Shown here piece after piece: positions 1-51,635 of a DNA stretch of 51,635 bases. Source of the DNA: a virus; the IMG/VR virus record IMGVR_UViG_3300033388_001284, positions 1-51,635 of that record; one strand, written 5' to 3'. Every line of letters begins with the position of its first letter. Positions within the stretch are counted from its first letter, which is position 1. A program made the position numbers and the translations under genes. The notes below the pieces were generated by a model, which saw only the letters and a list, made by a program, of their open reading frames with translations, was not told the DNA's origin and did no database searches.

Positions 1-114
1 AATATAAAAATACTCCGGCAATGAGCCAGGGTCAAGTAACGAGTTAGGCATGTCAGTTAACCACCATTCATCTCGCTTTAGTCCTGCAGTTGTCAAGAAG
101 TCAGCAACAAACTC
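1..114. repeat. Left copy of 114-bp terminal direct repeat
   Basis: These 114 bases are identical to 51522-51635. The gene reading leftward through base 1 continues in frame into the right copy and stops there, so the repeat joins the two ends of one circle. It may be assembly overlap of a circularly permuted genome or a true short terminal redundancy; sequence alone does not decide. Confidence 0.97.
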
Positions 115-498
115 GCTACATATTACGAATCTATTACCTTCAAACCACTTGGCATTTACTTTTCGTAGTACATGGACAAATAGGAAACCTATTAAGTTAG
201 CCCATGAATAACCTTTTATTTTTGGTACTGTCTTGTTTGCCCATGCTACAGCATCCAACAGCTGCGTATATTTAAAAGTATCCAGTACTTCACCACGCCA
301 TACGTCAATTCCATCTAAAGACTCTATTTTTTGGTGTCCTATATGGAACGGATCGATGTTTATAATCAATCCATCTCCTACATATATTGCACTGTGGTAA
401 TACTTCTTTCTTGTGACTGTCCTTATCACCCAAGGAATAAACCCTTTAGCATCCCTGTATAGTAATGTATCGCCTATTGCTAATTGTGAAATGTTCAT
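1..498 (-). CDS. Permuted NlpC/P60-like (YiiX/YebB-type) amidase, cut by the window edge
   Basis: The protein starts at 498 (Met-Asn-Ile-Ser), runs off the left edge and ends at 51507-51509 on the circle, giving about 170 aa. It carries the order His then Cys (YYHSAIYVGDG near residue 38, ICSEFVADFL near residue 132), which is the circularly permuted papain-like fold of the YiiX/YebB group. Family members hydrolyse amide or ester bonds in peptides or lipids. No signal peptide is seen, so it may act in the cytoplasm or be released at lysis. It is the first gene after the 51233-51505 paralogue on the circle. The fold is judged from motifs only; the substrate is unknown. Confidence 0.7.
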   Translation of the reverse strand, partial: MNISQLAIGDTLLYRDAKGFIPWVIRTVTRKKYYHSAIYVGDGLIINIDPFHIGHQKIESLDGIDVWRGEVLDTFKYTQLLDAVAWANKTVPKIKGYSWANLIGFLFVHVLRKVNAKWFEGNRFVICSEFVADFLTTAGLKRDEWWLTDMPNSLLDPGSLPEYFYI

Positions 499-507
499 TA
501 TTCCTCC

Positions 508-723
508 CTAGTTTATAATAACGCAGTTTACTACTTTATCATCTATGTCGGTATATACATCCAAGTCTGACCACGTAGAAGTACCTATGTCATCACTAAA
601 AGCTGGTCTAGGCCCTTCCATAAGATAAGTCGTGTACTGGGATGCTTCATCAGAGATACATTCTACATTACCATGTTTTTCTAGTATCTCCTCTAACTTA
701 CTGATATATTCTTTTAGTTTCAT
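508..723 (-). CDS. Small acidic protein, unknown
   Basis: A 71-residue protein beginning MKLKEYISKLEE, with a helical N-terminus and an Asp-rich C-terminal half. ATG at 723 has TAGG five bases upstream; a GTG two codons earlier (729), directly after the stop of the nuclease gene, is the alternative. It lies between the nuclease and the permuted-amidase gene in one operon. Not recognised. Confidence 0.7.
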   Translation of the reverse strand: MKLKEYISKLEEILEKHGNVECISDEASQYTTYLMEGPRPAFSDDIGTSTWSDLDVYTDIDDKVVNCVIIN

Positions 724-729
724 AGTCAC

Positions 730-1364
730 CTACCAAGTATTAAATTTGTTTTCATACACATCATACAGTGTGCCGTATTGTGTTGTCAAAGTATCGCTTA
801 CTCTATGCTCTTTTAAGAAGCTAATAACATTAGCTACCCTGTTCACAAGGTCCTCTTCCAGCTTACCAAAATCATCAATGTGTACATCTATTGGGTGCAT
901 AGCATCCACCTTATTTTCTTTTCCCCAGACAGCCACAAGATACCTGAAGTTTGCTATTTGTTCGTTATGACAATAAATCATGTGTTGAACTGATTCGACA
1001 TACTTTGATCTTTTATACTTGCCGGTTGTTTTGATATCTATAATAAGATCTTCAAACCAAACGTCCATTTTACCCCAGAAGTTGTATTTATCACCGTTCA
1101 CGACAAGAATTGACTTAGTAACCTTCTGGAATTCTCCACCGTTACAGGCTTTACAAACATTTATAAAATGTTCACTTGTTGTCAGTAAATCAATCTTGTT
1201 TGCTTCAACCACTCTCTGTACTGCGTTCTCGAAGTCAAAACCTCCCAAGGGATACGTGCAAGTTGGTTGTACAACCCTTGCTCTGCGCTCTCTGCCCATG
1301 TTGGGGGAGCGTTCTTTAAAAACTCTACCGAACTTATCAGGCTTGCACTCATTCTATTTGCCAT
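730..1364 (-). CDS. PD-(D/E)XK (RecB/Cas4-like) nuclease, reading frame broken near 1245-1251
   Basis: The main frame (730-1299) holds GKMDVWFEDLIIDIKTTGKY followed by VESVQHMIYCHN, the D, DxK and Q/Y motifs of PD-(D/E)XK exonucleases. Its own first ATG (1299) lacks a ribosome site and it lacks the usual N-terminus. That N-terminus (MSASLISSVEFLKNAPPTW) is read in another frame from ATG 1364 or 1352, with GGAG upstream. A -1 shift at CCCTTGGG (plus positions about 1243-1250) joins ...LARIP to LGGFDFENAV and restores one protein of about 210 aa. Likely role: DNA end processing in recombination. The break could be a sequencing indel, a real mutation or programmed slippage. Confidence 0.75.
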
Positions 1365-1749
1365 GTTTTTCACACTCCCAGTTTACATGAGCGATACAAG
1401 AAAAACATGGTTCTTCAGCACCTTCTAATACGTCATATTTACATAGCCCACAAATTTTAGCACACTCACACTGTTGGTCATCCTTATACATAAGAGCGAT
1501 ACAATACCACATGACCTGTGCCAAGTTGTAATTGTCACTTGTCGGATCGTCATCTATCTGTTTGCCCTCTTCGTACTGTGTCCAGTGCCTTAGTAATCCT
1601 GCCTTTAATCTGTCTTTATCTAACCCTTGCCAATTGTTGTCCTCGTATTTCTTAGCCCCATAAGTGTACGTCTTTACCAGTCTCTTGATATATTTCCAAG
1701 GGAGCAAATCCCATCGGTCTTTTCCTTCATCATGTTTGATACCTGTCAT
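1354..1749 (-). CDS. dATP/dGTP diphosphohydrolase-like protein (DUF5664 type) with Cys-rich tail
   Basis: 131 aa. Residues 1-85 match the phage dATP/dGTP diphosphohydrolase N-terminal family (MazG-like all-alpha fold): GIKHDEGKDRWDLLPW, YGAKKYEDNNWQGL, RLKAGLLRHW and a C-terminal NLAQVMWY helix; the acidic residues would bind metal. Residues 93-128 add a Cys-rich tail (CECAKICGLCKYD, then CFSC and WEC), similar in style to the Cys-cluster microproteins elsewhere in this genome. Likely role: trimming purine dNTP pools. No purZ or datZ companion was seen, so a base-Z genome is not supported. Confidence 0.7.
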   Translation of the reverse strand: MTGIKHDEGKDRWDLLPWKYIKRLVKTYTYGAKKYEDNNWQGLDKDRLKAGLLRHWTQYEEGKQIDDDPTSDNYNLAQVMWYCIALMYKDDQQCECAKICGLCKYDVLEGAEEPCFSCIAHVNWECEKHGK

Positions 1750-1869
1750 CTATTTCTCCATCAACATATTTTGAAAAACTTCTTCACGGTTTTTCTTTAT
1801 TTTATTTCTAACTTTATCCCACTTTCTTTTTTTCATTATCACCTTTTCGACTGCGTTTTTTTCTGGCAT
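1750..1869 (-). CDS. Small basic protein, unknown
   Basis: 39 aa (MPEKNAVEKVIMKKRKWDKV...), rich in Lys and Arg. ATG 1869 has a strong AAGGAG 8 bases upstream, and the stop lies immediately before the diphosphohydrolase gene region, so it is probably co-translated. No known family. Confidence 0.6.
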   Translation of the reverse strand: MPEKNAVEKVIMKKRKWDKVRNKIKKNREEVFQNMLMEK

Positions 1870-1964
1870 TCTTAAAACTCCTTTTGTTATTTTGTTACTG
1901 TCATATATAATGACTATATCATACATTTTAAAATCGGTTATACTTTTTACATCATTCTTACACT

Positions 1965-2141
1965 TTATTCTGTACTACTCTCAGACGGAGTATGGGGCCA
2001 TTGTATACCCTCTGTTTTCTTGATAGGGGAGTAGTGGTCTATATTTTGTGAATACCTACTACAGTTGTTGCAAGGGAACTCATCTGCATCTGTATTATAG
2101 AAATATTCACATTCTGTGTTACATTCGAGCCCACTAAACAT
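1965..2141 (-). CDS. Small Cys-cluster protein, unknown
   Basis: 58 aa. The start codon overlaps the stop of the upstream gene (AAGGATG then TTTAG), with AAGG as ribosome site. Cys pattern CNTEC...CNNC could bind a metal. The C-terminal half is polar and probably disordered. Function unknown. Confidence 0.6.
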   Translation of the reverse strand: MFSGLECNTECEYFYNTDADEFPCNNCSRYSQNIDHYSPIKKTEGIQWPHTPSESSTE

Positions 2142-2532
2142 CCTTAACTCCTAACTTCTTCATGAGTTTTTCTTTTTTCTGTTGCACTGTTTCATTCCAA
2201 GTTACCTGGGGACAGGCTTTTATCTTCTTAATGTTAACTCCTCTCTCTCCAGCTTTCCTACATAACAATGAACCATTAGCAGTTGCTACTAAGCCATCAC
2301 ATTTACCGCACTTCTCGATAATTGATTTGTCAGTCATAAGTATTAATCCTCTCTTTAAGTTTCTTTGTTTTTCTTTTTGCCACCGTCTTTTTGCGCAAAC
2401 CTCACAATACCAACCTAACTTTCCGGTATTTTTATTGACTCTTGCAGGGCATGCGCAGTCGTGACAGGTCCCATTATCACGTCTTTTCTTATCATAACTT
2501 TTTCTTATAGCTTTCTTTTCTACTTCGTTCAC
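2134..2532 (-). CDS. Zinc-ribbon-like protein, unknown
   Basis: 132 aa with two Cys clusters: CHDCACP plus CEVC near residues 23-46 and CGKC plus a later Cys pair near residues 75-106. The N-terminus is very basic (KKAIRKSYDKKRRDNG). The arrangement suggests a nucleic-acid-binding zinc ribbon; the layout recalls HNH-type scaffolds, but no His-Asn-His core is visible, so no nuclease call is made. Overlaps its upstream neighbour by 4 bases. Confidence 0.7.
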   Translation of the reverse strand: MNEVEKKAIRKSYDKKRRDNGTCHDCACPARVNKNTGKLGWYCEVCAKRRWQKEKQRNLKRGLILMTDKSIIEKCGKCDGLVATANGSLLCRKAGERGVNIKKIKACPQVTWNETVQQKKEKLMKKLGVKDV

Positions 2533-2951
2533 TTATATAACCTTACCTTTACCTTTATATTATTCTCCGATAGGGTACAATAATAGTAATCTTCATTATC
2601 ATACACTTCTATAGGAATGTTTCTAAACAAAAGCTTTCTATCATCACTCCACAATAAAAATCTTGCATCATAGGGATTATCATCATTGATACAGATCCAG
2701 AAAAACATAACTTCATTCTTAAAATAGTATCCTGTGAATGATTCGTCTGCTGTAAATTCATTACATCTTTTAAATGAATAAACATTCGTCAATTGTTCAT
2801 CAATATATGGTTGGATCATTACAACCTTTGTTTTCTGTTCGTGCTTTGTCATTTGCACATTGTCAATTGTTACGATGTTACTTGCATTAGTGCTACCTGC
2901 AAACATGTTACTTGACATTAAAGACAAAAATACTATTATCTTTTGTATCAT
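2529..2951 (-). CDS. Exported protein with signal peptide, unknown
   Basis: 140 aa. Residues 1-23 form a signal peptide (MIQKIIVFLSLMSSNMFAGS) with a likely cut after an Ala-Gly stretch. The rest is a compact beta-rich domain with two Cys that could pair in the periplasm (FKRCNE, WICIND). GGAGGACTAAGAA precedes the ATG. A secreted early phage protein could modify the envelope or block superinfection; no family was recognised. Confidence 0.7.
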   Translation of the reverse strand: MIQKIIVFLSLMSSNMFAGSTNASNIVTIDNVQMTKHEQKTKVVMIQPYIDEQLTNVYSFKRCNEFTADESFTGYYFKNEVMFFWICINDDNPYDARFLLWSDDRKLLFRNIPIEVYDNEDYYYCTLSENNIKVKVRLYK

Positions 2952-2954
2952 TTC

Positions 2955-3035
2955 TTAGTCCTCCGATTTAATTGCTATTATCATTGCTAAAATAGTAAGT
3001 AGTATAGTTATTGTTCCTATTATATATCCTGCCAT
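2955..3035 (-). CDS. 26-residue single-helix membrane peptide
   Basis: MAGYIIGTITILLTILAMII plus a short IKSED tail. The start overlaps the upstream stop as TAATG, with AAGGGAGTG as ribosome site, and its last codons (TCG GAG GAC) carry the ribosome site of the next gene. Coupling on both sides makes it a real gene despite its size. Role unknown. Confidence 0.6.
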   Translation of the reverse strand: MAGYIIGTITILLTILAMIIAIKSED

Positions 3036-3247
3036 TAGTTACACTCCCTTAAATGTTTTCTTAGGTCTAGGTCTAGTAGTAATCTGCTATAATCCCTCTC
3101 CGATTGGTTGATCAGGTCGTTATTGTATTTATGTATAATACTTATTCTCTCCAGTTCAAGAACTGTAATATACTTACCATCAAAGTTGTACCCTTCCAGT
3201 TGCTGTCGAATGGGCAGTGCCAGTGTGTCATAGTTGATGTTTAGCAC
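3035..3247 (-). CDS. Small protein, unknown
   Basis: 70 aa, predicted mostly helical, with charged C-terminus (RLLLDLDLRKHLRECN). Overlaps the upstream gene by 7 bases and the downstream membrane peptide by one base. Not recognised. Confidence 0.7.
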   Translation of the reverse strand: MLNINYDTLALPIRQQLEGYNFDGKYITVLELERISIIHKYNNDLINQSERDYSRLLLDLDLRKHLRECN

Positions 3248-3438
3248 AATTTACCATCCTTAATGTATTCCAGCAAAGATAAATCCTTTAAAGCGTCAAT
3301 TTTTAGGTCTCTAAGGCCCGTTACTACGTTGTTACTTGTCGCTGTTTTTAGATCTTTTTCTAGCCCCTTTAAAAACTTCTTTGTATTTTTTATTTTGTCA
3401 ATTAACCTTTGTTCTTGTGGTGTTCTTGGTATTTTCAT
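3241..3438 (-). CDS. Small helical protein, unknown
   Basis: 65 aa, basic N-terminus and long amphipathic helices (LIDKIKNTKKFLKGLEKDLK), ending in DGKLC. Could be a coiled-coil or DNA-associated microprotein; no family match recognised. Tightly packed in the leftward early operon. Confidence 0.7.
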   Translation of the reverse strand: MKIPRTPQEQRLIDKIKNTKKFLKGLEKDLKTATSNNVVTGLRDLKIDALKDLSLLEYIKDGKLC

Positions 3439-3439
3439 G

Positions 3440-3823
3440 TTATTTATCCCCCTCTAATGAAGTTATTATAAAATTTATATCTTCTTCATCATGGCTACAC
3501 TGTATAAGAGTTATTCCCCACTCACCATTTATTGGGTAGTACCCCTCAATATCTTTAATGGTGCGTTTTACTATTATTATATGCCAGTATCTACTTACTG
3601 GCTTAACCTCTGATGCCATATATTCCAAATATGTTTTAACATAATCACCGTCATTTATTTCTATATCTCTAGCACCATTAGGCCAGAATAGAACCTGTTC
3701 TTTTAATATAGATTCCATATTTTGACCTTCTCTAGTAAAACCAAAGTCGATTTCTATCTTCATGTTAAAAGTCTGATCTTCGTCCTCTATTTTAAATAGT
3801 TGTTTACCTATGTATTGCTTCAT
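3440..3823 (-). CDS. Hypothetical early protein
   Basis: 127 aa, mixed beta and alpha, aromatic-rich centre (PVSRYWHIIIVKRT, EGYYPINGEWG). One base separates it from the next gene. Its leader GGGGATAAAT ATG is nearly the same as that before 3241-3438 (GGGGGATAAATAACATG), part of a repeated leader style here. Function unknown. Confidence 0.7.
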   Translation of the reverse strand: MKQYIGKQLFKIEDEDQTFNMKIEIDFGFTREGQNMESILKEQVLFWPNGARDIEINDGDYVKTYLEYMASEVKPVSRYWHIIIVKRTIKDIEGYYPINGEWGITLIQCSHDEEDINFIITSLEGDK

Positions 3824-3824
3824 G

Positions 3825-4010
3825 TTATTTATCCCCTTTATTAAGTATTAAAACTACCAACAGTAAATTAAATATCAACATCACTGTTATTTTCACGATG
3901 GAAGAAATAAACAATAACTTTCCTCCAATAATATAATCCATCATGCAACTTGCCATTATTGACATGATCATTATTGTTATACATATAAACCACGTTATTT
4001 TATTTTTCAT
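3825..4010 (-). CDS. Small two-helix membrane protein
   Basis: 61 aa with two hydrophobic stretches (WFICITIMIMSIMASCMM and VKITVMLIFNLLLVVLIL) and a charged end KGDK. Likely inner-membrane; role unknown. Follows another membrane peptide gene directly. Confidence 0.65.
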   Translation of the reverse strand: MKNKITWFICITIMIMSIMASCMMDYIIGGKLLFISSIVKITVMLIFNLLLVVLILNKGDK

Positions 4011-4106
4011 TCAATCCCCTCTAACCTTTAAATATATACAAGTGATAATCATTATTAGACCAATGACAATTGTCACTACTAAGTTTATTTTGTCAATTTC
4101 GTTCAT
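4011..4106 (-). CDS. 31-residue membrane peptide
   Basis: MNEIDKINLVVTIVIGLIMI followed by ITCIYLKVRGD: one transmembrane helix. The start shares a base with the stop of the upstream gene (TAATG). Its last codons AGA GGG GAT provide the ribosome site for the next gene. The perfect palindrome TGACAATTGTCA (4064-4075) lies inside this gene. Confidence 0.55.
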   Translation of the reverse strand: MNEIDKINLVVTIVIGLIMIITCIYLKVRGD

Positions 4107-4354
4107 TATTTAGCCTCTGCTCTTGGTAAATTATAATATATATCTCGCAGCTTCTCTAATTCTTCTTCTTCCAAGTTCAGCAATTCTATATTTTCATCTA
4201 TGACTTCACACTCCCCATTCCATAAAGCAGGACAACCGGAGTCACATCCACTAACTATCCCATATGTATGGCAATCCCCGTGGTTATGGCAATCACCGGA
4301 TAAATATTGTATTGTTCTTGAAAAGTCCATTTTCTCGTGATTTATTTTTCTCAT
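4106..4354 (-). CDS. Cys/His-cluster protein, unknown
   Basis: 82 aa from ATG 4354 (GAGGGGG 8 bases upstream, just after the upstream stop); an ATG at 4372 is the weaker alternative. Residues 20-50 hold CHNHGDCHTYGIVSGCDSGC, then a further Cys, a dense potential zinc site. The C-terminus is an acidic helix with LNLEEEELEKL. Unknown function. Confidence 0.65.
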   Translation of the reverse strand: MRKINHEKMDFSRTIQYLSGDCHNHGDCHTYGIVSGCDSGCPALWNGECEVIDENIELLNLEEEELEKLRDIYYNLPRAEAK

Positions 4355-4355
4355 T

Positions 4356-4715
4356 TTATATATCCCCCTCATTATTTAAAACACGGTATTCCCTGTTTTC
4401 TATCCAAGAATATTTGTTTACTTCTGCGTCAATCTTGTTGTATATAAATTCCCTTATCTTACTTTTATTTGTCCAGCTAGTGTACAATATCACGCTTATG
4501 ACATTATCATACCTAAATAATATCCTTGGTTCATTTATATAAACGTTTCCAGACACACGGTCAATTGTCGATTGTTTATGTATCGTACAAGGGTAATCAT
4601 TTTCTGTTATATAGCTGCTTTTAGTTTCCGTTAGAACCTTAATATCTTCTTTAGTTTCTAGATTTTCTTTGCCTTTTGTTATTACTATATGATAACAATA
4701 AATATGTTCTCTCAT
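4356..4715 (-). CDS. Hypothetical early protein
   Basis: 119 aa, beta-rich, with MREHIYCYHIVITKGKENL at the start. Its neighbour 4715-5062 shares the style of an N-terminal strand followed by SWTNKSKI/WTTWAF segments, but homology is not clear. Start and upstream stop share one base. Not recognised. Confidence 0.7.
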   Translation of the reverse strand: MREHIYCYHIVITKGKENLETKEDIKVLTETKSSYITENDYPCTIHKQSTIDRVSGNVYINEPRILFRYDNVISVILYTSWTNKSKIREFIYNKIDAEVNKYSWIENREYRVLNNEGDI

Positions 4716-5062
4716 TATTCACCATTCCTTAAATATCTTTTTAATATAATCTCCATTGCAAAGTTTATTCTATGTGCATCAATTGCAGAATCTTTTAAAT
4801 CCATTTGCCACTCGTCAAATGCCCAGGTTGTCCACTCCATATCTGTTATGTAGTCTTTTTCAAACAATTCTACCTTAATTGTTTTGGTTTCTGTATTAAG
4901 AAAGATATCAATTTGTATAATACTGCCTTCTGATTCCCATATGTATAAAGTTGCGTTAATTCGTGTATACTCACTCAAGTGTATACTTAGTTCCTGTAAA
5001 TAACTATCTATGTTAACAGGAAAATTGGTATTTATACTAGCGTCTAATGTTTTTTTGCTCAT
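4715..5062 (-). CDS. Hypothetical early protein
   Basis: 115 aa, alternating strands and a C-terminal helix (INFAMEIILKRYLRNGE). Overlaps the upstream coiled-coil gene by 4 bases (ATGA). No family recognised. Confidence 0.7.
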   Translation of the reverse strand: MSKKTLDASINTNFPVNIDSYLQELSIHLSEYTRINATLYIWESEGSIIQIDIFLNTETKTIKVELFEKDYITDMEWTTWAFDEWQMDLKDSAIDAHRINFAMEIILKRYLRNGE

Positions 5063-5385
5063 TTCTCTAACTCCTCCAACTGATTTCTTAAATCTTGTAT
5101 TTCTTGCTCATTAACTTCATTCTTAGTAAATAGCTCTTCAAAATCGTCTGTTACGCCTTGAATCTCTCTAACTTGCTCTTCATTCTCTTGCTCTAATTCA
5201 CTTTCTCTTTCTTCTAAATATTCAACGTCTTGTCTTAACTCATTTAGTATACCTGCTGTCAATTCCTCTCCGTCAATTGTCACTTGACAAAAAGAAGTAT
5301 GTACTTCTATCTCTGTTTCAATGTCAGTAAACTGTGTTACTTTTAACCCTGTTCTGTCTATCGAATGTTTAATGTTAATTGTCAT
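5059..5385 (-). CDS. Coiled-coil protein, unknown
   Basis: 108 aa. Residues 1-45 are a beta-rich head (TINIKHSIDRTGLKVTQF); residues 48-108 are one acidic coiled coil (EYLEERESELEQENEEQV). Probably oligomeric. ATG preceded by AAGGGGATAAA. Function unknown. Confidence 0.7.
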   Translation of the reverse strand: MTINIKHSIDRTGLKVTQFTDIETEIEVHTSFCQVTIDGEELTAGILNELRQDVEYLEERESELEQENEEQVREIQGVTDDFEELFTKNEVNEQEIQDLRNQLEELEK

Positions 5386-5395
5386 TTTATCCCCT

Positions 5396-5683
5396 TTAAA
5401 TATAATAGGTCTCCATTTGGTTTAGGTACTCTAACAGGCTTACCACCATGTTTTTTATTGCTTCGGTAACTTTTACTTTCATACTATACAAAAGTAATGA
5501 TATATCGTTCTTAATGGTGTTTAGAGTTGAAGCCCTTGACACTTGCCGACCGTCAATTTCTAGTGTATACCTGACAATTGTCTTTGTGTTCATTCGTGAA
5601 ACTATATCGTTTAATTGAAAGTTTACCTCTTTTTCTCTTAACTGTTTGTCCTGTCGTTCTTTACGTCTGATTGTTCTTTTCAT
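5396..5683 (-). CDS. Small basic protein, unknown
   Basis: 95 aa from ATG 5683, which overlaps the upstream stop as ATGA with GGAG six bases before; ATG 5695 is an in-frame alternative without a good site. Very basic N-terminus (MKRTIRRKERQDKQLREK) suggests nucleic-acid contact; helical C-terminus. Confidence 0.65.
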   Translation of the reverse strand: MKRTIRRKERQDKQLREKEVNFQLNDIVSRMNTKTIVRYTLEIDGRQVSRASTLNTIKNDISLLLYSMKVKVTEAIKNMVVSLLEYLNQMETYYI

Positions 5684-5868
5684 AGTACACTCCATAAAAA
5701 TTTAATTACTTTCAATACTCCAACAATTAACATAGTTCCCAAAGATAATTTACCTATGAGAACACCTATTGTTCCTATAATATATTCCTCGTTATAATCA
5801 ATAAGGTATAGTATTACACCTGCAAGACAAGCCCCAAAACACAATATGATTATTAGTATAAACTCCAT
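5680..5868 (-). CDS. Small membrane protein
   Basis: 62 aa, two transmembrane helices (FILIIILCFGACLAGVILYL and a second Gly/Leu/Val-rich one near residues 33-55). Its last codons TGG AGT GTA encode the GGAG site of the next gene. Role unknown. Confidence 0.65.
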   Translation of the reverse strand: MEFILIIILCFGACLAGVILYLIDYNEEYIIGTIGVLIGKLSLGTMLIVGVLKVIKFLWSVL

Positions 5869-5881
5869 ATTACACCCCTTT

Positions 5882-5974
5882 TTAATGTTTTATAACTGAA
5901 ATAATTACTAGAGTTATACATATTATTGCTGAACTCATAATCATCCCAAATGATATACTTTCTGCTATTGTCAT
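5882..5974 (-). CDS. 30-residue membrane peptide
   Basis: MTIAESISFGMIMSSAIICI then TLVIISVIKH; one hydrophobic helix. Start overlaps the upstream stop as ATGA, with AAGGGGAG just upstream. One of about ten single-helix peptides in the two early arms. Confidence 0.55.
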   Translation of the reverse strand: MTIAESISFGMIMSSAIICITLVIISVIKH

Positions 5975-6087
5975 TTTCTCCCCTTCAGTTTATAATAATC
6001 TTTTGTTATTACTATTCTTTTACACGCGACGCAGGGCCAAGCATACGTCCCCTGTTCTCTATATTCACAGCCATGACAACAATGCAT
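5971..6087 (-). CDS. 38-residue Cys-cluster protein
   Basis: Starts MHCCHGCEYREQGT and continues with CVAC, giving a CxxC...CxxC pattern that could hold zinc; the tail (YYKLKGRK) encodes the AAGGGGAG ribosome site of the next gene. AAGGGGTGTAAA precedes the ATG. Function unknown. Confidence 0.55.
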   Translation of the reverse strand: MHCCHGCEYREQGTYAWPCVACKRIVITKDYYKLKGRK

Positions 6088-6088
6088 T

Positions 6089-6271
6089 TTACACCCCTTT
6101 AATTAAATAGTTTGTATCACTTAATATATCTTGATAGCCTAGTAACTGGTTATCAGTAGTCCTAAATATTGCATTGACTAACTTATTCTTGATAGTGGTC
6201 ATTTTAGATCGGTTAGGGTGATAGTTTACCACCCTGTTAAATACTTTATCGTTTACTTTGCTAGTTGTCAT
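6089..6271 (-). CDS. Small basic protein, unknown
   Basis: 60 aa, rich in Lys, Asn and Thr (MTTSKVNDKVFNRVVNYH). GAGGAGATCAA precedes the ATG. Overlaps 6268-6507 by 4 bases. Not recognised. Confidence 0.65.
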   Translation of the reverse strand: MTTSKVNDKVFNRVVNYHPNRSKMTTIKNKLVNAIFRTTDNQLLGYQDILSDTNYLIKGV

Positions 6272-6507
6272 TTGATCTCCTCACACCTTTTATTAAATCC
6301 TTCAATAATATCATCCATGAAATCTTCGGATAGTATCATTACTTGATCTTCTATTTCTTTTAAATAGTTGTAGTACACCTTGTCTTGAAAGTCTCCTGTA
6401 TAATAATCAGATCGATAATCCACATAAGCAGATTTTAGCCAATCTTTTGCAGCTAACAAATGTATCTTGACAATTGCCTTTGCTATTTCTACCTCGTTTA
6501 ATCCCAT
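6268..6507 (-). CDS. Small helical acidic protein, unknown
   Basis: 79 aa, all-helical by appearance (AKAIVKIHLLAAKDWLKSAY). The first eight codons (MGLNEVEK/I) are repeated at 7025-7050 as a dead fragment, so this gene's 5' end took part in a duplication. Unknown function. Confidence 0.7.
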   Translation of the reverse strand: MGLNEVEIAKAIVKIHLLAAKDWLKSAYVDYRSDYYTGDFQDKVYYNYLKEIEDQVMILSEDFMDDIIEGFNKRCEEIK

Positions 6508-6511
6508 GTTA
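6486..6511. repeat. 26-bp direct repeat, copy 1 (5' end of an early gene)
   Basis: The first codons and start of gene 6268-6507 are repeated exactly at 7025-7050, 539 bases away, behind the stop of the clamp gene. The second copy opens a 14-codon reading frame that goes nowhere. It looks like a scar of recombination or of an inserted gene block (6554-6988) between the copies. Confidence 0.85.
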
Positions 6512-6528
6512 TTTTCCCCTTATTGTTT

Positions 6529-6554
6529 TTGTTTATTGTTTATTGTTTATTGTC
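6529..6554. repeat. TTTATTG tandem repeat in leader
   Basis: About three copies of TTTATTG (GTTTATTG GTTTATTG style) lie between genes 6268-6507 and 6554-6988. On the coding strand this is an A-rich spacer (CAATAAA units) between the stop of one gene and the ribosome site of the next; slippage could change its length. Confidence 0.75.
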
Positions 6555-6988
6555 TATTCGCTAATACTATTCCAAAAATGCTGTAATAACTTTGGAAGTG
6601 TGTCACTTGCCAGTTTTTCAGCGTATTTAGTATCTTGAACCGTGTCTTTTAATGGGTGAGTCATCATATAACTGCCTCCTCTATATAATACTGCGTAAGT
6701 ATTCTTTAAGGCATAAATTGTCAAAACCTGTTCACAAAATGCCCATAGATTTTCTTTTATGGTAGGTGTTAATGTGTAATCTTCTGTTAAAGCATCAAAC
6801 ATATTTATATTTCTATCATTCGCATAACTATTTAAATGATAGTGTTGTCTATTATTACCAAGATGCCCGAAAGACCAATACCAATCACAATCCCATGTTG
6901 GTTTAGTGATATATACTCTTTCTCCAGTCTCTTTTAATGTACCTAAATATATTTTGTCTTCGCCTTCTATCTTTTTTGTATTTTCCAT
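6554..6988 (-). CDS. Conserved phage protein of the WDC/WYW type, unknown
   Basis: 144 aa. Hallmarks: YLGTLKETGERVYITKPTWD, DWYWSFGHLGNNR, HYHL, LWAFCEQ and RGGSYMMTHP. I recall this pattern as a widespread small phage protein with no assigned function that sits among early genes. ATG follows AAGGCGGATGAT, a variant of the leader shared with the clamp and zinc-ribbon genes. Confidence 0.7.
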   Translation of the reverse strand: MENTKKIEGEDKIYLGTLKETGERVYITKPTWDCDWYWSFGHLGNNRQHYHLNSYANDRNINMFDALTEDYTLTPTIKENLWAFCEQVLTIYALKNTYAVLYRGGSYMMTHPLKDTVQDTKYAEKLASDTLPKLLQHFWNSISE

Positions 6989-7024
6989 ATCATCCGCCTT
7001 ATTATTTTTGTTTATTATTTTGTT

Positions 7025-7050
7025 TTTCTACCTCGTTTAATCCCATGTTA
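7025..7050. repeat. 26-bp direct repeat, copy 2
   Basis: Exact copy of 6486-6511. On the minus strand it gives ATG plus seven codons identical to gene 6268-6507, then runs into A-rich DNA and stops. No function as a gene. Confidence 0.85.
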
Positions 7051-8067
7051 ATTATTATCCTTTTCATCATCCATCACCACTGAAATGTAATCAATATTAT
7101 CATGATTTATAAAAACCATACCATTTAACTTATATACTGTTATATCCTGTTTATTTATATTTATATAATTTAACAGGTTTTTATAATTACACCTCGCCGG
7201 AGTCAATAAAGATCCTGTTTTTATTGCCTCCGATTCAATAATATTATGAACTAATTTATTATTATATAATGTAATACAATAATCTTCCTTAGATAATTTA
7301 TCAATAATGTTCAAAGTCTCTGATAGATTACTATAATCCAATTTAATATAATCCTCTGGTAAATCATCCGGCATTATTTTTGATATATCAGGAAAATTAA
7401 TACTTAGAGTTTTACAATGAATTACTAAATCACCTGTTTTAATCATTGCTTGTAAATTACTAATTTTTACTTGGCAATTGCCAAGGGGGTAAAATATAAA
7501 TGTGGGTAAATTTACTTGTAATTCGTCAATATCGCTGTTATAAGCCTGTTTTATAACTCTTGTTAATTGCCTGCCATCAGTTGATGCAATATCAAGATTA
7601 TTAGCTTTATTAAAGTTTAATACTTTTTCAAATCTAGAACCTTTATTTGTGCATACCGTAGAAAGTAGGTTTTTTACTTCCAACTCTTTTAAATCTACTG
7701 TATAATCAAATTTATCCAACATCTGGAGATCAAAAGTATCGTAAAATTTTGACGGTTTAATATTAGTACTCAATTTTATAATTTTAGACCCTGTTATAAT
7801 ACTATTATCCGTTAATTCAATAGTATCTGTTTTAATTACTGATAATGCTTTACTCACGAAGTCAATACTATAAAGATTTTTTCCAAGAGCCGCTTGGTGT
7901 ATATCCTTAGTAATATATTTTACATTACCAAGATATCCATTTTCTTTATCTATTATTACAGTGCTAATATTACCAACACTATTGACCCAAAAATATCTCT
8001 CTTTATCAGTATTATACTTTTTTAACATAGTTAACGCTTTTTTAAATTCTCTAGTTTTTATTATCAT
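7048..8067 (-). CDS. DnaN-like DNA polymerase sliding clamp
   Basis: 339 aa, close to the 366 of bacterial beta clamps. Signs of the family: the domain-2 strand pair NNLDIASTDGRQLTRVIKQ (compare ATDgHRLa), NFPDISKIMPDDLPEDYIKL (compare RFPdy..viP), and a C-terminal DYISVVMDD that aligns with the YVVMPMRL end of DnaN. It would ring the DNA and hold the phage family A polymerase (42287-44086). Start chosen at ATG 8067, 5 bases after AAGGTGG; an in-frame GTG lies at 8076. Similarity is remote and rests on pattern only. Confidence 0.6.
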   Translation of the reverse strand: MIIKTREFKKALTMLKKYNTDKERYFWVNSVGNISTVIIDKENGYLGNVKYITKDIHQAALGKNLYSIDFVSKALSVIKTDTIELTDNSIITGSKIIKLSTNIKPSKFYDTFDLQMLDKFDYTVDLKELEVKNLLSTVCTNKGSRFEKVLNFNKANNLDIASTDGRQLTRVIKQAYNSDIDELQVNLPTFIFYPLGNCQVKISNLQAMIKTGDLVIHCKTLSINFPDISKIMPDDLPEDYIKLDYSNLSETLNIIDKLSKEDYCITLYNNKLVHNIIESEAIKTGSLLTPARCNYKNLLNYININKQDITVYKLNGMVFINHDNIDYISVVMDDEKDNN

Positions 8068-8098
8068 GTTATCCACCTTATTATTTTTATTTATAATT

Positions 8099-8349
8099 CT
8101 ATTGTTGGTTTATTTTAAAGTAATCTTGTTTATACCAATTACTATTGTCGCCGGATTCATCAAAATACTGTGCTAGATGAGTGTCTTTGTTATAGTATGG
8201 TTTGTTACCACAAATGTTTATATATTTCATTTCAGGACGATTCTCAGCGTTGTCTTTAAGTCTTTACATTCAAATACCAATTTGTTTATCTTACCTTCAG
8301 CCGTTCCCCAACCACCCATAAAACTATCTGTCATTGTTACATAATACAT
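8099..8349 (-). pseudogene. Conserved small phage protein (KLVFEC / MKYINI type), reading frame broken
   Basis: ATG 8349 opens MYYVTMTDSFMGGWGTAEGK then INKLVFECKDLK. The natural continuation DNAENRPEMKYINICGNKPY to the stop at 8099 is in the -1 frame. The switch falls in CTTAAAGAC (plus 8253-8261); one more A would restore a protein of 83 aa. I recall intact relatives in other phages with the same order of motifs. Either a homopolymer error, a decayed gene or -1 slippage. Confidence 0.65.
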
Positions 8350-8353
8350 ATTG

Positions 8354-8403
8354 TCCACCTTATTAGTTAATCTTTATTTAGTCGGTATCATATACCGCTT
8401 GTT
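8354..8403. repeat. 50-bp leader repeat, copy 1
   Basis: Identical to 8717-8766. On the minus strand it is the untranslated leader of the next gene: box ACAAGCGGTA, the inverted repeat CGGTAT-CAT-ATACCG, an A-rich stretch, then the ribosome site AAGGTGGA. The duplicate leader suggests shared control of the two genes. Confidence 0.9.
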
Positions 8404-8406
8404 TGT

Positions 8407-8712
8407 TTATAATAATTCTTCGCAACAATTACAACAATCGTTTTCATCTGCTATTTCTTCTTTAAATCCCTCATTACCACAATTAGAGCAAGTGTGAAAC
8501 ATTTCAAGACTGTTTCCGTTCATCATACAAACTTGATAGTCGGAGTTAATAAGGAACACATAACCACTCATTTTATTAAACATTATTGTTAAGCCATCGT
8601 CATAAAAGTCCTCAGGCAAACCTTGACTTACTTTAGTATCTAATATTGTTATCATTTCGTCGATCTCTCTTGCTCCGAACTCTGACATATCACTTGTTAC
8701 TGTATTTTCCAT
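8407..8712 (-). CDS. Conserved small phage protein with C-terminal zinc ribbon
   Basis: 101 aa from ATG 8712 (AAGGTGG upstream; GTG 8721 in frame). Middle part DDGLTIMFNKMSGYVFLINS, then MNGNSLEMFHTCSNCGNEGF and CCNCC: two Cys pairs fit a zinc ribbon. The NG..LE.F..C..CG.EGF pattern is one I recall among early genes of many phages with no known role. Transcribed from the promoter at 8777-8805. Confidence 0.7.
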   Translation of the reverse strand: MENTVTSDMSEFGAREIDEMITILDTKVSQGLPEDFYDDGLTIMFNKMSGYVFLINSDYQVCMMNGNSLEMFHTCSNCGNEGFKEEIADENDCCNCCEELL

Positions 8713-8716
8713 GTTA

Positions 8717-8766
8717 TCCACCTTATTAGTTAATCTTTATTTAGTCGGTATCATATACCGCTTGTT
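8717..8766. repeat. 50-bp leader repeat, copy 2
   Basis: Exact second copy, directly downstream of the 8777-8805 promoter and upstream of gene 8407-8712. Holds the same ACAAGCGGTA box and CGGTAT/ATACCG inverted repeat. Confidence 0.9.
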
Positions 8767-8776
8767 ACTTGATAGT

Positions 8777-8805
8777 AATATAAACTATCAATTCCCGCTT
8801 GTCAA
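8777..8805 (-). promoter_or_regulatory. Leftward sigma70 promoter with operator-like repeat over the -10
   Basis: Read leftward: TTGACA (8800-8805), 17-base spacer, TATATT (8777-8782). The -10 lies in the middle of a perfect inverted repeat, TGATAGT (8770-8776) and ACTATCA (8784-8790), a good place for a repressor. A near copy of the ACAAGCGGTA box overlaps the -35. It would drive 8407-8712 and the genes to its left. Confidence 0.75.
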
Positions 8806-8823
8806 GTGTTATTTTAAAAATAT

Positions 8824-9111
8824 TTAAAAAATATTTAATTGTTCTTCTAATAACAAATGTATTTCTTGTAAATCGTGATTACCCCACATTTCAACGGCAT
8901 AATACAAAGATTTTAGTTGCTGTTCGTTTTGTATCTCTAAGTTTAATGTAAATGGCTCAAATGTTGGTTGTTGCTTGTCAATTGTCGCTTTGATCATTGT
9001 CTGTTTGTCCTTTTGTTTATATTTTAGGTGTCTATTACTAATGTAACAACCGATAACCTTACAATCGGCATAATTAGGCCCTTCGACACATGTATCACAT
9101 GGCTTAATCAT
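8824..9111 (-). CDS. Small protein with N-terminal Cys cluster
   Basis: 95 aa. Begins MIKPCDTCVEGPNYADCKVI then GCYI: CxxC...C...C could bind zinc. The rest is beta-hairpin then acidic helices ending LLLEEQLNIF. Start shares a base with the upstream stop (TAATG). Near start of the leftward operon from the 9279-9307 promoter. Unknown role. Confidence 0.7.
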   Translation of the reverse strand: MIKPCDTCVEGPNYADCKVIGCYISNRHLKYKQKDKQTMIKATIDKQQPTFEPFTLNLEIQNEQQLKSLYYAVEMWGNHDLQEIHLLLEEQLNIF

Positions 9112-9245
9112 TATATACCTCTCTTATATTCAATGATTGTTTTTACTATCGCTAGTACAATTAGTAAGCCGAAGGCCGTTGTCATAATTGTTAAGGATAG
9201 TTTAGCGCCTTGCGTTAGGTCTGTTAGTAGTCTTAGTTGTTCCAT
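9111..9245 (-). CDS. 44-residue membrane peptide, first gene of the leftward operon
   Basis: MEQLRLLTDLTQGAKLSLTI then a hydrophobic segment (TTAFGLLIVLAIVKTII) and EYKRGI. AAAGGAAC precedes ATG 9245, and the stop overlaps the next ATG. About 30 bases after the expected start site of the 9279-9307 promoter. Confidence 0.6.
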   Translation of the reverse strand: MEQLRLLTDLTQGAKLSLTIMTTAFGLLIVLAIVKTIIEYKRGI

Positions 9246-9278
9246 GTTTAGTTCCTTTGTTGTTAATAAGATATACTA

Positions 9279-9307
9279 GTTATACATTACCGCTTGTCTA
9301 TTGTCAA
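9279..9307 (-). promoter_or_regulatory. Main leftward early promoter
   Basis: Read leftward: TTGACA (9302-9307), 17 bases, TATAAC (9279-9284). The ACAAGCGGTA box (9288-9297) sits exactly inside the spacer, so a protein bound there would block or re-shape the promoter. First in line for the whole left arm. Confidence 0.75.
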
Positions 9308-9929
9308 GAGTTTTTATTGGTATTATTCGGATATGTTAGGTGTTTTACTTATTCTTTACATTTGGAGGGTATTTGTTTGTTATGTGCTATTTATGGTTTA
9401 GTTGTAGTATTTGTGTATATTGTATGGGAAAAGGATACAAAAGTAGTCTACAACGTATCTGCACGCTATAGAGTGCGGTTATGTGTACAATACTTGTATA
9501 CTACGCTTTATAAGTGTTGTATGTTAATTGACACTTATTTGATGTTTACTTGTAAGTTGTGTATAGGGCATGAGTTAGAGGATAATTGATAATTGTTACT
9601 TGTTATTTGTCGTGTGCTATTTGTTGTTTGCCCAGTGCTTTTGTAGTTAGTGTATGTTTTGACCAATGCAGCTAAAAACATTTAATAGTTGTATAAACTA
9701 TAAATATAATGCCCTTTTAGAGGTAGTACAGGAAACACTCTACAGTGTCTGCGCTGTCTGCAGGTGTTTTGAGACAAAAAAGGGGTCGGTCGATTTGGTG
9801 AAATAGCTTTTTGTTATGCAGTCCCTAGCAGAGTTTCTAAGTGTCGTTATCTGTATTGTAAATAAAAAGACAATAGAAAAATGAAATAGTGTTAAAACGG
9901 CAATAAGCAATAATTATTGGGTCTGCGTT

Positions 9930-9973
9930 CGACTCTACAAATACAAAAATTGCTGTAGTCCTTTGTAGAGTCG
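9930..9973. repeat. Perfect 12-bp inverted repeat
   Basis: CGACTCTACAAA (9930-9941) and TTTGTAGAGTCG (9962-9973) flank 20 bases. It is not followed by a T-run on either strand, so it is not a typical terminator. Candidate site for an origin-binding or regulatory protein, or for cruciform formation. Confidence 0.8.
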
Positions 9974-10038
9974 CAACAACCATCAATTGTCACCCACCAT
10001 CACAAGGATAATACAATATAAGTATGTGTAATACATCT

Positions 10039-10070
10039 ATTACTTGGCAATTGTCAAGGTGACAAGTAAT
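10039..10070. promoter_or_regulatory. Operator-like nested inverted repeat upstream of the rightward promoter
   Basis: ATTACTTG (10039-10046) and CAAGTAAT (10063-10070) are perfect arms; between them is TTGGCAATTGTCAA, itself nearly palindromic around CAATTG. It ends about 30 bases before the -35 at 10102, where an activator or repressor could act. Confidence 0.6.
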
Positions 10071-10101
10071 AAAATAAATATTATTATCTCACAAATAACA
10101 C

Positions 10102-10130
10102 TTGACATGGTGTCACTATAATGCTATAAC
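10102..10130 (+). promoter_or_regulatory. Rightward sigma70 promoter
   Basis: TTGACA (10102-10107), 17-base spacer, TATAAC (10125-10130); expected start about 10137. The spacer also contains TATAAT at 10118-10123, 10 bases from the -35 and so probably not the -10. No coding gene begins within 300 bases except a doubtful 28-codon frame. Confidence 0.75.
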
Positions 10131-10183
10131 TATGACAGAGAGTTAATGAAGTTGGTGCGACGTTTACTATCTAATGCCAATGG

Positions 10184-10212
10184 TCAACCGCTACCTGATA
10201 ACGGGCGGTTGA
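10184..10212 (+). other. RNA hairpin in the candidate untranslated RNA
   Basis: TCAACCGC (10184-10191) pairs perfectly with GCGGTTGA (10205-10212) around a 13-base loop. GC-rich against its AT-rich surroundings. Confidence 0.7.
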
Positions 10213-10378
10213 TACTGAGGTTAGTTCTTTAACATCACGTAGCAATGCGCAAGCAGGGCAAGTAACAATTATTACATGACAATGGTCAACTGTCCAGTGA
10301 CGGTGCACTATGGATGCCTGACAGGGTGTCACATGCCAATGGCTATATGAGATATGCTAATCGCCGATTGTCAAGGGC

Positions 10379-10414
10379 CGGGGGGGTCTTTTATTTTCAC
10401 CCCCACCGATTTTT
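10379..10414 (+). terminator. Intrinsic terminator before the right early arm
   Basis: CGGGGGGGT (10379-10387) pairs with ACCCCCACCG (10399-10408), one bulged A, 11-base loop, followed by ATTTTTA. The strong stem and U-run fit rho-independent stop. It lies between the 10102 promoter and the first right-arm gene. Confidence 0.65.
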
Positions 10415-10436
10415 AGTAAACCACTTATAAATAAAC

Positions 10437-10446
10437 ACAAGCGGTA
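10437..10446 (+). promoter_or_regulatory. ACAAGCGGTA box before the right arm
   Basis: Exact copy, on the plus strand, of the ten-base box found on the minus strand at 8393-8402, 8756-8765 and 9288-9297. Lies 18 bases before the start codon at 10465, next to a TATAAA at 10426-10431. Suggests one regulator for both arms. Confidence 0.55.
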
Positions 10447-10464
10447 AGTAACAAAGGAGACTAG

Positions 10465-10680
10465 ATGAAAGTAGAGAAAGAGTTAACAGCTTATTCATTA
10501 GGAATGAGAACGTATATAGGGGTGAAGGTAATAAACGCTTATCCTCTCAAAGAGAATGGCAAAGAAGGGTATTGTGTGCATTATCCTGATGGATACATAA
10601 GCTGGTCACCAAAAAAGATCTTCGAAGAGGCTTATCGTGAAGTGTCTTATAGTGAAAAAAAGTTAGTAGACCACCAGTAG
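10465..10680 (+). CDS. Conserved small phage protein (SWSPK..FEEAYR type)
   Basis: 71 aa. Middle TYIGVKVINAYPLKENGKEG, then YCVHYPDGYISWSPKKIFEE and AYRE. I recall this GY.sWSPk.vFE.AYR end in small phage early proteins of unknown function. AAAGGAG precedes the ATG by 6 bases. First gene of the rightward early arm. Confidence 0.75.
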   Translation: MKVEKELTAYSLGMRTYIGVKVINAYPLKENGKEGYCVHYPDGYISWSPKKIFEEAYREVSYSEKKLVDHQ

Positions 10681-10693
10681 CAAAGGACAAATA

Positions 10694-10963
10694 ATGAGAG
10701 TTAAGTACAGAGAAGACCAAAAAAAATTCTTTAGATACATACCTAATGGGCTAATACATATAGTAATAATTTTGATTATACCTTACTTCCTTATAGGCAC
10801 CTTAGTAGACTTCATCAAAGGAGAATTTATCTTAGAATTAAAAGAGAGTCTTTTTTGTACTTATGTATGGAGAGATAAGGAGATAAGGAGGACAAATAAC
10901 ATGATAGCAATTGTACCTATCCTTATAGTAGTGGCAATAATATATTATGTTTGGTTCTACTAA
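10694..10963 (+). CDS. Membrane protein, perhaps two fused genes
   Basis: 89 aa with two hydrophobic segments (GLIHIVIILIIPYFLIGTLV and a C-terminal IAIVPILIVVAIIYYVWFY). A strong AAGGAGG (10885-10891) stands before the in-frame ATG at 10901, so the last 20 residues can also be made alone as a membrane peptide like the neighbours. Loss of a stop between two small genes would explain this. Function unknown. Confidence 0.6.
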   Translation: MRVKYREDQKKFFRYIPNGLIHIVIILIIPYFLIGTLVDFIKGEFILELKESLFCTYVWRDKEIRRTNNMIAIVPILIVVAIIYYVWFY

Positions 10964-10993
10964 CAACCAACACCCAACAAAGGACAATTAACA

Positions 10994-11047
10994 ATGATAC
11001 TACCATTCGTACTAATAATAGCAATAGTACTCTTTATGGCAAAGTAG
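10994..11047 (+). CDS. 17-residue membrane peptide
   Basis: MILPFVLIIAIVLFMAK. AAAGGACAATTAACA before the ATG repeats the leader style of its neighbours. One short hydrophobic helix; very small, but the ribosome site and the run of similar peptides support translation. Confidence 0.45.
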   Translation: MILPFVLIIAIVLFMAK

Positions 11048-11060
11048 AAAAGGAGAAACA

Positions 11061-11219
11061 GTGTCTAAAAAGAAAGAAACACCAAACTGTGCCATATGCC
11101 AATGGGCGAAGCCTTATAATTTTGGATTATCTTTAGATTGTGCAGCACAAGGTAGGACTATATTATTTGCCAATAACACAAGACAATGTAGAAAACTGTA
11201 TAAGAAAAAGGACAAATAA
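11061..11219 (+). CDS. Small Cys-motif protein, GTG start
   Basis: 52 aa: SKKKETPNCAICQWAKPYNF, later two more Cys (LDCAA, RQCRK). GTG 11061 lies 5 bases after AAAGGAG. CxxC plus two Cys could bind a metal. The last codons AAA AAG GAC supply the ribosome site for the next gene. Confidence 0.6.
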   Translation: MSKKKETPNCAICQWAKPYNFGLSLDCAAQGRTILFANNTRQCRKLYKKKDK

Positions 11220-11220
11220 C

Positions 11221-11304
11221 ATGTGGCCAACAATAATAGTAGCAATAATTTGTTTAACAGTTATAATAGTAGTAATAGTAGTAATTCTTGGAAAAGAATT
11301 ATAA
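11221..11304 (+). CDS. 27-residue membrane peptide
   Basis: MWPTIIVAIICLTVIIVVIV then VILGKEL. Starts one base after the previous stop, with AAGGAC 8 bases upstream. Ends four bases before the tRNA-like element. Role unknown. Confidence 0.55.
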   Translation: MWPTIIVAIICLTVIIVVIVVILGKEL

Positions 11305-11308
11305 CAAC

Positions 11309-11376
11309 CGGGCAATCGTCTAATGGTAGGACATAGAGGTCACAACTCTAAACGGCGTTCGATTCGCCTTGCCCGG
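11309..11376 (+). tRNA. Shortened tRNA-like gene, anticodon position CAC (Val-type)
   Basis: Acceptor arms CGGGCAA (11309-11315) and TTGCCCG (11369-11375) pair 7 of 7. D arm GTCT/GGAC with loop AATGGTA; anticodon arm TAGAG/CTCTA around GTCACAA; T arm GGCG/CGCC around TTCGATT; then G and CA. The T stem has only 4 pairs and the variable region only 3 bases, so it is about 4-5 bases short of a normal tRNA. Base 32 is G rather than a pyrimidine. It may be a functional odd tRNA, a decayed one, or a tRNA mimic. Confidence 0.5.
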
Positions 11377-11405
11377 CAGTAGTATTAAAATAATAATTTT
11401 CATTT

Positions 11406-11487
11406 CAGGCACGTAACAATTGACAGCAACTTAATCGTAAAGTCATTGAGGCTAAATACCTCTTGTCAATTGCCATGCCTGTTTTTA
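11406..11487 (+). terminator. Long stem-loop ending in a U-run
   Basis: CAGGCA (11406-11411) and CAATTGACA (11417-11425) pair with TGTCAATTG (11464-11472) and TGCCTG (11476-11481); TTTTTA follows. The 38-base loop contains short internal complementarity. Could stop transcription behind the tRNA-like gene, or form a structured leader for 11504-11605. Confidence 0.55.
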
Positions 11488-11503
11488 TTAAAGGAGAACA
11501 ACA

Positions 11504-11605
11504 ATGACTAACGTAAAACTATTTTTGTCAATCGGCACACCGGCAGCTATCGCAACAGCAGCTTTATTGATCAGCTATGCGATATACCATATAAGGAGGA
11601 AGTAA
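11504..11605 (+). CDS. 33-residue membrane peptide
   Basis: MTNVKLFLSIGTPAAIATAA then LLISYAIYHIRRK: one helix with a basic cytoplasmic end. AAAGGAG precedes the ATG; its final codons AGG AGG AAG are the ribosome site of the next gene, whose ATG overlaps its stop. Confidence 0.6.
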   Translation: MTNVKLFLSIGTPAAIATAALLISYAIYHIRRK

Positions 11606-11799
11606 TGAAACGTTTCGCAATTTCAGCAATAGTAGGTAAAAACAATGATTTTGATACCGACGCATTGTTACTTGATATAATAACAGCAACGTCTAAAGAA
11701 GAGGCTGTAGGAAAATTTATGCTTGGGTCAAACCACTTTACTATAGGCAAACGGCCATGTTCAGAATTATCAATTGTGGAGATAACAGATGGAAAATAA
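11605..11799 (+). CDS. Small protein, unknown
   Basis: 64 aa, compact alpha/beta (KRFAISAIVGKNNDFDTDAL; SKEEAVGKFML; LSIVEITDGK). AAGGAGGAAGTA before the ATG. Resembles small conserved phage proteins of the 'TSKEEAVGKF' kind; function unknown. Confidence 0.7.
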   Translation: MKRFAISAIVGKNNDFDTDALLLDIITATSKEEAVGKFMLGSNHFTIGKRPCSELSIVEITDGK

Positions 11800-12040
11800 C
11801 ATTACTCAACAAACCAAACCAAAGATAAACGTACAGTACACTTATCACTTCTCAATGATGTACCAGACACCATACCTTGGGCCTAGAACAGTTGAGGATC
11901 AGGTTATCTTCAGTGAAGAGGTGACAAGCATGAACTTGGCAATATTCCGGAGAGCCTGTAGAGCAAAGCTGGAGCGTAAGAATGGACATGAAGTAGTTGA
12001 CCCAGTGCTGTTGGGATTTACAAGAATGAGGTGGATGTGA
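11789..12040 (+). CDS. Small protein, unknown
   Basis: 83 aa. Begins MENNITQQTKPKINVQYTYH and ends GFTRMRWM. GGAG precedes the ATG inside the upstream gene. The last codons AGG TGG ATG TGA form a coupling junction that recurs exactly at 12506-12519. Not recognised. Confidence 0.65.
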   Translation: MENNITQQTKPKINVQYTYHFSMMYQTPYLGPRTVEDQVIFSEEVTSMNLAIFRRACRAKLERKNGHEVVDPVLLGFTRMRWM

Positions 12041-12042
12041 TG
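12029..12042. repeat. AGGTGGATGTGATG coupling repeat, copy 1
   Basis: Ribosome site, stop and start in 14 bases; exact copy at 12506-12519. Encloses genes 12040-12264 and 12248-12517. Confidence 0.8.
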
Positions 12043-12264
12043 AACGGACAAGAGATAATAGCCATTTGTGCATTCGCTGCAGGAATGGCCACCTCGGCAT
12101 TCGGCACTTGGTACTTGATAAGTGACAAGTTGAAGAGGGATAATAACGTGGGAATACAGGAAGGTAAGGTAAGAAACGGTGGTAGAAATCCTCATCGAAA
12201 ACCTGATAAGAAGCCAGACATAAAGATATATGGTCAAGGAGTACAAGATGTTAACAAAAGATGA
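12040..12264 (+). CDS. Small membrane-anchored protein
   Basis: 74 aa from ATG 12040, overlapping the upstream stop. N-terminal helix IIAICAFAAGMATSAFGTWY spans the membrane once; the rest is very basic (GGRNPHRKPDKKPDIKI). Possible membrane-bound nucleic-acid or protein binder. Unknown. Confidence 0.6.
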   Translation: MNGQEIIAICAFAAGMATSAFGTWYLISDKLKRDNNVGIQEGKVRNGGRNPHRKPDKKPDIKIYGQGVQDVNKR

Positions 12265-12517
12265 GTTAATAAAACTAACAAAGAACAGTAACGTATTTAC
12301 AAACAAAGGATGGATGAGGAAAAACATAGAGCATATGGATTTAAGGATGAAGGTTGGGGCAAAAGACGGTTACTATGGTTCCCAGTTTTTTACAAGAGAT
12401 CTACTTGATAAGAAAACAGGAAGAGGCTCCTTAGACTCACTAGTACGCTATTACCGTCTTATACGAAAACTAAACGTAAAAACTACTTCGGCAGAAATAA
12501 CCATAAGGTGGATGTGA
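12248..12517 (+). CDS. Small protein, unknown
   Basis: 89 aa from ATG 12248 (AAGGAG 6 bases before). Motif TNKGWMRKNIEHMDLRMKVG, then FTRDLLDKKTGRGSLDSLVR. The look is that of a helix-rich, possibly DNA- or RNA-binding microprotein. Ends in IRWM like its upstream relative, because the last codons are the next gene's ribosome site. Confidence 0.65.
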   Translation: MLTKDELIKLTKNSNVFTNKGWMRKNIEHMDLRMKVGAKDGYYGSQFFTRDLLDKKTGRGSLDSLVRYYRLIRKLNVKTTSAEITIRWM

Positions 12518-12684
12518 TGGAATACCAGAACAAAACACAATTGACACGTCTCAAGGAACAATTGTCACTTGTCTGTCAGGAATATATGAATAAACAAACA
12601 CACAGCATTAAAGATATCAAAGTTACTTTCACCACAGAGGGTATTGTAGGTGGAGTAGAAGTTAACATAAGGGAGCATAAGTAA
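12517..12684 (+). CDS. Small protein, unknown
   Basis: 55 aa, MEYQNKTQLTRLKEQLSLVC, then a beta hairpin (KVTFTTEGIVGGVEVNI) and REHK. AGGTGG is the ribosome site; its final AAG GGAG-like bases serve the next gene (TAATG overlap). Contains CAATTGTC at 12559. Confidence 0.6.
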   Translation: MEYQNKTQLTRLKEQLSLVCQEYMNKQTHSIKDIKVTFTTEGIVGGVEVNIREHK

Positions 12685-12953
12685 TGGGAATAGGCGAAGC
12701 AGTAGAGGCAATGGAAAATGGGCAGAAGGTTAGAAGAGCAGGATGGAATGGTAAAGGGATGTGGTTGTGCTTAATGCCTTCATTATTCCTACCTAAAGAA
12801 AGCGTTAACGTAAGAACTAAAAGTCATATAGGTGAAGCAGACCTTGATTGTCAACCTTATATTGTTATGTGGACTGCACAAGGAAAGTGGCAACCGGGAT
12901 GGTTAGCATCACAACCAGACTTACTGGCTAAAGATTGGGAGGTAGTAAAATGA
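12684..12953 (+). CDS. Tad2-like anti-Thoeris protein (DUF2829)
   Basis: 89 aa, full length for the family. MGIGEAVEAMENGQKVRRAG, then WNGKGMWLCLMP, PYIVMWTAQGKW and WLASQPDLLAKDWEVV: the G.A...l..GkkV.R.gWNGKGM ... Pyi.m.ta.g....W..sq.DlLa.DWe.v signature. Known members (Tad2) form tetramers that bind and hide gcADPR signals made by the Thoeris defence system, in the cytoplasm. The phage copy sits in the early arm, where anti-defence genes are expected. Binding specificity is not known from the sequence. Confidence 0.8.
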   Translation: MGIGEAVEAMENGQKVRRAGWNGKGMWLCLMPSLFLPKESVNVRTKSHIGEADLDCQPYIVMWTAQGKWQPGWLASQPDLLAKDWEVVK

Positions 12954-13210
12954 GCAACAAAGAATTGTCACCGGCAAAGATAATGTTTGGAGCACTTGGT
13001 AAGGAACGCTCAGAAGGTTTTTTGTCAGGTATGGAAACCACGTTGGATGGAGTAATAGCAGCATTCAAACTTGTGTCAAAAGGAAAAAAGTCCTTGACAG
13101 TCAATGAAATAACTAGTATATTGAATCATAATATTGATGCGTATACAAAGCTATTAGCTGAATATACAAAGGAGCAAGATCCGGATGATAGTACAACCAG
13201 ACCAGAGTGA
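12950..13210 (+). CDS. Small helical protein, unknown
   Basis: 86 aa from ATG 12950 (ATGA overlap; GGGAGGTA upstream). Helical, with LSPAKIMFGALGKERSEGFL and SLTVNEITSILNHNIDAYTK. Ends in an acidic tail with DPDDSTTRPE. Role unknown; follows the Tad2-like gene and might be a second counter-defence gene by position only. Confidence 0.65.
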   Translation: MSNKELSPAKIMFGALGKERSEGFLSGMETTLDGVIAAFKLVSKGKKSLTVNEITSILNHNIDAYTKLLAEYTKEQDPDDSTTRPE

Positions 13211-13472
13211 TAATGATTTAGCGGCAATGTTAGAAGAGAGACACCCAAGAGCTACAACTTTACAGATGAGTGGTTCCTTATCAGTTGATAGTAAAGATGA
13301 GAAAGTTACCAACACCTACTCACCGGAAGCACAGACAAGGGACGCATTGCTAATGCAACTAGGTTGTGAGATGAGTAAGTTATCAAATGACGATCTTTCA
13401 GTAGCAGTAGAACTTGTAGGAAAGCTTCCTGAACTTAAGAAGATAGGTAATATCTTATTAAGGATGCTTTAA
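13185..13472 (+). CDS. Small protein, unknown
   Basis: 95 aa, disordered N-terminus then helices (QTRDALLMQLGCEMSKLSND, VAVELVGKLPELKKIGNILL). Overlaps the upstream gene by 26 bases, with AAGGAGCAAG upstream of its ATG. Not recognised. Confidence 0.65.
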   Translation: MIVQPDQSDNDLAAMLEERHPRATTLQMSGSLSVDSKDEKVTNTYSPEAQTRDALLMQLGCEMSKLSNDDLSVAVELVGKLPELKKIGNILLRML

Positions 13473-13663
13473 TGGAGAGTATTTGCTGTCTTAATTGTGG
13501 GTACATGAGTAATCCCCGTAGAGGCAAGGTATGGTGCACTGAGGTACAGTTACTAAGACCATACGAACACAAATGTATCTTTTATAAAAATTATTTTGAG
13601 GTTCTTCTAGAACTGAGAAACAATAGACCAGATATCATCGTTGATGTGTCTGAACCAACTTAA
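13472..13663 (+). CDS. Small Cys-cluster protein, last gene of the early right arm
   Basis: 63 aa. MESICCLNCGYMSNPRRGKV then WCTEV and HKCIFY: C-C-xx-C...C...C, a likely zinc-binding fold. Start overlaps the upstream stop by one base. Unknown function. Confidence 0.6.
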   Translation: MESICCLNCGYMSNPRRGKVWCTEVQLLRPYEHKCIFYKNYFEVLLELRNNRPDIIVDVSEPT

Positions 13664-13918
13664 ACAAAATAAAACACGTTTTTATTTGTACTTATATTAG
13701 CTTTTAAATTAGTAATCCCTATGTCGTTGACTAGGGGTTGCGCAGTTGGTAAGTAACAGTGGTTAAATCAGGCGTTGCCTGTTAACATATAGCGAATTAA
13801 AACAAACAAATTAAAGAATATAAAGCTTTAATAGATAAGTAAAAAAACAAATTGATAAAAACCGAGGTAGGGGTATGGTGTCACCTGCTCTTACCGATTC
13901 GCTTATTCGGAGATATAT
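13664..13918. other. Intergenic region before the late arm
   Basis: 255 bases without a gene. Hairpins CCCTA-tgtcgttgac-TAGGG (near 13718) and CAGGC-gtt-GCCTG (near 13772) are visible, and TTGACT with a poor TAAGTA -10. It could hold a promoter or processing site for gene 13919-14389. Confidence 0.5.
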
Positions 13919-14389
13919 ATGAATAAATATAAACTTCCTTCATATGAAGGATTAGATAAAAAGTCGAACATGTACAGAGAAGTCGTCTCTTTACGTGGAA
14001 AAGTTAGACGAGACGCAATTGTAGCTGTCACAGACATAATATTGAATAATAAAGACATGTATGAGCAAGATATTATAGATGCAGCAGAGTGTTTGTTACC
14101 TCAAAATAAGAAAGCAGAAGGTAAACTACCTCCTAAAGTTCAAGAGATCTATGACCTATTTGAAGATGTCAGAACCCATGTTTCAGAAGAGAATATCTTT
14201 GCAAAATACAGATATGGTAGACGTGAAATGAAGGACTTCATCAAAGTGATGATAAAGAAACCAGATCCAGCGGATCGCAAATGGGTTAATTTTGTTGAAG
14301 ACCTAGGTACATATGTTTTAATGAAGATAGGCGGCGATCCCCCTAAAGACTGGTCAGGCTATCTTCCTCCCTATAATCCACTTATTTAG
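13919..14389 (+). CDS. Hypothetical protein between early and late genes
   Basis: 156 aa, mostly helical: REVVSLRGKVRRDAIVAVTD, CLLPQNKKAEGKLPPKVQEI, REMKDFIKVMIKKPDPADRK, and a GDPPKDWSGYLPPYNPL end. GGAG six bases before ATG. It is isolated between a 255-base leader and an intrinsic terminator, so it is its own transcription unit; such a place suits a regulator of late genes, but no DNA-binding motif is certain. Confidence 0.75.
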   Translation: MNKYKLPSYEGLDKKSNMYREVVSLRGKVRRDAIVAVTDIILNNKDMYEQDIIDAAECLLPQNKKAEGKLPPKVQEIYDLFEDVRTHVSEENIFAKYRYGRREMKDFIKVMIKKPDPADRKWVNFVEDLGTYVLMKIGGDPPKDWSGYLPPYNPLI

Positions 14390-14413
14390 TTAGTTTTTGT
14401 TTGATTCCTTTCT

Positions 14414-14450
14414 AAAACCGCAGGTTACTCACCTTTCCTGCGGTTTTTTT
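14414..14450 (+). terminator. Intrinsic terminator before terS
   Basis: ACCGCAGG (14417-14424) pairs with CCTGCGGT (14437-14444), flanked by AAA and a run of seven T. Textbook rho-independent terminator closing gene 13919-14389. Confidence 0.9.
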
Positions 14451-14469
14451 GTGTATATACAGAAAATCG

Positions 14470-14498
14470 TTTACAAAATATAATTTGTGTTGTATACT
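14470..14498 (+). promoter_or_regulatory. Late promoter upstream of terS
   Basis: TTTACA (14470-14475), 17 bases, TATACT (14493-14498). The predicted start base is about 14505, the A of the terS ATG, so the message would be leaderless. It stands 20 bases behind the terminator at 14414-14450. Confidence 0.7.
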
Positions 14499-14504
14499 TG
14501 TTAT

Positions 14505-14846
14505 ATGACATTGGAAACCAAGAAGAAAATCATATATAATACAATCAAAACCGGAATGGAGCTAAAAAGGGCTTTCTTACTAGCAGAATGTTCTGATGAA
14601 GATATAGAACAAATTGAGAGTGATGAAGAGTTCATGACTAAAATTGACAAGTACCAAGTATACGCCGAGCGTAAAATGCTTGAACTACACGCCAAAGCTT
14701 GTCAAATAGCAGCTACCAAAGGTAATACTACTGGTATGCAGTGGAAACTTGGCAAACTGAACCCTGATAGGTGGGGTGAGAAGAAAACTGATATACTAAT
14801 ACCTGGGAAGTTGGTAATAGATGGAGACGACAAGGGACTCCTATAA
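14505..14846 (+). CDS. terS: Terminase small subunit
   Basis: 113 aa from ATG 14505 (a GTG at 14487 falls upstream of the predicted transcript). Helical N-terminal part with a helix-turn-helix look (TGMELKRAFLLAECSDEDIE), a central helix with KMLELHAKACQIAATKGNTT and the GMQWKLGKLNPDRWGEKK end seen in phage small terminases (compare 'a..wlL.r..p..wg'). It recognises phage DNA and hands it to the large subunit. Overlaps terL by 26 bases. Confidence 0.8.
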   Translation: MTLETKKKIIYNTIKTGMELKRAFLLAECSDEDIEQIESDEEFMTKIDKYQVYAERKMLELHAKACQIAATKGNTTGMQWKLGKLNPDRWGEKKTDILIPGKLVIDGDDKGLL

Positions 14847-16074
14847 AGCATATAGGATAAAGAAGACAGATAAACAGAGAGAAGCAGTTAAGTTAATAGG
14901 AGAGAATGAGACTACACTTTTAGAAGGTGGTAGTAGATCAGGAAAAACCTTCATTGCGATCTTTATTATAATAGTAAGATGTTTGTTAATGCCGGGATCT
15001 AGGCATCTAGTTGCTAGGTTCAGGTTTGCACATATAAAACAGGCCATTTGTTATGACACAATGCCAAAAGTATTAGAGGCATGTGGGCAGACGGCAAGTT
15101 GTAAGCTAAATAAGACCGATTGGTTTTATGAATTTGACAACGGATCAACCATTTGGGTTGGTGGTATGGATGACAAGGAACGAACGGAGAAGATACTTGG
15201 AAATGAGTACTCTACAATCTTCCTTAATGAGGCATCCCAGTTGTCATTTGATGCTTATGAGATGATTGTTACTAGATTGAACCCTTCAAAGGGCATGTCT
15301 GGTAAAATGATAATAGATTATAACCCCCCTTCTATACAACATTGGGGTTACAAAATGTTTCACAAAGGCAAGTTTCCTGACGGAAGACCAATACCTGAAG
15401 AAGGTTACGCCAAGTTGTTGATGAATCCTAAAGATAATCCACACTTGGATCCCGCCTATATCAAGCGTATTTCATTGTTAAGTGAGGCAAAAAGGCGTCG
15501 ATTTCTTGATGGTGGGTACTCTTTAGACTCAGGCTCCTTATGGAAGCGTTCATGGATAAAGTTTAACGAAGATATGCCAGATTTCTTTAGAATTGTTATA
15601 GGAGTTGACCCTTCTGGAACAGTTGCCGGAGATGAAGTTGGTATAATCGTATGTGGCAGCACTGTATTAGGCACTAAAGAAATGTACTGGGTATTAGATG
15701 ACTTTTCATTACATGGTACACCTAATGAGTGGGCAGAAGCAGTCGCAGCAGCATATAACAAGTGGCAAGCTGATATAGTTGTAGCGGAAAAGAATTATGG
15801 TGGGCTTATGGTAGAATCTACTATAAAGAACGCCCAACCAACAGTAAATGTGAAATTGATTAACTCATCAAGAGGTAAAATTGTAAGGGCCGAGCCTATC
15901 TCTGCTTTATATGAGCAAGACAAGATAAGACACCGGACAATGTTTAATGACCTTGAGGATGAGATGTGTATATATGAACCGGGATCAGACCAGTCCCCTA
16001 ATAGGATGGATGCTATGGTTTTCGCTATGACAGAATTGACCGGCGAAGGAATATCAATGATGGATGTAATATAA
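14821..16074 (+). CDS. terL: Terminase large subunit
   Basis: 417 aa. ATPase: Walker A EGGSRSGKT (residues 35-43), Walker B STIFLNEAS (near 132-140), coupling motif DYNPPS. Nuclease (RNase H fold): IGVDPSGT (near 262), VVAEKNYGG (near 322), and the C-terminal NRMDAMVFAM (near 394). It pumps DNA into the prohead and cuts it. Size and motifs match the phage terminase family (Terminase_3/6-like). terS and terL are translationally coupled. Confidence 0.95.
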   Translation: METTRDSYKAYRIKKTDKQREAVKLIGENETTLLEGGSRSGKTFIAIFIIIVRCLLMPGSRHLVARFRFAHIKQAICYDTMPKVLEACGQTASCKLNKTDWFYEFDNGSTIWVGGMDDKERTEKILGNEYSTIFLNEASQLSFDAYEMIVTRLNPSKGMSGKMIIDYNPPSIQHWGYKMFHKGKFPDGRPIPEEGYAKLLMNPKDNPHLDPAYIKRISLLSEAKRRRFLDGGYSLDSGSLWKRSWIKFNEDMPDFFRIVIGVDPSGTVAGDEVGIIVCGSTVLGTKEMYWVLDDFSLHGTPNEWAEAVAAAYNKWQADIVVAEKNYGGLMVESTIKNAQPTVNVKLINSSRGKIVRAEPISALYEQDKIRHRTMFNDLEDEMCIYEPGSDQSPNRMDAMVFAMTELTGEGISMMDVI

Positions 16075-16082
16075 AGGAAGAT

Positions 16083-17546
16083 ATGGCAGTAACTAAAGGT
16101 ACGAAACTAGACAACTCATTAACAGATTTAGTAGCAGGCGTGGCTTCAGCTACTATGATGAATAACGGCTTACTTACCGGAGGTTCAACCTTATCATCAT
16201 ATGGAACCATAGCTCACGCTAATAACTACAGTCTACTTACAGTAAACAGAATAATCTTAACATATTTATATACAGGCAATGGTATATTTCAAACAGCCAT
16301 TGAATTACCTGTACAAGACGCTCTCTCTAAAGGTATTAAGCTTGAGTGCCCAGAATTGGACACAGACAGCGTTAAGAAGGTACTTGATTGGATGGAAACA
16401 CCTTTTAATAATAGTACAGAAGCCTTCACTCCTTGGGAAGTAATACAAAACATGTTTATCTGGTCTCGATTATATGGTGGATCAGCTATCTTAATTAACA
16501 CAGATCAAGACCCAGAGACACCTTTAGATATGGAATCTCTAAGTTTCGGTGGTAATTTCGAGATGTATGACATCGACAGATGGCAAATGGACTATAACGC
16601 CTACTCATATAAAGAGGACTACATGGCCTCAGCTATTGAAGAGGGAGACCATTACTATTTACATGGTGTTAAAATACATAAATCAAGAATGATTAGATCC
16701 AGAGGTAAAAGAGCACCTTATTATGTCAGACGACAACTAAAAGGTTGGGGAATGTCTGAAGGTGAACGAATGATTAGAGACATTAACGGTTTCTTGAAGA
16801 CTCAGGACGTTATGTATGAAATCATGGATGAGGCAAAAGTTGATATTTACAAAATAGAGAATTTAGCAGGAAAACTTCTACAAAGAGGTGGCACTGAAAA
16901 GATACAGAACAGGGTAATGGTAGCTAACCAATTGAAAAGCTACGTTAATGCTCTTGTACTTGATACTAAAGAAGAGTATCAACAAAAAACTATGGCGTTC
17001 TCTGGAATGGCTGAAGTTATGAGAGAAAATAGGTTAGGTGTTGCAGCAGCATTACGAATACCTATGACTAAATTATTTGGTATATCTGCATCAGGTTTTA
17101 ACACTGGTGAGTCTGATCTTGAGAATTATAATATGATGGTTGAAAGTAGTGTAAGAACTCCAATGAGACCTATAATAATGAAAATTCTTGAAATTGGTAT
17201 GAACAAAGTGTTAGGTTATTGCCCAGAATTTTCTTTCTCTTACCCTTCTTTAAGAATTGTATCTGCTCTTGATGAAGAGGGTATTAAAGTTTCTGCTCAA
17301 AATAGAGCAATGAGCCTTTATGATCGTGGTATAATCTCAGCACCTGAGTTAGCAGCTATAGGTAAGAGAGAATCATGGATTGAGATGGATTTACAAGCTA
17401 CTGAGGGTAAGATAGATGATCAACCGGAACCACCGGGAGTAGATCATGAGACTAATACTACGAGCATTGGTAAATCAGTGAAGAAACCGGGAACAAGTAC
17501 AGAGGAGCTTAATAACCCTTTTAGTACTGATAAAAAGTTTCTATAA
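16083..17546 (+). CDS. Portal protein (DUF1073 type)
   Basis: 487 aa. Typical features: YTGNGIFQTAIELPVQDALS near residue 60, SRLYGGSAILIN near 128, the wing region with RSRGKRAPYYVRR, and the stem/clip region KLFGISASGFNTGESDLENY. The family forms the dodecameric ring at the capsid vertex through which DNA passes. Follows terL by 8 bases; AAGGAAG is the ribosome site. C-terminal 40 residues are Pro- and Thr-rich and probably disordered. Confidence 0.9.
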   Translation: MAVTKGTKLDNSLTDLVAGVASATMMNNGLLTGGSTLSSYGTIAHANNYSLLTVNRIILTYLYTGNGIFQTAIELPVQDALSKGIKLECPELDTDSVKKVLDWMETPFNNSTEAFTPWEVIQNMFIWSRLYGGSAILINTDQDPETPLDMESLSFGGNFEMYDIDRWQMDYNAYSYKEDYMASAIEEGDHYYLHGVKIHKSRMIRSRGKRAPYYVRRQLKGWGMSEGERMIRDINGFLKTQDVMYEIMDEAKVDIYKIENLAGKLLQRGGTEKIQNRVMVANQLKSYVNALVLDTKEEYQQKTMAFSGMAEVMRENRLGVAAALRIPMTKLFGISASGFNTGESDLENYNMMVESSVRTPMRPIIMKILEIGMNKVLGYCPEFSFSYPSLRIVSALDEEGIKVSAQNRAMSLYDRGIISAPELAAIGKRESWIEMDLQATEGKIDDQPEPPGVDHETNTTSIGKSVKKPGTSTEELNNPFSTDKKFL

Positions 17547-17555
17547 GAGGAATAT

Positions 17556-18686
17556 ATGAAATATAAAGTGTTACAGAATGGGGCAAACTTAACAGATGTT
17601 CTAAACGCTAATACATGGCCTAAACGGTACAGATGCGAGTTCATAGAGCCAGGGATTTGTGATTACAGCGATATAGACGCTGGCACAATCTATATAGGGC
17701 CAGACACGCTAGACAAGATGCTATCAACCTTCATAGGTAAACCAGTTGTAAACGAATTGCATAACGATTTAACTCCGGAGCAAGCGTATAAACTATCTAA
17801 TGAAGATTTAGAGTCCCTAGCTGATGGTGTGGTATATGACGTAGGATCTTCCGGAAATGGCTGGCAGTATTGTGATATGATCATTTGGGATAAGAAGACC
17901 CAAGACAATATAGACATACACGGTTACTCAGTTTCCTGTTCTTATGCAGTTATAAGAAATGGTGAAAGTGGCACACACCACGCTATACCTTATGATACAG
18001 AAGTGTTGGAAGGGTGTTATACCCACAATGCTATAGTGAATAAGCCAAGATATGAGAGAGCCAAGATATGGGAATTACCATCATCACTATACAATAGTGT
18101 AGGTGATGAGTTAATTAGTAAGATAAATAATTCAAGAGGAGACAAAGAAATGTTTAAAAAGATTTCTACACATCTTTTCAATGGAGCAAAGAAAGACAAC
18201 TCTGCCTCAAATGCTCCTGAAAAGAAAGAAGACGTTGTAAGTATGGAGAACGCAGTTATAGTTCTTGAAAACGGTACATCAATTCCATTAAATGATGCAA
18301 TTGAGGCTTATAACAAAGTGAACAACATGAAAGAAGAGTCTACTAAAGATCCTGACTCAGCAGAGAAAAAAGATAATGCTGAAGAAGACGACAAGAAAGA
18401 CGACAAGAAAGATAACGCTGAGGCACCTCAAGATGTGGTAGCTGAACCAGTTGTTAAAAATGCTTGTGATGGTGAAGACGACAAGAAAGACAACGCTGAG
18501 GCACCTCAAGATGTGGTAGCTGAACCAGTTGTTAAGAGAGAAAACTCTAAAAAAGAAGACAAAAAACACTTTATTCAGGTTAAAAATGCAGTAGCTAAAT
18601 CTGAAGAAGTTAAGACATATGTGAATACTACAGCAGACCGGTACGCCCGTGGAGCTAGTAGATATGGTTCTAAGGAGGCCAAATAA
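17556..18686 (+). CDS. Head maturation protease fused to scaffold (DUF2213 type)
   Basis: 376 aa. Residues 1-190 match the DUF2213 prohead protease: GKPVVNELHNDLTPEQ, a DVG...WQYCDMIIWD stretch, HGYSVSCSYAV (likely nucleophile Ser), and a THNAIVNKPRY end. Residues 199-376 are charged, helical and low in complexity, as in scaffolds, with a duplicated 20-residue block (DDKKDNAEAPQDVVAEPVVK at about 279 and 310). A strong internal start at 18150 suggests separate scaffold production. Confidence 0.85.
   Translation: MKYKVLQNGANLTDVLNANTWPKRYRCEFIEPGICDYSDIDAGTIYIGPDTLDKMLSTFIGKPVVNELHNDLTPEQAYKLSNEDLESLADGVVYDVGSSGNGWQYCDMIIWDKKTQDNIDIHGYSVSCSYAVIRNGESGTHHAIPYDTEVLEGCYTHNAIVNKPRYERAKIWELPSSLYNSVGDELISKINNSRGDKEMFKKISTHLFNGAKKDNSASNAPEKKEDVVSMENAVIVLENGTSIPLNDAIEAYNKVNNMKEESTKDPDSAEKKDNAEEDDKKDDKKDNAEAPQDVVAEPVVKNACDGEDDKKDNAEAPQDVVAEPVVKRENSKKEDKKHFIQVKNAVAKSEEVKTYVNTTADRYARGASRYGSKEAK
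18150..18686 (+). CDS. Nested scaffold protein from an internal start
   Basis: In-frame ATG 18150 (residue 199 of the protease gene) lies 7 bases after AAGAGGAG, a better ribosome site than that of the full gene. The 178-residue product (MFKKISTHLF...) would be the acidic, coiled scaffold alone, as lambda Nu3 is made inside gene C. The duplicated EAPQDVVAEPVVK block lies within it. Inferred from sequence layout. Confidence 0.55.
   Translation: MFKKISTHLFNGAKKDNSASNAPEKKEDVVSMENAVIVLENGTSIPLNDAIEAYNKVNNMKEESTKDPDSAEKKDNAEEDDKKDDKKDNAEAPQDVVAEPVVKNACDGEDDKKDNAEAPQDVVAEPVVKRENSKKEDKKHFIQVKNAVAKSEEVKTYVNTTADRYARGASRYGSKEAK
18402..18535. repeat. Duplicated 60-bp block in the scaffold region
   Basis: Two nearly identical in-frame units (about 18404-18460 and 18478-18537), each starting GACGACAAGAAAGA and ending CCAGTTGTTAA, differ by one or two bases. 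The identity suggests a recent duplication or active slippage. Confidence 0.8.
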
Positions 18687-19159
18687 TGCCATTATACACG
18701 AATCAATTTAAACAAGGAAATGCGGTAGGTACGTTAGACCTTAACGTAAACCCTAACCCATTCTCAATGGTTGTACAATATCAATCAGGTGGTACAGGTA
18801 ACTTAGTACCAGGTGAAGGTGTAATATTAGATGACTTAGGTGCTTCTGATTATAATTCTCTACCACAAGTTGATAAGAGAGCTTTAACAGCAGACGCTAT
18901 AGAAGGCGTGGTAATCTTTGATCCTAAGAGAGCATCAGCAACTCCGGGAACACGTATCACTATCGCTAAAAAACACGCTGTAGTTTTTATGAACTCCGGG
19001 GCAGCTCTCCTTCGTGGAGCTAAAGTAGAACTTGTTTTAGCTACAGCAGGGAATGTTATCACACAATCTGCCGGTGCATTATTTGGAAAAGCTTTAGATA
19101 AGGCAACAGCAGCTGATGAACTAATCAGAGTTGAAATATTAACAGACGGGGTAGTATAA
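18686..19159 (+). CDS. Capsid decoration or minor head protein
   Basis: 157 aa, beta-rich, Gly/Ala/Thr-rich, no Cys or Trp. MPLYTNQFKQGNAVGTLDLN start; VPGEGVILDDLG, AIEGVVIFDPKRASATPGTR and GALFGKALDKATAADELIRV resemble DUF2190-like 'capsid cement' proteins found between protease and major capsid genes. Start overlaps the protease stop; AAGGAGG upstream. Confidence 0.7.
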   Translation: MPLYTNQFKQGNAVGTLDLNVNPNPFSMVVQYQSGGTGNLVPGEGVILDDLGASDYNSLPQVDKRALTADAIEGVVIFDPKRASATPGTRITIAKKHAVVFMNSGAALLRGAKVELVLATAGNVITQSAGALFGKALDKATAADELIRVEILTDGVV

Positions 19160-20157
19160 TGAGTAGAAGAGTAAATATACAAGGTATGGCACTTACCAAT
19201 GCAAACGGTGCTATTGATGTAAACTCAGCAGGTTATGAGTATGTAATCAAAACAACTTCTGAAATTCGATCTAGAATCGTAGAGCAGAAATTTTATAAAG
19301 TAGCTCCTGCTGACTTTATGCCAGTAGACGTTGGTGAAGCAGCATGGAAAAGCGAGATCGTACAGAATATCACTTACGATTTAGCAGGTGACTTTTATCA
19401 AGGTGACAATGAGACAATGACAGGTGGCGGTCGTATCGCTGAAGTTAACACTGCATTAGCTCCAATAAGAATGCCTACAATTGTTTGGGCAAAAGGTATC
19501 TCTTGGAACGTAGCAGAGGTCGCTCAAGCATCAGCATCTTCCAATTGGGACATCATCGAAGGTAAAATGAAGTCTCTAAAAAGAAACTGGGATCTTGGTA
19601 TTCAAGAAACAGCTTTCTTAGGCCATCCAACAGAAGCAGCTATGACTGGTTTAATCAACAATGGTGAAGTAACAATCAACACTGCTATTATAACAGAGCC
19701 TTTAAGTGGAATGACAGAAACAGAGTTTACAGCTTTCGTAGCAACAGTATTAAATACTTATTTTGCTAACTCTAACGAGACAGAAATGCCAGATACTTTT
19801 GTTATGCCAACAAGTGATTACCTAGGAATGGGTGTACCTTACAGTGCTACCTACCCTAACATCTCTAAATTAGAGTACTTGTTAAATACTTTTAAGAAGA
19901 TGACAGCTAATGAAGGCTTTCAGATCAAACCATTGGTTTATTGTGAAGCATCTAAAAATAGCATTAGAGGAATCAACAAACAAAGATACGTTCTTTATAA
20001 GAATGATCCAGACACATTGTCAATGTCAATTCCAGTTGATTTTAACATGTATCAAGCGGATACTTCTAACAGTATCTTTTGGCAACAACCATCAATCGGT
20101 CAATACTCTGGTGTACTTGTAACAAGAGCTCCAGAAATATTATACTTTGACTATTAA
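19159..20157 (+). CDS. Major capsid protein (DUF2184 type)
   Basis: 332 aa, the place and size of an HK97-fold major capsid protein. EIRSRIVEQKFYKVAPADFM, then VGEAAWKSEIVQNITYDLAG, RMPTIVWAKGISWNVAEV, LGHPTEAAMTGLINN and a C-terminal PEILYFDY fit DUF2184. Cleavage by the upstream protease is possible but no clear delta domain is seen. Starts on the last base of the upstream stop. Confidence 0.85.
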   Translation: MSRRVNIQGMALTNANGAIDVNSAGYEYVIKTTSEIRSRIVEQKFYKVAPADFMPVDVGEAAWKSEIVQNITYDLAGDFYQGDNETMTGGGRIAEVNTALAPIRMPTIVWAKGISWNVAEVAQASASSNWDIIEGKMKSLKRNWDLGIQETAFLGHPTEAAMTGLINNGEVTINTAIITEPLSGMTETEFTAFVATVLNTYFANSNETEMPDTFVMPTSDYLGMGVPYSATYPNISKLEYLLNTFKKMTANEGFQIKPLVYCEASKNSIRGINKQRYVLYKNDPDTLSMSIPVDFNMYQADTSNSIFWQQPSIGQYSGVLVTRAPEILYFDY

Positions 20158-20174
20158 AATAAAAAGGAAGTAAC

Positions 20175-20465
20175 ATGAGAATCTTTAACAAAGGTAAAAG
20201 AAAATTTGAAGTAAAGGACGGCAAGGACACTGTAGTAATACAGCCTCAACGTTTCTCTACTGTTTCTGATGAACTAGGAAAAAGTCTTTTAAAAGACTAC
20301 TTCCGTGATCTTTCTGAGACAGAAGATGTTAATAAAGATGAAAATATTTCTCTTAAAAAAGAAATAGCAGAACTTAAAGCTCAATTAGCTAAAAAGGAAT
20401 CGGGAAAAAGTAATAAAAAGAAGCCCGTAGCTCCTAAAGAAGTAAAAGAGACAGAAAGTAACTAA
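20175..20465 (+). CDS. Small head-associated protein
   Basis: 96 aa: a short beta domain (RIFNKGKRKFEVKDGKDTVV) like those that bind capsid or neck proteins, then a coiled coil (ISLKKEIAELKAQLAKKE) and a basic tail with SGKSNKKKPVAP. AAAAAGGAAGTAAC before the ATG. Likely a minor virion or assembly protein by position. Confidence 0.6.
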   Translation: MRIFNKGKRKFEVKDGKDTVVIQPQRFSTVSDELGKSLLKDYFRDLSETEDVNKDENISLKKEIAELKAQLAKKESGKSNKKKPVAPKEVKETESN

Positions 20466-20484
20466 TCAATGTCAAGGAAAGATT

Positions 20485-20715
20485 ATGGCAAAAGAAAAAG
20501 CAACAGGTCTAACTTCCCCTGTTACTGCTCCTATTAAAAAACCTTTGTCAAAACTCATACACAACCGGGGTAAAATCCCGGTTGTTATTAGATATATAAA
20601 AGGTTTACCAGAAGTATTGCAGGTCAACAGAAAAGTTAGATTAAAAACAGAGATAGCAGATAAGCTATTAACTAAATACAAAGATTTAAAAGAAGTCAAA
20701 AAAGGAGACAAGTAA
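20485..20715 (+). CDS. Small basic structural-region protein
   Basis: 76 aa, basic. Contains GKIPVVIRYIKGLPEVLQVN, a beta-hairpin-like segment akin to the N-terminal domain of 20175-20465, and a LLTKYKDLKEVKKGDK end. AAGGAAAGATT upstream. Probably a minor head or neck factor; not identified. Confidence 0.55.
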   Translation: MAKEKATGLTSPVTAPIKKPLSKLIHNRGKIPVVIRYIKGLPEVLQVNRKVRLKTEIADKLLTKYKDLKEVKKGDK

Positions 20716-21089
20716 TGTCTATTCAAAATACACAAGCAGCTATAGAGCTGGGAACATTGACAGCAGGTACAAGATGGTTAGCGTTATTTGAGACTACACC
20801 GAATGAAACCTCTGCCGGCACAGAAATATCAACAAGTGGTACTGGTTATGCAAGAGTACAGGTTGACGCTGGGGACTGGACAATAGTAGATAAAACAGCG
20901 ACTTTAAATACAGAGAAAGCTTTTCCTACAGCAGTATCGGCATGGCCTACAGTAGTTGGGTTTGCTTTGATGACAGCATCTTCAGCAGGTACCATACTTA
21001 GATACGAAGACTTGTTTGCAAGTAAAGCAATCTTACTAGATGACACTGCAAGGTTTGCATCAGGGGAACTAACACTAAACTTCTCATAA
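20715..21089 (+). CDS. Gp80-like virion (fibre) protein
   Basis: 124 aa. RWLALFETTPNETSAGTEIS, GYARVQVDAGDW, KAFPTAVSAWPTVVGFALM and ELTLNFS follow the pattern of the phage Gp80-like fibre family (WlalFt..P..aG.gtEvs..gYaR..v...W...........fp.at..W.tv..f...). Probably a head or tail decoration attached to the surface. Starts on the last base of the upstream stop with AAAGGAG. Confidence 0.65.
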   Translation: MSIQNTQAAIELGTLTAGTRWLALFETTPNETSAGTEISTSGTGYARVQVDAGDWTIVDKTATLNTEKAFPTAVSAWPTVVGFALMTASSAGTILRYEDLFASKAILLDDTARFASGELTLNFS

Positions 21090-21099
21090 GGATTAAAAT

Positions 21100-24000
21100 A
21101 TGGCTGAAATAATAAGGTATGTAGACACAGGGGCAACAGGTACCGGTGATGGTACCTCTTGGACAGATGCCTACACCTCTATGTCCGCTATGGAGGCCGC
21201 AGAACAACAGGATTTAGTAGCAGGTGGTAACACGTTCACATGTTATTGTAGAGCCAGCACTGGAGTAGCAGATACGACTCCAGTTATCTTCCTAGGTTGG
21301 ACAACAGGCGTAGCCAACGATATTAAAATCATAGGTGAGTCAACCTCCAAGTGGGACGCAAGTAAATATAGATTCGTATTCCCCTTCTCTGTTACAACCG
21401 GTATGTCATTAGAAGTACCTAACTTAACATTTGACTCTATACATGTAGAACACACTAAATCAGCGGCATCCGCTACTTATACCTATACTATAAGAGTTAG
21501 GAACCCCGGAATAACAATTAAGAACTGTATTCTCAAGGGAGTCAATGACGGAGCACCATCCCAATATTTAGGATGGACAGGTGTTCATATACAGTATTCA
21601 GATGGAATATGTTTATTTTACAACAATATACTCTATGACTTCATTGTAGGTGGCGCAGCAGCTCTAAAAGATAGATCGTCTGGTGTCTCGACTGTATACG
21701 CATATAACAACACTTTATATAATAATGACGTTTCACTTCAAGGTGACAACGGTAACATGGTTGTAAAGAACAGTATTATAGCAGCTACAGGGACAACTCT
21801 AGTAGAAGGAACGATAAGCTCGGCATCTGACTACAACTCATTTGATACAGCGGAGACCACAGGAGGAGCCAACGACAGAGCTAGTCAAACTTTCTCTTTC
21901 ACAGACGTACCAACAGGTGATTTTACACTATTACCAATCGATACAGGTGCTTTGGATGTAGGAGTAGATCTTTCAGCAGATCCCGGCCTCTCTATAGTAG
22001 ACGATATTATAGGAACCGCTAGACCACAAGGTTCTGGCTATGACATAGGGTCAATAGAAACTATTGGTTCAGTGACTTATGTTGATTTAAATAGTACAGA
22101 GACCACTACTGTAATAGAGACAGCGGATCTTACTGTGCAATCAGCAATAACAGACATAGTTAGATATGTAGATACAGGTGCTACAGGTACAGGTGATGGT
22201 ACAAGTTGGGTTAACGCTTATACAGCATTAGCAACGATGGAATCGTCAGAACAACAGAATCTAGTATCTACTAACAGTAGGTTCACATGTTATTGTAGAG
22301 CGAGTACTGGACTAGCAGACACTACTCCATTCGTATTTTTAGGTTGGACAACTAGTGTAACTAACACTATATCTCTAATAGGAGAAAAAACTTCATCGTG
22401 GAACACTGATAAATACAGGTTGGAGATACCCTATGATGTAAGTACAGCGATATCCTTAGAGGTGCCGTATCTTACATGGGATGCTATACATCTACAACAC
22501 ACTAAATCAGCGTTGTCTTCTACTTACGTGTATACACTACGTATAAGAAATCCTAATATACATGTTAAAAACAGTATTATTAAAGGTGTTAATGACGGAG
22601 CACCTGCTCAATATCTTGGATGGTCAGGTGTACATATTCAAATCGATTCTCTGTCAGCACAGTTTAGTAACAATATAATATATGGTTTTGATGTAGACGG
22701 AGCAGCAGCACTAAAAGATCGTAGTTCCATTGGTGCTACTGTTTATGCATATAACAACACTATTTATGGTAATGACATCGCTTTGCATTGTTACGATTCT
22801 ACTTTAGTGTTAAAGAATACACTGGTTGCAGGAAATAACCAGACTCTAGAAGACTCAATAAACCCTGCATCTGACTACAACGCATTCGATTCTGTAGAGA
22901 CCACTGGAGGAGCCAACGACAGAGCAAGCCAAACGTTCTCTTTTGTGGACGCACCAAGTGGTGACTTCTCTCTGTTACTTACAGATACAGGAGCTTTAGA
23001 TGTTGGCGCTGACTTATCAGCAGACCCTGGTCTAAATATAAGTAACGATATTATAGGAACTTCAAGACCACAAGGCCCTGGTTATGATATAGGGTCTATA
23101 GAGACTCCTGAAGACACCGGTTTTGTGGAGTTACAGTCTACAGAATTAGCTATTATATATGAACATGCCGACTTAACACCCGGCCCATATAATGTAACAG
23201 CTACAATACCGGTTTTAGAACCTTTTCCAGTGTCCGTACTTAATCCGTCACAGACGTATTACGTTGATCAAGCGTATCCCGGAGCATCGGACAGCAACGA
23301 TGGTTCAGAGACTAACCCTTGGTTAACTATAGACCACGCAGCCGACGCTGTTGTTGGTGGTGGTAAGATTATAGTAAAGGCAGGATTCTATGACGAAAGG
23401 GTAGATTCTACAGTTGGTGGTGTTGATGGGAACTGGAAAGTTTTTGAGGCGCAGGGATCAGTAACATGTAGAGGTTTTGTAATACGCTCAGCCTCATATG
23501 TGGCAGTAAATGGATTTATTATAATTGATCAGCTTGATCCTATTGGGACATCCTACGGAAGTGGTGTGTGGGTGCAAGGTGATTATGTATATGTATTAAA
23601 TAATACGATATCAGGTTTCGCAAGATCAACAGGTGTAACATCTTCCGCATATTCTGTGAATTTAAATGTTCAAGTAGAAAACAATAGAATATTCGATTGT
23701 ACAGGCGGTGTGTGGGTTGATGGTAGCTCATGGTTGGTTATAAATAACAATATATCAGCATTACGTTACATAGACGGCGGGGATTGTGACTACTTTAGGT
23801 ATTTCGGTGACGATATAATTTTTCGTGACAACTACATGCATGACACTTTACAGTCCTCAGTTGGCCCGTCACATGTTGATTTCTTTCAAACTTTTTGGAA
23901 CAATCAAGAGTCACACAGGATACTAATAGAAAACAATTTAGGCCACGGCCCTTATGTTAATCAGGCGGTACTCATAGAAGGGCAAGGTGACATAGTTACC

Positions 24001-25233
24001 GATATAACAATTAGAGGGAACGCTCTAGTAGATATGACCTCTTGGGGTATTTTGGTCGGGGCTGCAAAGAGAATAACAGCGTATAACAATACAATTAGAG
24101 GAGCAGACACAGCACCCTTTGGTATTGCTTATAGACAAGGAACCTTACAAGGTGAAGTCGATAGGGCAACCGGTGTTGTTAGAGATAATATTATAAACAA
24201 CTGGACATCAGACAACTGGTTTCAAGGGAACTGTATTGTAGAGTACAGTTATAATATAGTAGGAAACGCTGAGTACCTTCAAGACCCAACTGATATTCTT
24301 GCTCCAGATCCAAGATTTGTTAATACCGCAGACATAGTAGGGCCAGATATGCTCCCGTTTACATCAGATGATGGTCTTCGTTTGTTGGAAGACTCACCAG
24401 CCATAGATAATGGCACTGATGGAGAAACAATAGGCGCATATCTATATGCCAGTACATTCACTGATTTAAAGGTGGATGAATTTGTATCAGTGAATGAGGA
24501 GGCAACACTCCAAAACTTGAAGCCTTTGGTGTCTACTGAAACTGTAACAGTCCAAGAGACCGCAGATTTACTTGTATCCAAGTGGTTAGTATCAAATGAA
24601 ACTGTAACAGTCCAAGAGACCGCAGATTTACTTGTAACTAAATGGCTGACAGTAACTGAAGAGACAGTAGTAATAGAAGTAGGTATCTTATCAGTTCCTG
24701 ACCTTATACTTCTAAGATCGCATGAGTATACGGGAGTATCTGATGAAGGCATAGTAAGCGCTATAAGAGGACTAAGTTCTGAGGAGCGAGTAAGACCGTA
24801 TGAGTACGGTAACCTTAGTTCTGAAGTAGTTGATCCTTTTAAAGACTACTTCGATAGAGGACAGTTTGATTATGGTGATGAACCGCCACAAGTCAGAGAT
24901 AAGGATATCGAGAATGCGAGAGCCGAAGCAGACTGCGTGTTTAACGAAGGAATATATCCAGATCAAGAATGTTCGGATAAAGCATACCTTTACCTAACAG
25001 CACACTTCCTACAGTCTGATATACAAGCCGGAGCGAGTTTTGGGCAGCCGGACTTTCTTCAGACAGCAAGAACCGCTGACGGGATTACAGAACACTTGTT
25101 CATCCCCGACTGGATGAAACAGAGTGATTTCGTTTTATATGTAACTACTTACTATGGTAAGAAGTTTTTAACAATATCAAAACCTTGGTTAGATGGTGCC
25201 GTATTTGTAGTAGCTGGAGGAACAACGTTCTAA
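21100..25233 (+). CDS. Giant beta-helix virion protein fused to a DUF4054 head-tail adaptor
   Basis: 1377 aa. Residues 1-350 and 352-700 are tandem copies of one beta-helix unit (both contain RYVDTGATGTGDGTSW, FTCYCRASTG, KGVNDGAP and RASQTFSF). Residues 719-1115 form a third, pectate-lyase/DUF1565-like parallel beta-helix (YYVDQAYPGASDSNDGSETN...NPW start, many NN turns). A linker has two exact ETVTVQETADLLV blocks. Residues about 1262-1377 (QECSDKAYLYLTAHFLQSDI, TYYGKKFLTISKP) match DUF4054, normally a free adaptor of about 120-150 aa in this slot. No internal ribosome site in frame was found, so the adaptor seems to carry a decoration or fibre of three helices out from the neck. Confidence 0.75.
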   Translation: MAEIIRYVDTGATGTGDGTSWTDAYTSMSAMEAAEQQDLVAGGNTFTCYCRASTGVADTTPVIFLGWTTGVANDIKIIGESTSKWDASKYRFVFPFSVTTGMSLEVPNLTFDSIHVEHTKSAASATYTYTIRVRNPGITIKNCILKGVNDGAPSQYLGWTGVHIQYSDGICLFYNNILYDFIVGGAAALKDRSSGVSTVYAYNNTLYNNDVSLQGDNGNMVVKNSIIAATGTTLVEGTISSASDYNSFDTAETTGGANDRASQTFSFTDVPTGDFTLLPIDTGALDVGVDLSADPGLSIVDDIIGTARPQGSGYDIGSIETIGSVTYVDLNSTETTTVIETADLTVQSAITDIVRYVDTGATGTGDGTSWVNAYTALATMESSEQQNLVSTNSRFTCYCRASTGLADTTPFVFLGWTTSVTNTISLIGEKTSSWNTDKYRLEIPYDVSTAISLEVPYLTWDAIHLQHTKSALSSTYVYTLRIRNPNIHVKNSIIKGVNDGAPAQYLGWSGVHIQIDSLSAQFSNNIIYGFDVDGAAALKDRSSIGATVYAYNNTIYGNDIALHCYDSTLVLKNTLVAGNNQTLEDSINPASDYNAFDSVETTGGANDRASQTFSFVDAPSGDFSLLLTDTGALDVGADLSADPGLNISNDIIGTSRPQGPGYDIGSIETPEDTGFVELQSTELAIIYEHADLTPGPYNVTATIPVLEPFPVSVLNPSQTYYVDQAYPGASDSNDGSETNPWLTIDHAADAVVGGGKIIVKAGFYDERVDSTVGGVDGNWKVFEAQGSVTCRGFVIRSASYVAVNGFIIIDQLDPIGTSYGSGVWVQGDYVYVLNNTISGFARSTGVTSSAYSVNLNVQVENNRIFDCTGGVWVDGSSWLVINNNISALRYIDGGDCDYFRYFGDDIIFRDNYMHDTLQSSVGPSHVDFFQTFWNNQESHRILIENNLGHGPYVNQAVLIEGQGDIVTDITIRGNALVDMTSWGILVGAAKRITAYNNTIRGADTAPFGIAYRQGTLQGEVDRATGVVRDNIINNWTSDNWFQGNCIVEYSYNIVGNAEYLQDPTDILAPDPRFVNTADIVGPDMLPFTSDDGLRLLEDSPAIDNGTDGETIGAYLYASTFTDLKVDEFVSVNEEATLQNLKPLVSTETVTVQETADLLVSKWLVSNETVTVQETADLLVTKWLTVTEETVVIEVGILSVPDLILLRSHEYTGVSDEGIVSAIRGLSSEERVRPYEYGNLSSEVVDPFKDYFDRGQFDYGDEPPQVRDKDIENARAEADCVFNEGIYPDQECSDKAYLYLTAHFLQSDIQAGASFGQPDFLQTARTADGITEHLFIPDWMKQSDFVLYVTTYYGKKFLTISKPWLDGAVFVVAGGTTF
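24537..24636. repeat. 40-bp direct repeat with 60-bp period in the linker
   Basis: The segment TGAAACTGTAACAGTCCAAG and the next 20 bases at 24537-24576 recur exactly at 24597-24636. In protein this gives two identical 13-residue blocks in the linker before DUF4054. Perfect identity suggests a young duplication. Confidence 0.85.
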
Positions 25234-25772
25234 TGAGTACTTTTGAATCAAACTTAAAAGGGCTTCTGAACTTTCAGAAGAACATGAAACAGATGGACTC
25301 AAGTTATTACACAGATGTAGGTATATTTAAACCAGAGGTTTATGAGGACTCAGGAAAGACCGTACCGGAGGTTGGGTTAGAACACGAGTTAGGTGTTATA
25401 TCAAAAAACCTACCGAGAAGGTCTTTCCTCGAAGACCCTATTAGAGATAATATGAATAAGATTATAAAGGGTCTATCAACGACAATCGGCAAGAAATTAG
25501 TGGAATCTAACATGGATGAAATATTTCAGGCCATTGGAGAAGGTGCGGAAAAAGTCGTTCAGCGAGGCTTTCGTACTAAGGGTTACGGAAAATGGTCTCC
25601 ATTAAGTTCCGTAACAGTAGCTAATAAGGCTGTTAAAGCCATTAAGATTAGAGACTATAAGAGGATAACCAAGGCGGTTACTCGCTCACAAGTAAGAAAA
25701 GCAAGGGACAGCATCTTGATAGATACTGAGTTACTAAAGAACTCTATAGAGTGGAGGGTAGGTAAAAGCTAA
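25233..25772 (+). CDS. HK97 gp10-like neck / tail completion protein
   Basis: 179 aa from ATG 25233, which overlaps the stop of the fusion gene. VGIFKPEVYEDSGKTVPEVG, HELG...PRRSFLEDPIRDN, GYGKWSPLSSVTVANK and the final LIDTELLKNSIEWRV match the HK97 gp10 / P2 gpS-like pattern (sfl...., W.pLs..t...K, LidTG.LrnSI). Joins the finished tail to the head. Confidence 0.75.
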   Translation: MSTFESNLKGLLNFQKNMKQMDSSYYTDVGIFKPEVYEDSGKTVPEVGLEHELGVISKNLPRRSFLEDPIRDNMNKIIKGLSTTIGKKLVESNMDEIFQAIGEGAEKVVQRGFRTKGYGKWSPLSSVTVANKAVKAIKIRDYKRITKAVTRSQVRKARDSILIDTELLKNSIEWRVGKS

Positions 25773-26113
25773 TGCCAGTACCATATTTAGGAAATGCGCT
25801 AAATGGTTGGGTGCATAAGAAGATAGTAAGACTTGTCACTAAACAGGTGGTAGACTTTAAAGTTGTAGAAACCACTTCAGACATAGAACTCTACATAAAC
25901 AAACAACCAGTGCCATCAGCATTAGTTCAGCGTATGCCTCAAGAGCAGAGAACTTGGAAGTGGTGGTCTATAATAATCAAACAAGGGCCATTACTAACAA
26001 CAGATGATGAGATAGTTATAGACAATATAACATACAGAATACAACAAACATCGAACTGGTCGGGTTCTGGCTTTCAGAAGTACAAGGCAGTGGAGGACTA
26101 CACAGATGGATAG
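25772..26113 (+). CDS. Putative head closure / collar protein
   Basis: 113 aa: basic N-terminus and a beta-barrel-like body (IELYINKQPVPSALVQ, WKWWSIIIKQGPLLTTDDEI, DNITYRIQQTSNW). The end FQKYKAVEDYTDG and the position between gp10-like and terminator proteins fit a stopper. Overlaps both neighbours. Confidence 0.6.
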   Translation: MPVPYLGNALNGWVHKKIVRLVTKQVVDFKVVETTSDIELYINKQPVPSALVQRMPQEQRTWKWWSIIIKQGPLLTTDDEIVIDNITYRIQQTSNWSGSGFQKYKAVEDYTDG

Positions 26114-26606
26114 TAACACAGAGATTGATATTAGAGTAGCAGAAATAATTTCAGAGTTTATGGAGCTATCCAGCGGTAGAATAGTAATATCCGGTCAGAA
26201 CTATAAGGCTCCTAAAGACGATGGTATTTATATTATTGTATCAATGAGAGCACCTTATGTATTAGGACAGAAAAAGTACTTTGATAATGCAACCAATGAG
26301 GAAGTTAATGAAGTATCCATGTTTGCTAGCATTGATATAGAAGTAACAAGTAAGAGCCGGGAAGCTATGAATAGAAAAGAGGAAGTGGTCATGGCCCTAA
26401 CCTCTTATCAATCTATAGCCCTACAAGAAAAATATGGCTTTAAATTATTTAGAAATAGTAGTATAATGGACTTAACTTTTATAGAAGCAAGTGCAAGTTT
26501 GTACAGGTACAGAGTTCCTATAACGGCTACGTACAACAAAATAAAGAGGTCTGGTGTTGATTACTATGATAAGTTTAGAACAGCCCAGCTCGAAATAGAA
26601 AGATAA
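26106..26606 (+). CDS. Tail terminator / neck protein (LIC_12616-like)
   Basis: 166 aa. Central RAPYVLGQKKYFDNATNEEV and SIDIEVTSKSREAMNRKEEV, then a helix and a strand pair (LYRYRVPITATYNKIKRS). This fits the phage neck terminator gp12-like family that caps the tail tube next to the sheath gene. Position directly before the sheath supports it. Confidence 0.65.
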   Translation: MDSNTEIDIRVAEIISEFMELSSGRIVISGQNYKAPKDDGIYIIVSMRAPYVLGQKKYFDNATNEEVNEVSMFASIDIEVTSKSREAMNRKEEVVMALTSYQSIALQEKYGFKLFRNSSIMDLTFIEASASLYRYRVPITATYNKIKRSGVDYYDKFRTAQLEIER

Positions 26607-26617
26607 GGAGTATCTAT

Positions 26618-28087
26618 ATGTCATTACCAATCAGTAATGTAGTAAGAGTTTCTGTTTTGTCTGGTTTAAAAGGGCTTTCAGATGTAAACACATCAATGTT
26701 AGGTCTTATTACAGACGAGATACCAATTAACAGTACCAGTTTTGGTGTTTACAGAGCTTATAAGGACGCATTAAGCGTTGCAGCAGATTTTGGTACAAAT
26801 ACAGACACAGCAAGATTAGCTGAGAAAGTGTTCTCTCAGAGCCCTAACATCTTGACAGGAAATGGTTCTTTGTTAATTGTTCCTAGGGATCAATCAGCAG
26901 CAGCTACTAATGCAACCATGCTTGTAGAAGGCTTCGTTGATTTCTCAGGCTTTACAGCAACGGATTATAACATTAACACTGGCGCTGACATACTGATAGG
27001 TGAGCTTGATTTAACAGATATCTCTACTATAGAGACTAGTCTGAATAGTACTGCTATGGGAACAGCCGAGTTAGCGTTCACTGTATCAGGAGAGGTTACG
27101 TCAGCTAGAGTAACCCTTAAGTCTACCGGCACAGCGGGAGTCGCAGATACTTTTACAATCGGCACAGCTACCACTGGGACAGATATTGCAGCTCTTTTAG
27201 GACTTAAAGACACAGCAACAGGAGCCGAAGCTGGAGTAGAAACTATAAAAGATTGTATAGTAAGAACAGCATCCAGCGTACCTTACTTCGGTCTTATATA
27301 TAATGTCAAAGTGACAAACACAGAACTTCCAGAAGTGGCAAGTATCGTACAGTCCCTTAACGTTATTCAGTTCGTAGGCAGCAATGTAGAAGGGGACATC
27401 TCTGGAATATATGACACGTTGGTTTTATCCGGGTATAATCATACAAGATGTCTATACTATTCGAACTCCATAAACGAGTCAGTAGACTTCGCAGCAGGTT
27501 ATGCATCAGCCGGGCTAAGTGTTAACTTCGCTGCTGGTAATACAGCAGCGACAATGAATCTTAAAGAGATCGTTGGTGTAGCAGCAGATCCAGTATTTAG
27601 TACTACAGCAGGACAATCAAGATTCGATCTTTGTAAAAAACACGGTGTAGATTGTTACGCAGATTATAAAGTACCTGGGGTTGCCTCTTTTAAAGAGAAT
27701 GATTACTTTGATGAAGTGTACATTAGACTAGCACTTAAACTGAAATTAGAAGTTGCAGGTTTTAACTACCTTAAACAGACAAATACCAAGATACCACAGA
27801 CAGAAGATGGTATGGATGGGCTAAAAGCAGCATATAGAAGAGTTGTTAATCAGTTCGTAAACAATGGTTCTTTTGCACCGGGTACATGGACAGGATCCAC
27901 TACTTTCGGTAATCCAGAAGACCATAGAAGAAATATAGAAGAGTTCGGTTATTGGCTATATAGTTTACCAGTGAACCAACAACAAACGACAGACAGAGAA
28001 GCTAGAATTGCTCCAGTAGTACAAATAGCTTGTAAATCCGCAGGTGCTTTTCACAGCTCAGATGTGATAGTACTAGTTGAAAGATAA
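26618..28087 (+). CDS. Tail sheath protein (DUF3383)
   Basis: 489 aa. ISNVVRVSVLSGLKGLSDVN start; ALSVAADFGTNTDTARLAEK and VFSQSPNILTGNGSLLIVPR are hallmarks of DUF3383 sheaths; the C-terminal region DREARIAPVVQIACKSAGAF holds the strand used for subunit linking. It contracts at infection. Followed by the tube gene, as in all phages of this type. Confidence 0.9.
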   Translation: MSLPISNVVRVSVLSGLKGLSDVNTSMLGLITDEIPINSTSFGVYRAYKDALSVAADFGTNTDTARLAEKVFSQSPNILTGNGSLLIVPRDQSAAATNATMLVEGFVDFSGFTATDYNINTGADILIGELDLTDISTIETSLNSTAMGTAELAFTVSGEVTSARVTLKSTGTAGVADTFTIGTATTGTDIAALLGLKDTATGAEAGVETIKDCIVRTASSVPYFGLIYNVKVTNTELPEVASIVQSLNVIQFVGSNVEGDISGIYDTLVLSGYNHTRCLYYSNSINESVDFAAGYASAGLSVNFAAGNTAATMNLKEIVGVAADPVFSTTAGQSRFDLCKKHGVDCYADYKVPGVASFKENDYFDEVYIRLALKLKLEVAGFNYLKQTNTKIPQTEDGMDGLKAAYRRVVNQFVNNGSFAPGTWTGSTTFGNPEDHRRNIEEFGYWLYSLPVNQQQTTDREARIAPVVQIACKSAGAFHSSDVIVLVER

Positions 28088-28098
28088 GGAGATAAACA

Positions 28099-28548
28099 AT
28101 GATATCATTAACAGGTGACGATATTTCTATCATAAATGGTAGACAATTGTACGACTTGGCAGATGGTGATGTAGTATCACTGGATGCACCTAACAACTTG
28201 GCAGATGGCAAGAGAGGTAAAAACGGTAACAGTATTATCGCTCTTAACTCAACTGGTAAGATTGTTAATGTAACAATAAGAGTGCTTAAAGCCTCTCCTG
28301 ATGATAAGTTCTTTAACCGGCAGATGAACCAGTACCTAAATGCGAAAGCAGCTTATGTATTGATGAATGGTGAGTTTATTAAGAAATCAGGTGATGGTGC
28401 TGGAAACATAACAAGTGACATCTATACATTAGGTGGTGGTTATGTTAGTAAATTACCTAACAGTAAAGAAAATGTAGAGGGTGACACTGAACAAGGTGTA
28501 ACTATCTATACATTACAATTCATGAATAGCGATAGAATCATAGCATAA
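28099..28548 (+). CDS. Tail tube protein (DUF3277)
   Basis: 149 aa. SLTGDDISIINGRQLYDLAD, GNSIIALNSTGKIVNVTIRV, DDKFFNRQMNQYLNAK and YTLQFMNSDR fit DUF3277 tubes. Hexameric rings form the inner tail channel. AAGGAGATAAACA upstream. Confidence 0.9.
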   Translation: MISLTGDDISIINGRQLYDLADGDVVSLDAPNNLADGKRGKNGNSIIALNSTGKIVNVTIRVLKASPDDKFFNRQMNQYLNAKAAYVLMNGEFIKKSGDGAGNITSDIYTLGGGYVSKLPNSKENVEGDTEQGVTIYTLQFMNSDRIIA

Positions 28549-28570
28549 TATTGCATAGGAGCAGTTAAAA

Positions 28571-28990
28571 ATGAAGTTTGATAAAAAATTATTAAGTGTA
28601 ACTCCATCGTCTTTCCGTATTGCGAAAGACTTGGAGTATGCTATAGGAAAAGCTCTAACCAAGAGTGATCTAAATATTGGAGATGTGGATATAGATGAAA
28701 AAGATCTAAGTAAGTCTGATGTATCTATGGATACAGTAATGTCGTTACTAAAAACATCTCTACATGTACTAACAGACAGTACATTGGAAACGGCACTATT
28801 CACATGTGCCGGTAGAGCTATGTATAATAAGGTTCGTATAGATGAAGAGTTCTTTGAAGAGATAGAGAATCGTGAGCTATACTACCCTATTATGTTTGAA
28901 ATTGCCAAGGTAAACATCGGCCCTTTCGTAGGGAGCCTCTTTTCTCAGTTCGGGGGGCTATCAAGTCTGATAAAGTCCGGCCTAAAGTAG
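28571..28990 (+). CDS. Tail assembly chaperone, short form
   Basis: 139 aa, helical (FRIAKDLEYAIGKALTKSDL; VMSLLKTSLHVLTDSTLETA; EIENRELYYPIMFEIAKVNI). Position between tube and tape measure is that of lambda gpG / Mu-type chaperones that wrap the tape measure. A fraction of ribosomes shift to the -1 frame at 28952-28957 to make the long form. Confidence 0.8.
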   Translation: MKFDKKLLSVTPSSFRIAKDLEYAIGKALTKSDLNIGDVDIDEKDLSKSDVSMDTVMSLLKTSLHVLTDSTLETALFTCAGRAMYNKVRIDEEFFEEIENRELYYPIMFEIAKVNIGPFVGSLFSQFGGLSSLIKSGLK

Positions 28991-29175
28991 ATATAAGAGC
29001 TGATCTTGCCTTACAGCTAGCTTTAAAGTTAGCTAAGGCAGGGTATTATAATGGTGATCCAGAGCAAGTTTTAAATGCTAGGGTAGACATGGTTTTGTCT
29101 ATACTGGATTTTGAAGTATTCCAAACGGAATATGAAGAGAAATACATGGAGTTAAACAAACATGAAAATAGCTGA
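28571..29175 (+). CDS. Tail assembly chaperone, long form by -1 frameshift
   Basis: 129 codons in the first frame, then a -1 shift at GGGGGG (TTC GGG GGG CTA), giving FGGAIKSDKVRPKVDIRADL and on to a stop at 29173-29175, about 201 aa. The extension has no start codon of its own and would otherwise be 180 bases of unexplained coding-like sequence. The G/GT-type arrangement is standard in long-tailed phages. Overlaps the tape measure start by 14 bases. Confidence 0.8.
28951..28958 (+). promoter_or_regulatory. -1 frameshift slippery site
   Basis: C GGG GGG C: two glycine codons that allow tRNA re-pairing one base back. No clear pseudoknot was worked out downstream. See the long chaperone form. 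Confidence 0.75.
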
Positions 29176-30583
29176 GATATTCGCAAGAGTACGACTTAAA
29201 GCAGACGTTAACAAAGTAAATAACTATGCAAAAGCAATTCTTCAATTGTCAATGAACATGAAGAAAATGATAGACAGTTCTTTAGACGCTGCTAGTTCAC
29301 TTAAGCAATTCGAAGCTGAGACAGGTTTAAGTACCAAGTCTCTTCAACAGTGGCAAGCAGTAGCTGAACAAACCAATGTATCGGCTAAAGCTGTGGCTGA
29401 GAGCATGAAAAATGTTTCTCTGAATCAAGAGAAAATGAAGTTAGGGATGGGTACACACAAAGGGTACCAGCTTCTATTTTTAGATCACAGGAATGACCCC
29501 TTTGTTTTTCTTAAGAATTTGAGAAAAGCTATGCAAGGGCTATCTCAACCTATGAAAAAGTTAGCACTAGAGACACTTGGTATAAGTTCAGAGCTTATGC
29601 GCGTGTTAGACATGAGTGAGAAGCAATTTCAAGAAATGGCTGATAGTGCTTTGATAATGCCCTCTCATATGATTGATGCATTAGACTCTACCAGAAGTTC
29701 CTTAGTTACGGTAGTACAGGCGTTTAAGTATTTAAAAGCAATGTTAGCGGTGGAGTTAGCTCCAGCCATCAAGCAACTGGCAAAACACTTCGTGGCATTC
29801 GTTAAGAAAGACGGAGCCAAGTTGGTTAGGTTTCTTTTAGACCTTGTTAAGATTGTGGTACTGTTTATACAGGCACTCGGCACTTGGTCTGGGATGTTCT
29901 ATAGACTTATTAGGGACACAGTAGGATTTAAAGTAGCCTTAACTGCCTTACTGGCTATCATAGTAGCCCTCAATGCAGCGTTCTTATTTTCCCCTATTGG
30001 GCTGTTCTTAATGTCAGCATTAGCACTATTCCTAGTGTTAGATGATATATATGGGTACACGCAAGGAAAGAACTCAGTTTTTGGGGATGTTTTAAAAGAA
30101 ATGCCTAAACTAGAGGGAGCTCTAAAGCTCTTAGGTTTATTGGGAGCAAGTAAAGAAGATCTTGCCAAGATAAGGGAAGAGTTTGGTAATTGGGCAACCG
30201 TCATAGATGGAGTGAGATACTCCCTATGGTTACTTATAGAAACATTATTAGTTATTCCAAGGTTATTCAATAACATGTTCTCAGGAATTGGGCAGTTGAA
30301 CGACCTATTAAAAATGGGTAAAGGTAGTAACGCAAAGTTAACGCCAAAGGCAATAGAGGCCATAAGAAAAACACAAGTGGAGAAAGCCGGTGGCTATGTT
30401 GGCCCACCTCCTGCACCAGTGAAGATAGGTGACACTACCTTAAACATCTATGGTGTTAAGGATGCAGCAGAGGCATCACAACAAATGCAAAAAGAGTTAG
30501 AGGAAACAGTATCATCAGCATGGAATAGATATAATGGTGTGGATGAGTCAAGTGCTCTCGCAACCCCTGTGCCAGCGAAATAA
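29162..30583 (+). CDS. Tape measure protein
   Basis: 473 aa, short for a tape measure; at about 1.5 angstrom per residue it suggests a tail near 70 nm. N-terminal helices (VNNYAKAILQLSMNMKKMID), a motif SLKQFEAETGLSTKSLQQWQ common in such proteins, a hydrophobic pair of helices (VALTALLAIIVALNAAFLF) in the middle, and TTLNIYGVKDAAEASQQMQ near the end. Sets tail length and may insert in the host membrane. Confidence 0.85.
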   Translation: MKIAEIFARVRLKADVNKVNNYAKAILQLSMNMKKMIDSSLDAASSLKQFEAETGLSTKSLQQWQAVAEQTNVSAKAVAESMKNVSLNQEKMKLGMGTHKGYQLLFLDHRNDPFVFLKNLRKAMQGLSQPMKKLALETLGISSELMRVLDMSEKQFQEMADSALIMPSHMIDALDSTRSSLVTVVQAFKYLKAMLAVELAPAIKQLAKHFVAFVKKDGAKLVRFLLDLVKIVVLFIQALGTWSGMFYRLIRDTVGFKVALTALLAIIVALNAAFLFSPIGLFLMSALALFLVLDDIYGYTQGKNSVFGDVLKEMPKLEGALKLLGLLGASKEDLAKIREEFGNWATVIDGVRYSLWLLIETLLVIPRLFNNMFSGIGQLNDLLKMGKGSNAKLTPKAIEAIRKTQVEKAGGYVGPPPAPVKIGDTTLNIYGVKDAAEASQQMQKELEETVSSAWNRYNGVDESSALATPVPAK

Positions 30584-30592
30584 GGAGACACG

Positions 30593-31393
30593 ATGTCTAT
30601 AAATAGAATATTACAACCACCAATAGATCCAACGCCGGGCGTGGGCTTTATAGATGCGATAGCTAAAGCAGCTATCGTAAGACCTAAAGGACAACCAGGC
30701 ATATCAGGATTCTTATTTGATATACCAGAAACAGAAAAACTGACTTTAACAGCGGATATAACAGACAATTATACAGAAGATAACACTTATATAAATGACA
30801 ATAGAGTTTTCAAACCTGTTACTATAGAGTTAAGCGGTCTTATAGGAGAGTTGGTATTAAGACAAACCTTATTCTCTCAAATAGCACAGGCCGCTAGTCT
30901 TACGTTGTTGGCTACAGTAGCAGCGTTTCAAGGTAACTTCACAGATGGCATGACGCAAGTTTTGTTACAAGGAATCTCGGCTGCTAATTACGCAGTGTCA
31001 AGTGTCAATCGTGTAAAAGAATACGTGAGTAAATACACAACTGAGAATGGCCCATTTGCTACTTCTCAGGAAGCAATCTTTGCACAACTTGAAGCATTAT
31101 TTGTAACACAGAAAACATTGACAGTACAGACCCCTTGGAAGTTCTATGATAATATGCTTATACAGAGCATAGAAGCAAACCAGAGTCCTGAGTCTACCGA
31201 GATATCAGATATCAAAGTGTCTCTTAAACAAGTGCGGTTCGCTAAGATAGGTATACAAAACTTCTCCGAATTAGGAGATGTTGAGGCGAGAACTTTAATA
31301 CAACAACAAGGGCCGGATAACACCGGACCAGCAGGAACAGCATTAGGAAGTAATGATACAGTGTTTAAAGCCGCAGTAAATTTAGTACGATAA
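30593..31393 (+). CDS. Baseplate / tail adaptor protein
   Basis: 266 aa directly after the tape measure. FDIPETEKLTLTADITDNYT, NDNRVFKPVTIELSGLIGEL, a helical middle and a strand end (QSPESTEISDIKVSLKQVRF) resemble the tube-to-hub adaptor of compact baseplates (position of Pam3 gp17). Family name not certain. Confidence 0.65.
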   Translation: MSINRILQPPIDPTPGVGFIDAIAKAAIVRPKGQPGISGFLFDIPETEKLTLTADITDNYTEDNTYINDNRVFKPVTIELSGLIGELVLRQTLFSQIAQAASLTLLATVAAFQGNFTDGMTQVLLQGISAANYAVSSVNRVKEYVSKYTTENGPFATSQEAIFAQLEALFVTQKTLTVQTPWKFYDNMLIQSIEANQSPESTEISDIKVSLKQVRFAKIGIQNFSELGDVEARTLIQQQGPDNTGPAGTALGSNDTVFKAAVNLVR

Positions 31394-31402
31394 TATAAGA
31401 AG

Positions 31403-31753
31403 GTGCCTATGCAAATTATAACAGGATTACGATCAGTAGCTATACAGAACTTTCAGATAAACATTGATGAAGGGACTATATATTTTACGTTCACATATAA
31501 ACCAGCAGTTAGCATGTGGTTTATGGATATAACATTTAATGAGACCAGCTACAAAGGTTTAAGGTTATGTCTAAACACTAATTTAATGTACAATTGGGAA
31601 AAGCTTATACCCTTCGGGATCATGTGTTACTCCGATATACATGGTTATGAACCAACGTTAATAACGGACTTGTACTATGCTAAGGTCAAGGTAGCTGTTA
31701 TAACTAAAGAGGAAATAGCTTTTATAACCTCTACTATAAATGAACAGGAATAA
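31403..31753 (+). CDS. Baseplate plug (Pam3 gp18-like)
   Basis: 116 aa. Strands FQINIDEGTIYFTFTYKPAV, SMWFMDITFNETSYKGLRLC and GIMCYSDIHGYEPTL fit the small beta-barrel plug that follows the adaptor in DUF3383-type tails. Starts 10 bases after the adaptor; AAGGTGCCT upstream. Confidence 0.65.
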   Translation: MPMQIITGLRSVAIQNFQINIDEGTIYFTFTYKPAVSMWFMDITFNETSYKGLRLCLNTNLMYNWEKLIPFGIMCYSDIHGYEPTLITDLYYAKVKVAVITKEEIAFITSTINEQE

Positions 31754-31755
31754 CT

Positions 31756-32631
31756 ATGGTCGATACTAACATAAGTGATATAGTACTAGAGAGGCAGTAT
31801 GAAATAGTTATAACTAACCCTGATGGTGAGTTAATAACTATAGCAAGCCCGTTCACTGCTAAGATATCCGTAAAGCGTAGTACACTGGCAGATGCTAACC
31901 GTGCAAAAGTTGTTATACACAACTTGGGAAGCACTACCAGAGGTAAGGTGTTTAAAGATCAATACACCTTTAATGAACAATGGATAATTGGTATCAAGGC
32001 AGGATACGAAGAAAAGAAGCTAATCTTTTTTGGATACGTACAGCAAGCATACTCATATAAAGAGGGTACAGAGTGGATGACAAGCATAGAAGCTTTTGAT
32101 GGGCTCTACCCTACACAAAACAGTCATATAGCTAAGACTTTCCCTAAGGGTTCGTCATTTAGAGACATAATAATCCAGGCAGTGTCAGGTATGATTGGTG
32201 GGATAAAGACCGGGAACCTGTCAGGTGTCAATGATAAGAAAACAAAACGTGGAGTAGTAGGTCTAGGTAAAGCTGTAGAGTTAATACACGTATTAACAGG
32301 AGGTACCTACTTTATAGATCAGAACATACTACACGCTATAAATGACGATGACTACCTAGGAGAAGAGGTTCTTGACCTTGGATCAGGGTTATTGTTAGGC
32401 ACTCCAAGAAGACGGGATATAATGTTGATATGTAAAACTATCTTCTTCCCGGAAGCCACAGTGGCAAGTGCGGTTAGGCTTACCTCTAAGCATCAAGAGT
32501 ATTCAGGACTATATAAGATAATGAGTATTCAACACGAAATAGAAATATCAGGTTCTTCATCAGGAACAGGTATAACAACCTTGGGACTAAATGCAGGAGC
32601 TAAAGCACTAAGAAAGGCAGTAGATGGCTAA
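31756..32631 (+). CDS. Baseplate hub protein (gp27 / gpD-like)
   Basis: 291 aa. ANRAKVVIHNLGSTTRGKVF, WIIGIKAGYEEKKLIFFGYV, SIEAFDGLYPTQNSHIAKTF and KIMSIQHEIEISGSSSGTGI are typical of trimeric hub proteins. Overlaps the spike gene by 8 bases, as hub and spike bind each other. Confidence 0.8.
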   Translation: MVDTNISDIVLERQYEIVITNPDGELITIASPFTAKISVKRSTLADANRAKVVIHNLGSTTRGKVFKDQYTFNEQWIIGIKAGYEEKKLIFFGYVQQAYSYKEGTEWMTSIEAFDGLYPTQNSHIAKTFPKGSSFRDIIIQAVSGMIGGIKTGNLSGVNDKKTKRGVVGLGKAVELIHVLTGGTYFIDQNILHAINDDDYLGEEVLDLGSGLLLGTPRRRDIMLICKTIFFPEATVASAVRLTSKHQEYSGLYKIMSIQHEIEISGSSSGTGITTLGLNAGAKALRKAVDG

Positions 32632-33346
32632 AGAACCACTTAATAATTCACAAAGATTAACACCTTCATTTGACGATCTGTTAGAACTATTTAAGGCTAA
32701 CATATTCGCTACAATGAATTGTGTTCAGATCGGTAAAATAGAGAAGTTCACTAAAGGAGAACAAACAGCGGAGATTCAGATACAAGTTAAGAGACAGGTC
32801 AATGACAAAAAGTCAGTAGCCTACCCTGTTCTTGTTGATTGTCCAGTGGTAGTTCTTCAAGGTGGAGGAGCATTTCTAGAATTCCCTATTGCTAAAGGTG
32901 ATTATTGTGTCGTACTGTTTAATGATAGAGATATTGATAATTGGTGGGACTCCGCAACGGTTGCAGAGCCTAGTTCAAGTAGGAAACATAATTTGTCAGA
33001 TGGTATGGCACTCGTTGGACTTAATCCAAAGTCTAATGTACTTCCACTAGCTGGAGATAAGGTTTTTTTGAACGCTGCTGACCACAATCTTTCGATAAAT
33101 AGTACGAAGCAAATTGATTTTAACGGTGGTACGGACTTCGCAGTTAGGTATAACGAGCTTAAAACACAGTTTGACCAATTAAAGACAGACCATGATAATG
33201 TAGTTGCTTTGGTTAAAGCACACACACATGTGGCTCCTTCAGGAACTACAGACGCCAGTAGTACACTACAAGTACTGGCACCCTCAACAGCGGACTTGAC
33301 TAATGCTAAGATAGCTAAAATAAACCTACCGGGAGTTGGAGAATGA
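32624..33346 (+). CDS. Tail spike / puncturing protein (Gp138 N-terminal domain)
   Basis: 240 aa. OB-fold N-terminal part with YPVLVDCPVVVLQGGGAFLE, FPIAKGDYCVVLFNDRDIDN and SSRKHNLSDGMALVGLNPKS, the Gp138_N signature. C-terminal part has a short helix (YNELKTQFDQLKTDHDNVVA) and HTHVAPSGTT. The HTH may hold a metal ion at the tip, as in gpV. Pierces the outer membrane in related phages. Confidence 0.8.
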   Translation: MAKEPLNNSQRLTPSFDDLLELFKANIFATMNCVQIGKIEKFTKGEQTAEIQIQVKRQVNDKKSVAYPVLVDCPVVVLQGGGAFLEFPIAKGDYCVVLFNDRDIDNWWDSATVAEPSSSRKHNLSDGMALVGLNPKSNVLPLAGDKVFLNAADHNLSINSTKQIDFNGGTDFAVRYNELKTQFDQLKTDHDNVVALVKAHTHVAPSGTTDASSTLQVLAPSTADLTNAKIAKINLPGVGE

Positions 33347-33693
33347 TAATAAGAGGGCTAGATGCTCAAGGTGATTGGGTATACGGAAAAGGTAAAAGTG
33401 ATTACGCTAAGAATCTAGATGGTCTAGAAATCGATCTTGCTACAAGATTAAGGTCTTGGAAGTTCGATTGTTTCTTCGCTTCACAAGAGGGCGTTGACTA
33501 TCGTAGCTATCTGGCAAAGAACACCCAACCATTCTTAGAAGCAGACATAAAAAGAGTAATACTCCAAACAGAGGGAGTTACAGTAATAAATAGTTTTTCA
33601 GCAGTATTTAACGAAAATGAAAGAAACTTGACAATTGAAGCGGATATTAGTACAATATATGGAGAGCTTACTAACTTTAACGTTTCAGTCTAG
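33343..33693 (+). CDS. Sheath initiator (gp25/gpW-like)
   Basis: 116 aa. GDWVYGKGKSDYAKNLDGLE, AIATRLRSWKFDCFF-like core, YRSYL, IKRVILQTEGVTVINSF and NLTIEADISTIYGE match gp25-like baseplate wedge proteins, where the sheath starts to grow. Overlaps the spike gene by 4 bases. Confidence 0.8.
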   Translation: MIIRGLDAQGDWVYGKGKSDYAKNLDGLEIDLATRLRSWKFDCFFASQEGVDYRSYLAKNTQPFLEADIKRVILQTEGVTVINSFSAVFNENERNLTIEADISTIYGELTNFNVSV

Positions 33694-33709
33694 TATAAGG
33701 AGATAACAT

Positions 33710-34594
33710 ATGCCAGAATTAGGCGATTTAGATGATTGTTATGTAACACTTGATAGTGGTAAAAGAGCAAGAGTAGGCTGGTCAGATCCCGCAGAAACAG
33801 TGCAGGGAAAGCCTTTTAACCTTTGCGTAGGTCAGGGTGAGATACCGGGATACTGGTACATAGATAAGTTTGGAGAGAATCCTTCAATTGACACTGGTGA
33901 TCCACCAGTTGACATATGGGAAGTAGGAGGATTATATAATTATGATGCCATTAACACAGCACCAATTGTCTCGCTCATAAGTACCAGTTCTTCCGACACG
34001 GAAGATATAGAAGTAACAGGTTTAGATATTGATGGTAACGCTGTTACGCAGGTGCTTACACTAACCGGTGATACAAGGGTAGCCTTGACAACACCGCTCT
34101 GGAGAGTGTATAGATTGGAAAACATCGGATCAGTTGATCTAGTAGGCACTATTCATTGTTATATAGGAACCGGGGGTGCACCAACAGATGCTAATACTAG
34201 AGCACGAATCTCAATAGGAGGTAACCAGACACTTATGGCCTTGTCAACAGTGCCACTTGGTAAAGTAGGTTTCCTTTTAAAAGGTGAACTTGGTATTAGT
34301 AGACCTCAGACAGCGGGTGAAGCAAGATGTGCATACTACTCAAGAAGAGTAGGAAAAGTGTTCAAGATAAAGAAACGTATAAACGTGACTAACCAAGGAT
34401 CAAGTCTATACCAAGATGAGAGAAGTATTCCTGACGTTATACCAGCCTTGACAGATATTAAACTTACTGTAGAATTTGTAAGTGCTAATAGTATGGGTGC
34501 ATGGGGAGCTTATATAATGTATATAGTTGATGAAGATAAACTAGCACCAGAATTCTTGGCTATGATAGGTCAACCGACCAGCATGCCAACATAA
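33710..34594 (+). CDS. Unknown virion protein between sheath initiator and wedge
   Basis: 294 aa, beta-rich. Holds DIDGNAVTQVLTLTGDTRVA, TPLWRVYRLENIGSVDLVGT and YIMYIVDEDKLAPEFLAM. Such WRV...N.g...l.G.i repeats are seen in marine and environmental phage structural proteins. No counterpart is expected at this point of the compact baseplate order, so it may be an added peripheral baseplate or fibre part. Confidence 0.65.
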   Translation: MPELGDLDDCYVTLDSGKRARVGWSDPAETVQGKPFNLCVGQGEIPGYWYIDKFGENPSIDTGDPPVDIWEVGGLYNYDAINTAPIVSLISTSSSDTEDIEVTGLDIDGNAVTQVLTLTGDTRVALTTPLWRVYRLENIGSVDLVGTIHCYIGTGGAPTDANTRARISIGGNQTLMALSTVPLGKVGFLLKGELGISRPQTAGEARCAYYSRRVGKVFKIKKRINVTNQGSSLYQDERSIPDVIPALTDIKLTVEFVSANSMGAWGAYIMYIVDEDKLAPEFLAMIGQPTSMPT

Positions 34595-34606
34595 AGGGAG
34601 AAGTAA

Positions 34607-35794
34607 ATGCCAGATATTTTAGATGCTGATGGTCTACAGATAAAGTCATTAACAGAGGTACGAGACGAACTGGAAACAGATCTTCAGAATATCTTTGGTT
34701 CTGACATAAATACTGACCAAAATAGTCCAGATGGACAACAGATAAATATCTATGCACAAGGTGGTATAGATTTAAGAGAAGTAGTACAAAAAGTATACAA
34801 TGGGTTTAACCCTAATCTTGCTGAAGGTAAAGTACTAGACCAGCGAGTAGCAATTAACGATATACAGAGGAACCTGGGTACCTACTCCACAACACCTGTC
34901 ACTTTGACATATGACAAGGTGGCAGCTTTGATTGGTCTAGACGCAGAGTCATCCACTCTTATTCCTGATATTGAGGGCTTGTTTACTGTTAAGGATGATG
35001 AAGGAACTTTGTTCTATCTAATAACAAGTGTGACAACTGCCGGAGCAGGAAGCAGTGTACATGAGTTTAGAGCAGCGGAATTAGGTCAAGTTGAAATATT
35101 ACCTAACACAATAACAACACAGCAAGTGATTGTATCGGGGATAACCGCTGTTAACAATCCTTCGCAGCCAACGACAATAGGTATTGATGAAGAGACAGAC
35201 ATAGCATTGAAAGTTCGTAATGTTAAGGCTGCAGCTCTGAGATCCTATGGGTACCTAGATAGTATTATCGCAGGACTTAACAATATTACAGGAGTGGTAA
35301 ATGCCTATTGTTATGAGAACGTTTACTCATCTACAGATGCTGACGGGATACCAAGTCATAGCATTTGGGCAATTGTCGAGGGTGGAGCGGATGCTGATAT
35401 TGGAGAAGTATTATACAAAAAGAGAGGTGGAGGCTGTGGTATGAAAGGTGCGGTAGAAGTAGTTGTACCAAGAAACACAGATCCAGCGTCAAATGCCAGT
35501 ATGTTCTTCGATAGAGTTGTACTTGATGACCTCTATATAAAAATGACTATAACTGGTTTCTACAATGACACTACTGTTAAAGACGGTATCGTAGCTGATA
35601 TTATATGGGATGTTGGACAACCAGCAACCAGCGATGTTATATCCTGTTATGTTAAAGGGCTATATCCGGATGCTATAATAACAGAAGTTAGAGTAAGTAC
35701 TGACGGTGTCGTTTGGGCAGAGATAGTTGCTGCACCAGACAAGAAAACAAGATACAATAATGATGCGCCTAATATTTCGATAAACGGAGTGTGA
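34607..35794 (+). CDS. Baseplate wedge protein J-like (gp47/gp6 type)
   Basis: 395 aa. LTEVRDELETDLQNIFGSDI, NSPDGQQINIYAQGGIDLRE, AATNPSQPTTIGIDEETD-like region, ALKVRNVKAAALRSYGYLDS and a C-terminal DIIWDVGQPATSDVISCYVK fit the baseplate J family. Forms wedge dimers with the next gene's product. Confidence 0.85.
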   Translation: MPDILDADGLQIKSLTEVRDELETDLQNIFGSDINTDQNSPDGQQINIYAQGGIDLREVVQKVYNGFNPNLAEGKVLDQRVAINDIQRNLGTYSTTPVTLTYDKVAALIGLDAESSTLIPDIEGLFTVKDDEGTLFYLITSVTTAGAGSSVHEFRAAELGQVEILPNTITTQQVIVSGITAVNNPSQPTTIGIDEETDIALKVRNVKAAALRSYGYLDSIIAGLNNITGVVNAYCYENVYSSTDADGIPSHSIWAIVEGGADADIGEVLYKKRGGGCGMKGAVEVVVPRNTDPASNASMFFDRVVLDDLYIKMTITGFYNDTTVKDGIVADIIWDVGQPATSDVISCYVKGLYPDAIITEVRVSTDGVVWAEIVAAPDKKTRYNNDAPNISINGV

Positions 35795-35795
35795 T

Positions 35796-36452
35796 ATGGC
35801 AACTAATGCAGAGTTAATTGATTATTATAAAAACACTTTAATATTACAATATAGACAAATGAGAGTAGTAGATCCAGAAGCAGTAGACCCTGCACTTGAG
35901 GAGTCTAAAGCAACTAGACATATTACTGCACTTGTTAAAGCTATCATGATATTTGAACTAATAGAAGACGTACAGAACGGCTTCAATTTGGATGATAGCA
36001 TCGGAGTGCAGCTTGATATACTGGGTAAATATATAAACTTCGATCGTAAGATCAAAACAACAGGTGGGAGCACTAGAACTTTAGCTGATTCTGAGTACAG
36101 AGTGTACCTTAAAGCTAAAGTTGCTCTCAATACTATGGATAGTACTCTATATGATATAGATACCTATCTAGAAACACATATACCAGCGTCAAGTGTCATA
36201 GATACTACTTTCATGGCTCTTACTTATCAATTGGAGGGCTTGACATTGGTTCAGACTCAGGAGATGGTGTATAACGATATGTTACCTCACCCTACCGGAG
36301 TAGATGCTAGTGACATGGTATATGAAGTCCCTGCTAATGAGGGCTTCAGGTGTGCAAGCGCCGGAGTACCAGTGACAGGTGTCAAAGGGTTTGGGTCTGC
36401 CGGAGCATTGGCAGGTGGCAAACTAGCAGTCGCAATAGGCGCACAATATTAA
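35796..36452 (+). CDS. Baseplate wedge protein gpI-like (DUF2612 type)
   Basis: 218 aa. NAELIDYYKNTLILQYRQMR start, NGFNLDDSIGVQLDILGKYI, a GSTRTLADSEYRVYLKAKVA core and a Gly/Ala-rich GFGSAGALAGGKLAVAIG end. DUF2612/gpI proteins connect wedge and fibre. One base after the J-like gene. Confidence 0.8.
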   Translation: MATNAELIDYYKNTLILQYRQMRVVDPEAVDPALEESKATRHITALVKAIMIFELIEDVQNGFNLDDSIGVQLDILGKYINFDRKIKTTGGSTRTLADSEYRVYLKAKVALNTMDSTLYDIDTYLETHIPASSVIDTTFMALTYQLEGLTLVQTQEMVYNDMLPHPTGVDASDMVYEVPANEGFRCASAGVPVTGVKGFGSAGALAGGKLAVAIGAQY

Positions 36453-36467
36453 AATAGGAGATAACAG

Positions 36468-37589
36468 ATGGCGAAGCCAAGTATAACACAAGAAAAGCTC
36501 AAGTGGGCTGATTCTAGTATAACAGATCCGGGAAGTGGTGAAGCAAATAAGGTTACCACCCCTACTACAAAAGAAACAAACGGTTGGATATACCAAGAAG
36601 AGCCCGGCTTTAATTATTTAAATTATTGGATGAACCTTGCTTATCAGTATGTGGCCTGGATTGTTGCAGAACCTTTGGAAGGAAACTATAAATTTAGTGG
36701 AACTAAAACGTTCGAAGAAGAGCTATATATAGAAACATGGTCAGAGGTTCAGCAAGGGTATCAGTCATTTAGCAAACTTGTAGATGACATTGGTATAATA
36801 AGTACTTATTATACCAATCCCGGTGGAACTGCTAGTCTCATAGACTTATTTCAATTAAGTGCTGGAACAGTACACTATTATAAACATACTTTCTTGAATG
36901 AAGTGGAAGCAGCAACAGGTATAAAAATAACAGGTGGTGACCTTGTTATAGAGAAGTCCACTACTCCTACGATACTACTTAATCACACTGGTGCTGGTAG
37001 AGAGGTATATATAGAGAACACAGGAACAACGTCCAGATGGTTAGCTGGAGGCTCTACTCCAAACCCTGCTTTTGAAGTAACTAATGCCACGGCTGATATA
37101 ACTATACACAATGAAGCAACCTTTAATGACATTGTTACCTTAAAAGAAAACGTGTTTGCAGAAAAGGACTTAAACGCAGACAACGATGTTATAGCACAAA
37201 ACGATGTTTATGCTTATGGAAACGTGACTGCGAGGTATAACCTTATTGCACAAGGGAGTGCGAATATACAAAACGAAGTAACATGTGGTAATGTGGATGC
37301 TCGTAATGATGTACAAGCTGGAAAAGATCTTTTGTCTGTACGTGATGTTAAGGCGGTTGGTGGGTTTGTTATAGGGCTAAATGGAGTAGTGACAAAACTT
37401 GCTGAGTTTACCGGAGCAGGTGCTCCGACAGATGCCCAGTGTGTTACAGAACTAGAATCAGCCGGTGCTATTTCTGTAGCCGAAGGCTTTGTTGGTCTAA
37501 TGGAGAATGACAGTACTAAAGTTGTATATATGGCTGTTAAGAACACAGTTGGTGACTGGTACCAGACCGCTTTAACAAAAACACTTTAA
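36468..37589 (+). CDS. Tail fibre / receptor-binding protein
   Basis: 373 aa. N-terminal baseplate anchor (KPSITQEKLKWADSSITDPG, GWIYQEEPGFNYLNYWMNLA). Middle: short beta repeats DVIAQNDVYAYGNVTARYNL...VTCGNVDARNDVQAGKDLLS with period near 6-7 residues, as in trimeric fibres. C-terminal GFVGLMENDSTKVVYMAVKN fold is a probable tip. Binds the host surface. No separate fibre chaperone seen. Confidence 0.8.
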   Translation: MAKPSITQEKLKWADSSITDPGSGEANKVTTPTTKETNGWIYQEEPGFNYLNYWMNLAYQYVAWIVAEPLEGNYKFSGTKTFEEELYIETWSEVQQGYQSFSKLVDDIGIISTYYTNPGGTASLIDLFQLSAGTVHYYKHTFLNEVEAATGIKITGGDLVIEKSTTPTILLNHTGAGREVYIENTGTTSRWLAGGSTPNPAFEVTNATADITIHNEATFNDIVTLKENVFAEKDLNADNDVIAQNDVYAYGNVTARYNLIAQGSANIQNEVTCGNVDARNDVQAGKDLLSVRDVKAVGGFVIGLNGVVTKLAEFTGAGAPTDAQCVTELESAGAISVAEGFVGLMENDSTKVVYMAVKNTVGDWYQTALTKTL

Positions 37590-37606
37590 TTAACCGGAAG
37601 TAACAA

Positions 37607-38029
37607 ATGTCAGAGAACGATTTACATAGAAAGATTGACAATATGAACGCAAGTATTAACAATAAGCTTGACAAAGTTTTCGGTGATATGAATAAAAAAG
37701 TTGACCAGTACATGCAGAAACAGTTTGATGAACAAAAAGAACAAGTTAGACACTGCGCTTTAATGAGTAGCGCAGTGGAACATAACGCACATGAGATAGA
37801 GGAAGTACGACTAGCACTTAGCAAACATAAAACTTTGTATAGGCAAGACCTTGCTTCTAGACAAAAATGGTGGAATAATTTTGCAGCTAGAGCAGCTTTT
37901 TTTGTGATACCATTTGTTATATCAACAGCGGGATTTTTTTACAAAGGAGCAGAGCATGATGAAGTTCAATGTCCAAACAGACCAGAGGTGGTCGAAGAAC
38001 ATTATGACCCACCCGAAGACACAAAGTAA
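37607..38029 (+). CDS. Coiled-coil membrane protein at the start of the lysis genes
   Basis: 140 aa. Coiled coil (LHRKIDNMNASINNKLDKVF) followed by one membrane helix (ARAAFFVIPFVISTAGFFY, residues 97-116) and an acidic tail. Lies before the peptidase and holin, and its end overlaps the peptidase gene by 74 bases. Could be a holin partner or a fibre-associated membrane factor. Confidence 0.6.
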   Translation: MSENDLHRKIDNMNASINNKLDKVFGDMNKKVDQYMQKQFDEQKEQVRHCALMSSAVEHNAHEIEEVRLALSKHKTLYRQDLASRQKWWNNFAARAAFFVIPFVISTAGFFYKGAEHDEVQCPNRPEVVEEHYDPPEDTK

Positions 38030-38456
38030 GCCAGATTTCATTTGGCGTTGGGGTTGTTTATTAACTTGTATAGCTAACATCTATCAATGGGTAGAAGACA
38101 TGCGAGTAACACCGGCAGACATGAATGAGATATTTCATGAGATCAAAGGTTACATGTTACTTGACGATCCATCAACCCCAAGTAGTACTGCCAGTGCTAT
38201 TCACTGGGGAAATGTTAAAAGGTTCCTTGAGCCCAGTATAGAAATACGAAACAGAGTTAGTATCTATGACTACTTTGACTCTGAAGACTATTACTATATA
38301 GCAAGAGTGACACATAGCACAGGAGTAGGTAGCCATTATCTATTGGTAATTGGCAAGGGTGATAATACCTTTTGGTGTTTTGACCCAGAGACAGGTGATA
38401 CAATAGGAGTAAACGCAGATGACATATTCTATCTGCACGAATTTAGGAGGAAGTAA
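37956..38456 (+). CDS. Endolysin, C39-like cysteine peptidase
   Basis: 166 aa from the ATG ATG pair at 37956/37959, 6-9 bases after AAGGAGC inside the upstream gene. Active-site pattern: WGCLLTCIANIYQW (Cys near residue 35, WGC), then GSHYLLVIGKGDNTFWCFDP (His, then Asp) as in C39-like papain fold peptidases. It would cut cell-wall peptide stems. No signal peptide, so it needs the holin next door. Confidence 0.7.
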   Translation: MMKFNVQTDQRWSKNIMTHPKTQSKPDFIWRWGCLLTCIANIYQWVEDMRVTPADMNEIFHEIKGYMLLDDPSTPSSTASAIHWGNVKRFLEPSIEIRNRVSIYDYFDSEDYYYIARVTHSTGVGSHYLLVIGKGDNTFWCFDPETGDTIGVNADDIFYLHEFRRK

Positions 38457-38678
38457 ATGTTTAAAAAAATGTATTCAAGAAAAGTTACTGCTTACTTTTT
38501 AAGTATGGTAGTATTCACAGGGGCCTTTTTCTCATTAGTAAAATGGGCACCTAACACTTTAGAATGGGTTGGTATAACTCTTCTATGGTTGATTTTTGCA
38601 ACCAATGTTCTGTTTATATCATTTAATTCACTTGATAAGGGGATGAAATTATATGCTGAATTTAAAAAAGGTCGTTAA
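38457..38678 (+). CDS. Holin-like protein
   Basis: 73 aa with two membrane helices (VTAYFLSMVVFTGAFFSLV and WVGITLLWLIFATNVLFIS) and a charged C-terminus (KGMKLYAEFKKGR), the shape of small class II holins. Stop-start distance to the endolysin is zero; AGGAGG precedes the ATG. Confidence 0.7.
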   Translation: MFKKMYSRKVTAYFLSMVVFTGAFFSLVKWAPNTLEWVGITLLWLIFATNVLFISFNSLDKGMKLYAEFKKGR

Positions 38679-38955
38679 GAATATGATGAAGTATAAGTAC
38701 TTCATCATGGCAGGTGTTGCATTCATTGTTTTGGTTATGGCGTTCTTTGTTTATAAACCATTCTTCATTGCCTTAACTGGTATGTTTGGTTTAGCAGGGG
38801 CCGCAGAAGGTGCTAAAGCAATAAACAAAAAGATAAAGGAGCTCGAACGTGAAAGACAGAACATCCGTGGAAATGTTGACGAGAATACTACTAGTGATAA
38901 CCTTTCTTTTGGCCAACGTTTCATTAAGCGCAAAAGAGATAAGCATAACAAATGA
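38653..38955 (+). CDS. Putative inner-membrane spanin (Rz-like)
   Basis: 100 aa: N-terminal membrane helix (KYFIMAGVAFIVLVMAFFVY), a second hydrophobic stretch, then a highly charged helix (INKKIKELERERQNIRGNVD) and a basic tail. Its 3' third overlaps 38849-39268 in another frame, as Rz and Rz1 do. Spans the periplasm in that model. Start at 38653 follows AAGGGG; ATG 38683 is an alternative. Confidence 0.5.
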   Translation: MLNLKKVVKNMMKYKYFIMAGVAFIVLVMAFFVYKPFFIALTGMFGLAGAAEGAKAINKKIKELERERQNIRGNVDENTTSDNLSFGQRFIKRKRDKHNK

Positions 38956-39268
38956 TGATGATCCGGACATCATAGAAGTAAAAATGGATAGACTAACCTA
39001 CTTTCTTGTTACTCCGTTCTTTATGAACGAGGTTGAGATTGTAGATAGTGAACATGAAATAGATAAGAAGATAATTAGATACTATAAAGATAAAGAAGTG
39101 CTATTTGACAAGGTGGTCAAGTTCGCTAACCAGAAGGATATTATGATAAAGGCTTTAGTGATAAGTACGTCGGTAGGTTTTGTGATATCTATAGGACTGA
39201 TAACAGGTGTAATAGTCTACGCTTTGTTACACTATTACACCAATAACAGGATTACTTCTTTCTCTTAA
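38849..39268 (+). CDS. Putative second spanin / exported membrane protein, GTG start
   Basis: 139 aa. GTG 38849 lies 7 bases after AAAGGAG, inside the Rz-like gene. Signal peptide (MLTRILLVITFLLANVSLSA), periplasmic domain with EVKMDRLTYFLVTPFFMNEV and C-terminal membrane helix (ALVISTSVGFVISIGLITGV). A true Rz1 or u-spanin would have a lipobox Cys; none is present. So the topology is N-out, C-anchored, not the standard. It overlaps the convergent gene by 17 bases. Confidence 0.5.
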   Translation: MKDRTSVEMLTRILLVITFLLANVSLSAKEISITNDDDPDIIEVKMDRLTYFLVTPFFMNEVEIVDSEHEIDKKIIRYYKDKEVLFDKVVKFANQKDIMIKALVISTSVGFVISIGLITGVIVYALLHYYTNNRITSFS

Positions 39269-40079
39269 ATATAACCATAGCAAATGATATTGGAGCAAAG
39301 AAGTCCAACACAATTGATGGGAAGAAAGACAATGCAAACTGGATAATAAAGCCTGGTACTTTAATAATTCTGGAGAAGTACTTGTAAGTATTCCCATTAA
39401 CTATATTATCAGAGCTGTCTTTAATTTTAATGATCTCTTTCTTATAATTAGAGATAGTTTTATTTATATTAGCAATTGACAACCTTAATTCGTCAATTCT
39501 CTTTTCGTTAGTCTTGGATGCCGTTCTGAAGGAACTACTCTCAAACATAGTATCAACAGTGTCCATTCTTTTATTTATAGATACCATTTCCTGAAGATAA
39601 GACTGTTTAGTCTCTTTTTGTAGCTGTATCAATTCTTCAATGTCAGACACTTCATTAAGGCTTAAAGTTGTACCTCCCCTTTGATCTATATTGGCATTGG
39701 ACAATGATTTATATTGTCCACCAACTGTTGATATTACAGAATAGAATACCAACAACAACCACACTACTAATATTGTAGACCCTTGAAATCTCTTAAGTAT
39801 TATTTGCCCAGTGTAACGTCTTCTTAGATCTTTATCCCTTTGTTTTCGTTTCTCTAAAACCATCTTGTTAGACTTAATATATAAGGCAATCGCCCCTTCA
39901 AATATAAGGTTTAGGAACAATACATAGATAACTGCTATTACTCCAGACCAGAACCAGTGAATATTATTATACATAAAGAAGTTAAAACTAAAGGCTATAC
40001 TGGCGACCATTGCCAGTGTGCCAATTACCAAGTATGCTATGTCTGTAACCATGCTTATTAACTGTTCTCTATCTTTCAT
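39252..40079 (-). CDS. DUF4407-like coiled-coil membrane protein
   Basis: 275 aa. Membrane helices near residues 10-35, 42-65 and 100-120 (VVWLLLVFYSVISTVGGQYK), then a periplasmic coiled coil (DIEELIQLQKETKQSYLQEM ... RIDELRLSIANINKTISNYK) and a C-terminal helix with FIIQFALSFFPSIVLDFFAP. The pattern fits DUF4407. It is the last gene of the leftward block and overlaps the lysis genes tail to tail by 17 bases. Possible roles: superinfection exclusion or control of lysis. Confidence 0.6.
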   Translation of the reverse strand: MKDREQLISMVTDIAYLVIGTLAMVASIAFSFNFFMYNNIHWFWSGVIAVIYVLFLNLIFEGAIALYIKSNKMVLEKRKQRDKDLRRRYTGQIILKRFQGSTILVVWLLLVFYSVISTVGGQYKSLSNANIDQRGGTTLSLNEVSDIEELIQLQKETKQSYLQEMVSINKRMDTVDTMFESSSFRTASKTNEKRIDELRLSIANINKTISNYKKEIIKIKDSSDNIVNGNTYKYFSRIIKVPGFIIQFALSFFPSIVLDFFAPISFAMVIFKRKK

Positions 40080-40261
40080 CTTTGGTCTCTCTTTCTACGT
40101 TCTGTATCAAACATCGCCATAGCTTCGCATACTATAAGGTAAGGACATCCACAAGTGCAGGTTCTATGCTGTAGGCAATCATGCTCTTCGATTGCCTGTA
40201 TTATATCTTCTTTTATTATATCTTTAGTTAATGTCAGCATTCTAGCTGCAGTTGCTTTCAT
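40076..40261 (-). CDS. Cys-cluster microprotein
   Basis: 61 aa: helix TKDIIKEDIIQAIEEHDC followed by LQHRTCTCGCPYLIVCEAMA. The order helix, C..., CxCxC, C resembles the other Cys-cluster microproteins of this genome. ATGA overlaps on both sides. Function unknown. Confidence 0.6.
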   Translation of the reverse strand: MKATAARMLTLTKDIIKEDIIQAIEEHDCLQHRTCTCGCPYLIVCEAMAMFDTERRKRDQR

Positions 40262-40866
40262 TTTTCACACCCAATTATCAAGTGGCTCATTGGTAATTGT
40301 TCAATCATACGTGTCACTACACCCCAGTCCTCTCTTAACTTATGTGACTTTCTTTGGTTATATATGGTCTTAAGCTGTAAATAGTTAGTTGATATACCCA
40401 TCCACAACTCAAATCCCATAGGCAAGTTTGATATAACACTCATGAATCGTTCATGTGTCTTATCTTCATTGTATAAGGCTATGAAACTATTTACCAGATT
40501 CATGATCCTTTGGTCAACATATCTGTTACAATTGGTAATGTCCAATTGTTGCTTTGTCAGTCTGTGCATTTTAGACTGACTTGACACAATATCAACCCAA
40601 CTATACCTCTGTAATTGGGGTGTTAAGTATTGTGGGTAACAGAAATCAAATTGTACTATGATACCTTTCAGGAAATTGTCGTGTCCTGATCCCGGCTTAC
40701 AGGATGATAACTTGCTGGCTCTGTCAAATTGTGCACTAAATGCTACTACATCAGTTGTATTACTCTCTGTCACGAACCTCTGGGGCCTCCCCACAAACAT
40801 TGGGTAACCTGCTCTGTATAGTGATCCTTCTAATCCAAACACTTCTATGTTAGTTATTTCTGTCAT
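40258..40866 (-). CDS. ThyX-like protein (distant), unknown function
   Basis: 202 aa. YLTPQLQRYSWVDIVSSQSK and MHRL in the middle, and a C-terminal STNYLQLKTIYNQRKSHKLR helix plus WGVVTRMIEQLP, recall the flavin-dependent thymidylate synthase fold (RHR...S..QRY and the 'L..f...R' helix), and similar proteins occur in many phages. The canonical RHRxxS motif is not exact here, so catalysis is doubtful. Follows the primase-polymerase block. Confidence 0.45.
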   Translation of the reverse strand: MTEITNIEVFGLEGSLYRAGYPMFVGRPQRFVTESNTTDVVAFSAQFDRASKLSSCKPGSGHDNFLKGIIVQFDFCYPQYLTPQLQRYSWVDIVSSQSKMHRLTKQQLDITNCNRYVDQRIMNLVNSFIALYNEDKTHERFMSVISNLPMGFELWMGISTNYLQLKTIYNQRKSHKLREDWGVVTRMIEQLPMSHLIIGCEK

Positions 40867-40868
40867 TT

Positions 40869-41141
40869 TTAATCCTTTTTTATATAATTCTTTTCCTCTG
40901 TTCTATTATCATTTTTGTATACGTTACCTATTATATCGTAGTCATACTCCCACATAAAATTCCGTGACAATAACTCCTTTATTGAGTACTCATATGACCT
41001 ATAGTTCATTTCTTTCGGTGGCCAATATTTAACATCATTTATTTTGCCATTGGAAGCTATATCAATCAAAAAATAATTGTGTCCATTTACAGTTTGATTT
41101 AGTTTTATCACGTCACCATCTTTTAGATCACTGTTATACAT
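40869..41141 (-). CDS. Small protein, unknown
   Basis: 90 aa. GDVIKLNQTVNGHNYFLIDI is beta-barrel-like; then WPPKEMNYRSYEYSIKELLS. AGGACGAAG precedes the ATG. The C-terminus is very charged (DNRTEEKNYIKKD). Not recognised. Confidence 0.65.
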   Translation of the reverse strand: MYNSDLKDGDVIKLNQTVNGHNYFLIDIASNGKINDVKYWPPKEMNYRSYEYSIKELLSRNFMWEYDYDIIGNVYKNDNRTEEKNYIKKD

Positions 41142-41319
41142 CTTCGTCCTCCGATAGTTGTTCTAAATTCTTGTTACGACCACCCGGTGGAGCTAAATAT
41201 CTTGAATAATGATGTATTGGGCATTGCTCACAATCTATCGTTGAACAGGGCACATCATCACATTTTTGGTCTTTATACTTATTGAATAGCTCCAATATTT
41301 CAGTAATTATATCCCTCAT
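41134..41319 (-). CDS. Cys-cluster microprotein (KYKDxxC type)
   Basis: 61 aa: ILELFNKYKDQKCDDVPCST, then IDCEQCPIHHY. Same order helix, KYKD, C...C...CxxC as 41316-41492 and 41884-42063, so these are paralogues. Ends in an acidic ELSEDEDV that encodes the next ribosome site (GAGGACGAAG). Confidence 0.6.
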   Translation of the reverse strand: MRDIITEILELFNKYKDQKCDDVPCSTIDCEQCPIHHYSRYLAPPGGRNKNLEQLSEDEDV

Positions 41320-41492
41320 TTCTTTCTCCCAACTACATTTTCTATGGCGATTACTTCGTTACTAGTCCCTTCGATGTTAGAGTATGCTACTAGAGGGCAA
41401 ACACTACAATTTAGCCCATAGCAGGTAACATCAGAACATCTCTTGTCTTTATATCTGTTGTGTAACTTCTTTAGTTCCTTAAACATGTTCAT
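41316..41492 (-). CDS. Cys-cluster microprotein (KYKDxxC type)
   Basis: 58 aa: MFKELKKLHNRYKDKRCSDV, then TCYGLNCSVCPLVAYS. Start overlaps the VRR-NUC stop (ATGA) and its stop overlaps the next start. Four Cys could hold one zinc. Paralogue of the next gene. Confidence 0.6.
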   Translation of the reverse strand: MNMFKELKKLHNRYKDKRCSDVTCYGLNCSVCPLVAYSNIEGTSNEVIAIENVVGRKK

Positions 41493-41902
41493 TTCTTCTT
41501 TTCTCCAAATAAAATATTTAATAATCCCTTATCTTTTAAAGAAGGGCCATACCATAATGACCTCTTCTCTATATCATCCATCTCTTTATAGAACTCGTCA
41601 AATAAGAAGTATTGATTGTCATACCACCCTAGACAAAAAGTTCTTTTGTTTGTTCTGTGATGCTTTCTTAACCATGGCAATTGGCCCTTCCTGTAGTCGA
41701 AGCGGTACACCTCGTCCCTTGCTATCCACTTTATAACCTTCAGTTCTATCCACCCTGTTATAGCAGGATCAAAGTAATATACATCCGGTACGCCAATTGA
41801 CGATCCACCGGTCTCAATACTACAAAATGTCCCTTGATGTATGTCAGAGATCCCCTTTAGTACTCTGTACATCATAGTTTCTGTCATTCTTTCTTTAAAC
41901 AT
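41489..41902 (-). CDS. VRR-NUC / PD-(D/E)XK endonuclease
   Basis: 137 aa from ATG 41902 (GAGGAGAGGACA upstream; an upstream frame to 41950 has no ribosome site). CSIETGGSSIGVPDVYYFDP, then WIELKVIKW (GxPD and ExK) and a C-terminal LGWYDNQYFLFDE. Size and motifs fit stand-alone VRR-NUC or Holliday-junction-resolvase-like nucleases. Lies in the replication block, so branch or primer removal is likely. Confidence 0.75.
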   Translation of the reverse strand: MFKERMTETMMYRVLKGISDIHQGTFCSIETGGSSIGVPDVYYFDPAITGWIELKVIKWIARDEVYRFDYRKGQLPWLRKHHRTNKRTFCLGWYDNQYFLFDEFYKEMDDIEKRSLWYGPSLKDKGLLNILFGEKKK

Positions 41903-42063
41903 TGTCCTCTCCTCTGGGTTCTTATAAAACACATTATGCACTCGGAGCATAACAACTCATTTATCCTCATACACTCTAGGTCTACACAGCGTATATCTTT
42001 GTATTTTTCTATTAGTTCTATCAAAACCTTGTTATCTTCATAAAGCTCTTCTATACCTATCAT
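41884..42063 (-). CDS. Cys-cluster microprotein (KYKDxxC type)
   Basis: 59 aa: LIELIEKYKDIRCVDLECMR, then LLCSECIMC. GGAGGAG precedes ATG 42063 and lies in the 23-bp repeat that also ends the polymerase gene. Overlaps the nuclease start by 19 bases. Unknown role. Confidence 0.6.
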   Translation of the reverse strand: MIGIEELYEDNKVLIELIEKYKDIRCVDLECMRINELLCSECIMCFIRTQRRGQCLKKE

Positions 42064-42065
42064 CT

Positions 42066-42088
42066 TAAAAACTCCTCCGCTCTAGTTT
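42066..42088. repeat. 23-bp direct repeat, copy 1 (ribosome site)
   Basis: Exact copy of 42293-42315, the last codons (TRAEEFL) of the polymerase gene. Here it is non-coding and supplies GGAGGAG for gene 41884-42063. The two copies flank gene 42099-42290. Confidence 0.9.
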
Positions 42089-42098
42089 TCGTTATTCT

Positions 42099-42290
42099 TT
42101 AAGCAAGACTTTCCTCTATATCACTAGCAAAACATCTTATCTCTTCAATCTTACCATTTCTGTCTTTATACTCAACATCAAATACGTTACATTCTTTCTC
42201 TCGACATAACCTCATAATCACCCCATGCACTTTGTGCATTTTAATAAATACTTTGTTGTCTATATCATACTCAAACTCTACTTCTCTCAT
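42099..42290 (-). CDS. Small protein between polymerase and microprotein genes, insertion candidate
   Basis: 63 aa: REVEFEYDIDNKVFIKMHKV, HGVIMRLCREKECNVFDVEY, a small beta protein that resembles phage 'gp' beta-barrels of unknown role. ATGA overlap with the polymerase stop. Flanked on both sides by the same 23-bp sequence, so it looks inserted between the polymerase and its old neighbour. Confidence 0.65.
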   Translation of the reverse strand: MREVEFEYDIDNKVFIKMHKVHGVIMRLCREKECNVFDVEYKDRNGKIEEIRCFASDIEESLA

Positions 42291-44086
42291 CCTAAAAACT
42301 CCTCCGCTCTAGTTTCTGAAACATCCCCCCAATTGTCGCCGACTTCTATATCAGCTCTAATTGGCACTCGTAACTTGACGCATGATTCCATGCAATGTGC
42401 CAGCTCTTTAGTTGCCTCCTTACCTTCTTTTGTTTGTGGTATTGATACATCTAACTCATCGTGAACTGTTAAATGTGGTTTAAGCACATTAAACACTCCA
42501 GCCTTATATGCATCAAGCATTCCTTTCTTCATAACATCAGCAGCAGTGCCTTGTATCAACTTGTTAAGCATCTTATAGTAACCACCGTTATTTCTTATCC
42601 AGTCGTCAACTCTTCCACGTCTTCCTAATAGTGTTACTATATAACCACGTTGCCGGGCATCGTCACCTACAACGTTCATTGTGTGACGTACATAAGGCAT
42701 TTCACTGTGGTACAGATTAACTATTTCCATTCCATGTTCTAGGTCCCAACCATTACTTTCAGCACATTTCTTGGCTCCCATTCCGTACATAGACCCAAAG
42801 TTAACTGCTTTAGCATATTTACGTTCTAGTCCAGTCCACTGCATAACTGTCTTATGGTAGTCAGTCGTTGGATCAGTACAATAGGCATGTCGCAATTGAT
42901 CAGCCCTGTCCCCTTGCGCATAATGGGCTAGTATCCGATACTCAATCTGTGAGTAATCAAGCTTACCCCACAGATGCCCTTCTTCAGGTATATAAGCTGC
43001 TCTACATTCCTTACCAAATCTATCTGCTTTAGAGGGCTGATTCTGCAGGTTGGGATTTGTACCAGAAAATCTTCCAGTTATTGTACCCTTACCATCTTTC
43101 TTTAATGGATGAAACATGCCATGTATTCTTCCATCTATACAAGTGTCAGGATCAAGTAGTATATTCTCAAATACAGAACTAACTACTCTCTTCATCCGCT
43201 TGACTTCTAATATCTCTTTAGCTATTGGGTGAGCTGTTCTCTCAAGAACAACATTGCTTATTGATGGATTCTTTTTATCCGTTGTAGGATAAGGTAATCC
43301 TAAAGAATCAAATATTACCGCCATCTGTTTAGATGAGTTATAATTGAATTCTCCGTATTCGTCAAATAACTTTACTTCCTTTTTACGAATTTCTTTATTG
43401 AACAACGATCTATTATCGGCCACTACATCTTGGTTAACCCTAACACCTTGTTTTCTCATCTGTAACAATAAAGGAGTTAAAGCGATTTCCATATGATAAA
43501 CTTCAAGTAGATTTTGTTCCTTCATACATGCCCATTGTTTCCTGAATATCTCAATAGGTAGTACTGTATCCTCAAGAGCGTATTCTCTAACCATCTCTAA
43601 AGGCATCTTAGATAAATGCTTTCTTGCATCACCTTTCCAACCTTTAGACTCAGCGTACTCAGTTATTCTGGACTTCTTCTTACCTTTATTCAGGTACTTA
43701 AGTGCTAAGTTGTCAAGGGAATAAGATCTTGAATACTCATCTAACAAAGACTCTGCATACTGGACATCGTGCAATTCACCATTGACATTTATCCCGTAAC
43801 CATTCTGGAGCCAGTCGATATCGTAGAGTAGGTTAGCTCCCAATTTCTTATTGTTACCTGCCAATTGTTCTTTAAGGTAGGCAATGTTCTTCTGTTTCCG
43901 TACAGGGTTTGTCTCTTCATGACCTATGTCGTAATATTCTGAGAAACCATCTGTAGTTGTTATTGCGCAACCCAAGATATGTCCGTCTTTTCTGTAGACA
44001 CCGGGCCCTTTGTCAAGTAACAATGGGTCATATGTCTCTATGTCCAGTGATATTACTGGTTGGTTTTTAAGATCTGGATATTTCAT
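42287..44086 (-). CDS. Family A DNA polymerase with 3'-5' exonuclease
   Basis: 599 aa. Exonuclease: VISLDIETYD (residues 10-19), LGANLLYDIDWLQ, YALEDTVLPIEI. Polymerase: motif A GKLDYSQIEYRILAHYAQGD (near 380), motif B RKYAKAVNFGSMYGMG (near 425), motif C LTVHDELDVSI (near 563). No 5'-3' nuclease domain, as in T7-like polymerases. The replicative enzyme of the phage; may ride on the clamp-like protein at 7048-8067. Confidence 0.95.
   Translation of the reverse strand: MKYPDLKNQPVISLDIETYDPLLLDKGPGVYRKDGHILGCAITTTDGFSEYYDIGHEETNPVRKQKNIAYLKEQLAGNNKKLGANLLYDIDWLQNGYGINVNGELHDVQYAESLLDEYSRSYSLDNLALKYLNKGKKKSRITEYAESKGWKGDARKHLSKMPLEMVREYALEDTVLPIEIFRKQWACMKEQNLLEVYHMEIALTPLLLQMRKQGVRVNQDVVADNRSLFNKEIRKKEVKLFDEYGEFNYNSSKQMAVIFDSLGLPYPTTDKKNPSISNVVLERTAHPIAKEILEVKRMKRVVSSVFENILLDPDTCIDGRIHGMFHPLKKDGKGTITGRFSGTNPNLQNQPSKADRFGKECRAAYIPEEGHLWGKLDYSQIEYRILAHYAQGDRADQLRHAYCTDPTTDYHKTVMQWTGLERKYAKAVNFGSMYGMGAKKCAESNGWDLEHGMEIVNLYHSEMPYVRHTMNVVGDDARQRGYIVTLLGRRGRVDDWIRNNGGYYKMLNKLIQGTAADVMKKGMLDAYKAGVFNVLKPHLTVHDELDVSIPQTKEGKEATKELAHCMESCVKLRVPIRADIEVGDNWGDVSETRAEEFLG
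42293..42315. repeat. 23-bp direct repeat, copy 2 (end of polymerase)
   Basis: Coding copy: last codons of the polymerase, including GGAGGAG that serves the overlapping next start. See 42066-42088. Confidence 0.9.
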
Positions 44087-44316
44087 TGGAACACTTCACT
44101 TATGAAGACAAAGGCCATGAAAAGCATCGGTGCTCCTAACAACATTGTGTAAGACATTATCAATGTAACCCTCAGCGTTAAACTTTTAATCTTATATATC
44201 AAACAAATCGGAATAAACATTGTAAGTAGAACTGCTGCCACTGCAAAAGATAATTGTATTATACCTAAAAAGTATACCGTTATTAGTTCTTTTATATACA
44301 TAATTATTTCTGTCAT
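44083..44316 (-). CDS. Small membrane protein
   Basis: 77 aa from ATG 44316 (AGGTGAG three bases upstream). Two helices (FLGIIQLSFAVAAVLLTMFI and MSYTMLLGAPMLFMAFVFI). Lies between helicase and polymerase. Possibly anchors replication to the membrane, by position only. Confidence 0.6.
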   Translation of the reverse strand: MTEIIMYIKELITVYFLGIIQLSFAVAAVLLTMFIPICLIYKIKSLTLRVTLIMSYTMLLGAPMLFMAFVFISEVFQ

Positions 44317-44320
44317 ATAC

Positions 44321-45706
44321 TCACCTATATATCTTATATTCATATTTTGTATCACTATGTACTAAGTACAAGTTTTTCTTTGCTCTGGTAACACCCACGT
44401 AGAACACCCGGTGTTCACTGTCTGGGTTCTTGTTTAAGTTTTCGTGTACCTGTTTTGTTATATTAAGAAGTAGTACAACATTATCTGCTTCCGAGCCCTT
44501 GGTAGCATGTATTGTATTAACCTCTATGGTATAATCGTTAAGTACTCTACCTTTAGTAACAAAGTTTCTTATATGTGTTTTCTTAGCTGCTTCCCACTTA
44601 AACGACATCCACCAAGGTTGCTTGAAACTGAAGTGCTCCTCAAGAACTCTCCTCAACTTTAGATCGTCTTTATCACTGACTATTAAAGTCTTCTGTGCTT
44701 GCTCGTATAATTGAACCATATTCAGGTCTTCTTGTGTTATAGACGGGGAACCTTTATACCTATAAGGATATCCACCGTCCTCAAGCATCTCTTTAACACC
44801 GTTAAGGAACGTGTTATTCCTAGATAGAAACATCCAACTCTCACAATTGTCAAGTGGCAATCCTTTAAGGTTATTCATTGTGTAAACAGCACCATCTTTA
44901 CCGGTTGACTCATAATGTTTCTCTACTCTTTTAGATATCAATTTTGTGATGTTCTTTGACAAGTTAAGAACCGCTCTTGGAAGCCTATAACTCTGTCTAA
45001 GGATCTCTATATCACCATCCAATTCTAAGAAGTAGTTTACATCGGCACCTGACCATTGGTAAATGGCTTGGTCATCATCCCCGGCGACATATATTGTATC
45101 AACATGTTTAAAGGCAGCCCATATCATTCTCCACTGTAACGAAGATAGATCCTGTGCCTCATCGACAATTGCCACCTTGACAGGTACCGCTTCACCATTG
45201 TCAATGAACTGTTCTATTAGATCAGTATAGTCTCTTAATTTCATGTGGTCTTTAAATCGTTTGTAGTTGTGCTTAACAAAGTTATATTTGCTTATATCAA
45301 CGCTGTCTAGATGTGTTCTGGTTGCCGATGGGTTGTTCCTGTGTAGGTCTTGTAGGAACAGATATTTATCATCGTTATGTTTAAGATCTTCTGTGTAGTA
45401 ACCGGTGAAATACATCCCTAGTTTCTTAGAAAACTCTCTATAATGAGATTTCTGTACCATCTCATTCTGTTTGGCTCCCAAAGAGAAGAAAGCCAAACTG
45501 TGTAACGTTCTAAAGTATGGGTAGTCCTTATCGCTACCACCAAACTTCTCTTTGGCTCTCTTCTTCCCCTGATTAACGCCTTCCCTAGTGTAACTAACAA
45601 AGGCTATTTCTTCCTTCTTATATGTTTTTAAAAGCTCCTCCAGTATACTGAGGAGCTTGGTTGTTTTCCCAGTGCCTGGGGGCCCAAAAATTAGGTTAGT
45701 CTGCAT
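44321..45706 (-). CDS. UvrD/PcrA-like SF1 helicase
   Basis: 461 aa from ATG 45706 (GGGAG 7 bases before). Motif I FGPPGTGKTTK, Ia FVSYTREGV, II VDEAQDLS, III AGDDDQAIYQWSGAD, IV LRQSYRLP, V IHATKGSEAD, VI FYVGVTRAKKNLYLV. A compact 3'-5' DNA helicase for replication restart or recombination. Overlaps 45696-45902. Confidence 0.9.
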   Translation of the reverse strand: MQTNLIFGPPGTGKTTKLLSILEELLKTYKKEEIAFVSYTREGVNQGKKRAKEKFGGSDKDYPYFRTLHSLAFFSLGAKQNEMVQKSHYREFSKKLGMYFTGYYTEDLKHNDDKYLFLQDLHRNNPSATRTHLDSVDISKYNFVKHNYKRFKDHMKLRDYTDLIEQFIDNGEAVPVKVAIVDEAQDLSSLQWRMIWAAFKHVDTIYVAGDDDQAIYQWSGADVNYFLELDGDIEILRQSYRLPRAVLNLSKNITKLISKRVEKHYESTGKDGAVYTMNNLKGLPLDNCESWMFLSRNNTFLNGVKEMLEDGGYPYRYKGSPSITQEDLNMVQLYEQAQKTLIVSDKDDLKLRRVLEEHFSFKQPWWMSFKWEAAKKTHIRNFVTKGRVLNDYTIEVNTIHATKGSEADNVVLLLNITKQVHENLNKNPDSEHRVFYVGVTRAKKNLYLVHSDTKYEYKIYR

Positions 45707-45902
45707 ACCTGAACTCCCATTTAGCCTTAGCAATACACTCACTATACAGCGCACATGGTGGTACATAAGGGTTGCTTTCTACTCTATCATGCAAACAATT
45801 ATCACAACACTTTAATTTCTCTATGAAGTCTAAGACCGCCTTATCTTTATCTGAATCGTTAAATAGTACTACTTTATCACCTATCAAAATACCTTGCTTC
45901 AT
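45696..45902 (-). CDS. Cys-cluster microprotein
   Basis: 68 aa: VLFNDSDKDKAVLDFIEKLK, then CCDNCLHDRVES and CALYSEC. Helix, CxxC, Cx5C order like the other members. Between primase and helicase. GAGAGGATT precedes the ATG. Confidence 0.6.
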   Translation of the reverse strand: MKQGILIGDKVVLFNDSDKDKAVLDFIEKLKCCDNCLHDRVESNPYVPPCALYSECIAKAKWEFRYAD

Positions 45903-45911
45903 AATCCTCTC

Positions 45912-47468
45912 CTAATATGGTTTCTCATCATAATCTTTACTAAAATCTACGTCAAACTCATCAATTTTAGTCTCATCTATAAACTTACTTAGTGCCTCAA
46001 CAGGTAACTGCCAAGCTCTTAATTGTCTATTCTTCTTATTTATATAGTAACACTTTGACTTGCCACCTAGATCTAAGATCCTCATTCTTACTTCAGCATC
46101 TGAGTAAGCTCTAAATTGTTTGACCTGACGTAGAAAGGCATATAGGTTCTTAGCTTTAAATATGTAGGCACCTAAGTCTTTGTCATGGTACACCTTGTCA
46201 AGCAACAAGTCTTCTTTGGCGATTGCCATTGACTTACCTGTCATAAATTCTGTTAAGTGCTCCATGAAGATAGCTCCTGTGGACATATCCTCCTCAATGG
46301 CTATTGTTATTACTTTTATGTTAAGTAATGCACTGTTAACAATCTTACACCAATTGTTCTCTTTCAGTCTACCGGGTAATTTATGTAGAGTACGGAAACA
46401 AAGTTCTCTGAACTTTGCTTGGTTTATTATGTCTGATTCTTTCTCAAATCTTAAAGGCTTACCGTCTACTACCCACTCGTATGTTGGTGGATCTGTCATA
46501 TGTTGATAGAAATCTTCATAGGTCAGTTCACTTACTTCATCACCCCCTATGCCATACTGTCTATTCTTACATGTTATCTTATTACAGTAACCCACAATAG
46601 GATCTTGTGAACATCTGTATGTATAATCTTTCTTTTCGTGTGATTTTATAACTGAGTTATAAACCTCGCTACTTGGTAACTGCTTATCTCCAAGTTGTCT
46701 GTTTGCTTCGTCAATGTGCGTTTCGTATTGGTCACCATACTTTGCTTTAAAGTATACTGCTAGAGAGAACAAGTAATTATTTCTACTTGTAGTATCACCT
46801 TTTAAGTATATATGTTGTAGACAAGGTGGTGCATCGTGTAATTCTACTGTCTCTAATGTCCCTTTGGCAGTTGTCATGGTGGCCATTCTGCTTTTTATTA
46901 TCTGTAAAGCCTCTTCCAGTGTTGCCGGAGTACGATCTGCTTTTACTAACACAGCTTTAGCTTTATCTTTGTTGTAGTAAGGAAGGTTTATCCAATTACC
47001 AATACCACCTGATTTCAAGTTGTTCTGTTTAGGAAATACTTCAGTTGTCAGAGACAGTCCAAGTAACACACAATATTCTCTAAGTACTTCAATAAGTGTT
47101 TTAGCCTTTACTGGTTCTTCTAGGAACATGTACAAGTGCCAACCACCGCTCTTTGACCTAAAAGGGAACAGCGGCAGGTTGTGCTGATAGATGAGGTCTA
47201 ATAGATAGTCAAAAGAACTATTATACACATCAACATCTATTACTCCGAACTTACAAGTTGAGTTAGGTGTTATTGGTGATATACCTAAACCTCTCTTACC
47301 ATTTAAGTGATCCTCGTATAAGTGGTCTAGTACCATCTCATTTTTAGTGTACGTTTTACCGTTTAGTTCCTTCTTACCATCTACCACTTCTCCATATTCA
47401 TGTACTCCGTACCCAGTGGTATTACCTGAGAAAAGTTCTATAAAAGTTTGTGATGTTAGTACATTCAT
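45912..47468 (-). CDS. Archaeo-eukaryotic-type primase (AEP)
   Basis: 518 aa. N-terminal catalytic domain: GVIDVDVY (metal-binding Asp pair, near residue 73) and SKSGGWHLYMFLEEPV (sGxH, near 105), then a third acid nearby. Zinc-like part DPIVGYCNKITCKNRQYG near residue 290. C-terminal region with DLGGKSKCYYINKKN. These are hallmarks of phage AEP primases. No DnaB-like helicase partner is seen; UvrD and SNF2 helicases flank it. Confidence 0.75.
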   Translation of the reverse strand: MNVLTSQTFIELFSGNTTGYGVHEYGEVVDGKKELNGKTYTKNEMVLDHLYEDHLNGKRGLGISPITPNSTCKFGVIDVDVYNSSFDYLLDLIYQHNLPLFPFRSKSGGWHLYMFLEEPVKAKTLIEVLREYCVLLGLSLTTEVFPKQNNLKSGGIGNWINLPYYNKDKAKAVLVKADRTPATLEEALQIIKSRMATMTTAKGTLETVELHDAPPCLQHIYLKGDTTSRNNYLFSLAVYFKAKYGDQYETHIDEANRQLGDKQLPSSEVYNSVIKSHEKKDYTYRCSQDPIVGYCNKITCKNRQYGIGGDEVSELTYEDFYQHMTDPPTYEWVVDGKPLRFEKESDIINQAKFRELCFRTLHKLPGRLKENNWCKIVNSALLNIKVITIAIEEDMSTGAIFMEHLTEFMTGKSMAIAKEDLLLDKVYHDKDLGAYIFKAKNLYAFLRQVKQFRAYSDAEVRMRILDLGGKSKCYYINKKNRQLRAWQLPVEALSKFIDETKIDEFDVDFSKDYDEKPY

Positions 47469-47491
47469 TTGTGTAGCCTTTAGTTAAGATA

Positions 47492-47511
47492 GGCCCTGAA
47501 TTAACAGGGCC
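47492..47511 (-). other. GC-rich hairpin upstream of the primase gene
   Basis: GGCCCTG and CAGGGCC (47492-47498, 47505-47511) with a 6-base AT loop. On the transcribed (leftward) strand no T-run follows, so it is not a classic terminator; it may pause polymerase, be an RNase site, or insulate the primase ribosome site. Confidence 0.65.
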
Positions 47512-47520
47512 CTTGTTTAT

Positions 47521-48267
47521 TTAATATGGTAAATCGTTGTCGTTTGATACTGGAGTTGATGCAGGTGGTAACTGTTTGGTGTTACTTACCTCTGGCTCAG
47601 GTAATGCCTTTTGTGCTAATGCTTCTACGTTAGCTACAGCATCTTTGATATATTTAACGTACTCATCTTCAGTTATAAGACGAACTCTCTCAACATTTGC
47701 CGCAGAGGATGATCCGATATTATGCCACATGTTACCATCTTTATTATTTAAAACTGATCCTAGTTTCCAGACAGTGGCAAAGAAAGGTGCTTTGTTACCA
47801 TTATCTAATCTTGTACATGCTATCAAAGTGTTCCAAGATTTAGCATATTTAATGGAAGCGCTCTTTAAAGATAGTATTTTAATACCTGAGTCCATATCAT
47901 CCGCTACATATACATAATACTCGATTATCTCTGACAACTCATTGCCATTAGGTAATACCCATTTAGCATATACATCTTTATTAACCCCTGCTGGTTCAGT
48001 GTCATGTACTGTTACAAAGCCTGCTCTATTAGGTTTCCACTCTATGAACTTTCTTTTGAAGTATACTGGTATGATATTAACTTCCTTGCCATATACTTTG
48101 TTAGTTATGGAGTCCATAAACATACCTTGTTTAGCACCCTTTACATAACCCTTGTCATCCTCATTACACTGTGGTGAAAGTTTCTGTAATATTTTTAGGT
48201 AAGGAATGTTTATATCCCCCATGCCCATGTTTACTTTGTCATCTGCTCCGTTTAAAAAATCACTCAT
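47521..48267 (-). CDS. Probable single-stranded DNA-binding protein
   Basis: 248 aa. INIPYLKILQKLSPQCNEDD, GKEVNIIPVYFKRKFIEWKP and a beta-rich core with many basic and aromatic residues. The C-terminus ends VSNDNDLPY, close to the acidic DDIPF-type tip by which SSB proteins hold partners. Between primase and a helicase-side gene. I recall similar proteins in phage replication blocks. No clear OB-fold motif; assigned by tail and context. Confidence 0.55.
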   Translation of the reverse strand: MSDFLNGADDKVNMGMGDINIPYLKILQKLSPQCNEDDKGYVKGAKQGMFMDSITNKVYGKEVNIIPVYFKRKFIEWKPNRAGFVTVHDTEPAGVNKDVYAKWVLPNGNELSEIIEYYVYVADDMDSGIKILSLKSASIKYAKSWNTLIACTRLDNGNKAPFFATVWKLGSVLNNKDGNMWHNIGSSSAANVERVRLITEDEYVKYIKDAVANVEALAQKALPEPEVSNTKQLPPASTPVSNDNDLPY

Positions 48268-48290
48268 TTTACTGCTCCTGTTTTGTTTTG

Positions 48291-48842
48291 TTATTTTATT
48301 TTAGTTTTCTTATATATAAAAAGACCACACTCTTTAGGCACGTCTTCTATATTAACTCTTTGTATAGTATTTTTCTTAAGACCTAACAGGTCAGTGTAAT
48401 ATGCTTTCAATGTTTGTGGGTGGACTGTCTCCTCTTCTTTGAAGGGAACCGACTCATCTATAAGATAGTTTTTTATTGTATCCTCTGGACAATTTATTGT
48501 CAAGGTATCTTTAATAATATCTGCCCCATTATTATTTCTTAAGAAGTCTAAAGCTATCTTTCTCTTAGCCGGATCGGTCTTTGGTAAGGACACTTTTACA
48601 TCTTCTGTTATCTCAATCTTTGCACCAGTTCCAAGTGTAACTCCGCTCAGCCCCTTTAGTTGTAGGAACTCAGGTATCATTTCACCGGACAGTTTGAGCT
48701 CTTGCATCTTAAGTTTTTTTAAGTGCTCCTCACTCTCTTTTATATGTACTCTTAGCCCTTCCAAATCTTGACACATGATTGACAAATGTGAAAGGTCACT
48801 TGCTACTGGCTCATTGTCCAGTTGTTCTAAGAAATTACTCAT
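48291..48842 (-). CDS. Replication-block protein, unknown
   Basis: 183 aa from ATG 48842 (GGAGGAGACAGCCG upstream). Coiled-coil N-terminus (CQDLEGLRVHIKESEEHLKK), then TLGTGAKIEITEDVKVSLPK and KRKIALDFLRNNNGADIIKD. The latter resembles the C-terminal half of phage 'siphovirus Gp157-like' replication accessory proteins, but this is not firm. Confidence 0.6.
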   Translation of the reverse strand: MSNFLEQLDNEPVASDLSHLSIMCQDLEGLRVHIKESEEHLKKLKMQELKLSGEMIPEFLQLKGLSGVTLGTGAKIEITEDVKVSLPKTDPAKRKIALDFLRNNNGADIIKDTLTINCPEDTIKNYLIDESVPFKEEETVHPQTLKAYYTDLLGLKKNTIQRVNIEDVPKECGLFIYKKTKIK

Positions 48843-49008
48843 CGGCTGTCTCCTCCAATAAAAATTCCAGTGATTCACATATATCGTCCCACTTGCACTC
48901 GTTACAGGGTGTCTTATCCTTGTAGCACAAAGAGGACTTAGCTTTATGCTCTGCTATTAACTTCTCGTCTAACTTCATTGTAACCACGTCTCTTAGTCTA
49001 AGCTTCAT
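48835..49008 (-). CDS. Cys-cluster microprotein (C-x6-C-xx-C-x5-C)
   Basis: 57 aa: MKLRLRDVVTMKLDEKLIAE, then CYKDKTPCNECKWDDIC and LEFLLEETADE. Same Cys spacing as 49138-49311. Last codons GAG GAG ACA GCC GAT are the next ribosome site and start. Starts inside the end of its upstream neighbour. Confidence 0.6.
   Translation of the reverse strand: MKLRLRDVVTMKLDEKLIAEHKAKSSLCYKDKTPCNECKWDDICESLEFLLEETADE
48839..48855. repeat. 17-bp coupling repeat, copy 1
   Basis: Ribosome site GAGGAGACAGCC plus start (minus strand), identical to 49005-49021. The copies bound the microprotein gene 48835-49008. Confidence 0.85.
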
Positions 49009-49138
49009 CGGCTGTCTCCTCTACAGAATCATCTCTGCGTGCTTGTTCATCACACGTTATTCGGAACTTACAATCACTACAATCTATACCCCAACAATCA
49101 AAATCCTGCCACCGTTCGAAATCTGTCTTTTCTTCCAT
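48998..49138 (-). CDS. Cys-cluster microprotein (C-x4-C-xx-C-x5-C)
   Basis: 46 aa: EEKTDFERWQDFDCWGIDCS then DCKFRITC and VEETADEA. Same Cys motif and same VEETADE end as its downstream neighbour. ATG shares its A with the TGA of the gene before. Confidence 0.6.
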   Translation of the reverse strand: MEEKTDFERWQDFDCWGIDCSDCKFRITCDEQARRDDSVEETADEA

Positions 49139-49311
49139 CACACTTCCTCCGCTAAATATTCCTCTAGGTATTCACAACTAACTAGCCACCTACACTCCAC
49201 ACAAAAAGGATCACCAACTGAACACTTTATACGATCGTCTTTAAACTGTTTTAATAACTCAGTATTCTTAACCTTTAGCTCAAGTATAGTAGCTAACTTT
49301 ATATGTTCCAT
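49138..49311 (-). CDS. Cys-cluster microprotein (C-x6-C-xx-C-x5-C)
   Basis: 57 aa: helix ILELKVKNTELLKQFKDDRI, then KCSVGDPFCVECRWLVSC, and YLAEEV. Its last codons equal those of the SNF2 helicase (AEEV, 22-bp repeat at 49133-49154 and 49306-49327), because both serve as ribosome site for the following start. Confidence 0.6.
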   Translation of the reverse strand: MEHIKLATILELKVKNTELLKQFKDDRIKCSVGDPFCVECRWLVSCEYLEEYLAEEV

Positions 49312-49327
49312 CACACTTCCTCCGCTA
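49306..49327. repeat. 22-bp coupling repeat (second copy at 49133-49154)
   Basis: Exact repeat of the end of the helicase gene at the end of the microprotein gene. Distance between copies 173 bases, exactly enclosing one microprotein gene. Confidence 0.9.
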
Positions 49328-50969
49328 TGTTTTTAATATCTGTGTTTCTAAAGTAATCAAGTAAACTCTTGTGAGATGACAATGCTGTATGAACCTTCTC
49401 GTCAACCGTTCCTTTGATCATAATATCTTTATAAACACATGTTTTTGTTTGACCACCTCTGTGTGTCCTGTCCTCACTTTGTAACCTGGTCTCTAATGAA
49501 TAGCTATTTGACAAGTAATAAGTGATACTTGCCATTTGTAGGTTTAACCCTATTCCCATACTGGAATTACCTACTAGAATGTCTACCTCACCACGCTTAA
49601 AAGCAGCTATTATATGTCGTCTTGCATCCTTATCTATCTCTCCGAAGTAGCCTTCAATTCTCTTGGTAGGAAATTCCTTACGGAGTGATTCTATAGTCTG
49701 CTTAATCTCAGCAGTAAACCGGCTCCAGATAATTATCTGTTCGTCACTTGTCTCATGTATATCAGCAATAACAGCGTTAACCTTTGGGTTACTCTTTCCA
49801 ATTGGCACTGGGTCACGATCCACTTTATACATGTCGTCCAGATCTTCAGTATAAGGAAAGAAGTTACTTGTTACTTGCTGTAACCTTGTTAATAAGGTCA
49901 TCTTGTTTGCAACTGTCAATTCTTTCTTGTCATATATAGTAACCAGCTCGTCTTTAAGCTCTTTATATATACGTTCCTGTTCCTTCGACATGTTAACAAA
50001 AAGTTTTTGGTATACTTTAGGAGGTAAGTCCAGGCATTCGTCTTTCCTGACTGTTATACTATCCTCTGCAACCTTACTTTTAAGTTCATCAAGGTACTTA
50101 TAAGGCTTACGCTCCCCCGGATGCTCAATAATATACTTAATATCATCCTGTGGTAGTTTCATCTTTGTTGCTATCTCGAAGATACTTTTACCTTGCTTGG
50201 AATATGCTCTAATATACTGCATTTCGACCTCTGTCACTTGCCTTGTATATTGTTGCATGTAACCACCGTTGCCTCTCCTTTGTTCCTGTACCTCAATTCC
50301 GTACCTTTGTTTGAATCCGTAAAAGTTCATCTCAAAATAATTAAACCTCAAGAACTCATGTATTGCCCAAATGTCATAAACACTGTTTGTTACTGCTGTA
50401 CCTGTAAGAGCTAACCGGTACTTAGAAGTATAATCAACTCCGGTTATTGCTCTGCCACGTCTCTTAAAGTTGTTTAAACCATAGACAATGTTGAAGAATC
50501 TCTTTGACTTAGGATTCTTAATACGTGTCACCTCGTCAATTATCACCATTGTATTATGTTTCTCACAAAAATCTTTAAATACCAAATAACTAGTGCCACT
50601 TGAAAATGTCTCAACGTTGACTGCAAACCACTTTAAGGAGTCAGTTTTCATGTTGACAAATGTCTCTAACTCACTGTTATACCTCTTTGTTTTCTTCGTA
50701 CTCCACAATAAGGAAGTAGTAGGTACTGGTGAATGTATATCCAATTGTTCTTGGATCCACTGCTCTGCTACACCATTCGGTGCAATAACCAACACAGCGT
50801 TTATTTTACCCTCCACGAATAGGTTTGATGCAATATCAATTGAAGTTTTTGTTTTCCCAGTTCCCATTTCCATATATAGAGCGTATCCCTCCTTACCATA
50901 AGCAGACATAAATGCCTCTGCCTGCTTTTCGTAAGGTTCTGTCTTATACAGATAATGATATTTACTCAT
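49311..50969 (-). CDS. SNF2-type (SF2) DNA helicase / translocase
   Basis: 552 aa. Motif I MEMGTGKTK (near residue 36), II VIIDEVTRIKNP (DEVT where DEAH is usual), III LALTGTAVTNS, IV-VI QIIIWSRFTAEI, GNSSMGIGLNLQMA and SEDRTHRGGQ. An inserted helical stretch near residues 240-300 includes SKQGKSIFEIATKMKLPQDD, which looks like a helix-turn-helix. Ends LLDYFRNTDIKNIAEEV. Likely remodels DNA during replication or recombination. Confidence 0.85.
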   Translation of the reverse strand: MSKYHYLYKTEPYEKQAEAFMSAYGKEGYALYMEMGTGKTKTSIDIASNLFVEGKINAVLVIAPNGVAEQWIQEQLDIHSPVPTTSLLWSTKKTKRYNSELETFVNMKTDSLKWFAVNVETFSSGTSYLVFKDFCEKHNTMVIIDEVTRIKNPKSKRFFNIVYGLNNFKRRGRAITGVDYTSKYRLALTGTAVTNSVYDIWAIHEFLRFNYFEMNFYGFKQRYGIEVQEQRRGNGGYMQQYTRQVTEVEMQYIRAYSKQGKSIFEIATKMKLPQDDIKYIIEHPGERKPYKYLDELKSKVAEDSITVRKDECLDLPPKVYQKLFVNMSKEQERIYKELKDELVTIYDKKELTVANKMTLLTRLQQVTSNFFPYTEDLDDMYKVDRDPVPIGKSNPKVNAVIADIHETSDEQIIIWSRFTAEIKQTIESLRKEFPTKRIEGYFGEIDKDARRHIIAAFKRGEVDILVGNSSMGIGLNLQMASITYYLSNSYSLETRLQSEDRTHRGGQTKTCVYKDIMIKGTVDEKVHTALSSHKSLLDYFRNTDIKNIAEEV

Positions 50970-51231
50970 TACTTATCTCCAGTGTTATAATCTCGTCAGG
51001 AGGCAGTAACTCTACCAACATTGTATTATAACTAAGATCTCCAGTCCAACAATCATTATCAGTTTTTGGAGGTAGTAACATACCCTCGAATTCAGCAGAA
51101 CTAGCTGTTCTCATTACTAGCTCTCCTACTCTAGAGCTATTTGTAGCAATTCTTGCCACTTGTAAAGGCCGCATATCTCTTATACTAATCAGTCTTCTCT
51201 CATGTTCTTTTGCGTTTATTATTTTAATCAT
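50962..51231 (-). CDS. Small protein, paralogue of 51233-51505
   Basis: 89 aa from ATG 51231, chosen by comparison with its paralogue (ATG 51240 is in frame). MRPLQVARIATNSSRVGELV, MRTASSAEFEGML and LLPPDEIITLEISNE. The two share about 40% of residues: (M)xPLQV.RI...SS.VG..V.RTAS...FE and LL.PDEAITLE.SN. Unknown function. The end encodes CTGGAGATAAGTA, the ribosome site of the helicase. Confidence 0.65.
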   Translation of the reverse strand: MIKIINAKEHERRLISIRDMRPLQVARIATNSSRVGELVMRTASSAEFEGMLLPPKTDNDCWTGDLSYNTMLVELLPPDEIITLEISNE

Positions 51232-51232
51232 T

Positions 51233-51505
51233 TTATCCATTACTTAGCTCCAAGGTTATCGCCTCGTCTGGTGAGAGTAGTTCCACCTCTAATCCTTGGT
51301 TTTTCATGGACAACTCCCAGCAAGCATCTACTGTACCATCAGTTATATCCATTACCTCAAACTTGCTTGTGGAGGCGGTACGAAGCACTATATGTCCTAC
51401 ACTGGAGGAACTTTGAGAAACTATTCTACCCACTTGTAGTGGTTCCATAGCCCCCATCAGTATTACAATTTTAATATCTGTTTTTCTCTCTACAATCTTT
51501 ATCAT
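51233..51505 (-). CDS. Small protein, paralogue of 50962-51231
   Basis: 90 aa from ATG 51505, just after the stop of the permuted amidase gene. MEPLQVGRIVSQSSSSVGHI, VLRTASTSKFEVM and LLSPDEAITLELSNG. A tandem duplicate of the next gene; the shared C-terminal TLE(L/I)SN reflects a shared ribosome site. Unknown function. Confidence 0.65.
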   Translation of the reverse strand: MIKIVERKTDIKIVILMGAMEPLQVGRIVSQSSSSVGHIVLRTASTSKFEVMDITDGTVDACWELSMKNQGLEVELLSPDEAITLELSNG

Positions 51506-51506
51506 T

Positions 51507-51635
51507 TTATCCAATCCTTTTAATATAAAAATACTCCGGCAATGAGCCAGGGTCAAGTAACGAGTTAGGCATGTCAGTTAACCACCATTCATCTCGCTTT
51601 AGTCCTGCAGTTGTCAAGAAGTCAGCAACAAACTC
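51507..51635 (-). CDS. 3' end of the permuted NlpC/P60-like amidase gene
   Basis: Continuation of the gene at 1-498; within the window only the end is present (…LPEYFYIKRIG, stop 51507-51509). Bases 51522-51635 repeat 1-114. Confidence 0.9.
   Translation of the reverse strand, partial: EFVADFLTTAGLKRDEWWLTDMPNSLLDPGSLPEYFYIKRIG
51522..51635. repeat. Right copy of 114-bp terminal direct repeat
   Basis: Identical to 1-114. See the left copy. Confidence 0.97.

Follow-up and report, generated by a model that had tools for sequence, protein, structure and literature searches.

At the head of the rightward genes of this virus we found a strong promoter, a leader of non-coding character, an intrinsic terminator and, within the leader, an exact match to the boxA consensus. 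The interpretation that we favor, tentatively, is that this leader, which heads the rightward operon, is terminator-gated and that the block is lifted by boxA-dependent processive antitermination. The leader is probably the on-switch for the right-arm genes. The initial annotation had suggested that the right arm is read only when termination is overcome, or else that a free regulatory RNA is made; the former fits the anatomy and is strengthened by the boxA, which had been overlooked, and the free RNA is still a possible product.

The window (the whole stretch of DNA analysed) is an IMG/VR virus record of 51,635 bases from an uncultured tailed bacterial virus. Leftward genes run from 9245 to 508 and from 51556 to 39252, the latter block encoding DNA polymerase A, helicases and an AEP-type primase. 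Rightward genes begin at 10465 with a series of small genes, followed by the large terminase (14821) and then by the sheath and other structural genes, ending at 39268. The proteins scanned included no recognised integrase. For the replication, sheath and conserved genes, most of the best matches are to proteobacterial phages; those of the terminase are in Synechococcus phages. The features on which the argument turns are the following.

5396–5683, minus strand: candidate arginine-rich protein of 95 aa in the left operon, with the N-terminal stretch MKRTIRRKERQDKQLREK, proposed by motif only
9279–9307, minus strand: left early promoter, TTGACA-17-TATAAC, overlapping a one-mismatch palindrome (9293–9308); its first gene starts at 9245
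10043–10058, no strand: 16-bp palindrome CTTGGCAATTGTCAAG, upstream of the right promoter
10102–10130, plus strand: right promoter, −35 TTGACA (10102–10107), 17-bp spacer, TGC (10122–10124), −10 TATAAC (10125–10130)
10104–10116, no strand: palindrome TGACATGGTGTCA, overlapping the −35 and the spacer, candidate operator or loading site
10137–10420, plus strand: untranslated leader RNA, 284 bases, 46% GC, not coding-like, ending at the intrinsic terminator
10174–10183, no strand: segment 1, ATGCCAATGG(TCAAC), imperfect copy of a TGNCA-type motif
10184–10212, plus strand: hairpin 1, perfect 8-bp stem UCAACCGC/GCGGUUGA, arms 10184–10191 and 10205–10212, pair probability 0.97–1.0
10224–10234, plus strand: boxA GTTCTTTAACA, predicted NusB/S10 site, exact match to GYTCTTTAANA
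10242–10259, plus strand: boxB-like hairpin GC-AA-UGC-GCAA-GCA-GG-GC with a GNRA (GCAA) loop, starting 7 nt after boxA
10276–10285, no strand: segment 2, ATGACAATGG(TCAAC), imperfect motif copy with three mismatches to CTTGNCAATTGNCAAG
10319–10342, no strand: TGACA-ggg-TGTCA-ca-TGCCA, three phased TGNCA units that include segment 3
10379–10416, plus strand: intrinsic terminator, GC-rich, stem-loop 10379–10408 (CGGGGGGG..CCCCCACCG), tail ATTTTTAG
10465–10680, plus strand: first gene of the right arm, encoding 71 aa, with a strong ribosome site (AAAGGAG), matching phrog_9467/phrog_872, of unknown function
11406–11490, plus strand: second right-arm terminator-like hairpin, after tRNA-Val, with the tail TGTTTTTATT
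14414–14447, plus strand: third terminator of the right arm; its stem is perfect, and the presumed small-terminase gene (14487) follows directly

The near-consensus promoter and the GC-rich intrinsic terminator that had been described right before the right arm are both borne out. The promoter, in which the TGC before TATAAC forms an extended −10, ranks first among the 863 promoter-like sites in the window by a simple additive score; a standard promoter scanner demands a final T in the −10 and therefore missed it. We infer that transcription starts at about 10137, from which the promoter should yield an untranslated RNA of 270–280 bases that stops before the long gene block. The terminator (−14.1 kcal/mol, fourth in a mechanical ranking of both strands) lies 49 bases upstream of the first right-arm gene. 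It is moderate by textbook standards, having an 11-nt loop, one bulge and a U-run of five, and, considered by itself, it folds with an energy that is ordinary for a sequence of its composition. Because no promoter scoring at least 10 of 12 was found on the plus strand between 10130 and 12115, the first right-arm genes are expected to depend on read-through. Furthermore, the right arm carries strong terminator-like hairpins on its sense strand (10379, ~11480 and 14414), and such hairpins are almost missing from the sense strand of the left operon. The right-arm terminators and this asymmetry fit a rightward transcript that needs termination resistance.

Bacteria and lambda-type phages use boxA as a docking site through which RNA polymerase is enabled to read beyond terminators. 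The sequence GYTCTTTAANA is the boxA consensus for binding of NusB/NusE (S10), derived for gamma-proteobacteria (PMC5725501), and it may not be that of the present host; the replication and sheath genes are similar to their counterparts in phages of proteobacteria, the group in which the consensus applies. It matches twice in the whole window against 0.76 expected, one match being that in the leader on the transcribed strand. The stricter form GYTCTTTAACA occurs once in the leader. When the leader was shuffled 20,000 times with dinucleotides preserved, this form arose with a frequency of 5e-5 and a one-mismatch version in 0.4% of shuffles, although both frequencies are optimistic because the boxA was first noticed by eye. 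Several observations count against the boxA reading. The boxA is predicted to be half-paired, in a weak hairpin at 10220–10233, and the GNRA hairpin downstream is weak evidence, being expected by chance in 8.5% of shuffles and overlapping an alternative GCAA hairpin at 10238–10249. The moderate strength of the terminator and the failure to find a leader homologue weigh on the same side.

If antitermination does occur, it is most likely nut-like. The leader shares with the lambda N/nut system (and with mEp021 Gp17/nut) an early promoter, a boxA in the 5′ leader and an intrinsic terminator before the genes. Candidate counterparts of two further features are the hairpin with a GNRA-type loop just downstream of boxA and the small arginine-rich protein encoded in the left operon. 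The leader differs in that no N homologue was found here, the boxB-like stem is short and compatible with chance, and the boxA is of the rRNA type, GTTCTTTAACA. Moreover, lambda has nut sites on both early transcripts, whereas here the site is on the right one only: at the left promoter a ribosome site and gene follow within ~30 bases, leaving no untranslated leader and no boxA. The rRNA leader and suhB boxA elements likewise share the exact consensus, and a hairpin here lies on the upstream side, where rRNA leaders have their boxB; the present element differs from them in heading a phage operon, in having an intrinsic terminator close downstream and in showing no recognised boxC. We do not assign the leader to the nut, put or Q families, since no nut or put element was found on the left transcript and no Q homologue among the proteins scanned.

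Complexes formed on rRNA-type boxA oppose mainly Rho rather than intrinsic terminators, and a phage factor must therefore be assumed. The earlier statement that no N- or Q-like gene was recognised holds by homology: no N-type protein was found, and scans of early, right-arm and replication proteins detected no Q homologue (PF03589, PF06530, PF06323). The one motif candidate is the arginine-rich 95-aa protein, which has no family or PDB match.

One could envision the following sequence of events. The strong host-type promoter would fire early, and most polymerases would make some 270–280 untranslated bases and stop at 10408–10416. The nascent RNA would present boxA, probably together with the neighboring hairpin or hairpins, to host NusB-S10; NusA/NusG and probably a phage factor, for which the arginine-rich protein is a candidate by its motif, would join to give a termination-resistant polymerase. 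Such a polymerase would pass the leader terminator and then those at ~11480 and 14447, so that formation of the complex would turn on the right arm, which includes a Tad2-like anti-defence gene, a tRNA and perhaps also the genes for head and tail. Were this so, terminator gating that depends on Nus factors would also operate in a lineage of contractile-tailed, apparently virulent phages with no recognisable N or Q gene, and a promoter, boxA and terminator before an anti-defence arm would constitute a compact sequence test for antitermination in unannotated phages.

Alternatively, the product might be a stand-alone terminated small RNA, either a stable species of 270–280 nt acting in trans or the by-product of a fixed terminator that lowers right-arm expression and is never overcome. 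We regard this as possible, though not probable. Strictly, only the promoter, the lack of a gene and the terminator are established, and the leader has an elevated GC content (46%, compared with 28–39% in the other stretches measured). Folding of 10137–10420, which the initial annotation had put forward as a check, gave some excess over shuffles, but a modest one (z −1.9/−2.0), and without the terminator the fold was ordinary (z −1.0), which speaks against this explanation. The 8-bp hairpin described earlier is present, and no classical attenuator, in which an antiterminator pairs with a terminator arm, was seen by eye. The small-RNA explanation also leaves the boxA unaccounted for and the first right-arm genes lacking a good promoter of their own.

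A plain terminated RNA is nevertheless a serious rival because no leader homologue was detectable for comparative work. The leader DNA had no real match among phages and plasmids, and Rfam covariance models gave no match at the gathering threshold and none of relevance at E up to 5. The hairpin-plus-boxA pattern gave no hit in the viral-contig search; a pattern CAATGGTCAAC..TTCTTTAAC matched seven times there, but all seven proved on reading to be protein-coding sequence and were rejected. The relatives found by terminase and sheath (L007–L011) have only packaging and structural genes in common with this phage and carry no homologous leader; in L007–L009 the terminase/structural block, at 26–67% amino-acid identity, is all that is shared. 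Scans with other proteins and two genome-contig scans yielded no relative. The phage, plasmid and viral-contig searches thus gave neither conservation nor covariation in support of the leader.

Another hypothesis, which we consider unlikely, is that a phage protein binds the promoter DNA at TGACATGGTGTCA, joins the polymerase there and enables it to read through the leader terminator, in the manner of lambda Q at pR′-tR′ and Pseudomonas AlpA (PA0807). In these systems, as here, a strong promoter is followed by a gene-free leader of ~200–280 nt and a terminator before a long operon, and the palindrome here lies between the −35 and −10 in the way that QBE or ABE does. The geometry agrees with both; in PA0807 the terminators lie 26 and 247 bp after the start, and here the terminator begins at ~243. 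The motif family to which the palindrome belongs is enriched genome-wide. The same motif, however, also lies over the left promoter and in many genes, as would be more typical of a repressor or architectural protein, the leader contains a boxA, and no Q/AlpA homologue turned up when early and replication proteins were scanned.

It is rather unlikely that the leader is a decayed gene (a frame from 10146 through two TAA codons), encodes a leader peptide (10146–10232) or arose by chance, with a coincidental boxA. The raised GC content and the location of all three CAATGG segments in one frame are in keeping with former or present coding. On the other hand, the codon scores of the three forward frames of 10146–10430 (−0.10, −0.10 and −0.08) are at the level of shuffles (mean −0.13, sd 0.06), compared with +0.15 to +0.32 for reference genes of this phage, and the read-through product has no protein match above chance in PHROGs or in tblastn against phage records. 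We therefore rejected the coding and decayed-gene readings, and the original statement that no convincing gene lies between promoter and terminator stands.

The three ATG(C/A)CAATGG segments reported in the leader (10174, 10276 and 10333) are where they had been placed, and two of 300 leader shuffles did as well. They look like imperfect copies of a palindromic DNA motif that is scattered over the window. The three leader repeats, ATGCCAATGGTCAAC, ATGACAATGGTCAAC and ATGCCAATGGCTATA, are similar to CTTGNCAATTGNCAAG, a palindrome that with up to three mismatches has 33 matches in the whole window against 2.7 expected. Segment 1 has four mismatches to it, only segment 2 falls within three, and segment 3 is reached via the TGNCA units. 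The basic unit, TGNCA, repeats at 7 or 8 bp, with 16 pairs at 7 bp compared with 0.5 expected. Perfect or near-perfect sites lie at 7470–7485, 9293–9308 (over the left promoter), 10043–10058, 11462–11477 and 34897–34924, and the motif overlaps both early promoters and occurs inside structural genes. Because it is self-reverse-complementary and found in genes of both orientations, a DNA-binding site is more likely than an RNA motif. One could imagine, although we think it quite unlikely, that the TGNCA(N2/3)TGNCA palindromes are bound by a single phage regulator, which would govern the two early promoters and have further sites of action in the leader (10174, 10276 and 10319–10342). This would be a combined operator/antitermination switch, linking control by a DNA-bound protein to a terminator-gated RNA with a boxA, in a phage lineage that lacks N, Q and any recognised repressor. 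No ribbon-helix-helix regulator for the motif was found by Pfam in 46 proteins.

The RNA-only mechanism of HK022 put, which had been offered as one known model and is a weak option among antitermination types, is very improbable. It would have two adjacent stem-loops bind the beta-prime zinc-binding domain of polymerase directly and suppress termination without the help of a phage protein, in line with the lack of a recognised N or Q gene, and the leader near its early promoter does contain two adjacent predicted hairpins (10182–10241, ~60 nt; z ~−2 to −2.5 for 10176/10178–10262/10270), much as the put element comprises about 70 nt and two adjacent stem-loops. Put, however, requires a specific sequence and a minor-groove triplex that contacts the zinc domain (PMC9378689). 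HK022 carries put on both the pL and pR transcripts, whereas here there is a leader on one side only and the left operon starts with a gene; the put family was not among the Rfam matches to the leader; and boxA, which is no part of put, points instead to Nus factors.

Several further observations concern the right arm. A Tad2-like domain (Thoeris anti-defence, PF11195, E 1e-24) is encoded at 12684–12953; this gene and 10465–10680 both match phrog_872, in different parts. The stretch 11309–11490 holds tRNA-Val (CAC) and, after it, a long hairpin with a T-run; this hairpin, formed by CAATTGACA/TGTCAATTG, is probably the terminator of the tRNA. A second right-arm stretch without a listed gene, 13664–13918 (255 bases), folds with z −2.7 against shuffles and contains a lambda-boxA-like GCTCTTAC at 13887, just before gene 13919. 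In the relative L008, a promoter and an untranslated RNA of ~200 nt (3225–3460) precede a weak counterpart gene of 13919–14389; this RNA is strongly folded (z −3.4), with a long closing stem around a multi-branch core, and has no Rfam match. L008 also has a very strong terminator (4130–4178, −34.7 kcal/mol) right before its terminase genes.

The control region between the divergent operons (9245–10100, ~0.85 kb) is AT-rich and without convincing genes. It contains a perfect 12-bp inverted repeat, CGACTCTACAAA/TTTGTAGAGTCG, at 9930–9973 (z −5.6 as RNA, no T-run after it) and further hairpins at 9447–9538. An identical 15-bp near-palindrome, CGGTATCATATACCG, is present at 8383–8397 and 8746–8760, before two left-operon genes.

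Follow-up and report, generated by a model that had tools for sequence, protein, structure and literature searches.

The closest described counterparts of the protein considered here are the head-tail adaptors of phages XM1 (gp1) and E217 (gp27), both of which form dodecamers in which each C-terminal tail inserts between portal subunits (PMC10457771, PMC10329688). The XM1 neck also carries spikes, consisting of six trimers of the 839-residue gp40, which are held mainly on the stopper and terminator and make a small contact with the adaptor (PMC10457771). Other adaptors bear external domains of their own: those of Milano gp14 (PMC10491603) and phage 812 gp96 (PMC12886913), both beta-sandwiches, contact the capsid. 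The whiskers of T4 fibritin and the appendages of phi29 gp12 have been named as collar counterparts (PMC10491603). An N-terminal multi-domain fusion is found in none of the four adaptor classes that have been described (PMC10491603).

A fusion of this kind is predicted in an uncultured contractile-tailed phage from a metagenome. The DNA analysed, referred to as the window, is a whole virus record of 51.6 kb (IMG/VR record IMGVR_UViG_3300033388_001284, 51,635 nucleotides). On its plus strand, positions 21100-25233 form a single 1377-codon frame free of stop codons. The five other frames of this interval hold 49-131 stops each, which argues that the open frame has not arisen by chance. The predicted product has a mass of 149 kDa and a pI of 4.2, and a ribosome-binding site, AAGGA (21088-21092, plus strand), lies 7 nt upstream of the ATG. 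The initial annotation described one very long chain made up of three beta-helix domains followed by a C-terminal adaptor, and analysis of the sequence confirms this layout. Both halves of the earlier domain layout stand, with the addition of a repeat-built stalk and a hinge between them that had been overlooked. The fusion is known from this one metagenomic contig.

Residues 1-1113 contain the predicted right-handed beta-helices, two in tandem and one distinct, as had been proposed. Domain 1 (residues 1-322; 21100-22065, plus strand) ends in a cap resembling the choice-of-anchor Q domain, and domain 2 (residues 350-671; 22147-23112, plus strand) is a tandem copy of it with 64% identity. The choice-of-anchor Q domain caps beta-helix regions in bacterial surface proteins. 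The NCBIfam model for it reaches 40.8 bits over the protein in its entirety, against a cut-off of 25; taken singly, the stretches that close the two tandem copies score 17.7 and 20.0 bits. The Pfam Beta_helix profile gives domain 1 a score of 20.4 bits, below its cut-off of 25.9, and does not list domain 2. As the single-sequence structure model of domain 2 was unusable (pLDDT 32), both tandem domains are assigned their fold from these below-cut-off Pfam profiles. The dN/dS ratio between the two copies is about 0.19, at a dS of 1.46 that is near saturation, which shows that they have diverged under purifying selection. Domain 3 (residues 719-1113; 23254-24438, plus strand) is of the DUF1565/NosD-like type and exceeds the Pfam cut-offs for both Beta_helix (39.3 against 25.9 bits) and DUF1565 (26.4 against 20.3 bits).

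The type of these domains suggests that they may bind glycans. It had also been thought that they might cut polysaccharides, a role that finds no support: profile searches of the protein returned no glycosidase or lyase family at cut-off, no enzymatic site was recognised, and the one likeness to an enzyme is a weak match to a xylosidase (3vst) over 53 residues at the start of domain 3 (E=0.0064).

A STETVTVQETADL-type motif follows each helix, and after domain 3 it is reiterated as a stalk of 20-residue units (residues 1118-1198; 24451-24693, plus strand). Two of these units correspond to an exact-register tandem DNA repeat of 60 bp with 88% identity (24526-24645, plus strand). The recurrence within the stalk of the linker motif that follows helices 1 and 2 indicates that helices and stalk are parts of one protein. 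It is followed by a putative hinge of 39 residues (1199-1237; 24694-24810, plus strand), delimited by its position and by the low confidence of this part of the structure model.

The adaptor domain, of the phrog_302 or DUF4054 type, occupies the C-terminal end of the chain (residues 1238-1377 plus the stop codon; 24811-25233, plus strand). Its placement agrees with the initial annotation, and its extent of about 140 residues is slightly greater than the 115 first given. These residues align to residues 3-143 of the 145-residue gp51 of phage phi1422 with 30% identity, and the whole protein matches phrog_302 at E=3.6e-4. The Pfam profile DUF4054 (PF13262) scores 18.8 bits on the protein, under its cut-off of 23.9. 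The nearest relatives, L004 (55% identical) and L007 (51%), exceed this cut-off, scoring 30.6 and 32.0 bits respectively. With the window itself excluded, a profile compiled from 24 relatives matches residues 1239-1377 at E=7e-32. It matches no other frame in the window, and thus no second adaptor was detected there.

The structure of the adaptor end, whose prediction had been proposed as a check, was modelled with AlphaFold on 25 sequences and has a core pLDDT above 90. The predicted fold agrees with the solved adaptors of E217 and XM1. In VIA-align comparisons, the model aligns to E217 gp27 with Z 12.0 (rmsd 7.0, 130 residues aligned) and to XM1 gp1 with Z 10.9 (rmsd 4.0, 116 aligned), and further adaptor matches were obtained with HFTV1 (Z 8.2), Pam3 (Z 8.0) and T1 (Z 8.0). 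All of the 12 best-ranked rows are neck or portal-complex chains of phages or archaeal viruses. A Foldseek search of the model against the PDB and BFVD returned nothing at E <= 0.001; its top match was again E217 gp27 (E=0.014, probability 1.00), and the fold assignment is based on this match together with the VIA-align Z-scores. The matches to solved adaptors begin at model residues 53-58, equivalent to residues 1236-1241 of the protein, and extend to the end. This places the fusion point at the first residue of ordinary adaptors. The frame stops directly after the adaptor, leaving a C-terminal tail that is predicted to be free and available for portal docking.

The last 140 residues therefore resemble the XM1, E217 and Pam3 adaptors in fold, in gene slot and in their free C-terminal tail. 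However, those adaptors have 118-155 residues with nothing before the fold, whereas here 1237 residues precede it. The resemblance to XM1 gp40 is of a different kind. Spikes of gp40, which includes a tailspike part of the Det7 type, are held at the neck of a related contractile phage, and the arms would likewise sit at the neck. The added mass is comparable, at 18 x 839 residues in XM1 and 12 x 1237 here if there are twelve copies. Nonetheless, gp40 is a separate trimer that is attached non-covalently through an Ig-like N-terminal domain, whereas the arms described here would be covalent and attached at their C-terminal end. With arms that are N-terminal and a chain that ends in an adaptor, the protein falls outside the gp40-type class of collar spikes, but it may work like an XM1 collar spike without being a member of that class.

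Milano gp14 and phage 812 gp96 share with it the principle of an adaptor that bears an outward domain. In these proteins a single small domain is inserted within the chain and lies on the capsid, unlike the N-terminal multi-domain arrangement of the fused protein. T4 fibritin and phi29 gp12 resemble the proposed arms in being fibrous attachments of the neck or collar, but are separate proteins that are not fused to an adaptor. The closest adaptor sequences, with matching gene order, are those of the Bdellovibrio phage phi1422 (gp51) and of the IMG/VR sequences L004 and L005-L007. In contrast to the fusion, they stand alone with 139-145 residues and have no adjoining beta-helix gene.

That the adaptor normally stands alone in this gene slot had been noted, and it proved true of all 24 distinct relatives collected from IMG/VR, bacterial genomes and phi1422, in which it is its own gene of 139-305 aa. 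No beta-helix gene lies beside the adaptor in those relatives' loci that reach far enough upstream. There, the interval between capsid and adaptor holds small genes only, plus one gene of 164-171 aa in the two closest. This suggests that the arms are an addition in the present lineage. A stand-alone relative of helices 1 and 2 (27% identity) occurs in another viral fragment, a few genes ahead of the tail genes.

The adaptor fold itself tolerates additions. In 12 of the 24 relatives, an insert of about 45-165 residues interrupts the loop following the first helix; four of these inserts show a sub-threshold likeness to carbohydrate-binding module 5/12. One adaptor of the family, L025, has a C-terminal Ig-like domain (He_PIG, E=6.8e-14), and the external domains of Milano and phage 812 point the same way.

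Scans of bacterial genomes with PF13262 covered 398 genomes from one phylum and 396 from a second, and the first 398 were scanned again with alignment A4. Matches were present in 16 genomes, in open frames of 128-325 aa, and no long DUF4054 fusion was found among the approximately 800 genomes. A short-pattern search of IMG/VR returned no close relative of the whole fusion, of domain 3 or of the stalk, and tblastn against 50,697 phage records gave no convincing relative of the beta-helix part. The rarity of the fusion is stated for the scope of these searches. No publication describing such an adaptor fusion was found in the literature searched.

The fused gene resides in a structural operon of the contractile-phage type. 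Ahead of it lie terminase, portal, protease-like, cement-like and capsid (19159) genes, followed by genes of 96 and 76 aa and a Gp80-like gene (20715). After it come genes for neck/tail completion, a phrog_939 head protein that is stopper-like by position, a terminator and a sheath. The neighbouring portal, capsid, neck/tail completion, terminator and sheath genes make the neck complete. The helical fold and profile match of the adaptor are accompanied by the expected slot between the capsid and the neck and terminator genes. The neck/tail completion gene (phrog_222; 25233-25772, plus strand) begins with an ATG that overlaps the stop codon of the fused gene (TAATG).

The Gp80-like gene directly upstream of the fused gene (20715-21089, plus strand) encodes a predicted fibre protein of 124 aa (PF23140, E=5.8e-19). 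It is probably a partner of the fused gene or a piece of one inserted cassette. Pfam Gp80 is named for the fibre protein of the podophage GP4, the adaptors of which are gp81 and gp82 (PMC11945409). A fibre gene adjoining adaptor genes thus recurs in GP4.

The 96-aa gene (20175) has counterparts in the relatives. What is extra by comparison is the 76-aa gene (20485) together with the Gp80-like gene and the beta-helices. A single sequence comparison (16.9 bits, E=0.025) is suggestive only of the 76-aa gene being a duplicate of the 96-aa gene. Further downstream there is a candidate baseplate tail fibre (phrog_4465, E=0.0023; 36468-37589), which means that receptor binding need not depend chiefly on the arms.

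The best explanation, with a probability of roughly two in three, is a neck ring of 12-fold symmetry whose beta-helix arms are covalently attached, acting like the XM1 collar spikes but built into the adaptor. The ring of twelve envisaged in the initial annotation is supported by homology to XM1 gp1, E217 gp27 and the Pam3 adaptor, and it is from these homologues that the number of copies would follow. The arms would be expected to point outwards, and their role as side fibres or whiskers on the neck can soundly be inferred. The last 140 residues would assemble as twelve copies under the portal, with their free C-terminal tails between the portal subunits. This adaptor ring would form the base on which the remaining neck assembles. 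Since the fusion sits at the adaptor N-terminus, the docking tail is left free. The preceding 1237 residues would exit the ring at that N-terminus and project from the neck as flexible, acidic arms, at most twelve in number and with a mass of about 133 kDa apiece. These could keep the particle close to glycans of the host surface or the environment ahead of baseplate engagement, in the manner of the XM1 collar spikes. As to its origin, a cassette of the Gp80-like gene and a beta-helix gene was probably inserted after the capsid gene and ahead of the adaptor gene, and later fused in frame with the latter.

An unlikely alternative, although the strongest of those weighed, is that the gene gives rise to two products. 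Cleavage in the hinge, for example by the phage head maturation protease, or a weak internal start would then supply most of the ring subunits. The ring would be plain or mixed, with the beta-helices elsewhere or on few subunits. The phage does encode a head-maturation-protease-like protein (phrog_2229, E=5.6e-11). A ring carrying twelve 133-kDa arms would also be heavily loaded, but the XM1 neck bears a similar mass of beta-helix spikes. With regard to internal starts, a codon scan bears out the earlier view that none with a ribosome site lies in frame ahead of the adaptor. The last candidates are GTG-1125, GTG-1131, TTG-1140, TTG-1143 and GTG-1144; from residue 1145 to 1279 there is no in-frame ATG, GTG or TTG. 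TTG-1140 has a GAGG 14 nt upstream, and its product would be the stalk plus the adaptor rather than a 13-15 kDa adaptor. Alternative starts near the adaptor were rejected, as no ATG, GTG or TTG in residues 1110-1300 is preceded at normal spacing by a ribosome site. The start of the next gene inside the stop codon of the fused gene likewise fits one coupled reading frame.

It is less probable still that separate beta-helix and adaptor genes were joined by an assembly or sequencing error, or in a rare defective genome. The fusion does come from a single contig for which the searches found no second example, and the two 60-bp repeats of the stalk are a possible site for an assembler misjoin. Nonetheless, the gene order on either side fits a single phage type. 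A false join would have had to delete the stop codon of one gene and the ribosome site and start codon of the next, along with the intergenic region between them, and yet keep the frame, and both other forward frames across the junction are full of stops. Moreover, the linker motif that follows the helices recurs in the stalk that precedes the adaptor.

Finally, a real fusion whose arms serve stability or capsid contact rather than host or glycan contact is very improbable: the external domains of the Milano and phage 812 adaptors do touch the capsid, and no ligand family was recognised in the protein, but beta-helices of the surface-protein type, more than 1100 residues in all and carried on a flexible repeat stalk, are unlike a compact contact domain such as the Milano beta-sandwich, and a Gp80-like fibre gene adjoins the fused gene.

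On the reading of a twelve-armed neck ring, a broader proposal can tentatively be put forward, though it is rather less likely to hold than not. The adaptor may be a chassis for outward modules, which can be placed in front of the fold, in its loop or behind it. The ring considered here would then be a covalent glycan-binding collar of twelve arms, the reach of which could be tuned by duplication of the 60-bp repeat.

Neck fibres and collar spikes have so far been known as separate proteins. If the main reading is true, covalent fusion to the ring would be, as far as the literature and databases searched extend, a new way of setting how many appendages a neck has and where they stand. An adaptor would then be able to support some 133 kDa on its N-terminus without losing its capacity to join head to tail. 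The question of assembly, with a ring of twelve full-length chains on the one hand and a mixed ring on the other, would become directly testable.

Half of the distinct relatives carry an inserted domain, which occupies the same loop of the adaptor throughout. The 12 adaptor genes with this insert are found in the loci L012, L013, L014, L020, L022, L024, L028, L029, L032, L038, L041 and L043. Four of the inserts resemble carbohydrate-binding module 5/12, with all scores falling below the cut-off, the best being that of L038 (25.7 versus 26.2 bits). Proteins of Nitratiruptor phages match the insert region of L043, with 46-52% over 46 residues.

A different addition is located at the C-terminus of the adaptor in the relative L025 (6983-7747), where a He_PIG Ig-like domain is recognized (E=6.8e-14). 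This domain sits past the tail that is expected to dock on the portal. The adaptors of L026 and L027 have a C-terminal He_PIG Ig-like domain as in L025.

Within the window, two small genes (20175-20465 and 20485-20715) reside 3′ of the capsid gene. Judging by a single sequence comparison (E=0.025), they may be diverged copies of one another. Counterparts in relatives are found only for the first of the pair, not the second. The closest relatives, L004 (6135-6629) and L007 (2253-2768), share a gene of 164-171 amino acids in the capsid-adaptor interval, and no counterpart of it was seen in the window.

The minus strand of the window encodes an AEP-TOTE-type primase (45912-47468) together with nearby genes (42287-50969). 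Its neighbours include two helicases, one UvrD-like and one SNF2-like, as well as a family A polymerase and a Pam3 gp34-like protein.

In the viral fragment L047, the stand-alone beta-helix gene is followed a short way downstream by a gene with ETITVDKWQGSRPDIVFQ-type repeats (2216-3091).

The neck protein encoded two genes beyond the adaptor in the closest relative, L004 (8075-8680), has a C-terminal Listeria-Bacteroides repeat (Flg_new, 29.2 versus 27 bits). It is a further neck protein that bears a surface-type module.

Follow-up and report, generated by a model that had tools for sequence, protein, structure and literature searches.

Short repeats at the gene junctions of a contractile-tailed phage genome as probable scars of tiny-gene gain

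Among Cluster O mycobacteriophages, gene 14 of Corndog (also gene 60 of YungJamal) was described in 2015 as a 126-bp gene flanked by a 17-bp direct repeat at a gene-gene junction, and the other four close relatives have a single copy of the repeat and no gene (PMC4351075). The authors proposed a deletion between the repeats, or an acquisition via homology resembling the repeat (PMC4351075). In T4-type phages, according to the account of Arbiol 2010 and Comeau 2014 given in PMC4503421, regulatory repeats called PeSL cassettes lie between small genes and mediate their shuffling. Repeats called SAS and ESAS occur at the ribosome sites of small non-structural genes in Cluster K mycobacteriophages (PMC3203893). 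The conserved boundary sequences model holds that the recombination behind phage mosaicism is targeted to short intergenic sequences (PMC3233612).

The DNA analysed here, called the window, is IMG/VR virus record IMGVR_UViG_3300033388_001284 at its full length of 51,635 nt. Judged by a 114-bp terminal direct repeat (1-114 = 51522-51635), the record is probably a complete genome. It belongs to a contractile-tailed phage because terminase, portal and tail sheath genes are present. A replication module on the minus strand encodes a helicase, Pam3 gp33-like and gp34-like proteins, a primase, a UvrD-type helicase, a family A polymerase and a VRR-Nuc-type gene; the primase gene (45912-47468) has an AEP-TOTE (PF22548) domain match. 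The right arm of the window had no DNA-level match among phage records by megablast, and no close relative of the phage was found by megablast against phages, single-protein scans or a contig search. The best tblastn match reached only ~37%.

The window is like Corndog gene 14 in having small genes between short direct repeats on gene-gene junctions. The Corndog cluster provides one or two cases, whereas the window holds about eight junction repeats in one genome. The present analysis also goes beyond Corndog with fossils of upstream C-termini, a statistic that controls for SD and a polarised gain in another lineage. PeSLs, which combine a promoter and a terminator stem-loop in one genome-wide motif, differ from the window in that each of its pairs has a sequence of its own. 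PeSL-type cassettes were rejected because the junctions at 42 and 49 kb have no promoter or terminator stem-loop; the window pair nearest to a PeSL is 8354/8717, which has a small stem-loop. SAS has a single 13-bp consensus, dispersed over the genome in 11-19 copies, whereas the window repeats are local pairs of differing sequence, and almost no runs are shared at long range within the window. The boundary-sequence model covers exchange between phages, whereas in the window the boundary sequence itself is duplicated.

An earlier note on this DNA had listed six repeat pairs flanking tiny genes, and all were confirmed in the sequence at the coordinates and lengths claimed: 42066/42293 (23 bp), 48839/49005 (17 bp), 49133/49306 (22 bp), 12029/12506 (14 bp), 8354/8717 (50 bp) and 6486/7025 (26 bp). 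The length of the 14-bp pair alone gives no significance. A repeat search also returned two junction repeats that the note had missed, 3434/3819 (18 bp) and 8065/8710 (19 bp). An additional pair, 10889/11209 (15 bp), is less sure as its start ATG is uncertain.

How unusual are these repeats? Exact repeats of at least 17 bp numbered 10 at distances below 600 bp, 4 at 600-1200 bp and 0 at 1.2-25 kb, and the single one beyond 25 kb is the 114-bp terminal repeat. An order-4 Markov null gave 0 repeats of at least 17 bp at distances below 600 bp in 60 simulations. About half of the near repeats of this length are found within long genes, at 18.4 kb and 21-24.6 kb, and the remainder all lie on start-codon junctions, except for an AT-rich simple repeat at 6529/6536. 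Of 14 repeat copies, 13 touch a start codon, where circular shifts give an expectation of 1.1. As to the long genes themselves, the 1377-aa gene at 21100-25233 has internal direct repeats of ~260 nt (77%) at a spacing of 1044 nt and a 60-nt tandem repeat, and the head maturation protease-like gene at 17556-18686 has near-exact internal repeats of 44-61 nt in a highly charged region.

Junctions were also compared by gene lag. Genes were called by a simple script that reproduced the expected map, and windows from -30 to +9 anchored on start codons were searched for shared runs of at least 12 bp. Such runs were found in 7/102 comparisons at lag 1, 0/440 at lags 4-8 and 2/2126 at lags of 9 or more (lag 1 versus lag 4 or more, 7/102 versus 2/2566, Fisher p=3.3e-9). 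In related contigs, the same test gave 10/820 at lag 1 versus 14/7610 at lag 4 or more (p=4e-5); in other words, the lag-1 rate in relatives is 1.2%, about one-fifth of the 6.9% in the window. Nine control stretches from phages with similar helicases, partly non-independent of each other, contained one junction repeat of at least 15 bp, at gene 52 of Acinetobacter phage Barton. The earlier note had set against its own reading the chance that ribosome-site bias alone yields as many repeats; the Markov null and the lag test did not produce them, and SD bias as their source is ruled out by the distance and lag tests. One mobile motif shared by all repeats was also ruled out, as the sequence differs from pair to pair.

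The first junction described here is at the end of the polymerase gene, with the following features.

42287-44086, minus strand: family A DNA polymerase, 599 aa (phrog_17, E=1e-115)
42293-42315, minus strand: junction repeat copy 1 (AAACTAGAGCGGAGGAGTTTTTA), coding in the polymerase and SD for 42099-42290
42099-42290, minus strand: tiny gene, 63 aa, between both copies (codon log-odds +0.38 in frame)
42066-42088, minus strand: junction repeat copy 2, a non-coding fossil of the polymerase tail (TRAEEFL) and SD for 41884-42063
41884-42063, minus strand: tiny Cys-rich gene, 59 aa, a weak paralogue of 41134-41319 (E=0.019); its frame score is near zero (0.01)
41489-41902, minus strand: small conserved VRR-Nuc-type gene, the end of the slot (phrog_2165, E=3.5e-15)

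The last codons of the polymerase (ETRAEEFLG*), within 42293-42315, double as a ribosome site for the gene that follows. The end reads ACT AGA GCG GAG GAG TTT TTA GGA TGA, in which GGAGG is that ribosome site. Beyond the 63-aa gene, the same bases recur in a non-coding gap and still give GGAGG to 41884-42063. The earlier note had placed this copy at a gene end; it lies instead in the non-coding gap as a copy of the polymerase tail. In relatives, polymerases have unrelated tails after a conserved NWG motif, and some of these tails also encode a ribosome site (terminal KEV is AAGGAGGT in L004 and L005). The 63-aa gene has no detectable relative among phages or in the relatives' contigs, and 41316-41492 has no homologue among phages. 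The label of phrog_2165 in its library is 'DNA helicase', and the gene after the polymerase of MW202510 is annotated vrR-nuC.

Between the helicase and the gp33-like gene, three Cys-rich tiny genes follow one another.

50962-51505, minus strand: tandem paralogue pair, 92 and 90 aa, with ends TLEISNE and TLELSNG (46% identity, E=7e-18)
49311-50969, minus strand: DNA helicase, 552 aa, whose end ..IAEEV* is coded by the junction (phrog_62, E=4e-95)
49306-49327, minus strand: junction repeat copy 1 (TAGCGGAGGAAGTGTGATGGAA), exact
49138-49311, minus strand: tiny Cys-rich gene g1, 57 aa, end ..LAEEV*
49133-49154, minus strand: junction repeat copy 2 of the TAGCGGAGGAAGTGTGATGGAA pair, exact
48998-49138, minus strand: tiny Cys-rich gene g2, 46 aa, end EETADEA*
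49005-49021, minus strand: junction repeat copy (GAGGAGACAGCCGATGA), exact
48835-49008, minus strand: tiny Cys-rich gene g3, 57 aa, end EETADE*
48839-48855, minus strand: junction repeat, exact partner of 49005-49021
48291-48842, minus strand: Pam3 gp33-like protein, the end of the slot (PF23984, E=8e-14)

The earlier note had explained the shared ends of neighbouring proteins by the ribosome sites that they encode. This holds for AEEV, EETADE, RWM and AEEFL, and fails for TLE(L/I)SN, whose bearers are true paralogues. The two members of this pair (50962/51233) have 73% DNA identity over 56 nt with similar ends and junctions, and tandem duplication has certainly acted here. It may also account for the Cys-rich genes at 48835-49314.

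Tiny Cys-rich genes occur in the window at 40076-42063, 45696-45902, 48835-49311, 1965-2141, 5971-6087 and 13472-13663. At least four cysteines are found in 13/38 genes of up to 70 aa in the window versus 35/247 in relatives (p=0.004). The tiny Cys-rich genes have a common core C-x(n)-C-x2-C, and the family has weak PHROG matches alone (phrog_14146 and phrog_16571).

Repeats at four other loci flank the following genes.

3440-3823, minus strand: 127-aa gene between the 18-bp repeats 3434-3451 and 3819-3836, missed by the earlier note
6554-6988, minus strand: 144-aa gene between a broken (7025-7050) and an intact (6486-6511) copy of a gene start, an exact repeat
8407-8712, minus strand: 101-aa gene between the exact 50-bp repeats 8354-8403 and 8717-8766
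12040-12517, plus strand: two small genes, 74 and 89 aa, between the 14-bp repeats 12029-12042 and 12506-12519 (end RWM)

The description of the pairs as coupling junctions needs correction for two of those named in the earlier note. At 7025-7050, the first codons of gene 6268-6507 (MGLNEVE) are followed by unrelated sequence, and the intact start is at 6507; thus the pair is a gene start copied as a broken fragment. The 50-bp pair is a repeated upstream region with a small stem-loop, SD and start, and may be a regulatory cassette; at 8346-8405 and 8709-8768, a CGGTAT-CAT-ATACCG stem-loop precedes the ribosome site.

The same slots were followed in distant relatives. Searching with an alignment of two polymerases turned up 19 loci, with polymerase identities of 38-47% in the near group, and the core gene order is conserved. 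The slot between the polymerase and the VRR-Nuc-type gene is empty in L003 (genes coupled), L011 (overlapping) and L016 (adjacent), and holds one to three unrelated small genes in L004, L005, L006 and L010. Likewise, the slot between the helicase and the gp33-like gene is empty in L006 and L007 and filled by various small genes in L003, L010, L013, L014 and L016. Relatives that always carried the same genes between unrelated flanks would have spoken against the earlier note; the slots proved to be empty or variably filled. The window's flanked small genes have no relative in the related contigs. L006 and L007/L008 (93%) differ after the VRR-Nuc-type gene in a way that does not bear on the window's slots. 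Junction repeats were present elsewhere too: in L014, a 16-bp repeat flanks a 60-aa Cys-rich gene that occupies the same helicase-gp33 slot as in the window, and others were found in L029 (26 bp), L036, L027 and at Barton gene 52 (15 bp). Two slot genes belong to the Csx16 family (PF09652, Cas_VVA1548), namely L006:12129-12446 in the polymerase slot and L013:3528-3824 in the helicase slot; a similar Csx16-like sequence at ~639-977 of L010 was recognised by eye only. It is possible that the Csx16-family slot genes are ring nucleases against type III CRISPR.

A polarised case comes from another lineage. In L053 (G013), a 117-aa gene is bordered on each side by a 17-23 bp junction sequence (AATAAACGTAAGGGAGA), whereas its sister L052 (87% identical) and the outgroup L051 (~68-70%) have that junction once and lack the gene. 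BLAST aligns L052 in pieces whose 23-bp overlap is the L053 repeat. Because both sister and outgroup are empty, the history is simplest if L053 gained the gene. The gained gene is a moron membrane protein (phrog_1486). The second copy is non-coding, a fossil of the tail of the upstream gene, whose stop has decayed from TAA to CAA. This is the anatomy of the window's polymerase junction, and the window's own loci would, by analogy, have arisen as in L053. Thus the prediction of the earlier note that one gene and one repeat copy are together present or absent among relatives is borne out by L053 against L052 and L051, while the window's own loci lack a close relative. Its suggestion that tiny genes are gained or lost via junctions found support for gain, the polarised case including no loss.

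Gain does not always take this form. In the Acinetobacter phages L057, L059 and L061, and in L062/L063, gene-sized indels between close relatives often have an ATG exactly at their start or end. Across pairs of Acinetobacter and of Klebsiella/Salmonella phages, the sequence shared at such ATG-bounded indels is often only 3-15 bp long; therefore gain needs no long junction duplication, and junction duplication is one route of gene gain among several.

The reading that we favour, at a probability of about 0.62, is that the repeats are scars of tiny-gene gain with junction duplication. A tiny gene would insert at the border of two translationally coupled, closely packed genes, and a stretch of ~15-25 bp (the upstream gene's last codons, SD and start) would end up on both sides of the newcomer. 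The first copy would now start the newcomer; the second would keep the ribosome site of the old downstream gene and could be a non-coding fossil of the upstream C-terminus. The copying would probably proceed by short-homology annealing or template switching in phage replication, and selection would retain only those products that leave the downstream gene with a ribosome site. Clean excision of the gene could follow later, if the two copies recombined. The earlier note had proposed that recombination between junctions keeps both neighbours translated. When one repeat unit is deleted in silico, both neighbours stay intact at 7/7 loci (one loses its last residue), with a stop-start spacing of -8 to +1 at 6/7 loci and of 111 at 8354/8717; copying of the junction during insertion fits this result as well. 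No recombinase or homing endonuclease match was found on the scanned inserted units (166-539 bp, 1-2 small ORFs). A recombinase search firmly identified none, giving a weak hint of a RecE-like exonuclease in a homologue (E=0.0036).

The main rival is a tandem duplication of a small gene with its terminal junction, after which the coding parts diverged while the junction was conserved as a ribosome site. The 50962/51233 pair fits this, the Cys-rich trio of the helicase-gp33 slot may fit it, and so does L027, which has a tandem paralogue and an 82-aa gene extra to L050 (~83-90% in flanks): genes 8401-8562 and 8559-8738 of L027 are tandem paralogues that have KRRVKK ends in common, the 22-bp junction repeat being this common end, and 8401-8562 is absent from L050. 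However, the genes beside repeats 42066, 3434, 8354, 6486 and 12029 have no detectable homology to their neighbours, and the gene gained by L053 is unlike its own neighbours. As an account of the repeats in general, tandem duplication is thus unlikely, and some neighbouring Cys-rich genes may have arisen by duplication of gene and junction together.

It is very improbable that neighbouring junctions became alike without duplication, by selection for good ribosome sites or a common regulatory motif. Every copy does have SD and a start, and one 50-bp copy has a small stem-loop, but sharing drops sharply with gene distance (from lag 1 to lags of 4 or more), the repeats vary by locus, and identity reaches past SD into unrelated codons and non-coding fossils. 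Since the polymerase tail has a fossil at 42066 and a gene start lies broken at 7025, the likeness comes from copying and not from convergence. Gene conversion or slipped copying that homogenised neighbouring junctions once the genes were in place would also be expected to give locally identical junctions; it leaves that fossil and that broken start unexplained, and between L052 and L053 the gene and second copy appear together, so we consider it improbable. An artefact of assembly deserves a thought because the IMG/VR record is probably metagenome-assembled. It is hardly credible, since the k-mers and reads commonly used in assembly are much longer than these repeats, and other contigs as well as the cultured phage Barton have structures of this kind.

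Junction-duplicating gene gain, as favoured here, is a dense example of an event published before for Corndog gene 14, and the interest lies in the density of the window's repeats, in its fossils and in the polarised L053 example. Given this precedent and a sample of modest size, the claim stays small. More tentatively, junction duplication could be a general phage route for bringing tiny genes into packed operons with the neighbours unbroken, in which the C-terminal tails of core proteins serve as landing sites and some lineages, such as that of the window, use it at an unusually high rate with readable fossils. The finding bears on how phages insert small accessory genes, for example for counter-defence, harmlessly between essential overlapping genes. 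A junction copied with the gene is a simple answer and leaves a searchable signature, near-identical start junctions around one small gene. As the slots of related phages hold Csx16-family genes, searching for this signature could help to reveal counter-defence genes that were gained recently.
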